A DNA stretch of 64,000 nt. Source: Paralichthys olivaceus (Eukaryota; Chordata; Actinopteri; Pleuronectiformes; Paralichthyidae). The notes under the pieces are model-generated. The model was given only the letters and a program-made list of their open reading frames with translations. It did not search any database and was not told where the DNA came from. This document shows, piece by piece, positions 1 to 64,000 of this stretch; the first letter of the stretch is position 1; each line of letters begins with the position of its first letter. The position numbers and the translations under genes were made by a program. The DNA lies in contig NC_091097.1 of NCBI RefSeq assembly GCF_024713975.1, forward strand, positions 3,322,361 to 3,386,360, given 5' to 3'.

Positions 1-1770
1 TGAATTTCTCTAAATCAATATATGTATTCTAAGGCTTGTGCACATGCGTTTTTTAAGTTAGTTATACTTTTAAATGTATTTTAGAATATATGTAGCATTC
101 AATAACACATTTACATATTTTAGAACCAGATGAAAAAAAAAATATTTACATTTTTTTCATATATACCCTGAGACACCTTTTGTAATGATTCCGTTCTATC
201 TCCATCAAATTGATCTTGGTGTCATGTTTAATAGGAGGATAAGATGGAGTGAGATGTCGACAGGAGGACTGGATGAAGCAAAGACACCTGGAAAGAACTT
301 GGAGTAAAACTGCTGCTTCTCTACATTGAAAGGAGCCTCAAGAGGTGCAACCTCTGAGCCTCTGGGGCGTAACAGACACATTTTTTATTCTTCTGAACAG
401 CAGAAATGCGGGCCAAGACTCGGTCTTCTATTCACTGTCTAACTGTACAATCCCACTGACAAGATGAGACGCAAAACTGGAGTTGGAGTTGAAAGACATC
501 TACAACAAGATTTATCCAGAACCCGTTGGTTTAGATTTTATGCTAATCTCAGCCATTTACATTTGAATTCAACTAAATTAAACGGCTGATGCATTTCAGT
601 CAGTGTATTCAACCTCTTTTGAAACCTGAAGGTTTCTGGGTCTCAAATCTTGTCCTTACAGATTCTGCATGATTCACGTGCAGAATCTGTTTATAGAGAT
701 TTCATGAGGTGGTTTGCACATCCAATAAGGATGTCTCATGGGTGCCTGCAAAGCAAGGCGTATAAATACGTCCCCTCAGCATTACATTACAGCACCAGGC
801 TTTCCTTTCCTTCCTTTCCTTCCAGCAAACCTCTCCGTCATGGTCAGCGCAGTTTGATTGCCAGATTCAATTTAAATCATGGATATCATTTTTCTGCATT
901 TTAGCAACCTATATGACAAAAACCCATGCACAGTTTAATGCAAGCACACTTTATCCTTTTACATAAACAAAGCATGTCTCTCTGTTATGCTTTTTTTCTT
1001 ATCAAGAGGGTAGGACAGTCTTTCTAATGGGTACAGAAAAATCCCTTTCTCCACAGTTTGTATAGATATTCGGTATCTCCTGGAATCACCAGACCAATTG
1101 ACATTTTCAATTTGGTTTGTGAGTGGTAAATGTTTGAGTTTCAAGAACCTGCAGACATTTAGACTAAAAACATGGAGTAAATGACGCTTTGACTCTAATT
1201 TGAATGTCACGTTGTATTGACACTTGGAGGTTAGTGTAGTTCTTCTCCTTGACATTGCAAATAAAAGTTGATATCAAACAGTCTTGTGGCTTCTCCAGGA
1301 ATATATAACATAAGTTCATAATCCCGTAGCTTGTGGCAAGGCTACTTTGGATGTTTTCAATATTATGGCTGATGATCAAAATCTTTATTCAGAAAATTAA
1401 TTTGATATTAACTTCTGGAACCACACTGTTGAGCTCCACTAGCACAGGTTATCTAACAGTGGTGTTCTTGTGTTGGCCGGTCTCTTAGGGTTATGGTTAG
1501 AATTAGAATTTTGTGTGTGTGTGTGTGTTAACCAGGCTCATATGTCTCCAGTCTATTGATCCCACTGAGGTAGGTCCTCATTACTAGGCTACTGTGGTGT
1601 GGAATGCTGAGGAGGTGTGTGTGTTTGTATGTGTGGGTGTGTCTGTGTATCTGTGCATGTGTGTTTGAATGTTTGTAAGTGTAGTCATGTGTGTGCGTGC
1701 ATGTCTGCCTTACCCCTGCCTGCCAATAAATCCAGAGGCCACATTGGCACTCAGCACTAATGAAGATGAC

Positions 1771-1778
1771 AGTCTCTC

Positions 1779-1863
<85 letters not shown>
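1771..1863. repeat. (CT)n microsatellite, about 93 bp
   Basis: Nearly pure CT dinucleotide run with one interruption (a G near 1791). An open frame of 137 codons runs through it only because CT repeats encode Ser-Leu without stops; it is not a gene. Confidence 0.97.
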
Positions 1864-1866
<3 letters not shown>

Positions 1867-2815
1867 AATAGCAAAGAGAGGAAGGATTCAATCCGTCTCA
1901 GAGTTTTCTTGTTAGCTCACAAACATTCAAGATTTGATTTATCTTTCTGCAGTGATGTGCCCCCACCCCCCCACCCCCGCCCACCACCACCAAGTTATCG
2001 ATCTCAAGGGGCGTGTCAGATATTAGTTCCAAATTGCTCTGACATCACTGTAATTAGATTGATGCAATATTTGTGTGGGTAAGCTCTAAAAATAGTTTGT
2101 AACATCACATCAACTCCAGAGACATGAAGGTGGTCAGCCAGTAAACAGCTCATGGACACATCATGGCTACATTCAGCTATACTACTATGTTGTTATTTGA
2201 AAATGTCATTTTCAAACTAAACCATTGTCTGTCCAGTGTTATGGCCCCATGTCAGTTTTAATGCCTGTCCATAGGAACAAGCCTGAAGATGCACATTATG
2301 TGGATATTCACACACAGTTAAATGTTATTAGTAAAGATTAGTAAAAGTTGTCCTTTGTAAAACCGAGTTAGTTTGTTTGTTTGCTTTCTCTTGTGCCTCC
2401 CGTGCTCTGGCAACCAGGACACTGCCTCAGAGGCCCAGGGCCCTCACTTTAGGTTCACTTTGTGACTGTTGAGTTAATAACAATTATACTAATAAAATTA
2501 CTACTAATAATGCTAATAATAATAAAATATATATAATGCTATAACCAAAGGTCCCAATTCAATGAAATGCAACAAATCATAATATTATTGTTAGTTGATA
2601 TTTTACATATATTGTGTGCATATTTTTGTATTAGAGTTGTAAGTGTATTTTAAATGACCAACCATATCACACAATATCCAAACATATCCATGCTTGGACT
2701 AAATACTCAATGTACACAACGAACATATTGTATATATTTCATGTATGATTTTATTTTATATATTATATTACATATATATTTATTTATCTTTATACGCTTA
2801 TATTTCTACTCTTGC

Positions 2816-2876
2816 ATGGAGCAATTGTAACCAACACAATTTCACCCTGCGATCAATAAAGTATTTCTGACTCGGA
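2816..2876 (-). repeat. Possible tail of a teleost non-LTR repeat
   Basis: The segment reads, on the minus strand, as an ACTTTATTGATC-type tail, a motif I associate with the 3' ends of many teleost interspersed repeats. A similar motif occurs on the plus strand at about 3950. The family is not identified, and this rests on pattern memory only. Confidence 0.35.
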
Positions 2877-3936
2877 AACACCCAACCTGGGGACGGTATA
2901 ACTGGTTGTTTAGGGGTGTTCTAGGTCAAATAAAATGTAGGCATGTGTATTTAGAGGTGATATGAAATACACACAGAGATCAATAGGAGCCAACCACTAA
3001 TTTTTTCCACAGGACAATTTCACCACATCCTCCTTATGAAAGGGTAAAGTGGTGCTTTGAAGTGTGTTGGTGTGGCATCATTGGGCTATAGTCACAGTTG
3101 ACTCTAGAACTTAATTAATCCCAAATTGTTTTGTATGTGTGTGTATGTGTAAGATGTTGCCTCATTATTAGTATTGTTCACTTATTCTTCCATATTCAGG
3201 TTGTTGCACTGAGGAATGGGCCAACACATATAAAATGAATATTAGACCCTAGTATGTAGGCTATTGCAGAGAAGAAAACTCAGACTCACAGTAAACTTAC
3301 AGAGAAGCTGTTTATATCAAATGATGAGGATCGTAGCAGGAACTGTGATTTCAAAAATCCATATGCACGCACCACATTAAAGCTTATGTGTATTTCTGTT
3401 TATTGAGTGAAACTGACTGTTTGCACAATCATTTTAAATGGTGCTGAAGTATGACTAAATTTAATATATATTATGATAAAAAAAAGAATGAAACAGCATG
3501 CACTTATTGAGTAACATTTATGTTATGATGTGGGTATGTTGTTATGGGATTTGTGAAAAGAAAGGAAATAATTTTTAAAAAAGGATGGCCATCAGTATTT
3601 ATGTGAAATAAGGTTATAAATATAAACATGATGTATAAGTGTATTGTTTTCTGCCATAAATTTGTTTTGGATGCACTGAAATGAACAAAATAAACTAAAG
3701 TAATACCAAAGATGCTCAGCATACACATTGAAAAAGATATGTAACATAGTCTTCAAACAGACATACACAAATACAGAGTGTGTATGATATTCTTTTTCTT
3801 TATCGTTCCCTGTTTTCTGCAGGATCTGTTCAAGTGTTCAGAATCAGTCTGTCACTGAAGGTGCCTTTGTTCAGCTGAGCATGAAGGCGATGAGGAGTGT
3901 GTGGTTCATAATACTCATACAGTCAAATTCAGACAT

Positions 3937-4240
3937 CAGACATCAGAAGTACTTTATTAATCCCCGTAGGGAAATTCAAATGTTACAGAGCCCCTGAGAA
4001 AGAGGTGAAAGAGCAAAAGCAGGTATAAACATAGCAATATAAAAATCAAGTAAGGCTAAAAGAAATAAAAGATATACATATGTAGAAATAAAGACCCGGT
4101 ATGTATAGATTTACATTTGTGCATGAGTGTAAGTTAAAGTTAAAGTTAAACTATACACAGTATACATTATTAATCTCCAGAAGATGGAGTCAGCCTTCTT
4201 CTTAATGAGAGCATTAAACAGGGTGCTCATCAGTGCAATA
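3937..4240 (+). repeat. Unclassified interspersed repeat fragment
   Basis: It starts with a short direct repeat (CAGACAT twice) followed by an ACTTTATTAATCCCC...GGGAAATTC motif typical of dispersed teleost elements, then A-rich sequence and a short AAGTTA tandem repeat near 4130-4148. No coding capacity. Limits are approximate. Confidence 0.35.
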
Positions 4241-5591
4241 GGTCAGTAAGAGAAAGACAAACCAGTGCATCTTAATTTTGTTGTATGTTGTACAATGAAA
4301 GTTTCTATTCTAGTCTTAATTTGTACAGATAAGAAACTCATCACTCCTTTCAGATCTCATTTTACATCTTTGTTATGCAGCCTCATGTCCTGGTGATTTT
4401 TTTTCAAATATGAAACCAAAAGAAAATCTGGGTCTAAAAATTAGAAAAATTAAAACCTTCATTCTCCAAAAAAACACAGTAAACTTAATTACGTCTTGTG
4501 TTCTAGCGCCCTCTGCTGCTACGGATTCTAAAAGAATGAGCTCCATCCGTCCCTCTCTGCATCTCCATAGAGAAATCTATCTTTTTTTACAAGATATAAT
4601 GAATATTTATGTGCAGGTCCTTCTCTGATATTATCCAATCAGCCGACAGCATTGTAGGCATAAATCAGCTGACATCTTGCCTTCTCTGTGGCAGTAAATG
4701 TCCCTGAGCTATTTACATGTACATTTTTAACATTAGCTGACGTTTTCATCTGGATGAAGCTGAAATGAGTGCACTGGTGGAGTGCAGTGCAGATACAGGT
4801 TGGACAATGCAAGAGTTGAGGAGGGGATACAGGGGTCAGAGGTCACAGTGCATAATAGTGGGTTGAATGGAGGGATGACGAAAGGGGTAAAGAGTGTGGG
4901 AGTCTATGAATGAATATTGAAATTAAATTATTTGAGGTTTTAAAGCTTTATTTGTCAGATGCATGAGTAATGTGTCTAGTGAAATGCAATGTGGCATGTT
5001 TCTAAGGTTGTGCTAAGGAAAAATGGATTATAAAAAGGACAACTATTGTGTAAAAAATTCAAATAAAATATAAGAAATGAAAACTGTCTAAAAAATTATT
5101 GTAGACCCCCACAGATGAGATGAGGGGAAGAAACATTTTAATGCGTCAATGGATGTGTGTGTGTGTTAAATTCATATCATTGAGGAAGGACTACAGACTA
5201 GTAACATAGACAGTTATCAGAAAGTTGTTAGGAGCAGTAAGAAGTCTTGTATAGAGGAGTGTAAATGCACCTGTCAAGGCTGGAGATCACCCTCCCAGAG
5301 TCCCGAGACAAATACGGGCTGTTGGACGCTCACTGACAACAGGACAGAAATGGACACCAAAAGAAGCAACACAACAGGGAAAAGCAGCACTCCAACATGC
5401 TGACATTGTGGGCCACGTTCAACAAGGAAGAGGGGGTTTGGGCCTATAGGTCAGAGTAGACCCCTGTGGAACAAGGAAACATGGCTTTGATAGCACAGCC
5501 ATATAAGCCAGCAGCCACTCAGATTTACCTGTAGCCTCAGCGTACCCTCAAGTTCGGGCTGTATAATATATATGTACAGCCCGATATATAA

Positions 5592-5900
5592 CAGAGATGT
5601 CAAACTCAAGGCCTGTGGGCCACTTCCGGCCTGTGGTAGAATATAAAATATCATATGTCTATCTTAACTTGCGCGAGCGAACCCTATTCTCAACTTGCCG
5701 AGTGGGAGTCAGGCGTCGTGCATGGGCTCCATAGGCCGAGCCACAGTGCACAATGTCCAGCAAGCACTCCTCTCCACTCCACTTCCCTAGCACTTTATCC
5801 AATGTCCTGTCTATCCTGTTTAATGTTGTCCCTGTTTGGCCCTCAACGTAGTCTAAGTTTTTAATTTTGGCCCTCTCTGTGTCTGAGTTAGACACCACTG
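5592..5900. repeat. hAT-like non-autonomous element (MITE)
   Basis: The ends form imperfect inverted repeats: CAGAGATGTCAAACTCA at the left, and at the right a sequence whose reverse complement is CAGTGGTGTCTAACTCA. This CAG-G-TGTCAAACTCA type of end is known from hAT elements. The 309-bp body has no transposase. The flanking eight bases (ATATATAA and GATTACAA) match only partly, as expected for an old copy. Two short open frames inside are by-products. Confidence 0.6.
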
Positions 5901-6270
5901 GATTACAAGGCCAAAACACTTGATGATGCTGAGATGCACAGCTGAAGTTATGTCCCTAACATCCACTGGTGGCCGCTAACACCTGCTAACATCTACTGGT
6001 AGTTGGTAACTTAAATTGTGCAGAAGACCTTGAAATGTCAAAGAGATATTCACCATCTAGTCCTATATTTAAAAAGAAAATCTGTAAAATATCATAAAAA
6101 ACACACAAAAATTCTCAAAATATAAAATGAATAAAAATAACCCACATAAAAGATGATTTTATGCTGAATTATTGAATTAGATTATATTACTTTTGATACA
6201 TGTTGAGTGTATATATAGATACAAAATAGATGGATGAATAAAATGTATGTATATATATATATTTATATAT

Positions 6271-6276
<6 letters not shown>

Positions 6277-6347
<71 letters not shown>
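6277..6347. repeat. (TG)n microsatellite, about 70 bp
   Basis: Uninterrupted TG run preceded by an AT-rich stretch (from about 6249). It lies roughly 200 bp upstream of the compact atp5mc1 promoter. Confidence 0.97.
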
Positions 6348-6350
<3 letters not shown>

Positions 6351-6539
6351 TAAATAATTTATTTGTATATTCTTGTGTAGGTGGGACTTCCCGTAGACTA
6401 ACCAATAGCTGCCTAGGACACTGGATGTGCTTTGAAAGGTCGCCTCTAGCAAACGCGTCGTTCCCGGCAATACTGTCCAATAGAATTAATGAAAGCTCCT
6501 CTGGTCCCGCCTTCACAAAACCTTCTGTCCAGTCACAAA

Positions 6540-6765
6540 CCTCGTGCCTTAGTAAAGCTCCATTCTATAGGCTGGAAGGACGCATGTGACGTGGCGATGG
6601 GCCAATTATGAACGAAGGACGCTTCTCTCGGACCAATGGACGTTTAGGACGCAGAAGCTGAGCTTATAAATGACAAGGTGACAGTTTGCCTCATCCTACA
6701 TTCATTGACTGCCGCTGTGTGCGAGAGCAGCTAATCCCGGACCCTCCGAAAGCCCGAACTAACCG
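6540..6765 (+). promoter_or_regulatory. atp5mc1: atp5mc1 core promoter and non-coding first exon
   Basis: A compact promoter. CCAAT boxes lie at 6602-6606 and 6633-6637, with further CCAAT motifs near 6399 and 6477. A CATGTGACGTGG motif at 6583-6594 combines an E-box-like and a CRE-like half site. TTATAAA at 6664-6670 is well placed for transcription from about 6695. The first exon would be non-coding and end at a GGTAATG donor (GT at 6766-6767), joining the exon whose acceptor is at 8204-8205. The transcription start is inferred, not shown. Confidence 0.65.
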
Positions 6766-8214
6766 GTAATGTCTGCACCACCAGCCGCTGCACGTCTCTG
6801 TCTGCACTGCGGACAGCTCCACCAATGCATGTGTGACGTCTGAACGAAGTGAAGTGTCAGAAGACGCTAGTTGTCTTTGCTAACGGTAGCCAGTAAGCTA
6901 GGTCGGCCATTCAATGACTTGGGTTCTTGGGAATGACTTATTGCTGTGACCGGTGAGTGTGTTCTCGGTTTATCATCGAGGCAGCGGGTGGAGCATTGCT
7001 AACACGAAGAGGGGCCGTCGGAGCAGCCCGTGTTGGATCTCGTGCGAGCAGCGGGTCACACCGGGCTCAGCGCGGCCAGGCTCCGCTGACAGGCGGCTGA
7101 GCGTTAAAATGTCTGACACGACGGGCCTACCGTGCTCCGTGCGAGTCCACCGCTACAAGGGCACCCCTGTCGGACACACGCGGGGTCATGTAGCGCCTTG
7201 TCATTGCACTACAACCCAGCGAGGGGTCATTCTAGCAGGGGCTGCACCGACCCTTCTTTCTAGGCCCCATGTGAGCGTCTGCGGCTCTTTTTTTGACCTT
7301 CAAGGCTGCTAGCTGGTTAGCTTAGCAACTTAGCTCAGCTCCGGCGCTCCCCCTCCTCTACGCCGACAAGTCTGTCAAACAGTGGACAGATCGACGCGAG
7401 CTAACCCCCTCTCTGGTTGTGATATAGTTCAATCGAGTCTGTTCTTCCTCCACGTGTAGTTATTAATCAAACTGCACATCCTGAAACAGGTGAAAGTTGC
7501 AAACGGACATGTCGTCCAGGTTGCAGCTAATGGCGTCTGAAAGTGAGGGAGTGTTGAAGCCATTCATTCGGCAGCATGTGTGTGGACGTTTAGCGGTTTA
7601 GTCTGGAGCTGATCCTCGCTGTAGTCGATGCAATTGGATTAGCTCCCTGACTGAACTGGTCAGGAGCCATTGACCAGAGATGCACTTCTCCTTGGGGAAC
7701 TTGTTGCTTGACAAGGACCACCGCGTACTCAAGATTACTGTCACCAGGGTGGAACATAATTTAAGTTTTTTGGAAGCATGACTTTACACACATGAAATCT
7801 ATTTCCACGAGCATGTGAGTACTTTGACCCTGAGCTGAATGTGATTTAACCTTGCAGCAACACACTGAAGCTGCAGCCTTCTTTGAATCATCTGTTCAGA
7901 CTTCAAGGCTGCACACGAATTCGAAAAGTAGATACCATTATAACCTGTGACATGGATTGATGTATTGTACACATTGTGTTAAGGTGTAACTCTGTAAGAT
8001 TGGTAGACTTTGTTTATGTCCATGTTATACAAGCACTTATACAACTGTCATGGCAACTAGATGTCATGCTTTCTTTTTTCTCTTTCCTTTCAACTTGACA
8101 AGCTCCAGGTTAATGTGAACATGACTGATGTTAATCAGGTAACTGAATCAACTGCTTCATCTGTCATGTATGAAGACACTAATGTTGTGTTTCTTCTCTC
8201 CCCAGGTTCCAGCC

Positions 8215-11083
<2,869 letters not shown>

Positions 11084-11390
11084 ATGTGGAAGCACACCCA
11101 CACCTCTCTTCCCTTCACTTATACCTCCTTGCCCTCCTTCTGTCTCCTTTCCCCTCCCTGCTCCCTTCTCCCTTCCTCCCCTCCTTCCATCTGAAGAGGT
11201 GGGGGCGGAGGGTTTCCAGAACGGGAACTCTGACTGAGCTGATGGGCCATTCCAATCAACAGGGGGGAAAACAATGTTAAAGATCTGAGGATAAAAAACC
11301 TCCAATCCTACATTTTTATGTTCCTACACTTATTTTTGTTTTTCTGAAGTTTTATGTAAGACCTCACTTCGGTTGAAAAAATCTGTCCAG

Positions 11391-11396
11391 AATAAA
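11391..11396 (+). terminator. atp5mc1: atp5mc1 polyadenylation signal
   Basis: AATAAA about 310 bases after the stop codon; transcription would end near 11410-11420. No other AATAAA lies between the stop and this site. Confidence 0.75.
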
Positions 11397-11410
11397 TGGT
11401 TGGGATAACT

Positions 11411-12900
11411 AAGCTATCTGCTTTGAGTTTTCTTTCTTCTATACTTGAAATTCATATCTAGCTTTTTGTCTTTTTCATGCGGGCACATCCCATGTAATGT
11501 CTGAAGGGTCATAATTTGAGGCTCTTTACTACAGGTGACAATTGTTAAAATGTAACTTTCTTCCAGTGACAGCAAGTGTTGACATTCCTGAGTGTGCTGT
11601 ATGAAAAATGGAAGATGGCAAATCTTTCTTCTAATTGATCAAATATTTGTTTCCCTATTGGCTAATGTTTCCATTCAGTTGAAGAATTAATCACTTTTCT
11701 GAGCTGACATCTTACTAATGGAGGGAAAATTTAAAAATAGAATCTAGAATACTGCATGAAGCATATGTGTATGTATGTGAATCTTGAATAGACTAATGTG
11801 GAATATTAATAGTAAGAGTTGATAAAGCAGACCATTACAGTTTTGGTTCATACTATGGATATATGATTACCATATGCAGTAATAAATAAATAAAGGTGAC
11901 AGCAGCATTATTGTTGATTGTCCTCAGTTATGACTATAAAACATGACTGTGACAAAGTGGTGTTACTGAGGAGCCCTGGTTTTTATTTAAAACCAGTCAA
12001 AAATGTAATTACAATAATTGCTGTCCATTAGAGAATGGTCATTGGGCATCGTTGCCTCAAAGTAAGAAGGTTTCTGGTTCGCATCCTGGGGATCTTTCAG
12101 TGTGGAGTTTGTCCCCCTGTCTTCATGGGCTTTCTCCAGTTACTCTGGTTTTCCTCTCACAGCTCAAAGATCTACAGATTGGTGTTATGTGAAATTGTAC
12201 ACTTTAAATTAACTAGGCTTGAATGTGAGTGAGAAGTCGTCTCTGTATGTCAGCTCTGTGGTTGACTGGTGACCTGTCCACGGTGTATCCTGCCTCTCAC
12301 CCGCTGGGATTGTTTCCAGCTCCCACCGGGACCCTCAAAAGGATGAGCGGTAGATGATGGATGGATTGATAGATTATACTCATCTCGCTGACCAAAACTC
12401 CTCAGAAATGAATTTATACTGTTGTCCTGATCTGGGACAAATAAAATCTTAGCTTTTGTGAGGTTCTTGCAGGGGGGTCATTTACTGATGTATGATTTAT
12501 GTGTATGACCGGTGCTTGGTGGGAATCAAAACACGTTCCCTTCTCCTGTGGTGATTGTAGTGTACCTTGTGATCTGAACTGATGCACTCCAGTGAAACAA
12601 CACCCTGCCCAGCCCGACTTCACTGAGGAGAATTTGAATGTGGTGGACTCTGGTCACAGAAACAGATGAGCTTTATTTTTTTATTATTATTTACCCCTCA
12701 GTATTATTTCTTGATTTGCTCAATATTATTTTCAAAAGTCTGATAAGCTTTGAGCGTAGTGGAAGCTGTCACCCACAATATTGTCTCAGATGCTGGTGTG
12801 CCATTTATGAAATGATTTCAGTCGATCTATATGTAACAATCTTTCACTAATAATTTAATAATCTAATATTTTACTTTGATAGTCACGTAGCGCTTTCAAC
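11411..12900. other. Intergenic spacer between atp5mc1 and ube2z
   Basis: AT-rich sequence without an open frame that I can connect to a gene. The one recognisable item is a LINE-tail-like repeat at about 12034-12365. Nothing else seen. Confidence 0.6.
12034..12365 (+). repeat. Teleost LINE-tail-like interspersed repeat
   Basis: It contains the familiar teleost repeat text: CATCGTTGCCTCA, GGTTTCTGGTTCGCATCCTGG, GTGTGGAGTTTG, CTCAAAGATCTACAGATTGG, GTGACCTGTCCACGGTGTATC, CTGCCTCTCACCC, ending in GGATGAGCGGTAGATGATGGATGG. The terminal GATG repeat suggests the 3' end of an L2/Maui-like non-LTR element, though I cannot confirm the family. A second, diverged copy lies at 22203-22483. Confidence 0.6.
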
Positions 12901-12929
12901 ATTACACAACTTAATGAAACGATCAAAGG

Positions 12930-13398
12930 GGACCTTTACTGTGAAAGGCCGCCCCGGATGTCGCGTGTGTTACCGCTGAGTGTGGTGGTTGAGAAATCAC
13001 ATCCTGAAGTTGCGCTGTGTTTACGGACTTCGGAGGAAGTGGTCGGTTTAAAACGCCTGATTCTGACACCACGTCCCGATAAACAGACAACAACCGGGCG
13101 CTGGAGTGACTGACGAGCCGGAGCGAGGTAGACTGAGCCATTTCTCTGACCTCCTCTTACTTTTGGGAGGCCTGGGGACAAATGCAGTTCAGCTAACCAC
13201 AAGTAGCCACCATGTCGTGGGAAGAAATGCCGTCTTTCGTGGCCTCACCTCCGCCCCGGGTGACTGCTCTCTGATCCCACAGGCCGAGAAAACAAGCGGA
13301 GGTAACTTAGCTGTCAGCTGAGCTAACGTTAGCTAACCATTAGCACTGTCAGGCTCTCCACACCGACGGTTGTGCTTTAGCCTGCTAGCTTCCGAGCC
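12930..13398 (+). promoter_or_regulatory. ube2z: ube2z promoter and 5' UTR region
   Basis: GC- and CpG-rich stretch standing out from AT-rich surroundings, consistent with a CpG-island promoter. It includes an ETS-type GGAGGAAGTGG motif near 13032-13042 and no clear TATA box. The short plus-strand frames here are not linked to the ube2z frame. The exact transcription start cannot be read from the sequence. Confidence 0.5.
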
Positions 13399-16300
13399 AT
13401 GGCGGACAGCTTCGGAGAGGAGTCCAGCGGCGGTGCCCTTGGCTCAGGCGTCATCGGACACGGGAGCGGAGCCTCGCTGCTGCCGACTCTGGTCAACTCT
13501 CTCCCCGGGGGAGACTCGGTAGCCACCGGTGACCACCCCAACTCCAACCCGGCCTCTCCCCCTCCCGCTGCGGCCGCGCACAGTGGCCTAACTGCTGTAG
13601 TGGCCCCCATGTCCGCTGTCACTGCTATCCCTGCCGGGCTTGGCAACACATTCATCCCCGGCACTTTGCCACCGGTCGTGGCCGTGTCTCCAACCTTACA
13701 CGCCTCCTCGCCTCTCCCCGGTATCGCGCTGGGTGTCGGCGGGGTGGCAGGAGCGGGCCTCCTTTCCCAAATCCACGCCACGCCCTGGGACCCGACCCTC
13801 AGTACGGACTGGGACAACGAGAAGGCTTCCCAGCAGTGCATCTTGAGGATAAAGAGGTAATAACAAGTGCAATGATTTCCAAAACAAAAATGTGGCAATT
13901 TCCAGGTGAGTAGACGGCCCGAAAACTCAACTATGAGTAAAAATGAAAGTGAAAGCCTTCTATAAAGTTTCTGTGATCACGTACTTTAATAAATTAATCT
14001 TAATAAAGGAACACACATGCCACATCAGGATCATATCAGGAGAACCTGCTGTTTAACTTAGTTTTGATCTGCACTTACATTCAACACGTGTTATGTTGGA
14101 TCCTAATTGAACAAGACTACAAATATATTAAAGGGTCAGTTCACCCAAATTACAAAGATGGTTGTAATGTTTCACTTCCTCTTTGTAGTATCTACTCAGC
14201 CATCACAAGTTGTGTGGAAGTTACTCAGGAGAATCTTGTGGAAAGTTTGAACCATGTGCAACTTCTTCAACTAAACATCTAGTCCCATTGATAAACGTTG
14301 ACAGCAGGGTTGTTTCTGGGAAAGTATTTGTTATTAACAGATGCTTCAGTGATGTATATCTTTGTGGACGCCTCTTTCTGATCACTCTGCCATAGTGGAG
14401 ACCTCATCTGTCTCCCTCACACTCTCTCTTTGTCTCTGCAGGGATATCATGTCAATCTACAAGGAACCTCCCCCAGGGATGTTTGTCGTCCCTGATCCTC
14501 AAGACATGACCAAGGTAAGGGGTCCTGTCTGACAAAACATTCCCACTATGGCCCTGTTCAGACCTTGTATTAACATCCGTCCTAAGATATATACGATCAC
14601 AAGTGATCGGTGTTCATCTGAGTTTGGTGTAGCAATATCACTGTGGTCTCACATCAGCAAAGTACACAACTAAGATCGAAATTGTAAATATCTGATCTAA
14701 AGCTGAAGAAGAGCAAAATAATATAGAGATATCAATAAATGATGCCTTACTATTGTTTGTTTAAATGATAAGTTTTGTTTTAGACCATAACTGTGTCTGC
14801 TCCGCGCAGCAGCAGAGCAGAGTTGCAGAGTCTTATCACCTGAGGACAGTTGACCAACACCACACAGAGAATTTGGTGCCAAAAGACATTTAAAGGTTCT
14901 GGAAGCTAGTCAACATAGACTCAACACAGACGCTCACGTCTGTAAGAGAGAGGGAGAGAGACTGGTGCCGCTGCTCACATAAAACACTGGTAATAAACAC
15001 AGAGTCAGGGATCTTATATTTTATTATGAGAAGTGTCAAACTTTTTCTGATCATAATGAAACTGTGTCTAGACAAAGTACAGTTTAAAAAAATTCACGTG
15101 AAATGGTGACACACCTTCAGGCACACAACAAGAGTGAGGCTGCCCACACAGGCTTCAAAACACAGTGACTGCTCCGCAAAACATAGTTATATCAATTAAA
15201 CAAAACTTTGATGCAAATAGGTTGAATCGAGGAATGTTTGGCATTGAATTATTTGAGTAACTTAAATAATCAATACAACCCTAGTACCTTTCAAAACAAA
15301 GTTTAAAGAAGTGAGCCAGAGAGTTAGAGGTTTATAGACATAATCTTAATGTCACCGACTGGATTTTAAATTGCAAATATATTTCTAATTCAAAATCAGG
15401 GAGACACAGCAAATTAAATATTAAAACAGTAATTCAAGAATAAAAAAATGAGAAGGATTGAAATGTTGAAATAAGGAAGATACAAGTAGACAGTATTGAG
15501 CCATTGAAATAAAAAGAGTAAATAATATTTAGACATAAGTGAACTCTTGTAGAGTAAAGTAGAGACAATCTTTTTTTAATGAATTCCACAATGGAGATTT
15601 AGTGAAAACACATTGATGTATGTGTTAAGATGATGATATTGTTAAAAAGAAAAGTTAGTTCTTCAACACTGCACCTGACTGTGGTTTTTAAAGAAAAGAA
15701 AATCATCTAAGTATAGATATGGAGCTCAGCCAAGAGCTGAACGAGTAAAATACGTGCTTTGTTGTTGGGACTACATTTACATGCATCTGCTGGTGTGAAA
15801 CTACAAAGGTGAGTCTGTCATTTTAAAAGTGGCTGCTGCAGGACATTGTGGGACACTATTTTGTCCTTTCCTTTCATAAACATTTGTCCAGCAATTATCA
15901 TCACGTATATTAACATTTGTAAAAAACAGTCACAGGATTGATGTACTCTCTGACATTAGCAAGAAGAAAAGTGAACCACATGTGCTCACAGTGCACAATA
16001 CAAAATAGTCTACAAGATTTGCAGTGAATCATTTTGAAGTGCATCTTCTCTCATGTGGAGGACAGGAATGCATGAGAACGAGCTGTGGGCCAGATGCTAA
16101 GAACTCCATTCTCTCAACGTGAATTTATTTCCTCAGTGGTGGCAGAACGTGTTTTACCAGCCTTCAAAGACATGTGCAGATTAAAGTTGACTAACTGAAC
16201 ACTTTATAGGCTGGTATACTGTGCACTATAGATTGACTTGACACGTGTTAGCCTAGAAGAATAAATAAGAACCCTACAATTCAGTGGCGTGTCATCATGT

Positions 16301-19300
16301 TAAGCAAGTCAAATGGTGGATGACTCTCGGCTGTGGGTGAATATAGCGTTAAAGGAATATCCACCTGAGTCCCGTCTCTAGATTTTCTACAGTGGTGTGA
16401 GTTTATTGGTATTCTGCAATACTATGTACATGTGAAATATAAGACAACCCTCAATTCATTGTCCTCATATAGGGTGCAGTAGCACCTTTATGTCCTTTTT
16501 GGTTCCTGAGCTGAACTCAAAAACATAACAGAATTTATTTGATTAAACTTCACAGTTATGCTAATCAGGCAGTGAAGTGGTCCTTTTTGATATTTTGGGT
16601 GAAAAAGTTTTGCTCTGTATTTCCGTGGCAACAGCTTTGACGCGGCCAAATTAAGGCCCAATCCCATTTCACCTCTTCTTCCTTCCCCTTGTTTTTCGAG
16701 GGTTATCTTGCCCCAACAAGAATCGAACCTAAATCAAAACCCTGCAGCAATAACATTTTCTTCTGTATAAAAAAAAATACAAAAATATATATTATACAAA
16801 AATGAATTTCACAGAATTACCACATCTCATCTACATCTTGTTGCCAGATAGAGTTTGCCCAAAATGTCATGGAGGTGGTTCAGCTGGCATACTGACTAGC
16901 ACATAACCAAGCATTTTCCATGACAATTGAGAAAACTCCATCCTTATGCCAACAAAGACCAAGAGTTGCATGTGAAAGCTCCAGGAAAAAGCTTGTGAGT
17001 GAAGTGAAGCGTTGATTCATAATGAAATCTCACCAAAGTTGCATGTGTCCAGTTACTTGACGTCTGTATTTAATTTATGTTAAATTCCTCAAAGATTCCT
17101 TGTTTGTTTCCAGCATGTGTCACACTGTCACTGCCACAATGGGTTTTTCCAGTTCAACATGTGTTGAAACCAGTATAGTCAAGTATCACTCCTACCACAT
17201 TATTTAAAAGGGCTTCTATTAAATAATGTGGTAGGAGTGATATTTTTAGGTCTGGGGATCACTGACACTTGTCAATGCCCTCACTTGTACCCTTGCTTCT
17301 CTCAGAGTTTTTTTGATGTTGATATTGTCAGTGTTTTTCTAGGTCAGATTTTCTGCTCCATGACCTCTTTGTCTCCAGCATCCCTCTCTGCCTATGTACA
17401 TTTCTCATGGTCTCTTATTCAACCCACCAATCTCTTAATCTAAGATTCTTCCTACCTTCTGTCCATTAAACCAACCTCTTACAATGTCCCTTATTCCCCA
17501 CAGATCCATGCCCTTATCACAGGGCCATTTGACACACCATATGAGGGCGGCTTCTTTCTCTTCCTGTTCCGCTGCCCACCCGACTACCCCATCCACCCAC
17601 CCCGGGTCAAGCTCATCACCACGGGACACAACACAGTCCGCTTCAACCCCAACTTCTACCGCAATGGCAAGGTTTGCCTCAGCATCTTGGGGTAAGTCTT
17701 AGTCATTCCTTTCAAATTCTGGATTTTTTTTTTGTCTCATCAGAAATCCATCTAGGATGCACAGTCATGATGAGAGATAAGTGACTTTACTGTAACTGTG
17801 TATATAGTGCTGTAAGGTGTGTTTGTGTGCAGGACATGGACTGGCCCAGCATGGAGTCCAGCTCAGAGCATCTCATCTGTCCTCATCTCTATCCAGTCTC
17901 TGATGACAGAGAACCCCTATCACAATGAACCTGGCTTTGAACAGGTACTGTGTGTTTGTGACTTAAGATAGAGTTGATGCGCATTGTTTGAAAATGGGCG
18001 AGGGTTTAATTGATGAGTTGGGAAATGTCTTTAAATTTGTCATACATTACTTGCAACATAATATAAGAAATTAAAATAAGATGGGTCTGTGGCTGTTTGA
18101 AATCACTCACTATGCAGTGAGGACACTATTTTGTGGTATGGTCCGACTGTTAAGTCAGAATTATTATCCCCTTTATAGACTCAATGTATCCCACAATGCA
18201 TCATGGAAAGTAGTGTCCAACTTTGCTTACTCACCTGAGCAATATGCATTACGTCAAGCTGAGGAGTGGAAAGACTACTGTGTGCTGTGAAAAAATGTTT
18301 TTCCAGGAGGAGTTAAAGTCTGAAACTATGAAAGACTTAAATGTTCACATTGGCAATTCACAAATGATGTGTATTTTTTAATGTCAATACACATGCCTAA
18401 CATCATCTATATATTTAATTGTACCATTTGTCAACGTCTTACTTGTCAAACAAAAGCAGCTTGTCTCAGTTTTCTCAATCTGCTGTTTCTTCTTCTCACA
18501 AACATTTGTTTATTATTAGCTGACATTTTCACGGAGCTTTTAATCTCTTTTATATAGGGTATCATTTAGTATTTTGGATGGCATAAGATGCGTTTGACCA
18601 ATTTGATTTGAATCACAGCTCTTTTGTTTTTTTTTGGGTCAAGGGTTTATAATTTTCTTGTATATATGTGTGTGTGTGTGTGTGTGCGTGTGTGTCTTTC
18701 AGGAGCACCACCCAGGAGACAGTAAGAACTACAACGAGTGCATCCGCCATGAAACCATGAGGGTGGCAGTGTGTGACATGCTGGAGGGCAAAGTCTCCTG
18801 TCCAAAAGCTCTCTGGTGAGACTTACAGCCCGGTTCAGACTTTGTATAAAAATCCATCCTGAGTGATCTGATCCCAAGTGAACAGCTCTAAGGACAGATA
18901 TGAATGCACCTATGTGTCCTGGGCCAAACTGATGGACCACCTAAACATATTGATTGTTTTTTGGCCACTGCCACATATGAGCCACACCTTATTCAATAGT
19001 AGATCTGTGCAGTGCATTCATTTGCTCAGCTCCTCCTGGCCCCACTCTCTCTCTTCTACCGCGACACACAGAAACTTACATTCAAACAGAAATGATGAGT
19101 GTTTATTAGCATGAAGAGTGGGGAAGTGAGATTTCAACACAAGAGCTAACTGGAGACAAGTTGAGAAACATTCTGAAGCCAAGTGTGAACAGACGAACTT
19201 TGATTTGTGATCGGATCACTCAAGACAAATGTTAATACCAACAGGACCTAACATAAATGTCTGATTCATCCTGTCTTTTCTTACACCTGTAATATGTTTT

Positions 19301-21026
19301 CATTTCTGTAATATGTTTGTATTTCTTTTATATATTTTTACCATATTTTATCTTCACTCCTCTCTTCCTGGTGCTTATCACCTTAAGCTACTTTTAGACA
19401 TACACTGAACTCAAGATATTACCTTGAAATTATCTGGAGGGGCTGTATGTGACAACGTAAAAATGTCCACGTAAGTTCCTCTGGACTATATCAGGAGTTT
19501 CTCCTCTGAACCCTTAAATAATAACTCTGGATAATGTCCGAGCGAGCCCATGTGAGAAACAGAAGGATTATGTCTGTAGAATTTCCAGTGAGCGAGCTGG
19601 TGTATTGACTCACGATGGCCCTAAACTGAAAAAACCCAAGAAAGATAACAAATATCCCAGAATGAAAAAGAGGGGCCGTTCACGCAGTAGATGAAGATTT
19701 GAGCTTGTAGAAACTATGAGATTTGAGAGCTTTTGCTGATAAGGGCTAAAGTTGGTGTCAATGTGCTGGAAACAAAAAACACAGCGGAATTTACTGCTCT
19801 CTGATGTCTCAGGTCATGTCCTGCTCTCTGAAAGCTCTACCCAGACGCCACATGTTCTGGAGATTTTCCTGTTGTTGTGAGGGCGTCTGACCGGAGAATC
19901 TCCTGCTGCATTCTTTTTATGTGAAACACAACAACACTGAAAAAAAAATGAAATGATGAATGAATGTGTGTTTTTTAGGAGTGTGATGGAGAAGTCCTTC
20001 CTAGAATACTACGATTTCTATGAGGGAGTCTGTAAAGAGAGACTGCATCTACAGGGACAGAACATGCAGGTATCTACATTTATTTCTTTTCCACTTTTTT
20101 CTTATCTGCTCATTTTACACTTTTGAAATTAATGACAACTTATATTTGAACAAATACAAATATTGTGGGAATTCATTTAAAGCTATCGGCATTAAATCCA
20201 AGCAGAAATGTTGTATGGATGTATATCACTGCTTTGACTGTCCTAAACCATTCTGAGTCAGTACAGTTTGGTATTTACCTCAGTTTTGTGCTCACAGGTG
20301 AGTTAATTTGAAGATTAAAATGCAGAAAGACGCAAAAGTAGAATACTTTGTCTTAATTTTGAAATATTTTTACGATAGTGGCTCATTTGTGTTTCACTAA
20401 TTTACACAGCTCTATTAAAACAAGGCCGTAGGTGTGTCTTGTGATTGACCAGATTCTTCTTCTTGTTGCACTTAAACCACAATAAAGAGGACCTGAGGGC
20501 TCCCAACACAGTTGAAAAATTATAAAATATCTCCTACTGATGCATAGAGTGTTATGAAATCAAATGGACTGCTAATGTTATGATGCTGCAGATTTGAGGC
20601 TCTAATTGGGCGTCTTGGCATCAAATCAGTAAACATTATTTGGTGGTGTGTGCCAGCGCTGGGACATTGGATCATCAGTGGATAACTTCAGCTCCTGCTC
20701 AGTTACATAGACTTATACCAACGGTAGCATGTTTGATTATACCTGTAGCCAGATATAAGCAGCCTCGGTTTAACATCTGCACCTGGTGTTTTTGTCTGTC
20801 TCACCTCTCTCTGTTGGTTTACTTCTCTGTCTCCTCTACCCAGGACCCATTTGGCGAGAAGCGTGGTCGTTTCAACTACCAGGGCCTGCTGGCTCGCCTC
20901 AGCACCACCCACAGGCAAATACGGGAGAAAAGCCTGGCAGAGGGTGACCACAACAATGACGACTCAGACTCAGACACCAGCTCCTCAGGGACAGACCCTG
21001 ACAGCCAGGGCAGCTCCCAGCCCTGA
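13399..21026 (+). CDS. ube2z: Ubiquitin-conjugating enzyme E2 Z (seven coding exons)
   Basis: E2 enzyme; in mammals UBE2Z accepts ubiquitin (and FAT10) from the E1 UBA6. Exons: 13399-13856, 14442-14514, 17504-17691, 17833-17944, 18703-18815, 19979-20069 and 20844-21026; phases agree at every junction, giving 405 residues against 354 in human. Residues 1-135 are a low-complexity Ala/Pro/Ser/Gly-rich region; then come [10 protein letters not shown] and [19 protein letters not shown], which begin the UBC fold. The active-site cysteine is in [10 protein letters not shown] (Cys235), followed by [12 protein letters not shown]. The C-terminal extension includes [10 protein letters not shown] and [13 protein letters not shown] and ends in an acidic Asp/Ser-rich tail. 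The start is the first ATG of a CpG-rich exon. The human order ATP5MC1-UBE2Z is kept. Introns 2 and 5 contain MITE-like sequence. Confidence 0.95.
14551..14640. repeat. Partial MITE-like element in ube2z intron 2
   Basis: GCCCTGTTCAGACCTTGTATTAACATCCGTCCT followed by GATCACAAGTGATCGG matches one end of the element at 18827-19249. The other end was not found, so this is a half copy or solo end. Its right limit is approximate. Confidence 0.5.
18666..18695. repeat. Short (TG)n tract before ube2z exon 5
   Basis: TG tract with one CG interruption, ending a few bases before the acceptor at 18701-18702, so it occupies much of the polypyrimidine position of this intron. UG tracts next to splice sites can bind splicing regulators; any effect here is unknown. 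Confidence 0.8.
18827..19249. repeat. MITE-like element in ube2z intron 5
   Basis: About 420 bp. The left end reads GCCCGGTTCAGACTTTGTATAAAAATCC...GAGTGATCTGATCCCAAG, and the right end is its imperfect reverse complement (TTGTGATCGGATCACTCAAGACAAATGTTAATACC). No transposase. The terminal inverted repeats of over 40 bp and the small size indicate a non-autonomous DNA transposon; the superfamily is not assigned. Confidence 0.65.
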
Positions 21027-24000
21027 CTCTCAGGGCGGTTCTGGACTCAATGCCAGGCCGATAACTAAAGACAAAGGGACCTTTTTTTGTTTCATTTACA
21101 GTCGAGGAACAAAATCACAAAAGAGAACGCAACACCTATGTTTAAGGCAGCCCAGACAAAAGCATACTTCTTATATGCAATCCCTCAGCCTTGCTGGCGC
21201 TGTGGCTCTATCGCCCTCCACCCCGGTGTCACAGCTGGTCTCTGCCTCTGCACCCGCCCTCCAATGGCCAGCCTTGATGCACACCAGCACTGAACTGGCT
21301 TCCCACCCATTAAGGTCAGAGGTCATATATTTTGTCTAGTTGGGGGGAGAGCTTCCCTCCATTCCCCTCCACCTTTAGTTCTCTCTCACCGCTTTATGTC
21401 AGTGATGAGGCTCTGGTCCATCCTGGTGATGCCACTGCCATCTCACTTCCACCTGATTGAGCAGACTCACCTCTGCGTTTCAACCACCCGTTGCTGCAGT
21501 AGATCAGACTGCTCGCTACTCCTTGACCGGGACAAAGCAGCGTAGAATGCTGCAAGAAGCTGTCAACAGATGCTAAAGAGGGCTTCCTCAGCTGAAGGTT
21601 CCTGGCCTCCTACCTACACAGACCCTCCAACCTCAACCACCATCCTCATCATAGTCACAGTGCCTGTTACTTAGTCCAGGCAGCTTGCACACATCTCCTC
21701 CCTGCCCTCACACACTCACACACGTCCCCTGGACAAACAGATCTGCTTCTGACGTCCATCACAAGAATAGAGCTGCATGTTGGGGCCAACACAATCAGGA
21801 GTCTGAGCCCATCAAAACTAAATGAATCCCTATGGTTTCAAATGATAGTGGAAAAGCATGTCTCTAGCCCCATTCCTACCGTTGGTCAAGGAGTGCAACC
21901 CTGCCTCCACTCCACATGGATTTTATTGACGATTTTATGTTGCTGTGTGATCATGCTCTTCAGAAGAGATGGGATTCATCCCGACAGGCAGGGTAGCTGA
22001 ACGGCGTCAGCTAATATTCAGCATGCGGTCCAGTCCTCTGTGGTCAATCCATAAAGTGCATGACTGTTTGAGATCACCAGCACACGTCCCTGCTGAGGTC
22101 ATTCGCTCTTAACATCACTTCTCATTCTACGCTGCCATCTAAAATCTTTAGCTCCCCCTCCAGTCTTTGAAAGACATATTTCATTCAATGATCGAAATAC
22201 TTGGGTGGTGCGGTGTGTTTGCATGTTCTCCCAGTGTCTGCATGGGTTTTCTTTGGGTGCTCCAGTTTCCTCCCACAGTCCAAAGACATGCAGATTGGGG
22301 TTAGATTAATTGAAGACTAAATTTACTATAGCTGAGATTGTGAATGGTTGTTTGTTTTGGCTCTGTGATAAGCTGGCGACCTGTATATCCTGCCTCTCGC
22401 CCAATGTCAGCTGGGAGCGGATCCAGTTCCCAATATGTCCCTAAAAGAATAAGCGGTATAAGTGATGGATGGATGGATGGACGGATTTCATTACTTCCAA
22501 TCATGATATTTTTTTTTTGTATGACTGAGACGTGGTCAAAAGCAGAGGAATGCAGTGCCCCTCTCTTACAGCATTTAACTCAGAGACCTTGTCTGCCTAG
22601 CCGAGGTGGTGTCTCGGTCATATACAGAAATGATTTCTCAATAAGATGGTGTCCTCTGGAGAACTCTCCTCGTTTTTGTCAATATGCATCAGCATCATTT
22701 TATTCCTCTTGGTCTACCCACCTTCTAAAACGTAAGAGCACTTTCATCTGTGAATTCTAAGACTAGCTGATGCTTTGAGTCATGTGCCTTGTCTCCTCTG
22801 GCCAAGGTGAAACCACACCACACCTCTTCAGACTGGACTTCCACTCTGCCACGTGGGCCACATAGAATCAGCAGCTCTGGACTCTACATAACAATGATTC
22901 CTGTGTATTATAAAGTTCGGCTTAGCTCTCAGTTAATGACTGTTTAGCGGAAGAAGAAGCTGCTAGAGAAATGTCTTTTTCATTGAAATCCACCTTTATA
23001 GTCTGTTTTCTGTTGTTTTCTCAGTGTCATGCTGAAACCGATGATAACTTTCTATGTGTAGGTTTATTTGTATGGATAGCTGCCGCTTGTGAGATACAAA
23101 CCAAACCACACTGTTCTTCAGCAGGCAAATTGGAGGAACTAACGAAGGCGATACGAGGGGATCTTTCTGTTTGTTTACACTGCAAGTAACTCAAGTTGCT
23201 CTGCTCTGTCTGAGTGAGGCCTCGGTTGCATCTGTGCAAAGGTACACAGAATTATTTTGCATGATTTTTGTTGAAGATGAACAGATAAACTCCCAGCTAA
23301 CAGTGATTTCAGAATCATCCTTTTCACCACTAGATGTCAGGCCCGACTCAGATCATGTCTAGTGTTACAGAATCTCCTATAAAGGGGAAATAATGCTGTC
23401 AGCCTTTGCTTAGCCGCTTTGTCAAAGCTGACTGATTATTTGGTCCATGCAACAACACTACAGGAAATGACAGGCAGCATTGCTTGTAGTCTGAACACAG
23501 CGGAGGGGTGTCCTCTAGGAAAAGAGTGAGAATGTTTATATGGCCTCTAGTGATGCTCATTTTTAACAGTCTTTCTTAATTGAGTACTCACAGGTCCATC
23601 TGTATGTAATCATTCCAACTGCTCATTCTGGTTGTAAACAGATCTCTCTTTTTTCGACTCTAAAAGGTGGAAGAAAATCTAACAGCCACATTCCAGCTGA
23701 GCCAAACCTAATGATGCTTCAGCCATCTGAGTCTCACAAACCAATCAAGTGTCTTCATCCTGGTAATCGAGTTGGTTTATCAGACTTTAATTTGACTCAA
23801 ATAGGCTTTACGTTGTTTCCCAAAATCCCTCTCAAAATGATTCTAAGGCCAACCCCAGCGTTCATCTTCAGCCTTTCTCAAACTCTTTGAGAAGCTCTTC
23901 AACATGAGACAAGTGTGTCAGATAAATGAACACATGTGAGCTTCTTCCTGTCTTTCACTGCCCCTCCAGTGTGGCTCTCTACATGCCTCATGTTGGTGAA

Positions 24001-24844
24001 GAGAAGCAGTCTGCCTCTGCTGTCAGTGTGTTTGTCAAACACCAGGCTTCCTGGCAGAGGTTGGTGGGCATTCAACTTGGATTCATAATATAGGGCATTT
24101 CTGTTTCTTTCTCTTATAGTTTTCTAGAAAGATATTATGAGAAGCAGCTCCTAGCAGAATGATCTGACAGCCAAAGTGTGGATTGCATCAGACTTTCTGA
24201 AGTAAAGACTCCATGTTCCCTGTTTGCTTCGGTTGTGTTGTTCTCGAAGCAGGGTTCTTCTGTGGCTCTAAAACATTTGGATTACTTAGAAAAGTGATCA
24301 TTTCCAGGTCTTGAAAATGTTGGTTATTGTACAGAAATTCTGAAAAAGTACAGAATAAAATGTTAAGTCCTGATAAGTATGAAGTTCAATTCTTTTGTAT
24401 GTCTACTGTTAATCTAAATGTTTTTCAAGAGTAAATCCACCCTCCATAGAGTTTATTTCTTGCCTCTTGTTGAAAATGGAACACAGAAGAGTCAGTATCC
24501 AATAATTGTTTGACTATAAAACAGATCAAATTATCATAAAAGCTGCAGCTGCTAATAAAATAACTTTGCCATGTAAAAATTCACGGTCATAAAATGTAAG
24601 TGTATGTGTGGTGTGTACTTGCTCATGTAGGTGCATGTGACTATCTTGATAATGTACCATTAAAATACGGGACCGCTGACTTCAGAACAGGTTGTTGTTG
24701 ATCAAAATCATTTGATTCGTTTCCATAAAGTTTGTCAACTAGAATGACAGAGAGCACAGACCTCCACCAAGGCCCCTTATTAAAATTAGATCCAGATTTT
24801 TCTTTGGATCTGCATCAAATTGTAAATATCGGTCCACTAAACAT
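21027..24844 (+). other. ube2z: Probable long ube2z 3' UTR, then spacer to the NLR array
   Basis: No independent gene recognised. The first AATAAA on the plus strand that I find after the ube2z stop is at 24354-24359, so the 3' UTR may be about 3.3 kb, including the LINE-tail-like repeat at 22203-22483. This assignment is weak, since a non-consensus signal nearer the stop would give a shorter transcript. After 24360 comes AT-rich spacer and the start of a dispersed repeat (24761) in which the array boundary lies. Confidence 0.4.
22203..22483 (+). repeat. Teleost LINE-tail-like interspersed repeat, second copy
   Basis: It shares the order of motifs with 12034-12365: GCATGTTCTCCCAGTGTCTGCATGGG, CCTCCCACAGTCCAAAGACATGCAG, GTGAATGGTTGTTTG, CTGGCGACCTGTATATCC, CTGCCTCTCGCCCAATG, ending in GATGGATGGATGG. 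It lies in the same orientation as ube2z and possibly inside its 3' UTR. Confidence 0.65.
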
Positions 24845-25076
24845 GCCTGATTTTTATTTTCATTTGGATCCATGAATAAAAAATTCAACTAAGTGTTGAA
24901 AAACATCCTATTCCTTAATACAACCTCCAATCTGCATCCACACCAAAATAATAATGTATTCTCCCCTGACCCATACCTCATCCTTCCACCTAGTTATGTG
25001 TTAATCTGTCCAGTAGTTGCGTAATCCTTACCCACAAACAAACACAGACAAAAACATAACCTCCCCCAGAAGTAAA
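24761..25076. repeat. Dispersed repeat spanning the left edge of the NLR array
   Basis: The left end CCTCCACCAAGG and right end CATAACCTCCCCC resemble the inverted ends of an abundant teleost repeat whose body carries text like GTCCAGTAGTTGCGTAATCC and ACAAACAAACACAGACAAAAACATAACCTCC. The boundary of the tandem array falls inside it at 24845, so units 2 and 3 start with the same repeat lacking its first 84 bases. Confidence 0.55.
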
Positions 25077-25187
25077 ATGACATGTTTTATGAAATTATAG
25101 TATTTATTGATTATTTATGAGGTGTAAAGATTGACTTCTTTGGTCCTGTTGGGACCCAGCTCATAAGGGAAATGGAAAGCAATGTTC

Positions 25188-25430
25188 TTTAAGGTACAGT
25201 GTGTAGAATTTAGTGATATCGAGTGTTGAAATTTCATGTTGCAGCTGAACACACCTCACATCACCCTCTCCTTCCAAACATGAAAAAGAACCTGTGATAA
25301 CTTCAGTTGTCATAAAAACTCAAAAGGTGTTTAGTTTGTCCAGTCTGGACTAATGTAAATAACATGGCGGCCTCCGTAGAGAGCAGGATGTAAATATAAA
25401 GTATTTAAATATAAAGGGAAGTTAAAGAAA
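25188..25430. repeat. Truncated copy of MITE-like element (unit 1)
   Basis: It keeps the left terminal repeat TTTAAGGTACAGTGTGTAGAATTTA but loses the right half and right terminal repeat, which are present in units 2 and 3. The lost stretch corresponds to roughly 38259-38775 of unit 2. Confidence 0.75.
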
Positions 25431-25640
25431 GTTAATCTACATCAGGAGCAGGGTCCGCCATGTTGCACCTCCAGGTTTTGGCTCCCTACATACTTGGGTA
25501 AGCTGAGGTGGTATTTAGTTAGTTGCAGCATGCACTGAATATTTAACTCATGATTCCATGTCATAACATATTTTAAACTCCCTGTTTAGGTGTTCCTTGT
25601 CCTCTGGGACCTTGTTTGCCCACAGGGTCCACTCTCCCTC

Positions 25641-27015
25641 CTAAATCTGACAAAGAGTCACTGAGGAGTCGAGCCTGATCATATGCTCCAAGCTGAACAT
25701 AGGGTAGAGAGGTTCAGTGAATGTGGGGTTGAAGGTGTGGAGGTGGAGCAGCTTGTCAGAGGAGACTCTGTAGAAGGACACAGAGCCAGCAGGCCAGTCC
25801 AAATACACTGCCACTTTCTCCAAAACAGAGCTAGGATCACAGATGCATAGATTCCCATGGACTCTGTTGTTGGTGAAGGCAGAGTAGAAGCCTCCGGAGC
25901 CGTACAAGCTCCATGACTTGTCACTGAGACCGAGGCAGCAGTCGGAATCCTTTTCTTTTCGTCTGATTCCTCTGTAAGTCACTCCAACAGACACCCACCC
26001 TTTCCTCATTACCTCCCAGTAACAGCGGCCAGTCAGGCCATCGGTGCACAGCAGCTGCTTCCAGTCGTTGAATCTCTCTGGGTGATCAGGATACGGCTGC
26101 TTTTCCTTCACCAGCGTCACCGTCCTGTTGTCCTCAGACAGACAGAGGTATGCGTTTGCTGTGTTTGGGTCCAGGGTGAGCGGACATGCGTCTGAGAGAC
26201 AAAACAAGAAACTGTTCAGATGCAGGCATCGAGACAGGGGGAACGAAACAGAACCATTTAGCTCCCTGCATCCTGACCTGCAAATTGATTAAATTTGACT
26301 CTATGCAGTATAAGAATAAAGGTGTTTCTGATATTGTGTTTACCGCACCAGAAACATGGCCACAGTTAAAAAAAAACTAACAAGAACAAAGATAAGATGA
26401 CACAGTGATACTCCTCCGCCCTGTTAGAGATCAAAGTGAGAGCCCCACAGACTCCAGATCTGTTTCCCAGAGATCTCATAGTAGTGAATCACACTAAATC
26501 TTTACATTTACGAGTCATATACACACTTACACTTCCTCAGTCCAGATTTCAACAAGTGCATGCCAGTATGATCCACACTAGAAGGATAAACAAACACAAT
26601 CAGCAGACTTATCGTATTTTCTTTTAACAAGCAATAGCAGTTATTTTCAGCCTTCGAGCAGACTTCGGCTCTACAAACCTGAGAGTGTCTAGTCTCCACT
26701 GTGGGTCCTTCACTCCGGCAAAGAGCGGCGTCAGCCCTGAGTCTCCCAGGGGATTGTAGCTCAGGTCCAGCTCCCTCAGATGGGACGGGTTAGAGCTCAG
26801 AGCGGAGGCCAGAGAAGCACAACCTTCCTCTGTGACCAGGCAGCCTGACAACCTACACAGAAAAACTGTGCTTAAAATGAAATCGCACCTAAAGATTGAA
26901 CGTGGATGCAAGTGAATGAAAACATGAAAATCAGCATGAACAATCATCAGTGATGATCACATCTGCTGTTGCTTCATGTCATACATTCATTCCAACGTGC
27001 ACAAACATGCACACA

Positions 27016-27051
<36 letters not shown>

Positions 27052-30000
27052 AGAGTCATAGTCTTACCAAATATATGTCAGGAAGGACCACTAATAAATG
27101 AACACTGAGAAAATAATACCAATACGTTGTGCAATATTACTTCCATTTTATTTATTCCTATTATCATTGTCATGAACACTTTGTGCCACTTTAGTTTAGT
27201 ACTAGTTTATTATCTCATGTAACTTATTTTCTATCGTCATTTCTTCCATGCAATGGTTCTGCAGATGAATATAAAGCATTATAAAGCATTAAAGTTGAAG
27301 AGAAGATTCCTGACCTGAGAGTTTCCAGTCTGCAGTGTGGACTCTTCAGTCCAACACAGAGCAGCTTCACTCCTGAATCCTGCAGGTCGTTGTTACTCAG
27401 GTCCAGCTCTCTCAGCCTGGAGGAGTGGGAGCTGAGGACTGAGGACAGAGCCTCACAGCTTCTCTCTGACAGGTTACATATACCCAACCTGAATCATTCA
27501 TCATAAAAAAATTACAAATAAAAATTCAATATATTTATCCAAAAAGGCAGTTTAACGTATCACAAAGATAGATAGACACGAGATGCAGTGTCACTCATGT
27601 TCTTAAATCCTGAATGAATAATTTATTTTCCTAATAGAAATTGACATCAGATTTTCAATCTGGCTGCCTCTGGTAGTTTGCAATCAGCAAATTCACCTTC
27701 CAGAATCAGATTTGTTGTCATGCTAGCTTTAGAGTTGTTTATTCTTTTTGCCACACACTGGATAATTGGACATGCATTTAGTCAAGCTGTTGGAGAATTT
27801 TAAGAATGCCATGTTCTGGACCACAAGGAAAATAAATCCAAAAGGTCAGCATTTCCAAACTGACACAAAACTTGCAGTTATATTGATCTCAACCTGATCA
27901 TTTCTGTTTTACAGCAGCAGCTCTTCAGTCCACCACAGAGCAGCTTCACTCCTGAATCCTGCAGGATGTTGTTACTCAGGTCCAGCTCTCTCAGCCTGGA
28001 GGAGTGGGAGCTGAGGACTGAGGACAGAGCCTCACAGCTTCTCTCTGAAAGGTTACAGCCAGTCAGCCTGCAGACAAGTCACAAACAAGATTTGCTCACA
28101 AAAGTTTAACTTCAAATCGGTTGGAGATGACATAGAAATACACACTTAGTGTATAATTTTCTGTATTAAGATGAAAAGCATCAGAGGGCTGACACAGTCT
28201 GTGTGCACACTGTATATACCCCTATCAGGCAATGCTATTTATTTTTTAAATTTAATAATGCTGTTTTAAAATAATATGATGATGTCATCTATACCATGAT
28301 GGATAATTGGTTAAAGTTAATGCAATACTGCATCATATGTATATTATGTCATTTTCTGACTTCCCTCTGACATCATGAAGATGTCATTCCTATAATATCA
28401 TAAATCATTTAGTAATTTATATAAGCTTTAGGTTTTTTATGTGATCGTCATTGTCTGTCTTTTTGGTGACGTATTCATGACGCTTATTATTTGACACCAT
28501 ATGACGGAGAAATCATGTTTTGATCAATATAAGCTTTCGTGTTTTTCGCTATTATTTGCAGGAATGTCCTAGAAAATGTGTTTTTCAGACCGTATTTGTT
28601 GTCGACCTTGACCTAGACAGTTCAGCTCTAACAGTTATCCATACCCTCCGAAGCAACAGTCCCTCCATGTGTGGTGAAAATTCATCCATTTGTTGTTAAG
28701 TTATTTTGTTCAGACACACACACACAGTTACACCATGCTGGCATTGGGTAACTAACTGTTTAGCTTTTGCTGCAAAAGAGACTAAAGCAGGCACAAACAT
28801 AATTCATTTAAAAGAGACATTCAAGTTGTTAAGTTGAAGTGAGCTGACCTGAGAGTTTCCAGTCTACAGTGTGGACTCTCCAGTCCACCACAGAGCAGCT
28901 TCACTCCTGAATCCTGCAGGTCGTTGTTACTCAGGTCCAGCTCTCTCAGCCTGGAGGAGTGGGAGCTGAGGACTGAGGACAGAGCCTCACAGCTTCTCTC
29001 TGACAGGTTACAGCCACTCAGCCTGAAGAAGGGTTACAGGTTAACTGATAAAGGAATGTTGAAAAATCACTCTCTTTAATGAGAAATTAATTGAATTAAA
29101 ATGTGTATATTACACCTACAAGAACACAACAGAGTTCCTGACCGCTGGCAGCAGCCTCAGGAGACCTTCCTGTAAAGCAGAGTACTTCCTGAGGTCAAAC
29201 TCATCTCTGTCTTCTTCTGATGACTGAAGGATGAAGACCAGAGCTGACCACTGAGCAGGAGACAGACTTTTACTGGGGAGTCTTCCTGAGCTCAGGTAAT
29301 GTTGGATCTCCTCCACTAAAGAATGATCATGCAGTTCATTCAAACAGTGAAACAGGTTGATGCACCTCTCTGGAGATGGATTCTCTCCGATCTTTTCCTT
29401 AATGTACTGCACTGTTTCCTGAATGGCCTCTGAAGTACTCATTGAGTGTTTCAGCAGCTCTTGTAGGTTATTCTGATTGGCCTCAGTGAAGAGACCCAGA
29501 AGGAAGCGGAGGAACAAGTCGAGGTGTCCATCTGGACTCTCTAAAGCTTTGTCCACTGCCAGTTTTTGGATTGAGGCAATGGACGGTTTGCTAAAAAGCT
29601 TCTGCATGTTTTGGAACTTGAGCTGTTGTTGCACCATTACATTTTTCTTCTTGTTAATGACCGACTTTACCACATAAACTGCAGCCAAAAACTCCTGAAT
29701 ACTCAGATGCACAAAGCTGAACATCTTATCCCCATCCTTGTCCTTCCTCCACAACTGCTCTTTTTTAAACATCTGTGTGAACACCCCAGAGTAAACTGAG
29801 GCTTTTTCAAAATCAATGCCGCTCTCTTTGAGATCTTTTTCATAAAAGATGAGGTTCCTGTTTTCCAGCTGGTGAAATGCCAGTTTTGCAAGTGAATGCA
29901 TGTGTGCAATGCTCTGCTCTGTGCCATACTTTTCCTTTGTCTGTCTAATCTGAAACATCAAGAACCCTGTGTACAACTCCGTCAGGGTCTTGGGCAGCTC

Positions 30001-32262
30001 TCCTCCCACACTGGTTTTCAACAAGTCCTCCAGAACTGCCGCAGTGATCCAGCAGAAGAGTGGAATGTGACACATGATGTGGAGGCTCCGGGATGCTTTG
30101 ACGTGGGAGATGATTCTGCCACATTGCTCCTCTTCCCTGAACCTTTTCCTAAAGTACTCCTCTTTCTGTGGGTCAGTGAACCCTCTCACCTCTGTCATAA
30201 TGTCGACAAAGTCAAGAGGGATCTGATTGGCTGCGGCTGGGCGTGTGGTTATCCAAAGGCGAGCAGAAGGCAGCAGTTCCCCCTTGATGAGGCATGTCAG
30301 CAGGACTTCTACTGTCATTGACTGTGTCACATCAATGCAGGGGTTTGTGTCAGCAGTGAAGTCGAGCCCAAGTCGACTTTCGTCAAGACCATCGAGTACA
30401 AAGAGAAGTTTCAAATTACTCTTGTCGTAGTTGGTGTTTCCTGAAGCCTGTAGCGTTGTGAAGATGTCATTGAGATCCTTCTTCCTCATATCTTGGGTTT
30501 CCCTGATACACTCGTGAATAAGCTCAGCAAAACATAACCTCCTCCCCTTCAGCAAATTCAGCTGGCGGAATGTGAGGGGGAACATGAGGTGCACATCTTG
30601 ATTTGCTCTTGTTTCTGCCCAGTCTAGAATGAACTTGTGTACAAGGAATGTTTTGCCAATTCCTGCAATCCCATTGGTCAGCACTGTTCTTACAGGTAAG
30701 GATTTTCCAGAAGGGTGTTTGAAGATATTGTTGAGTTGGACCGCTTCCTCTATTTGCCCTGGTTCTCTTACTGCCATCTCAATTTTTCTGACTTCATGCT
30801 GCGTGTTGATGTTCACTATGCTCCCATATGTGATGTAGAGCTCTATGTAGATGTCATCAAACTGTTTTTTATCCATTCTTTGAGTCCATCCTTCTTGTGC
30901 ACACATAAATCTGTTCTGGAGGTGTGATTGGAGTGAGTGCTGGTACAATGCCATGGGTTGTGGAGGTTTAGGGTGTGGCAGCAGGAAATCTATTTAACAT
31001 GCAGGGAAAATAAATATTAAAACAAATATATTCTATCTATCTATTTAAAAACCATCATATTTCATTATATATCATATACATGCATGTTTAGGATATAAAC
31101 TGGAAGCAAAACGGAGTGCCCATTTCTCTCCAAGACGATATTGTGGAGAGGCAGCTGTGGTCTAGGGGGGAAATGGGTTGACCATTAATTGCAGGGTTTC
31201 ATCTTGTCCAAATGTTCCCTGAGAAAGAACTCGAGGTTTATTGAAGTAAAAACAGGTCTTTATATGTAAGTAGAGTCAATGTAGGACACCCTGGTACGTC
31301 TGATAGCGTCTCCAGCCAGACACTGGCGTCACCACTTCCTGACATGACTCAGTTATTTCCTGTTTTCAGTAAAGCATCATGTTGGGTGTCAAGGATGCAT
31401 TGGGCACTCTGTCACCTCACTGTCAAATTAATTAATTCTCATTCCCACTGCAGACAAAAGTCACGTTAGCAGATGTTAGCTTTTTTTTTTTACCAGTAGA
31501 CGACGGGCTTTAATGAGATATGTGTATGTTGTTTATTGTACTTTTTAACTTTTGGTAAACTATTTCCCCCCTGCTTCATTTCTTCATGGTGACCTTGGCT
31601 AATTCCTGTTTTCTGTAGCAGTTGCTGATGATTAAGAACCGCAGCTTAGCCTGGCATCTCCAGACCATTTCACATTTGGAAGTGGCTGTGGGACATCTTG
31701 ATTGCTTTTTGATTTCCAAAGAATGTTATCAATGCCTCATTGGTAATTCCTCTTTCATATGTTTAAGAGCAAAAGAAGAGAGTAGCTTTACCAGTCTGAT
31801 TGCTGTTGGTGGGAGGGTGAGGAAGACATGCAGCCGTTGCTCGAATGGAGGATGCTTTGCTGCTCTCTGAAATCTCTCCAACATTATGCATATGTACTGA
31901 GAGATAAAGAGACAAATAAAGTACCCAAGACATTCATTTGATATTTAATTTTTTTTTTTCCATAATGTGTTTTATTTCTTACATTTTGATCCTGAGCTGA
32001 TGCTGGATAACCTCTGCACAAGATCGTTCCTGTTGATCTTTGTCAATACTTTCATGGTCACCTCCATAGAGTGCTCATTATATGTGTGCACAATGAGGTC
32101 CAGTGTGTCCAGCCTGTCTGCCTTCTCTAAATGGCTCTTTGGTATAGCTGGGAAGCCTTCCAGGATTTCAGCCTGCTGCAGGAACCATTTGAAGATTTTT
32201 AGTTCTTCATGTGCCAGATCCTCCAGTGTTTCTAGGAGCAGCTCTGTAACTGCCGCCATCAT
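25641..32262 (-). CDS. NLR immune receptor, PYD-FISNA-NACHT-LRR-B30.2, copy 1 (eight coding exons)
   Basis: Cytosolic NOD-like receptor of the large teleost FISNA-NACHT group, probably named NLRP12-like or NLRC3-like in databases. Exons 5' to 3': 32262-31983 (pyrin), 30989-29120 (FISNA-NACHT), 29022-28849, 28067-27894, 27488-27315 and 26852-26679 (four 174-nt LRR exons), 26577-26531 (47-nt linker), 26191-25641 (PRY-SPRY). All phases agree and no stop interrupts: 1147 residues. Pyrin is 1-93; FISNA about 113-180; Walker A GIAGIGKT at 200-207; Walker [11 protein letters not shown] at 288-297; LRRs 717-949; linker [15 protein letters not shown] joins B30.2 at 965. The pyrin domain predicts recruitment of ASC and inflammasome signalling; that is family knowledge, not shown here. 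It ends in VTLCQI, a usual fish B30.2 ending and likely the ancestral one. Upstream non-coding exons are not resolved. Confidence 0.92.
27019..27049. repeat. (AC)n microsatellite in LRR intron, unit 1
   Basis: AC run of about 31 bp between LRR exons 3 and 4; the unit 2 and 3 counterparts differ in length. Confidence 0.9.
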
Positions 32263-35045
32263 TGGTTCCTAATAAATCAGAGGATGTTTTGCCTCTGACA
32301 AGGACATGATAAAAAATAAAAAAGATTGTATCACAGCATCAGATGATACAGTGGGCTCTGTCTATTGTTTAATTATTGGTAATCATAATATATATATAGA
32401 GAGAGTACTTATCAAAATTCTGATTACAAAGTGATTAACAAGGCAACAATCAAAACAAACAAGTCATACAATCATCAGAATTGAAGAAAAATAGTTGTTA
32501 TAGTTAAAAGACATTAGAAAATAAGACAAATTATGTATATGTAATGTATATTCCAGAAATGACACTCTATATGTGTATTCATATCTTGAGAACCCTTCAT
32601 CTTATCAGCTTCACACTTGGTATGTGCATCTTTATGGGGACAAGGAAGTGCAGTGTTGAATTTGGTATGATTTGGTCTCAGGATACATTCAATAATAATA
32701 AACTGCAGAGTTGTGTGGCCAGGGTCCAGCTTCCAGGGACTGCTTTACTTTTCTTTTCATCGTTTCTGAGAGAATGCTGCAACCAGCATCACCACAGGCC
32801 AAGTTAAAAGCCTGTTTCAAACTGATAGTTCAAGTAAAAGCAAGAAAGCCTCTCTGATATCAGTATAACTGTAAAAGCTTTAGATTTTAGCCAGTACACT
32901 AGGACAGATAGGTGTGATCATGCCTATACAACATGATTTGTCTATAATATTTAATAGGCAGCACTGCCAGCAAAAACACGATGTTCCTTAAAACTGTCAG
33001 GTCTTGGTGAGAAGTTAACACAGTGATTTTCCAGTGTTGTACATAACCTTTCTGTAACTTGCAGTCTTACAGTATGTCAGTAGAAGTTGCTTAAGGGAAG
33101 TAAAATAAGAGGAACAAAATGCTTTGTTGTCACTGTGTGTAGATTTCACATATGCAACACAATTTTAGACAAGAATTTCAATTATTAAATAAAATATTAC
33201 TCTGTGACACTTAAACTATAAGCAGTATAGATAAGAGATTAATAAAATATTCTTTCAAATATTTGACTGTTAGCGCTCATCTTATGCAATTGCTGTTGTA
33301 TTTCCTTTTTAACTATGACACTGTAGAAGTTTTCGGATTCAGATTAACTCTAAATTTTGCACAGGAGAACTGAGTTGAACCATGAATGAAATATCAGTGA
33401 TGATATCAAAAATATCCTTCAGTCAAAACAACCTGACTTAGCATAGTAGTTCTGCTATTTTGTCAAATACCAAATGTTGCAACTTAACGGTGACAACAAT
33501 AACATGTATAATGTTGTCAAATAAGCTCAATTCTGGTCCCAGAGTCACAGTATTATTTATCTAAAGCTACCCTGGCTCGCATCCTCATACATAACTGTGG
33601 AATAAATGGTGATGATGTATGATGTCAAACATGGATAACTTACATCCAAATGAAGAGATTGTCATTGTTCATCTGCAGTTCACAGTAAATATTGACCTTT
33701 GTGCCTCATTGGTCTTTAACCTCTCTGGTGACAGCGAACATCCAGTCGTGTGAGCTGAACAAGTCTGAGGTGGAGAGATTTTTTAAGAAGTATTACTTCC
33801 CCAAATTCAGTGTCTTAGGCAAAATGTCTTTACATCCGAGTCTTGCTGCATTCCGTATATGAAATGCAAATATTCAAACACTGTCCTTATCCAAACCTCC
33901 AATCTGATACATTAAGTATTATTGAAGTTTTTTTATTTTCATTTTAAATCACTATCTTGCTGACAGCAGTACACAGAATGAAGGGAGTGTTATCTGGTAG
34001 ACTGAGCTTAGGTAAATCACGGATGTGATTTAGTTTTCCATTTTGTCCACCAGATGGGGAACTAGCATCTACAGAAAAACATTGCTGCTTGTCTAACATG
34101 CAGTATCCTGCCCCCTCTCCAAGATGGCAGCTCCATGTATCACTGGTGGTGAAAGCTGTAGTTTTTACAATGTATTAGTACATCTAACAGCCATTAAATT
34201 TGTTGTACACATAGTACAGATCAATTACTGTAATTAAGACTATATCTACAGTAAACATGGACAACGCATCCCCATTTCCCAAAAATTTTCGGGAAATGAA
34301 ACAAAAATACATTTTAGAAAACATAAATAAAAAGATGCAATTGGAGTTTCCCCTTTTCTTCTTTATTATTAATATATAACTATATTTCATATATAAACAA
34401 TCCCAACCAACATTACCACCTACACAGCTCTAACACTCCTTTTCTCTTGTTCAGTGAGAGAAGTGAACTCTACCATGTGCTGTCAGCATTTACTACCGTA
34501 AAGACGGAAAAGCAGCGCAGGTTAAAATAACACTACCGTAACTGCAAGAAAAGTTCAAATAGACCGCTCAGTCAAAATGTAATAATCGGTCTGTGTCCGT
34601 GTAGAAAGGCTTCTGGGTGCCGTCCGGACCGCGGTCCGCCTGTTGGGAACCCATGCTTTAGATGATCTTGGGCGATTTTGTTCTCTTCAGCTCGCTCTTA
34701 GGTTGAATCCATGCTTTGACTGTGCGCAGCCACTTTCCTTACGACGCCTCGTCACACGTTGCGCTAATTGACGTATTTACGTAATTGATGACGCATCATC
34801 CCAGCCGAACTGTGCATTTAGTTTATTTTGTGTTTGTTATTATACGCACACTTATAAAAGTTTCATTTGATCAGGACAACTAATCACAATCTTTGCAATG
34901 ACCAGTTTCATGAATATTTAAATTTAAAAAGGCAACGAACTAATGATGCTCCCATGATGCACCTGGTGCACCTGCTGAACTGCCATGTGTGGCACGCGCA
35001 CTCAGAGCTAGCAGTTAGCAGTTAGCAGAGGCAGCAGGAGTCTCC
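32263..35045. other. 5' flank of NLR copy 1
   Basis: It should contain the promoter and any non-coding first exon of the minus-strand NLR gene. AT-rich up to about 34500, then a short CpG-containing stretch at about 34600-34800 with a palindrome-like GGACCGCGGTCC, resembling a decayed transposon end. A plus-strand frame near 33733-33861 is open in all copies but not recognised. No conserved promoter element identified. Confidence 0.45.
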
Positions 35046-35052
35046 CGAGGCA

Positions 35053-36111
35053 GTGCCGCTGCGGACCATCTCCGCGAAGAGCGTGGCGCAGGCACTGTTT
35101 CATGTCATCTCCCGTGTCGGGATTCCGAAAGAAATCCTGACGGATCAGGGCACCTCCTTTATGTCACGTACACTACGCGAGCTGTATGAATTGCTGGGCG
35201 TCCATTCAATCCGGACTAGTGTTTACCACCCACAGACCGACGGGCTGGTGGAGTGGTTTAACAAGACACTAAAGAACATGATTCGTAAGTTCGTGCACGA
35301 GGATAGCCATAATTGGGATAAATGGTTAGACCCTCTGTTATTTGCAGTGCAGGAGGTTCCCCAGTCCTCCACAGGATTTTCCCCATTTGAACTGTTGTTT
35401 GGCCGGAAACCTCGGGGCGTCTTGGACCTGGTAAAAGAAGACTGGGAGACGGGTCTGAGCGCTTCTAAAAACGAGATTCAGTACGTGCTGGACCTGCGAG
35501 CAAAACTCCATTCACTTGGGGTATTATCACGGGAGAATTTGCTCCAGGCCCAGCAACCTCAGCAGCGCCTGTATAACAGAGGGACGAAACTAAGAAAATT
35601 TGATCCGGGAGATAAAGTCCTTGTATTGCTCCCCTCCTCTAGCTCCAAATTACTCGCCAAGTGGCAAGGGCCCTTTGTGGTCACACGACGAGTGGGGGAG
35701 GTAGACTATGAAGTAGTGCGGTCTGACAGGGGTGGGGCAACACAGATCTACCACCTCAACCTCCTTAAAAAGTGGAGAGAGGTGGCCTCTGTTTCTCTGG
35801 CGACCACGGTGATCGAGAGAGATGAGTTGAGACCGGAGGTATCAAAACCGGATTATTCTGCCCCGGTCTGTTATGACGACCATCTCTCGCCAAGCCAGAG
35901 AGCAGAGGTTGCGAGGGTGCAGTGGCGGTTTGCCGATGTGTTCTCCCCCTTGCCAGGACGCACTACGCTCATACACCACCACATAGAGACCCCCACGGGC
36001 GTGACGGTGCGTTCACGGCCCTATCGTTTGACGGAGCACAAGCGGGAAAATTGTGCAGACGGAGCTTCAGGCCATGCTGGAGATGGGGGTAATAGAAGAA
36101 TCCCACAGTGA
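35053..36111 (+). pseudogene. Integrase part of Gmr1-like pol (truncated, frameshifted)
   Basis: The frame is open into the fragment's first bases (PEAVPLRTISAKSVAQ). It lacks the zinc-binding domain and the first catalytic aspartate. It retains the second (ILTDQGTSFMS) and the glutamate region (YHPQTDGLVEWFNKT; in this copy the residue after the glutamate is Trp, in copy 2 Arg), then a GPY/F-type C-terminal module (KWQGPFVVTRRVGEVDYEVV). The reading frame is lost just after an A4 run at 36047-36050, after which it translates nonsense to 36111. The same break occurs in the second junction copy. Confidence 0.88.
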
Positions 36112-37411
36112 CTGGTGTTGCCCCGTGGTGCTTGCGCGCAAGACCGATGGGTCAATACGGTTCTGTGTGGATTATCGTAGGGTGAATGCGGTGTCCAAAT
36201 TTGATGCCTATCCAATGCCCCGGGTCGACGAACTCCTGGACCGGCTAGGCACGGCTCGCTTTTTCACGACACTGGATTTGACCAAGGGCTACTGGCAGAT
36301 CCCCTTGTCTCCAGAGTCCAGGGAAAAAACGGCCTTCTCCACTCCGTACGGTTTGTACCAGTTTGTCACACTTCCGTTCGGGTTGTTCGGGGCCCCAGCA
36401 ACATTTCAACGCCTCATGGACCGGGTTCTGCGGCCACACTTCGCATATGCTGCGGCCTACTTAGATGATGTGATCATTTATAGTGAGACCTGGGAGCAGC
36501 ATATGCGGCAGGTGGGGGCGGTGCTCGAGTCCCTGAGGCGGGCGGGGCTCACGGCCAACCCGAAGAAGTGTGCGGTGGGACGGAGGGAGGTACGGTATCT
36601 GGGGTACCACTTGGGGGGCGGACAGGTGCGGCCGCAGGTAGAGAAGACCGCAGCGGTTGCGGCCTGCCCGGCGCCCAAGACGAAAAAAGAGGTCAGGAGG
36701 TTTTTGGGTCTGGCCGGTTACTACAGGCGATTTATTCCAGCCTTTTCGGAGCTGACCAACCCCCTGACCGACCTGACCCGAAAGGGTGCCTCAGATCCGG
36801 TCCAGTGGACGGAGCAGTGTCAGCTGGCGTTTGAGAGGGTTAAGCTAGCCCTCTGTGGTAAGCCACTGCTGTATACGCCTAACTTTTCTCTCCCTTTTGT
36901 CCTGCAGACGGACGCCTCGAACAGTGGGCTGGGGGCTGTTTTGTCCCAGGAGGTGGAGGGGACCGACTGCCCCGTACTGTATATAAGCAGGAAGCTGGTC
37001 CAGCGGGAGAAGAATTACAGTACGGTGGAAAAGGAGTGCCTCGCCATTCGGTGGGCGGTCGGGGCCCTCCGCTATTACCTCCTGGGGCGCCCTTTCACCC
37101 TCTGGTCGGACCATGCCCCGCTCCAGTGGCTCCACCGCATGAAGGATGCCAACGCGCGTATCACTCGCTGGTATCTGGCTTTGCAGCCATTCAACTTCAA
37201 GGTGATCCACAGGCCGAGTACCCGGATGGTCGTGGCCGACTTCCTCTCCCGCTCGGCGGAGGGGGGGGGGGTGGGCTTGCGGCCGGCGGGATCCCGGCCT
37301 GAGTCGGGCGGTGGGGGTATGTGGCGGTGGGGTATGGTTAGGGCGCCAACTGCTGGACAACAGGGAGGAGTGGCTCAGCTGGTGATCCGACAGCTGGGCA
37401 GAATCAGGTAA
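36053..37411 (+). pseudogene. Reverse transcriptase-RNase H part of Gmr1-like pol
   Basis: Open frame in a different phase from the integrase part. Reverse transcriptase motifs are intact: VVLARKTDGSIRFCVDYR, FFTTLDLTKGYWQIPL, LPFGLFGAPATFQRLM and the catalytic YLDDVIIYS, followed by the thumb/connection (KEVRRFLGLAGYYRRFI) and RNase H (LQTDASNSGLGAVLSQ, YSTVEKECLAIRWAV, TLWSDHAPLQWL). Homology ends at about 37255 (ADFLSRSAE), at a G11 run; beyond this the frame drifts into the LTR. With no start context and a broken upstream part it is not expected to be expressed as a normal Pol. Confidence 0.9.
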
Positions 37412-37667
37412 TCAGGGCAATCAATAAAAGCATGCTTGTAACCTGGTTCTGTCTCTTGTAGTAGGCTGGCGTCCCGAGACACAAGCGGAGCGGATGCACA
37501 TACTTTGGCGGGCGGGGTGTATCACCGGAGTGTGGATTGCAAGACCCGCGAAGCCACAGCTATAAGTATATTGAAGTGTGTACGCTCAGTTGTGAGAGCA
37601 ATAAAAGACTGAACGAAACGCCTTCTCTCCTCCCGTCCTTCCCCGGAGTGGGCCGAGTATTCCCACA
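37320..37667 (+). repeat. 3' LTR of Gmr1-like element, copy 1 (348 bp)
   Basis: It begins TGTGGCGG directly after a purine-rich tract (GGGCGGTGGGGGTA) and ends TTCCCACA, so it has the standard TG...CA limits. AATAAA motifs occur near 37422 and at 37600-37605. No 5' LTR exists in the window, so within-element dating by LTR comparison is impossible. Confidence 0.8.
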
Positions 37668-38013
37668 GCCTGATTTTTATTTTCATTTGGATCCATGAAT
37701 AAAAAATTCAACTAAGTGTTGAAAAACATCCTATTCCTTAATACAACCTCCAATCTGCATCCACACCAAAATAATAATGTATTCTCCCCTGACCCATTAC
37801 TCATCCTTCCACCTAGTTATGTGTTAATCTGTCCAGTAGTTACGTAATCCTGTTTACCCACAAACAAACACAGACAAAAACATAACCTCCCCCAGAAGTA
37901 AAATGACATGTTTTATGAAATTATAGTATTTATTGATTATTTATGAGGTGTAAAGATTGACTTCTTTGGTCCTGTTGGGACCCAGCTCATAAGGGAAATG
38001 GAAAGCAATGTTC

Positions 38014-38602
38014 TTTAAGGTACAGTGTGTAGAATTTAGTGATATCGTGTGTTGAAATTTCATGTTGCAGCTGAACACCCCTCACATCACCCTCTCCTTC
38101 CAAACATGAAAAAGAACCTGTGATAACTTCAGTTGTCATAAAAACTCAAAAGGTGTTTAGTTTGTCCAGTCTGGACTAATGTAAAAAACATGGCGGCCTC
38201 CGTAGAGAGCAGGATGTAAATATAAAGTATTTAAATATAAAGGGCCTTTTCTGGGTTAAAGAAAACTACAATTCATACGATTTAGATGAAACAACTATTG
38301 AAAACATCATGAGGATTATTCTACGTTAAATTTCTGCCAATAGTCCCCTTTCACCTAAATCAGGGTTGTTGAACACATTTTTACACATTTCAAACATCTG
38401 TACTTTTATAACATCTTTTTTTACACATTCAAACATCTGTACCTTTAGAACATCTTATTAATACATTTCAAACATCTGTGCTTTTTTTAACACATCACAT
38501 TTTCTTTTTTAACACTCATCACCACAATCGTGGCCCCCCCTGAAGAACTCTGTCATAACACTTTGAAAAGCCCTGACCTAAATCTTACACACTGGACCTT
38601 TA
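38014..38602. repeat. MITE-like element with terminal inverted repeats (unit 2)
   Basis: 589 bp with ends TTTAAGGTACAGTGTGTAGAATTTA and an inverted counterpart TAAATCTTACACACTGGACCTTTA. No coding capacity. It lies in the 3' flank of NLR copy 2. A second, related-looking fragment (AAAGGTCCAATGTGAAGGATTTAGCAG) starts near 38704. Confidence 0.75.
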
Positions 38603-38919
38603 GAATATAAAATTGTATTAATGTAGAGAGGATAAAGAAAAATACACGAACAGATAAATGAGGTAAACTGGGTGCTATATGGGATAATGGCAGCCTTACC
38701 TTTTAAAGGTCCAATGTGAAGGATTTAGCAGCAGAAGTGAAGCATGATATTCATAATGGTGTACAATTAGAATGAAAGTTAATCTACATCAGGAGCAGGG
38801 TCCGCCATGTTGCACCTCCAGGTTTTGGCTCCCTACATACTTGGGTAAGTTGAGGTGGTATTTAGTTAGTTGCAGCATGCACTGAATATTTAACTCATGA
38901 TTCCATGTCATAACATATT

Positions 38920-40352
38920 TTAAACTCCCTGTTTAGGTGTTCCTTGTCCTCTGGGACCTTGTTTGCCCACAGGGTCCACTCTCCCTCCTAAATCTGACAA
39001 AGTCACTGAGGAGTCGAGCCTGTTTATATGCTCCAAGCTGAACATAGGGTAGAGAGGTTCAGTGAATGTGGAGTTGAAGGTGTGGAGGTGGAGCAGCTTG
39101 TCAGAGGAGACTCTGTAGAAGGACACAGAGCCAGCAGGCCAGTCCAAATACACTGCCACTTTCTCCAAAACAGAGCTAGGATCACAGATGCATAGATTCC
39201 CATGGACTCTGTTGTTGGTGAAGGCAGAGTAGAAGCCTCCGGAGCCGTACAAGCTCCATGACTTGTCACTGAGACCGAGGCAGCAGTCGGAATCCTTTTC
39301 GTTTCGTCTGATTCCTCTGTAAGTCACTCCAACAGACACCCACCCTTTCCTCATTACCTCCCAGTAACAGCGGCCAGTCAGGCCATCGGTGCACAGCAGC
39401 TGCTTCCAGTCGTTGAATCTCTCTGGGTGATCAGGATACGGCTGCTTTTCCTTCACCAGCGTCACCGTCCTGTTGTCCTCAGACAGACAGAGGTATGGGT
39501 TTGCGGTGTTTGGGTCCAGGGTGAGCGGACATGCGTCTGAGAGACAAAACAAGAAACTGTTCAGATGCAGGCATCGAGACAGGGGGAACGAAACAGAACC
39601 ATTTAGCTCCCTGCATCCTGACCTGCAAATTGATTAAATTTGACTCTATGCAGTATAAGAATAAAGGTGTTTCTGATATTGTGTTTACCGCACCAGAAAC
39701 ATGGCCACAGTTAAAAAAAACTAACAAGAACAAAGATAAGATGACACAGTGATACTCCTCCGCCCTGTTAGAGATCAAAGTGAGAGCCCCACAGACTCCA
39801 GATCTGTTTCCCAGAGATCTCATAGTAGTGAATCACACTAAATCTTTAAATTTACGAGTCATATACACACTTACACTTCCTCAGTCCAGATTTCAACAAG
39901 TGCATGCCAGTATGATCCACACTAGAAGGATAAACAAACACAATCAGCAGACTTATCGTATTTTCTTTTAACAAGTAATAGCAGTTATTTTCAGCCTTCG
40001 AGCAGACTTCGGCTCTACAAACCTGAGAGTGTCTAGTCTCCACTGTGGGTCCTTCACTCCGGCAAAGAGCGGCGTCAGCCCTGAGTCTCCCAGGGGATTG
40101 TAGCTCAGGTCCAGCTCCCTCAGATGGGACGGGTTAGAGCTCAGAGCGGAGGCCAGAGAAGCACAACCTTCCTCTGTGACCAGGCAGCCTGACAACCTAC
40201 ACACAAAAACTGTGCTTAAAATGAAATCGCACCTAAAGATTGAACGTGGATGCAAGTGAATGAAAACATGAAAATCAGCATGAACAATCATCAGTGATGA
40301 TCACATCTGCTGTTGCTTCATGTCATACATTCATTCCAACGTGCACAAACAT

Positions 40353-40385
<33 letters not shown>

Positions 40386-43300
40386 AGAGTCATAGTCTTA
40401 CCAAATATATGTCAGGAAGGACCACTAATAAATGAACACTGAGAAAATAATACCAATACGTTGTGCAATATTACTTCCATTTTATTTATTCCTATTATCA
40501 TTGTCATGAACACTTTGTGCCACTTTAATTTAGTACTAGTTTATTATCTCATGTAACTTATTTTCTATCGTCATTTCTTCCATGCAATGGTTCTGCAGAT
40601 GAATATAAAGCATTATAAAGCATTAAAGTTGAAGAGAAGATTCCTGACCTGAGAGTTTCCAGTCTGCAGTGTGGACTCTCCAGTCCACCACAGAGCAGCT
40701 TCACTCCTGAATCCTGCAGGTCGTTGTTACTCAGGTCCAGCTCTCTCAGCCTGGAGGAGTGGGAGCTGAGGACTGAGGACAGAGCCTCGCAGCTTCTCTC
40801 TGACAGGTTACATATACCTAACCTGAATCATTCATCATAAAAAAATTACAAATAAAAATTCAATACATTTATCCAAAAAGGCAGTTTAACGTATAACAAA
40901 GGTATATAGATAGACACGAGATGCAGTGTCACTCATATTCTTAAATCCTGAATGAATAATTTATTTCCTAATGGAAATTGACATCAGATTTTCAATCTGG
41001 CTGCTTCTGGTAGTTTGCAATCAGCAAATTCACCTTCCAGAATCAGATTTGTTGTCATGCTACCTTTAGAGTTGTTTATTCTTTTTGCCACACACTGGAT
41101 AATTGGACATGCATTTAGTCAAGCTGTTGGAGAATTTTAAGAATGCCATGTTCTGGACCACAAGGAAAATAAATCCAAAAGGTCAGCATTTCCAAACTGA
41201 CACAAAACTCGCAGTTATATTGATCTCAACCTGATCATTTCTGTTTTACAGCAGCAGCTCTTCAGTCCACCACAGAGCAGCTTCACTCCTGAATCCTGCA
41301 GGATGTTGTTACTCAGGTCCAGCTCTCTCAGCCTGGAGGAGTGGGAGCTGAGGACTGAGGACAGAGCCTCACAGCTTCTCCTTGACAGGTTACAGCCACT
41401 CAGCCTGCAGACAAGTCACAAACAAGATTTGCTCACAAAAGTTTAACTTCCAATCGGTTGGAGATGACATAGAAATACACACTTAGTGTATAATTTTCTG
41501 TATTAAGATGAAAAGCATCAGAGGGCTGACACAGTCTGTGTGCACACTGTATATACCCCTATCAGGCAATGCTATTTTTTTTTAAATTTAATAATGCTGT
41601 TTTAAAATAATATGATGATGTCAACTATACCATGATGGATAATTGGTTAATCCATATAATTTGTGGTGGTAAAAGTTAATGCAATACTGCATCATATGTA
41701 TATTATGTCATTTTCTGACTTCCCTCTGGCATCATGATGATGTCATTCCTATAATATCATAAATCATTTAGTAATTTATATAAGCTTTAGGTTTTTTATG
41801 TGATCGTCATTGTCTGTCTTTTTGGGGACGTATTCATGACGCTTATTATTTGACACCATATGACGGAGAAATCATGTTTTGATCAATATAAGCTTTCATG
41901 TTTTTCGCTATTATTTGCAGGAATGTCTTGGAGAATGTGTTTTTCAGACCGTATTTGTTGTCGACCTTGACCTAGACAGTTCAGCTCTAACAGTTATCCA
42001 TACCCTCCGAAGCAACAGTCCCTCCATGTGTGGTGAAAATTCATCCATTTGTTGTTAAGTTATTTTGTTCAGACAAACACACACACACACACACACAGTT
42101 ACACCATGCTGGCATTGGGTAACTAACTGTTTAGCTTTTGCTGCAAAAGAGACTAAAGCAGGCACAAACATAATACATTTAAAAGAGACATTCAAGTTGT
42201 TGTTAAGTTGAAGTGAGCTGACCTGAGAGTTTCCAGTCTACAGTGTGGACTCTCCAGTCCACCACAGAGCAGCTTCACTCCTGAATCCTGCAGGTCGTTG
42301 TTACTCAGGTCCAGCTCTCTCAGCCTGGAGGAGTGGGAGCTGAGGACTGAGGACAGAGCCTCACAGCTTCTCTCTGACAGGTTACAGCCACTCAGCCTGA
42401 AGAAGGGTTACAGGTTAACTGATAAAGGAATGTTGAAAAATCACTCTCTTTAATGAGAAATGAATTGAATTAAAATGTGTATGATTACACCTACAAGAAC
42501 ACAACAGAGTTCCTGACCGCTGGCAGCAGCCTCAGGAGACCTTCCTGTAAAGCAGAGTACTTCCTGAGGTCAAACTCATCTCTGTCTTCTTCTGATGACT
42601 GAAGGATGAAGACCAGAGCTGACCACTGAGCAGGAGACAGACTTTTACTGGGGAGTCTTCCTGAGCTCAGGTAATGTTGGATCTCCTCCACTAAAGAATG
42701 ATCATGCAGTTCATTCAAACAGTGAAACAGGTTGATGCACCTCTCTGGAGATGGATTCTCTCCGATCTTTTCCTTAATGTACTGCACTGTTTCCTGAATG
42801 GCCTCTGAAGTACTCATTGAGTGTTTCAGCAGCTCTTGTAGGTTATTCTGATTGGCCTCAGTGAAGAGACCCAGAAGGAAGCGGAGGAACAAGTCGAGGT
42901 GTCCATCTGGACTCTCTAAAGCTTTGTCAACTGCCAGTTTTTGGATTGAGGCAATGGACGGTTTGCTAAAAAGCTTCTGCATGTTTTGGAACTTGAGCTG
43001 TTGTTGCACCATTACATTTTTCTTCTTGTTAATGACCGACTGTACCACATAAACTGCAGCCAAAAACTCCTGAATACTCAGATGCACAAAGCTGAACATC
43101 TTATCCCCATCCTTGTCCTTCCTCCACAACTGCTCTTTTTTAAACATCTGTGTGAACACCCCAGAGTAAACTGAGGCTTTTTCAAAATCAATGCCGCTCT
43201 CTTTGAGATCTTTTTCATAAAAGATGAGGTTCCTGTTTTCCAGCTGGTGAAATGCCAGTTTTGCAAGTGAATGCATGTGTGCAATGCTCTGCTCTGTGCC

Positions 43301-45636
43301 ATACTTTTCCTTTGTCTGTCTGATCTGAAACATCAAGAACCCTGTGTACAACTCCGTCAGGGTCTTGGGCAGCTCTCCTCCCACACTGGTTTTCAACAAG
43401 TCCTCCAGAACTGCCGCAGTGATCCAGCAGAAGAGTGGAATGTGACACATGATGTGGAGGCTCCGGGATGCTTTGACGTGGGAGATGATTCTGCCACATT
43501 GCTCCTCTTCCCTGAACCTTTTCCTAAAGTACTCCTCTTTCTGTGGGTCAGTGAACCCTCTCACCTCTGTCATAATGTCGACAAAGTCAAGAGGGATCTG
43601 ATTGGCTGCTGCTGGGCGTGTGGTTATCCAAAGGCGAGCAGAAGGCAGCAGTTCCCCCTTGATGAGGCATGTCAGCAGGACTTCTACTGTCATTGACTGT
43701 GTCACATCAATGCAGGGGTTTGTGTCAGCAGTGAAGTCGAGCCCAAGTCGACTTTCGTCAAGACCATCGAGTACAAAGAGAAGTTTCAAATTACTCTTGT
43801 CGTAGTTGGTGTTTCCTGAAGCCTGTAGCGTTGTGAAGATGTCATTAAGATCCTTCTTCCTCATATCTTGGGTTTCCCTGATACACTCGTGAATAAGCTC
43901 AGCAAAACATAACCTCCTCCCCTTCAGCAAATTCAGCTGGCGGAATGTGAGGGGGAACATGAGGTGCACATCTTGATTTGCTCTTGTTTCTGCCCAGTCT
44001 AGAATGAACTTGTGTACAAGGAATGTTTTGCCAATTCCTGCAATCCCATTGGTCAGCACTGTTCTTACAGGTAAGGATTTTCCAGAAGGGTGTTTGAAGA
44101 TATTGTTGAGTTGGACCGCTTCCTCTATTTGCCCTGGTTCTCTTACTGCCATCTCAATTTTTCTGACTTCATGCTGCGTGTTGATGTTCACTATGCTCCC
44201 ATATGTGATGTAGAGCTCTATGTAGATGTCATCAAACTGTTTTTTATCCATTCTTTGAGTCCATCCTTCTTGTGCACACATAAATCTGTTCTGGAGGTGT
44301 GATTGGAGTGAGTGCTGGTACAATGCCATGGGTTGTGGAGGTTTAGGGTGTGGCAGCAGGAAATCTATTTAACATGCAGGGAAAATAAATATTAAAACAA
44401 ATATATTCTATCTATCTATTTAAAAACCATCATATTTCATTATATATCATATACATGCATGTTTAGGATATAAACTGGAAGCAAAACGGAGTGCCCATTT
44501 CTCTCCAAGACGATATTGTGGAGAGGCAGCTGTGGTCTAGGGGGGAAATGGGTTGACCATTAATTGCAGGGTTTCATCTTGTCCAAATGTTCCCTGAGAA
44601 AGAACTCGAGGTTTATTGAAGTAAAAACAGGTCTTTATATGTAAGTAGAGTCAATGTAGGACATCCTGGTACGTCTGATAGCGTCTCCAGCCAGACACTG
44701 GCGTCACCACTTCCTGACATGACTCAGTTATTTCCTGTTTTCAGTAAAGCATCATGTTGGGTGTCAAGGATGCATTGGGCACTCTGTCACCTCACTGTCA
44801 AATTAATTAATTCACATTCCCACTGCAGACAAAAGTCACGTTAGCAGATGTTAGCTTTTTTTTTTTACCAGTAGACGACGGGCTTTAATGAGATATGTGT
44901 ATGTTGTTTATTGTACTTTTTAACTTTTGGTAAACTATTTCCCCCCTGCTTCATTTCTTCATGGTGACCTTGGCTAATTCCTGTTTTCTGTAGCAGTTGC
45001 TGATGATTAAGAACCGCAGCTTAGCCTGGCATCTCCAGACCATTTCACATTTGGAAGTGGCTGTGGGACATCTTGATTGATTTTTGATTTCCAAAGAATG
45101 TTATCAATGCCTCATTGGTAATTCCTCTTTCATATGTTTAAGAGCAAAAGAAGAGAGTAGCTTTACCAGTCTGATTGCTGTTGGTGGGAGGGTGAGGAAG
45201 ACATGCAGCCGTCGCTCGAATGGAGGATGCTTTGCTGCTCTCTGAAATCTCTCCAACATTATGCATATGTACTGAGAGATAAAGAGACAAATAAATTACC
45301 CAAGACATTCATTTGATATTAAAATTTTTTTTTCCATAATGTATTTTATTTCTTACATTTTGATTCTGAGCTGATGCTGGATAACCTCTGCACAAGATCG
45401 TTCCTGTTGATCTTTGTCAATACTTTCATGGTCACCTCCATAGAGTGCTCATTATATGTGTGCACAATGAGGTCCAGTGTGTCCAGCCTGTCTGCCTTCT
45501 CTAAATGGCTCTTTGGTATAGCTGGGAAGCCTTCCAGGATTTCAGCCTGCTGCAGGAACCATTTGAAGATTTTTAGTTCTTCATGTGCCAGATCCTCCAG
45601 TGTTTCTAGGAGCAGCTCTGTAACTGCCGCCATCAT
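38920..45636 (-). CDS. NLR immune receptor, PYD-FISNA-NACHT-LRR-B30.2, copy 2 (eight coding exons)
   Basis: Same architecture as copy 1. Exons 5' to 3': 45636-45357, 44364-42495, 42396-42223, 41404-41231, 40822-40649, 40196-40023, 39921-39875 and 39536-38920; 1169 residues. Seen differences from copy 1: Gly91 to Glu at the end of the pyrin exon, Lys535 to Gln in the NACHT exon, one altered LRR residue pair (CVGLKS to CGGLES), and several in B30.2, including Ala to Pro in the start of PRY. Two bases present in copy 1 near the stop are missing, so the reading frame passes the old stop and adds a 28-residue tail after VTL ([14 protein letters not shown]...) instead of CQI. The second LRR exon starts [14 protein letters not shown]. 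Nothing in the sequence argues against it being functional. Confidence 0.92.
40354..40383. repeat. (AC)n microsatellite in LRR intron, unit 2
   Basis: Counterpart of the AC tract at 27019-27049; its flanks are the same but the run length differs. Confidence 0.9.
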
Positions 45637-48452
45637 TGGTTCCTAATAAATCAGAGGATGTTTTGCCTCTGACAAGGACATAATAAAAAAAAAAGATTGT
45701 ATCACAGCATCAGATGATACAGTGGGCTCTGTCTATTGTTTAATTATTGGTAATCATAATATATATATAGAGAGAGAGTACTTATCAAAATTCTGATTAC
45801 AAAGTGATTAACAAGGCAACAATCAAAACAAACAAGTCATACAATCATCAGAATTGAAGAAAAATAGTTGTTATAGTTTAAAGACAGTAGAAAATAAGAC
45901 AAATTATGTATATGTAATGTATATTCCAGAAATGACACTCTATATGTGGATTCATATCTTGAGAACCCTTCATCTTATCAGCTTCACACTTGGTATGTGC
46001 ATCTTTATGGGGACAAGGAAGTGCAGTGTTGAATTTGGTATGATTTGGTCTCAGGATACATTCAATAATAATAAACTGCAGAGTTGTGTGGCCAGGGTCC
46101 AGCTTCCAGGGACTGCTTTACTTTTCTTTTCATCGTTTCTGAGAGAATGCTGCAACCAGCATCACCACAGGCCAAGTTAAAAGCCTGTTTCAAACTGATA
46201 GTTCAAGTAAAAGCAAGAAAGCCTCTCTGAATCAGTATAACTGTAAAAGCTTTAGATTTTAGCCAGTACACTATAGGACAGATAGGTGTGATCATGCCTA
46301 TACAACATGATTTGTCTATAATATTTAATAGGCAGCACTGCCAGCAAAAACACGATGTTCCTTAAAACTGTCAGGTCTTGGTGAGAAGTTAACACAGTGA
46401 TTTTCCAGTGTTGTACATAACCTTTCTGTAACTTGCAGTCTTACAGTATGTCAGTAGAAGTTGCTTAAAAGGGAAGTAAAATAAGAGGAACAAAATGCTT
46501 TGTTGTCACTGTGTGTAGATTTCACATATGCAACACAATTTTAGACAAGAATTTCAATTATTAAATAAAATATTACTCTGTGACACTTAAACTATAAGCA
46601 GTATAGATAAGAGATTAATAAAATATTCTTTCAAATATTTGACTGTTAGCTCTCATCTTATGCAATTGCTGTTGTATTTCCTTTTTAACTATGACACTGT
46701 AGAAGTTTTCGGATTCAGATTAATTCTAAATTTTGCACAGGAGAACTGAGTTGAACCATGAATGAAATATCAGTGATGATATCAAAAATATCCTTCAGTC
46801 AAAACAACCTGACTTAGCATAGTAGTTCTGCTATTTTGTCAAATACCAAATGTTGCTACTTAACGGTGACAACAATAACATGTATAATGTTGTCAAATAA
46901 GCTCAATTCTGGTCCCAGAGTCACAGTATTATTTATCTAAAGCTACCCTGGCTCGCATCCTCATACATAACTGTGGAATAAATGGTGATGATATATTTGT
47001 CAAACATGGATAACTTACATCCAAATGAAGAGACTGTCATTGTTCATCTGCAGTTCACAGTAAATATTGACCTTTGTGCCTCAGCCCTCTGTGCCTCATT
47101 GGTCTTTAACCTCTCTGGTGACAGCGAACATCCAGTCGTGTGAGCTGAACAAGTCTGAGGTGGAGAGATTTTATAAGAAGTATTACTTCCCCAAATTCAG
47201 TGTCTTAGGCAAAATGTCTTTACATCCGAGTCTTGCTGCATTCCGTATATGAAATGCAAGTATTCAAACACTGTCCTTATCCAAACCTCCAATCTGATAC
47301 ATTAAGTATTATTGAAGTTTTTTATTTTCATTTTAAATCACTATCTTGCTGACAGCAGTACACAGAATGGATGGAGTGTTATCTGGTAGACTGAGCTTAG
47401 GTAAATCACGGATGTGATTTAGTTTTCCATTTTGTCCACCAGATGGGGAACTAGCATCTACAGAAAAACATTGCTGCTTGTCTAACATGCAGTATCCTGC
47501 CCCCTCTCCAAGATGGCAGCTCCATGTATCACTGGTGGTGAAAGCTGTAGTTTTTACAATGTATTAGTACATCTAACAGCCATTCAATTTGTTGTACACA
47601 TAGTACAGATCAATTACTGTAATTAAGACTATATCTACAGTAAACATGGACAACGCATCCCCATTTCCCAAAAATTTTCGGGAAATGAAACAAAAATACA
47701 TTTTAGAAAACATAAATAAAAAGATGCAATTTGAGTTTCCCCTTTTCTTCTTTATTATTAATATATAACTATATTTCATATATAAACAATCCCAACCAAC
47801 ATTACCACCTACACAGCTCTAACACTCCTTTTCTCTTTGTTCCCACTTTCTCTTGTTCAGTGAGAGAAGTGAACTCTACCATGTGCTGTCAGCATTTACT
47901 ACCGTAAAGACGGAAAAGCAGCGCAGGTTAAAATAACACTACCGTAACAGCAAGAAAAGTTCAAATAGAGACGCTCAGTCAAAATGTAATAATCGGTCTG
48001 TGTCCGTGTAGAAAGGCTTCTGGGTCCCGTTCGGACCGCGGTCCGCCTGTTGGGAACCCATGCTTTAGATGATCTTGGGCGATTTTATTCTCTTCAGCTC
48101 GCTCTTAGGTTGAATCCATGCTTTGACTGTGCGCAGCCACTTTCCTTACGACGCCTCGTCACACGTTGCGCTAATTGACGTATTTACGTAATTGATGACG
48201 CATCATCCCAGCCGAACTGTGCATTTAGTTTATTTTGTGTTTGTTATTATACGCACACTTATAAAAGTTTCATTTGATCAGGACAACTAATCACAATCTT
48301 TGCAATGACCAGTTTCATGAATATTTAAATTTAAAAAGGCGACGAACTAATGATGCTCCCATGATGCACCTGGTGCACCTGCTGAACTGCCATGTGTGGC
48401 ACGCGCACTCAGAGCTAGCAGTTAGCAGTTAGCAGAGGCAGCAGGAGTCTCC
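45637..48452. other. 5' flank of NLR copy 2
   Basis: Counterpart of 32263-35045 with two additional short stretches: 18 bp near 47084 (a duplication of CTCTGTGCCTC-type sequence) and about 20 bp near 47838. It should hold the promoter of copy 2. No distinct element recognised. Confidence 0.45.
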
Positions 48453-48459
48453 CGAGGCA

Positions 48460-49518
48460 GTGCCGCTGCGGACCATCTCCGCGAAGAGCGTGGCGCAGGC
48501 ACTGTTTCATGTCATCTCCCGTGTCGGGATTCCGAAAGAAATCCTGACGGATCAGGGCACCTCCTTTATGTCACGTACACTACGCGAGCTGTATGAATTG
48601 CTGGGCGTCCATTCAATCCGGACTAGTGTTTACCACCCACAGACCGACGGGCTGGTGGAGCGGTTTAACAAGACACTAAAGAACATGATTCGTAAGTTCG
48701 TGCACGAGGATAGCCGTAATTGGGATAAATGGTTAGACCCTCTGTTATTTGCAGTGCGGGAGGTTCCCCAGTCCTCCACAGGATTTTCCCCATTTGAACT
48801 GTTGTTTGGCCGGAAACCTCGGGGCGTCTTGGACCTGGTAAAAGAAGACTGGGAGACGGGTCTGAGCGCTTCTAAAAACGAGATTCAGTACGTGCTGGAC
48901 CTGCGAGCAAAACTCCATTCACTTGGGGTATTATCACGGGAGAATTTGCTCCAGGCCCAGCAACCTCAGCAGCGCCTGTATAACAGAGGGACGAAACTAA
49001 GAACATTTGATCCGGGAGATAAAGTCCTTGTATTGCTCCCCTCCTTTAGCTCCAAATTACTCGCCAAGTGGCAAGGGCCCTTTGTGGTCACACGACGAGT
49101 GGGGGAGGTAGACTATGAAGTAGTGCGGTCTGACAGGGGTGGGGCAACACAGATCTACCACCTCAACCTCCTTAAAAAGTGGAGAGAGGTGGCCTCTGTT
49201 TCTCTGGCGACCACGGTGATCGAGAGAGATGAGTTGGGACCGGAGGTATCAAAACCGGATTATTCTGCCCCGGTCTGTTATGACGACCATCTCTCGCCAA
49301 GCCAGAGAGCAGAGGTTGCGAGGGTGCAGCGGCGGTTTGCCGATGTGTTCTCCCCCTTGCCAGGACGCACTACGCTCATACACCACCACATAGAGACCCC
49401 CACGGGCGTGACGGTGCGTTCACGGCCCTATCGTTTGCCGGAGCACAAGCGGGAAAATTGTGCAGACGGAGCTTCAGGCCATGCTGGAGATGGGGGTAAT
49501 AGAAGAATCCCACAGTGA
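48460..49518 (+). pseudogene. Integrase part of Gmr1-like pol, copy 2
   Basis: As 35053-36111, with the more typical residue Arg after the catalytic-region glutamate (VERFNKT). Several differences from copy 1 are C to T or G to A changes in copy 1 at CpG sites (for example CGG to TGG and CGG to CAG), so copy 2 is closer to the original. The frame is lost after the A4 run at 49454-49457. Confidence 0.88.
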
Positions 49519-50794
49519 CTGGTGTTGCCCCGTGGTGCTTGCGCGCAAGACCGATGGGTCAATACGGTTCTGTGTGGATTATCGTAGGGTGAATGCGGTG
49601 TCCAAATTTGATGCCTATCCAATGCCCCGGGTCGACGAACTCCTGGACCGGCTAGGCACGGCTCGCTTTTTCACGACACTGGATTTGACCAAGGGCTACT
49701 GGCAGATCCCCTTGTCTCCAGAGTCCAGGGAAAAAACGGCCTTCTCCACTCCGTACGGTTTGTACCAGTTTGTCACACTTCCGTTCGGGTTGTTCGGGGC
49801 CCCAGCAACATTTCAACGCCTCATGGACCGGGTTCTGCGGCCACACTTCGCATATGCTGCGGCCTACTTAGATGATGTGATCATTTATAGTGAGACCTGG
49901 GAGCAGCATATGCGGCAGGTGGGGGCGGTGCTCGAGTCCCTGAGGCGGGCGGGGCTCACGGCCAACCCGAAGAAGTGTGCGGTGGGACGGAGGGAGGTAC
50001 GGTATCTGGGGTACCACTTGGGGGGCGGACAGGTGTGGCCGCAGGTAGAGAAGACCGCAGCGGTTGCGGCCTGCCCGGCGCCCAAGACGAAAAAAGAGGT
50101 CAGGAGGTTTTTGGGTCTGGCCGGTTACTACAGGCGATTTATTCCAGCCTTTTCGGAGCTGACCAGCCCCCTGACCGACCTGACCCGAAAGGGTGCCTCA
50201 GATCCGGTCCAGTTGACGGAGCAGTGTCAGCTGGCGTTTGAGAGGGTTAAGCTAGCCCTCTGTGGTAAGCCACTGCTGTATACTCGTAACTTTTCTCTCC
50301 CTTTTGTCCTGCAGACGGACGCCTCCAACAGTGGGCTGGGGGCTGTTTTGTCCCAGGAGGTGGAGGGGACCGACTGCCCCGTACTGTATATAAGCAGGAA
50401 GCTGGTCCAGCGGGAGAAGAATTACAGTACGGTGGAAAAGGAGTGCCTCGCCATTCGGTGGGCGGTCGGGGCCCTCCGCTATTACCTCCTGGGGCGCCCT
50501 TTCACCCTCTGGTCGGACCATGCCCCGCTCCAGTGGCTCCACCGCATGAAGGATGCCAACGCGCGGATCACTCGCTGGTATCTGGCTTTGCAGCCATTCA
50601 ACTTCAAGGTGATCCACAGGCCGAGTACCCGGATGGTCGTGGCCGACTTCCTCTCCCGCTCAGCGGAGGGGGGGGGGGGGTGGGCTTGCGGCCGGCGGGA
50701 TCCCGGCCTGAATCGGGCGGTGGGGGTATGTGGCGGTGGGGTATGGTTAGGGCGCCAACTGCTGGACAACAGGGAGGAGTGGCTCAGCTGGTGA
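49460..50794 (+). pseudogene. Reverse transcriptase-RNase H part of Gmr1-like pol, copy 2
   Basis: As 36053-37411, with YLDDVIIYS and the RNase H motifs intact. Changes relative to copy 1 include QVRPQ to QVWPQ, ELTNPL to ELTSPL and PVQW to PVQL. The frame ends earlier because the G-run is two bases longer. Confidence 0.9.
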
Positions 50795-51076
50795 TCCGAC
50801 AGCTGGGCAGAATCAGGTAATCAGGGTAATCAATAAAAGCATGCTTGTAACCTGGTTCTGTCTCTTGTAGTAGGCTGGCGTCCCGAGACACAAGCGGAGC
50901 GGATGCACATACTTTGGCGGGCGCTGTGTATCACCGGAGTGTGGATTGCAAGACCCGTGAAGCCACAGCTATAAGTATATTGAAGTGTGTACGCTCAGTT
51001 GTGAGAGCAATAAAAGACTGAACGAAACGCCTTCTCTCCTCCCGTCCTTCCCCGGAGTGGGCCGAGTATTCCCACA
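50729..51076 (+). repeat. 3' LTR of Gmr1-like element, copy 2 (348 bp)
   Basis: Same TGTGGCGG...TTCCCACA limits and length as 37320-37667. It runs directly into GCCTGATTTTT, the first bases of tandem unit 3. Confidence 0.8.
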
Positions 51077-51422
51077 GCCTGATTTTTATTTTCATTTGGA
51101 TCCATGAATAAAAAATTCAACTAAGTGTTGAAAAACATCCTATTCCTTAATACAACCTCCAATCTGCATCCACAACAAAATAATAATGTATTCTCCCCTG
51201 ACCCATACCTCATCCTTCCACCTAGTTATGTGTTAATCTGTCCAGTAGTTGCGTAATCCTGCTTACCCACAAACAAACACAGACAAAAACATAACCTCCC
51301 CCAGAAGTAAAATGACATGTTTTATGAAATTATAGTATTTATTGATTATTTATGAGGTGTAAAGATTGACTTCTTTGGTCCTGTTGGGACCCAGCTCATA
51401 AGGGAAATGGAAAGCAATGTTC

Positions 51423-52011
51423 TTTAAGGTACAGTGTGTAGAATTTAGTGATATCGTGTGTTGAAATTTCATGTTGCAGCTGAACACCCCTCACATCACA
51501 CTCTCCTTCCAAACATGAAAAAGAACCTGTGATAACTTCAGTTGTCATAAAAACTCAAAAGGTGTTTAGTTTGTCCAGGCTGGACTAATGTAAAAAACAT
51601 GGCGGCCTCCGTAGAGAGCAGGATGTAAATATAAAGTATTTAAATATAAAGGGCCTTTTCTGGGTTAAAGAAAACTACAATTCATACTATTTAGATGAAA
51701 CAACTATTGAAAACATCATGAGGATTATTCTACGTTAAATTTCTGCCAATAGTTCCCTTTCACCTAAATCAGGGTTGTTGAACACATTTTTACACATTTC
51801 AAACATCTGTACTTTTATAACATCTTTTTTTACACATTCAAACATCTGTACCTTTAGAACATCTTATTAATACATTTCAAACATCTGTGCTTTTTTTAAC
51901 ACATCACATTTTCTTTTTTAACACTCATCACCACAATCGTGGCCCCCCCTGAAGAACTCTGTCATAACACTTTGAAAAGCCCTGACCTAAATCTTACACA
52001 CTGGACCTTTA
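51423..52011. repeat. MITE-like element with terminal inverted repeats (unit 3)
   Basis: 589 bp, same ends and size as 38014-38602. Confidence 0.75.
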
Positions 52012-52328
52012 GAATATAAAATTGTATTAATGTAGAGAGGATAAAGAAAAATACACGAACAGATAAATGAGGTAAACTGGGTGCTATATGGGATAATGGC
52101 AGCCTTACCTTTTAAAGGTCCAATGTGAAGGATTTACCAGCAGAAGTGAAGCATGATATTCATAATGGTGTACAATTAGAATGAAAGTTAATCTACATCA
52201 GGAGCAGGGTCCGCCATGTTGCACCTCCAGGTTTTGGCTCCCTACATACTTGGGTAAGCTGAGGTGGTATTTAGTTAGTTGCAGCATGCACTGAATATTT
52301 AACTCATGATTCCATGTCATAACATATT

Positions 52329-53761
52329 TTAAACTCCCTGTTTAGGTGTTCCTTGTCCTCTGGGACCTTGTTTGCCCACAGGGTCCACTCTCCCTCCTAA
52401 ATCTGACAAAGTCACTGAGGAGTCGAGCCTGTTTATATGCTCCAAGCTGAACGCAGGGTAGAGAGGTTCAGTGAATGTGGAGTTGAAGGTGTGGAGGTGG
52501 AGCAGCTTGTCAGAGGAGACTCTGTAGAAGGACACAGAGCCAGCAGGCCAGTCCAAATACACTGCCACTTTCTCCAAAACAGAGCTAGGATCACAGATGC
52601 ATAGATTCCCATGGACTCTGTTGTTGGTGAAGGCAGAGTAGAAGCCTCCGGAGCCGTACAAGCTCCATGACTTGTCACTGAGACCGAGGCAGCAGTCGGA
52701 ATCCTTTTCGTTTCGTCTGATTCCTCTGTAAGTCACTCCAACAGACACCCACCCTTTCCTCATTACCTCCCAGTAACAGCGGCCAGTCAGGCCATCGGTG
52801 CACAGCAGCTGCTTCCAGTCGTTGAATCTCTCTGGGTGATCAGGATACGGCTGCTTTTCCTTCACCAGCGTCACCGTCCTGTTGTCCTCAGACAGACAGA
52901 GGTATGCGTTTGCTGTGTTTGGGTCCAGGGTGAGCGGACATGCGTCTGAGAGACAAAACAAGAAACTGTTCAGATGCAGGCATCGAGACAGGGGGAACGA
53001 AACAGAACCATTTAGCTCCCTGCATCCTGACCTGCAAATTGATTAAATTTGACTCTGTGCAGTATAAGAATAAAGGTGTTTCTGATATTGTGTTTACCGC
53101 ACCAGAAACATGGCCACAGTAAAAAAAAACTAACAAGAACAAAGATAAGATGACACAGTGATACTCCTCCGCCCTGTTAGAGATCAAAGTGAGAGCCCCA
53201 CAGACTCCAGATCTGTTTCCCAGAGATCTCATAGTAGTGAATCACACTAAATCTTTACATTTACGAGTCATATACACACTTACACTTCCTCAGTCCAGAT
53301 TTCAACAAGTGCATGCCAGTATGATCCACACTAGAAGGATAAACAAACACAATCAGCAGACTTATCGTATTTTCTTTTAACAAGTAATAGCAGTTATTTT
53401 CAGCCTTCGAGCAGACTTCGGCTCTACAAACCTGAGAGTGTCTAGTCTCCGCTGTGGGTCCTTCACTCCGGCAAAGAGCGGCGTCAGCCCTGAGTCTCCC
53501 AGGGGATTGTAGCTCAGGTCCAGCTCCCTCAGATGGGACGGGTTAGAGCTCAGAGCGGAGGCCAGAGAAGCACAACCTTCCTCTGTGACCAGGCAGCCTG
53601 ACAACCTACACACAAAAACTGTGCTTAAAATGAAATCGCACCTAAAGATTGAACGTGGATGCAAGTGAATGAAAACATGAAAATCAGCATGAACAATCAT
53701 CAGTGATGATCACATCTGCTGTTGCTTCATGTCATACATTCATTCCAACGTGCACAAACAT

Positions 53762-53800
<39 letters not shown>

Positions 53801-56800
53801 AGAGTCATAGTCTTACCAAATATATGTCAGGAAGGACCACTAATAAATGAACACTGAGAAAATAATACCAATACGTTGTGCAATATTACTTACATTTTAT
53901 TTATTCCTATTATCATTGTCATGAACACTTTGTGCCACTTTAGTTTAGTACTAGTTTATTATCTCATGTAACTTATTTTCTATCGTCATTTCTTCCATGC
54001 AATGGTTCTGCAGATGAATATAAAGCATTATAAAGCATTAAAGTTGAAGAGAAGATTCCTGACCTGAGAGTTTCCAGTCTGCAGTGTGGACTCTCCAGTC
54101 CACCACAGAGCAGCTTCACTCCTGAATCCTGCAGGTCGTTGTTACTCAGGTCCAGCTCTCTCAGCCTGGAGGAGTGGGAGCTGAGGACTGAGGACAGAGC
54201 CTCACAGCTTCTCTCTGACAGGTTACATATACCCAACCTGAATCATTCATCATAAAAAAATTACAAATAAAAATTCAATACATTTATCCAAAAAGGCAGT
54301 TTAACGTATAACAAAGGTATATAGATAGACACGAGATGCAGTGTCACTCATATTCTTAAATCCTGAATGAATAATTTATTTCCTAATGGAAACTGACATC
54401 AGATTTTCAATCTGGCTGCTTCTGGTAGTTTGCAATCAGCAAATTCACCTTCCAGAATCAGATTTGTTGTCATGCTAGCTTTAGAGTTGTTTATTCTTTT
54501 TGCCACACACTGCCTCTGAGTTTCATGACAGGGCTGTGCTTGCTGGAGTCATCAAACATTTTTATTTCTTAGATAATGTGCTGATCATTAGGATAATCGG
54601 ACATGCATTTAGTCAAGCTGTTGGAGAATTTTAAGAATGCCATGTTCTGGACCACAAGGAAAATAAATCCAAAAGGTCAGCATTTCCAAACTGACACAAA
54701 ACTCGCAGTTATATTGATCTCAACCTGATCATTTCTGTTTTACAGCAGCAGCTCTTCAGTCCACCACAGAGCAGCTTCACTCCTGAATCCTGCAGGATGT
54801 TGTTACTCAGGTCCAGCTCTCTCAGCCTGGAGGAGTGGGAGCTGAGGACTGAGGACAGAGCCTCACAGCTTCTCTCTGACAGGTTACAGCCAGTCAGCCT
54901 GCAGACAAGTCACAAACAAGATTTGCTCACAAAAGTTTAACTTCAAATCGGTTGGAGATGACATAGAAATACACACTTAGTGTATAATTTTCTGTATTAA
55001 GATGAAAAGCATCAGAGGGGTGACACAGTCTGTGTGCACACTGTATATACCCCTATCAGGCAATGCTATTTATTTTTTAAATTTAATAATGCTGTTTTAA
55101 AATAATATGATGATGTCATCTATACCATGATGAATAATTGGTTAATCCATATAATTTGTGGTGGTAAAAGTTAATGCAATACTGCATCATATGTATATTA
55201 TGTCATTTTCTGACTTCCCTCTGACATCATGATGATGTCATTCCTATAATATCATAAATCATTTAGTAATTTATATAAGCTTTAGGTTTTTTATGTGATC
55301 GTCATTGTCTGTCTTTTTGGTGACGTATTCATGACGCTTATTATTTGACACCATATGACGGAGAAATCATGTTTTGATCAATATAAGCTTTCGTGTTTTT
55401 CGCTATTATTTGCAGGAATGTCTTGGAGAATGTGTTTTTCAGACCGTATTTGTTGTCGACCTTGACCTAGACAGTTCAGCTCTAACAGTTATCCATACCC
55501 TCCGAAGCAACAGTCCCTCCATGTGTGGTGAAAATTCATCCATTTGTTGTTAAGTTATTTTGTTCAGACACACACACACAGTTACAACATGCTGGCATTG
55601 GGTAACTAACTGTTTAGCTTTTGCTGCAAAAGAGACTAAAGCAGGCACAAACATAATTCATTTAAAAGAGACATTCAAGTTGTTGTTAAGTTGAAGTGAG
55701 CTGACCTGAGAGTTTCCAGTCTACAGTGTGGACTCTCCAGTCCACCACAGAGCAGCTTCACTCCTGAATCCTGCAGGTCGTTGTTACTCAGGTCCAGCTC
55801 TCTCAGCCTGGAGGAGTGGGAGCTGAGGACTGAGGACAGAGCCTCACAGCTTCTCTCTGACAGGTTACAGCCACTCAGCCTGAAGAAGGGTTACAGGTTA
55901 ACTGATAAAGGAATGTTGAAAAATCACTCTCTTTAATGAGAAATGAATTGAATTAAAATGTGTATGATTACACCTACAAGAACACAACAGAGTTCCTGAC
56001 CGCTGGCAGCAGCCTCAGGAGACCTTCCTGTAAAGCAGAGTACTTCCTGAGGTCAAACTCATCTCTGTCTTCTTCTGATGACTGAAGGATGAAGACCAGA
56101 GCTGACCACTGAGCAGGAGACAGACTTTTACTGGGGAGTCTTCCTGAGCTCAGGTAATGTTGGATCTCCTCCACTAAAGAATGATCATGCAGTTCATTCA
56201 AACAGTGAAACAGGTTGATGCACCTCTCTGGAGATGGATTCTCTCCGATCTTTTCCTTAATGTACTGCACTGTTTCCTGAATGGCCTCTGAAGTACTCAT
56301 TGAGTGTTTCAGCAGCTCTTGTAGGTTATTCTGATTGGCCTCAGTGAAGAGACCCAGAAGGAAGCGGAGGAACAAGTCGAGGTGTCCATCTGGACTTTCT
56401 AAAGCTTTGTCAACTGCCAGTTTTTGGATTGAGGCAATGGACGGTTTGCTAAAAAGCTTCTGCATGTTTTGGAACTTGAGCTGTTGTTGCACCATTACAT
56501 TTTTCTTCTTGTTAATGACCGACTGTACCACATAAACTGCAGCCAAAAACTCCTGAATACTCAGATGCACAAAGCTGAACATCTTATCCCCATCCTTGTC
56601 CTTCCTCCACAACTGCTCTTTTTTAAACATCTGTGTGAACACCCCAGAGTAAACTGAGGCTTTTTCAAAATCAATGCCGCTCTCTTTGAGATCTTTTTCA
56701 TAAAAGATGAGGTTCCTGTTTTCCAGCTGGTGAAATGCCAGTTTTGCAAGTGAATGCATGTGTGCAATGCTCTGCTCTGTGCCATACTTTTCCTTTGTCT

Positions 56801-59120
56801 GTCTGATCTGAAACATCAAGAACCCTGTGTACAACTCCGTCAGGGTCTTGGGCAGCTCTCCTCCCACACTGGTTTTCAACAAGTCCTCCAGAACTGCCGC
56901 AGTGATCCAGCAGAAGAGTGGAATGTGACACATGATGTGGAGGCTCCGGGATGCTTTGACGTGGGAGATGATTCTGCCACATTGCTCCTCTTCCCTGAAC
57001 CTTTTCCTAAAGTACTCCTCTTTCTGTGGGTCAGTGAACCCTCTCACCTCTGTCATAATGTCGACAAAGTCAAGAGGGATCTGATTGGCTGCGGCTGGGC
57101 GTGTGGTTATCCAAAGGCGAGCAGAAGGCAGCAGTTCCCCCTTGATGAGGCATGTCAGCAGGACTTCTACTGTCATTGACTGTGTCACATCAATGCAGGG
57201 GTTTGTGTCAGCAGTGAAGTCGAGCCCAAGTCGACTTTCGTCAAGACCATCGAGTACAAAGAGAAGTTTCAAATTACTCTTGTCGTAGTTGGTGTTTCCT
57301 GAAGCCTGTAGCGTTGTGAAGATGTCATTGAGATCCTTCTTCCTCATATCTTGGGTTTCCCTGATACACTCGTGAATAAGCTCAGCAAAACATAACCTCC
57401 TCCCCTTCAGCAAATTCAGCTGGCGGAATGTGAGGGGGAACATGAGGTGCACATCTTGATTTGCTCTTGTTTCTGCCCAGTCTAGAATGAACTTGTGTAC
57501 AAGGAATGTTTTGCCAATTCCTGCAATCCCATTGGTCAGCACTGTTCTTACAGGTAAGGATTTTCCAGAGGGGTGTTTGAAGATATTGTTGAGTTGGACC
57601 GCTTCCTCTATTTGCCCTGGTTCTCTTACTGCCATCTCAATTTTTCTGACTTCATGCTGCGTGTTGATGTTCACTATGCTCCCATATGTGATGTAGAGCT
57701 CTATGTAGATGTCATCAAACTGTTTTTTATCCATTCTTTGAGTCCATCCTTCTTGTGCACACATAAATCTGTTCTGGAGGTGTGATTGGAGTGAGTGCTG
57801 GTACAATGCCATGGGTTGTGGAGGTTTAGGGTGTGGCAGCAGGAAATCTATTTAACATGCAGGGAAAATAAATATTAAAACAAATATATTCTATCTATCT
57901 ATTTAAAAACAATCATATTTCATTATATATCATATACATGCATGTTTAGGATATAAACTGGAAGCAAAACGGAGTGCCCATTTCTCTCCAAGACGATATT
58001 GTGGAGAGGCAGCTGTGGTATAGGGGGGAAATGGGTTGACCATTAATTGCAGGGTTTCATCTTGTCCAAATGTTCCCTGAGAAAGAACTCAAGGTTTATT
58101 GAAGTAAAAGCAGGTCTTTACATGTAAGTAGAGTCAATGTAGGACACCCTGGTACGTCTGATAGCGTCTCCAGCCAGACACTGGCGTCACCACTTCCTGA
58201 CATGACTCAGTTATTTCCTGTTTTCAGTAAAGCATCATGTTGGGTGTCAAGGATGCATTGGGCACTCTGTCACCTCACTGTCAAATTAATGAATTCACAT
58301 TCCCACTGCAGACAAAAGTCACGTTAGCAGATGTTAGCTTTTTTTTTTTACCAGTAGATGACGGGCTTTAATGAGATATGTGTATGTTGTTTATTGTACT
58401 TTTTAACTTTTGGTAAACTATTTCCCCCCTGCTTCATTTCTTCATGGTGACCTTGGCTAATTCCTGTTTTCTGTAGCAGTTGCTGATGATTAAGAACCGC
58501 AGCTTAGCCTGGCATCTCCAGACCATTTCACATTTGGAAGTGGCTGTGGGACATCTTGATTGCTTTTTGATTTCCAAAGAATGTTATCAATGCCTCATTG
58601 GTAATTCCTCTTTCATATGTTTAAGAGCAAAAGAAGAGAGTAGCTTTACCAGTCTGATTGCTGTTGGTGGGAGGGTGAGGAAGACATGCAGCCGTCGCTC
58701 GAATGGAGGATGCTTTGCTGCTCTCTGAAATCTCTCCAACATTATGCATATGTACTGAGAGATAAAGAGACAAATAAAGTACCCAAGACATTCATTTGAT
58801 ATTTAATTTTTTTTTTTACATTATGTATTTTATTTCTTACATTTTGATCCTGAGCTGATGCTGGATAACCTCTGCACAAGATCGTTCCTGTTGATCTTTG
58901 TCAATACTTTCATGGTCACCTCCATAGAGTGCTCATTATATGTGTGCACAATGAGGTCCAGTGTGTCCAGCCTGTCTGCCTTCTCTAAATGGCTCTTTGG
59001 TATAGCTGGGAAGCCTTCCAGGATTTCAGCCTGCTGCAGGAACCATTTGAAGATTTTTAGTTCTTCATGTGCCAGATCCTCCAGTGTTTCTAGGAGCAGC
59101 TCTGTAACTGCCGCCATCAT
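52329..59120 (-). CDS. NLR immune receptor, PYD-FISNA-NACHT-LRR-B30.2, copy 3 (eight coding exons)
   Basis: Same architecture as copies 1 and 2. Exons 5' to 3': 59120-58841, 57847-55978, 55879-55706, 54898-54725, 54237-54064, 53605-53432, 53330-53284 and 52945-52329; 1169 residues. The pyrin exon is identical in protein to copy 1; the NACHT exon is identical to copy 2 (Gln535). It has Trp to Arg in the fourth LRR ([10 protein letters not shown]), Met to Ala in the late B30.2 (LYPAFSLEH), and the same extended C-terminal tail as copy 2. This copy is in contact with the unique right flank, so its upstream region is probably the original arrangement. Confidence 0.92.
53763..53798. repeat. (AC)n microsatellite in LRR intron, unit 3
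   Basis: Longest of the three AC tracts at this intron position. Confidence 0.9.
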
Positions 59121-61940
59121 TGGTTCCTAATAAATCAGAGGATGTTTTGCCTCTGACAAGGACATGATAATAAAAAAAAAAGATTGTATCACAGCATCAG
59201 ATGATACAGTGGGCTCTGTCTATTGTTTAATTATTGGTAATCATAATATATATATAGAGAGAGAGTACTTATCAAAATTCTGATTACAAAGTGATTAACA
59301 AGGCAACAATCAAAACAAACAAGTCATACAATCATCAGAATTGAAGAAAAATAGTTGTTATAGTTTAAAGACAGTAGAAAATAAGACAAATTATGTATAT
59401 GTAATGTATATTCCAGAAATGACACTCTATATGTGTATTCATATCTTGAGAACCCTTCATCTTATCAGCTTCACACTTGGTATGTGCATCTTTATGGGGA
59501 CAAGGAAGTGCAGTGTTGAATTTGGTATGATTTGGTCTCAGGATACATTCAATAATAATAAACTGCAGAGTTGTGTGGCCAGGGTCCAGCTTCCAGGGAC
59601 TGCTTTACTTTTCTTTTCATCGTTTCTGAGAGAATGCTGCAACCAGCATCACCACAGGCCAAGTTAAAAGCCTGTTTCAAACTGATAGTTCAAGTAAAAG
59701 CAAGAAAGCCTCTCTGATATCAGTATAACTGTAAAAGCTTTAGATTTTAGCCAGTACACTATAGGACAGATAGGTGTGATCATGCCTATACAACATGATT
59801 TGTCTATAATATTTAATAGGCAGCACTGCCAGCAAAAACACGATGTTCCTTAAAACTTTCAGGTCTTGGTGAGAAGTTAACACAGTGATTTTCCAGTGTT
59901 GTACATAACCTTTCTGTAACTTGCAGTCTTACAGTATGTCAGTAGAAGTTGCTTAAAAGGGAAGTAAAATAAGAGGAACAAAATGCTTTGTTGTCACTGT
60001 GTGTAGATTTCACATATGCAACACAATTTTAGACAAGAATTGCAATTATTAAATAAAATATTACTCTGTGACACTTAAACTATAAGCAGTATAGATAAGA
60101 GATTAATAAAATATTCTTTCAAATATTTGACTGTTAGCTCTCATCTTATGCAATTGCTGTTGTATTTACTTTTTAACTATGACACTGTAGAAGTTTTCGG
60201 ATTCAGATTAACTCTAAATTTTGCACAGGAGAACTGAGTTGAACCATGAATGAAATATCAGTGATGATATCAAAAATATCCTTCAGTCAAAACAACCTGA
60301 CTTAGCATAGTAGTTCTGCTATTTTGTCAAATACCAAATGTTGCAACTTAACGGTGACAACAATAACATGTATAATGTTGTCAAATGAGCTCAATTCTGG
60401 TCCCAGAGTCACAGTATTATTTATCTAAAGCTACCCTGGCTCGCATCCTCATACATAACTGTGGAATAAATGGTGATGATGTATTTGTCAAACATGGATA
60501 ACTTACATCCAAATGAAGAGATTGTCATTGTTCATCTGCAGTTCACAGTAAATATTGACCTTTGTGCCTCAGCCCTCTGTGCCTCATTGGTCTTTAACCT
60601 CTCTGGTGACAGCGAACATCCAGTCGTGTGAGCTGAACAAGTCTGAGGTGGAGAGATTTTATAAGAAGTATTACTTCCCCAAATTCAGTGTCTTAGGCAA
60701 AATGTCTTTACATCCGAGTCTTGCTGCATTCCGTATATGAAATGCAAATATTCAAACACTGTCCTTATCCAAACCTCCAATCTGATACCTTAAGTATTAT
60801 TGAAGTTTTTTATTTTCATTTTAAATCACTATCTTGCTGACAGCAGTACACAGAATGGAGGGAGTGTTATCTGGTAGACTGAGCTTAGGTAAATCACGGA
60901 TGTGATTTAGTTTTCCATTTTGTCCACCAGATGGGGAACTAGCATCTACAGAAAAACATTGCTGCTTGTCTAACATGCAGTATCCTGCCCCCTCTCCAAG
61001 ATGGCAGCTCCATGTATCACTGGTGGTGAAAGCTGTAGTTTTTACAATGTATTAGTACATCTAACAGCCATTAAATTTGTTGTACACATAGTACAGATCA
61101 ATTTCTGTAATTAAGACTATATCTACAGTAAACATGGACAACGCATCCCCATTTCCCAAACATTTTCGGGAAATGAAACAAAAATACATTTTAGAAAACA
61201 TAAATAAAAAGATGCAATTTGAGTTTCCCCTTTTCTTCTTTATTATTAATATATAACTATATTTCATATAAAAACAATCCCAACCAACATTACCACCTAC
61301 ACAGCTCTAACACTCCTTTTCTCTTTGTTCCCACTTTCTCTTGTTCAGTGAGAGAAGTGAACTCTACCATGTGCTGTCAGCATTTACTACCGTAAAGACG
61401 GAAAAGCAGCGCAGGTTAAAATAACACTACCGTAACTGCAAGAAAAGTTCAAATAGAGACGCTCAGTCAAAATGTAATAATCGGTCTGTGTCCGTGTAGA
61501 AAGGCTTCTGGGTCCCGTCCGGACCGCGGTCCGCCTGTTGGGAACCTATGCTATGGATGATCTTGGGCGATTTTGTTCTCTTCAGCTCGCTCTTAGGTTG
61601 AATCCATGCTTTGACTGTGCGCAGCCACTTTCCTTACGACGCCTCGCCACACGTTGCGCTAATTGACGTATTTGCGTAATTGATGACGCATCATCCCAGC
61701 CGAACTGTGCATTTAGTTTATTTTGTGTTTGTTATTATACGCACACTTATAAAAGTTTCATTTGATCAGGACAACTAATCACAATCTTTGCAATGACCAG
61801 TTTCATGAATATTTAAATTTAAAAAGGCGACGAACTAATGATGCTCCCATGATGCACCTGGTGCACCTGCTGAACTGCCATGTGTGGCACGCGCACTCAG
61901 AGCTAGCAGTTAGCAGTTAGCAGAGGCAGCAGGAGTCTCC
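59121..61940. other. 5' flank of NLR copy 3
   Basis: Counterpart of the other 5' flanks. Five substitutions at about 61547-61675 separate it from both units 1 and 2. No promoter element is recognised with confidence. Confidence 0.45.
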
Positions 61941-64000
61941 GCGCTCGTCTCCTTCAGGTGTTTCCTCTGTGGGCTCCCACGCTGCTTCACCTCCGGAACC
62001 TCTCAGGTCAGTTCTCGGTCCCGACACTGGACCACCGGGGGCCATGTTTGGGAATGTTTGTTGGGTCAGAGGTTTGTGACTTCACGGTTTGTTTGCGATG
62101 TGAAAACAAGTTGTGTCAATGTGTACTTTCTTTATTTGTTTTAATTTTCAAAGTGAATATCTCGCAAGTCTTAAATTTGCCTCGTGAATAAAACCTTTGC
62201 CGAGCTTTGGACTGAGCGTGTCGCTTATTAACTCGACATGTCGTCATTTGGTTTATATTGTGTGTTATGTGGTTTTTGTTTAATTCAGTGATGCTATGAG
62301 GTGAATCCATTTAAACGCACACTTGTTAGGTCTTCGCGAACTGAGGCCATGTGGCTGAAAGCCCGTGAATGTGTGGGCTCATGGTGCAGGTGCTGGCGGC
62401 GGAACAAGCTCACTAATTATGGACACTAACAAGTATAATGAAACGGAATATTAAATAATGATATAATATAAAAAAGTTGCCTACTTTTCATCATATCACC
62501 CATAACTTTCTCATATTGTTTTTTTTAATTTTTATTATCTTTATGATGTGACAAATACATTTCATCTCAGGCTTAATCATGGTGACCCCCCCCCCCCCCA
62601 TGGTCTGTGTGGAGCTCCAGAATATTTTATTGTAGAAATTAAAAGAAAGTAAAATGGACTCCCTCTCATACGTAACTTAAATTTACAAAACTTGACAAGT
62701 GTTTAAAGTCTCTAAGTGAACTCCATGTCGTAGACTCTGACAGGATCTCCAGCTGGAGTGAAAGTGGTGAGGGTATACTGTATGTAGTGATGGCGAGATG
62801 AAGCTACATGATATGTTACTAGGGACATGTAACATGTAAAATAGGGACTACATTTTATTCATTTTTATTTAAAATAACAACTTTTCCACAGTGCTTGGAC
62901 TCAGGTGGTGTTTTTTTTAATTTTTTAGATGTCACCTGCTTTAGAAAATATCCTTTCACAGGGCACAGATGAAGCTGGGGTACAAAGACTGGGGGGGAAA
63001 TCTCTTTCTTGCTGGTTCCATCACATAAAAAAGAAGCTTGAATAGATTTCAAACAAACACACAATAAAGTCCCAAGTCCACAAAATGTGATGGGGGATCC
63101 ATTGCGTTTCGCTGCCCCAAACCTGCGAACCATTTCCTGAATTACTCAGGACACATGCTTCAAAGCCTCGACAAAGAAGGACACATCACTAGTGTTTTGG
63201 TGCCCCCTGACTTTTTACAATGCACATATCTGTAATCTGGGAAATTAAGTGATAACATGCATGTAGGGTATAGTGTAACAAACTCTATCAACTGCATTGA
63301 GGTTGGGCTCGGATTGAAAAATGTGCCCCGAGACACACTATATGATATGTAACTGCGATGTCCTCTGAAGAGTTTCGCTGCTCCTCCACCCTGATGTGTC
63401 ATTCCGAGAAGGATGACACAGACGAGCAAGACGATCACTTTACCACTGTCTCTTCTTACATGTTTTTGTGATTAAACATAGTTTCAGGTCCAGTTGGGAG
63501 TTTCTCCTGATGAAAGATCGCACAGTGCAGTAAGTGACCCTCCTGTGGTTACAACAACTACAAGACATCCAATCATAAGACGGCCTCTTATCGTGTGAAC
63601 TGCGAAGCGATATAACAAGTCTTTTAGCTTAACAGCTGTAATCAGAGCCAGCAAGTTCAAAACAAATGAGGTGTTGGTAAGTTCAAGAATTCAGTTATAA
63701 AAGAAACATTTTTCTTCAATATTAAGGACTTTTGAAAGTATTGAAAATCCTAAATGGAGTTTATGATACTTCCAGAATTAAGCACTAGACTTCCTCCTCC
63801 TATCTTGCAGGACAAAACTGCTACCAGAGCTCTTGTGTTTGGTTATGTACCTTGAGAGAATTGCCATCAGTCACCTGTGGACAAACAGCCTGTGCATGTT
63901 GTTCTGGCACATTCCTGGAAGAAGGGAGGCAGAGAGGAGAGAGAACCAGTTTGTTCACGTCTCAGCATAGGCATGTACATATTGTTCTAGACAGTACTTG
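61941..64000. other. Unique right flank of the array, no gene recognised
   Basis: GC-richer up to about 62050, then AT-rich. A run of 14 Cs lies at 62586-62599. Near 62785 the text TAGTGATGGCGAGATGAAGC resembles the end of a teleost hAT-type repeat, and the minus-strand frames at 62855-63133 and 63160-63438 may be decayed transposon sequence; this is a guess. Nothing else supportable was seen. Confidence 0.45.

Follow-up and report, generated by a model that had tools for sequence, protein, structure and literature searches.

The window analysed here, a stretch of 64,000 nt of the Paralichthys olivaceus genome (assembly GCF_024713975.1, contig NC_091097.1, positions 3,322,361-3,386,360), contains an array of three direct units (U, 10.2-10.9 kb) alternating with two pieces of a retroelement (X, about 2.62 kb each). 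Every unit carries one receptor gene of the PYD-FISNA-NACHT-LRR-B30.2 type (NLR) on the minus strand (Table 1). The plus-strand exons to the left of the array, between 13381 and 21026, resemble what we take to be UBE2Z, and the scans of the window with Rfam (at the gathering threshold) and for tRNAs returned nothing. The motif GCAGCAGGAGTCTCC is present at 35031, 48438 and 61926, and CCCACAGCCTG is present at 37662 and 51071. A preliminary description of this DNA had placed the retroelement piece at both unit junctions and at neither outer edge; the exact repeats at the junctions bear this out, the coordinates given there were right to the base, and X is absent from both outer edges of the array and gives no further alignment within the window. 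The true repeating unit is X+U of approximately 13.4 kb and the array has the form U(XU)2.

Table 1 Features of the NLR array and of the retroelement pieces (positions in the window)
Feature	Position	Strand	Remarks
U1, left unit, NLR gene	24845-35045 (10201 bp)	-	left edge reads as an empty target site
GCCTG, putative unoccupied 5-bp target site	24845-24849	.	left outer edge; target duplications of the family are 5 bp
PRY-SPRY (B30.2) exon	U1 25641-26288; equivalents 38920-39633, 52329-53042	-	
FISNA-NACHT-winged helix-HD2 exon	U1 29116-30993; equivalents 42491-44368, 55974-57851	-	
TCC microhomology, unit end/native element	35043-35045; same at 48450-48452	.	
X1 element piece	35046-37667 (2622 bp)	+	
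X1 3' LTR, TGTGG...CCACA	37320-37667 (348 bp)	+	limits match other genome copies
U2, middle unit, NLR gene	37668-48452 (10785 bp)	-	first five bases GCCTG, after the LTR
X2 element piece	48453-51076 (2624 bp)	+	both junctions as in X1
U3, right unit, NLR gene	51077-61940 (10864 bp)	-	
PYD (pyrin domain) exon, U3	58830-59126	-	PF02758, E 1.7e-22

The Pfam scan covered the FISNA-NACHT-winged-helix-HD2, LRR and PRY-SPRY exons of U1 and the PYD exon of U3, and the exon equivalents in the remaining units were taken from the alignment and the list of open reading frames. All domains recognized in U1 (PF14484, PF05729, PF13516, PF13765 and PF00622) and the PYD of U3 scored above their cut-offs, and by domain content the genes are fish NLR-B30.2 genes (FISNA-NACHT, LRR and B30.2, here with a PYD in addition). 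The three copies of the NACHT exon differ by six silent changes and one replacement, versus four silent and 12 replacement changes, a neutral-looking pattern, accumulated in X after the split of X1 and X2 (Fisher p = 0.019). The NACHT exons thus look constrained while the element drifted, and the NLR copies look as if they have been retained as working genes. The LRR and SPRY exons show no such constraint, their few changes being mostly replacements. Towards its end the B30.2 exon has a 2-bp difference that accompanies a C-terminus in U1 (215-aa frame) unlike that of U2 and U3 (237-aa frames).

According to the preliminary description the outer edges of the array run into unique DNA, and searches of the assembly (588 Mb, 25 contigs) agree with this: no second place was found for the left flank up to 24844 with the start of the unit (best 40 of 2860 candidates) or for the right flank from 61941 with the end of the unit (best 40 of 75). 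Neither a second high-identity locus for the SPRY exon (best 40 of 44 candidates) or the NACHT exon (best 40 of 74), nor a copy of a single unit elsewhere, nor the element adjoining the left flank, was present among the matches listed. The case that the NLR unit has no second copy in this assembly, as judged from these searches, is strong but not complete. The unit contains parts of dispersed repeats, with matches elsewhere of 90-95% for the left-side query and 67-91% for the right-side query. The best matches listed in the searches with the SPRY and NACHT exons are paralogous NLR exons, about 69-78% identical; rooting of U1-U3 with them was attempted and rejected, as they are too distant to polarise the changes.

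X corresponds to the 3' portion of an LTR retrotransposon and encodes on one strand, in this order, an integrase remnant, reverse transcriptase (RT) and RNase H, followed by the 3' LTR. In X1 the integrase domains lie in the frame 35026-36111 and RT with RNase H in the frame 36032-37411; the integrase C-terminal domain, RT and RNase H were found above the Pfam cut-offs, and the cut-short rve core, at 28 bits, fell short of its cut-off (32.6). The 5' part of the element was not found in the window, where only the LTR portion gave matches (the LTRs of X itself) besides 20-22-base matches at chance level. In a genome search with 37300-37800 as query, in which the best 40 of 196 candidates were scored and 43 matches listed, many matches began at base 1 or base 21 of the query and ended at 367-369 (37320-37667 of the window to within a base). 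Nine of these loci were fetched, three of which (L014, L015 and L016) were unusable for scoring, and the others comprised five complete elements and a solo LTR. The full-length copies measure 4928-4942 bp; their LTRs (343-347 bp) are identical or one base apart. The full copy tested has a single frame of 1452 codons. All five are flanked by 5-bp target duplications (AGGAC in two copies, GTATC, GTTAC and ATGGG); the two AGGAC copies have the same flank and count as one event, hence four independent sites. The solo LTR, 97% like that of X, has CTAAC on both sides. The family thus shows two general features of LTR elements, TG...CA LTRs and short target duplications. The full-length copies L011 (C10) and L012 (C4) agree in the target duplication and in the 12 bases seen next to it on either side, and the element may have been copied between these chromosomes as a segment together with its surroundings.

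An integrase placed ahead of RT/RNase H, a Copia-like order, has been described for the Ty3/Gypsy element Gmr1 (PMC2774666), and the available part of a survey of fish elements gives a gag-pol in one frame for Gmr and Mag, lengths of 6.06-6.47 kb for Gmr1-4, and 4.70-4.81 kb with LTRs of 208-211 bp for Mag (PMC11117352). The family of X shares the gene order and the single frame with Gmr1-type elements, but its full copies (4.93-4.94 kb) are shorter than the Gmr1-4 of that survey and nearer in length to Mag, whose LTRs are shorter than those found here, so that the element is Gmr1-like by gene order alone and by length is not a member of fish Gmr1-4. Among viral_contigs four pattern matches contained no relative, and the 21 pattern matches in genome_contigs included one relative, 35% identical, on a contig of a bacterial bin.

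The two ends of X are of different nature. On the right its LTR terminates with AGTATTCCCACA, exactly like the copies fetched from the genome, and GCCTG follows at 37668 and 51077; the same five bases stand directly after the left flank at 24845. Since the LTR terminus is exact and the family makes 5-bp target duplications, integrase probably inserted the element at GCCTG, and the left edge would be that site still empty; CCCACA|GCCTG has the look of a normal integration junction, and its counterpart at the left flank that of the same site unoccupied. On the left the unit end is joined midway along the integrase gene, identically at both junctions, and this is the sole illegitimate (non-homologous) junction of the array. 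The native breakpoint was scanned in 18 loci outside the window (L021-L038), 14 of them distinct copies with the search motif and four without it. TATCC precedes the breakpoint in all 14 motif-bearing copies and is followed by CGAGG in 13 and TGAGG in one. The native element reads ...TATCC|CGAGG, the right edge of the array ...GTCTCC|GCGCTCG and the junction of X GTCTCC|CGAGG, so TCC can be assigned to either side and constitutes a microhomology of 3 bp. We are highly confident that X carries an integration scar at its right end and an illegitimate join at its left.

Two further accounts of this structure were rejected. Simple insertion of a truncated element at a junction of two units does not apply because the five bases to the left of X are TCTCC and not GCCTG, so there is no two-sided target duplication. 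Non-allelic homologous recombination between dispersed copies of the element as the founding event lacks the long homology, only TCC being shared. The pieces in a second array described below, which start 20 bp from the breakpoint of X, raised the idea of a truncation hotspot in the integrase gene. Such a hotspot is not claimed: in a search with 801 native bases (best 40 of 68) partial copies start at several other places, and one such copy that was checked (C22:776230) has an internal deletion, not a truncation, although a list of this size is too small to decide the matter. The preliminary description had taken the fragment for the breakpoint of the duplication and not a passenger within the unit. 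As to the breakpoint, this holds for the left end, where the unit end runs into mid-integrase, and fails for the right end, which is an LTR terminus at an insertion site; X is half insertion scar and half breakpoint. The piece does mark a rearrangement, but the element was most likely a passenger first, inserted in the ordinary way, and a later break inside it made the repeat.

X1 and X2 differ at 21 of 2622 aligned bases (0.80%, 95% interval 0.50-1.14) and by one 2-base gap, whole units differ pairwise by 0.75-0.83%, and the noncoding parts of the units by 0.967, 0.952 and 0.967% (6516 columns). The identical junctions and the similar divergence of U and X fit one short episode of amplification, or a later homogenisation shared by both. 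Private substitutions are evenly distributed (43 in U1, 41 in U2 and 36 in U3); private gap events are not (19, 7 and 1, respectively; chi-square p = 9e-5), and the excess in U1 is explained by none of the models considered. Two of the U1 gaps, one of 513 bp, resemble by eye deletions between short direct repeats, and a 79-bp stretch (54512-54590) is present in U3 and missing from U1 and U2. Before X1 and X2 separated, X had acquired one frameshift and four private substitutions (three replacement, one silent), which are absent from 17 other copies (18 were fetched; L038, matching over just 1300 bases, was excluded). These changes weakly suggest that the element was already in the genome when the duplication took place, although the stem of X is short and may partly reflect change in the source lineage or copying error.

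The history that we tentatively prefer over its rivals, giving it a little short of an even chance, starts from an insertion of the element at GCCTG that would have been polymorphic. In a heterozygote the chromosome with the empty site (left flank and unit, L-U) would have been joined, at the end of its unit, into the integrase gene on the occupied homologue (element, unit and right flank, element-U-R), by microhomology-mediated end joining or by a replication template switch, one such join yielding L-U-X-U-R. Soon after, unequal homologous exchange between misaligned units would have added the third copy (U-X-U-X-U), with both junctions carried along. A heterozygote join of this kind accounts for X at the junction, the bare outer edges, the missing target duplication to the left of X and the intact LTR end on its right. 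The junctions are seen directly; the heterozygote and the unequal exchange are what we infer from them, and the evidence comes from a single assembly, i.e. one haplotype of one species. Against the heterozygote join stand the excess of gaps in U1 and the fact that the left-right mosaic expected in U2 is a non-significant trend (p = 0.085 for the best single change-point), so that no crossover mosaic is claimed for U2.

The intact LTR end at GCCTG and the lack of a target duplication on the left are equally predicted if an older tandem duplication of a longer unit had taken place, the element had entered the spacer before the second unit, and a deletion had then taken out the spacer together with the original junction and the 5' half of the element, in which case X would mark the deletion and the original breakpoint of the duplication would be lost. 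This course of events is unlikely yet deserves to be taken seriously: it invokes common events only, but needs three of them before the expansion, and it predicts a first duplication older than the split of X1 and X2, whereas the divergence of U1 and U3 (0.95%) and that of X1 and X2 (0.80%) are equal within error, although gene conversion could hide a difference of this kind. A duplication on the element-bearing chromosome (L-element-U-X-U-R) would leave the same junctions once the leading element had been lost through allelic recombination with an empty chromosome, or in a variant once a U-X circle had recombined into the empty allele. Recombination within a 10-kb unit is ordinary, but this route takes one step more than the heterozygote join, and neither a solo LTR nor the 5' part of the element is found at the left edge; we regard it as rather improbable. 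That the units were falsely repeated during assembly is very improbable indeed, for although the array is known from one assembly and not from reads, a copied contig would be identical, and the units are about 0.8% apart, with indels of up to 513 bp and X copies differing at 21 sites.

The element itself could also have caused the gene duplication, had a truncated retrotransposon cDNA been used in it. In reverse transcription of LTR elements an incomplete first strand holds the 3' portion of the element, which is the portion retained here, and L-U-X-U-R would arise in a single event. In a one-ended integration, integrase would have attached the LTR end to GCCTG and the broken end would have been ligated to the unit end of the sister chromatid; alternatively, both cDNA ends would have been captured in the repair of a break, for which the available part of a study on mouse zygotes offers a precedent, retrotransposon sequence having been captured at breaks (PMC4516963). 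Plain end joining, however, need not preserve the exact LTR terminus, and the frameshift common to X1 and X2, together with private changes that are mostly replacements, suggests residence in the genome before X1 and X2 split. On balance, use of a cDNA in the duplication is doubtful, and its most specific form, a single failed integration in which integrase fixed the LTR end of an incomplete cDNA at GCCTG and the raw end joined the sister chromatid 10 kb away, is hardly probable. If true, it would mean that a retrotransposon directly created a tandem array of immune genes with itself as the spacer. A literature search on tandem duplication accompanying retroviral integration retrieved no paper.

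The Cyp6g1 locus of Drosophila has Accord, an LTR element, inserted upstream in correlation with higher expression, whereas the element piece described here is a spacer and one junction. The Sdic genes of Drosophila melanogaster form a young tandem array, prone to unequal exchange, with the partial retrotransposon Rt1c in the repeat (PMC7475035). The likeness to the NLR array lies in a young tandem gene array with a partial retrotransposon in its repeat; in Sdic the element is of the non-LTR type and lies within the repeat, and an empty site at the array edge is not part of the description as available. Unequal crossing-over with help from transposable elements has been proposed, in the available part of the account, for expansions of the zebrafish NLR-B30.2 genes (PMC11192531), likewise tandem, where the role of elements was inferred generally, whereas here one array is resolved to the base. 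Transposable elements are often credited with the growth of immune-gene arrays, and in our judgement it is seldom possible to read the founding junction. At this locus both ends are readable, one as an integrase scar with a surviving empty counterpart at the edge of the array and the other as a join at 3 bp of microhomology, and the locus records, base by base, how a small gene array probably arose. It is a clean and well-resolved example of transposon-associated tandem duplication of immune genes, the process itself being not of a new kind. The three-copy array, about 1% diverged, gives sharp predictions for other haplotypes of the same species, and a general lesson is that a repeat boundary coinciding with the end of a transposon may mark where the element inserted and not the breakpoint of a duplication.

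On the same contig, at a distance of about 2.1 Mb (C5:5478000-5507700), there is a second tandem array with periods of 1457 bp and about 6.6-6.8 kb. It includes eight pieces of the same family; these begin at element position 2305, which lies 20 bp from where X is broken. Such events may recur in this genome, or the proximity may be a coincidence. At the low end of this second array lies an apolipoprotein L-like frame (PF05461).
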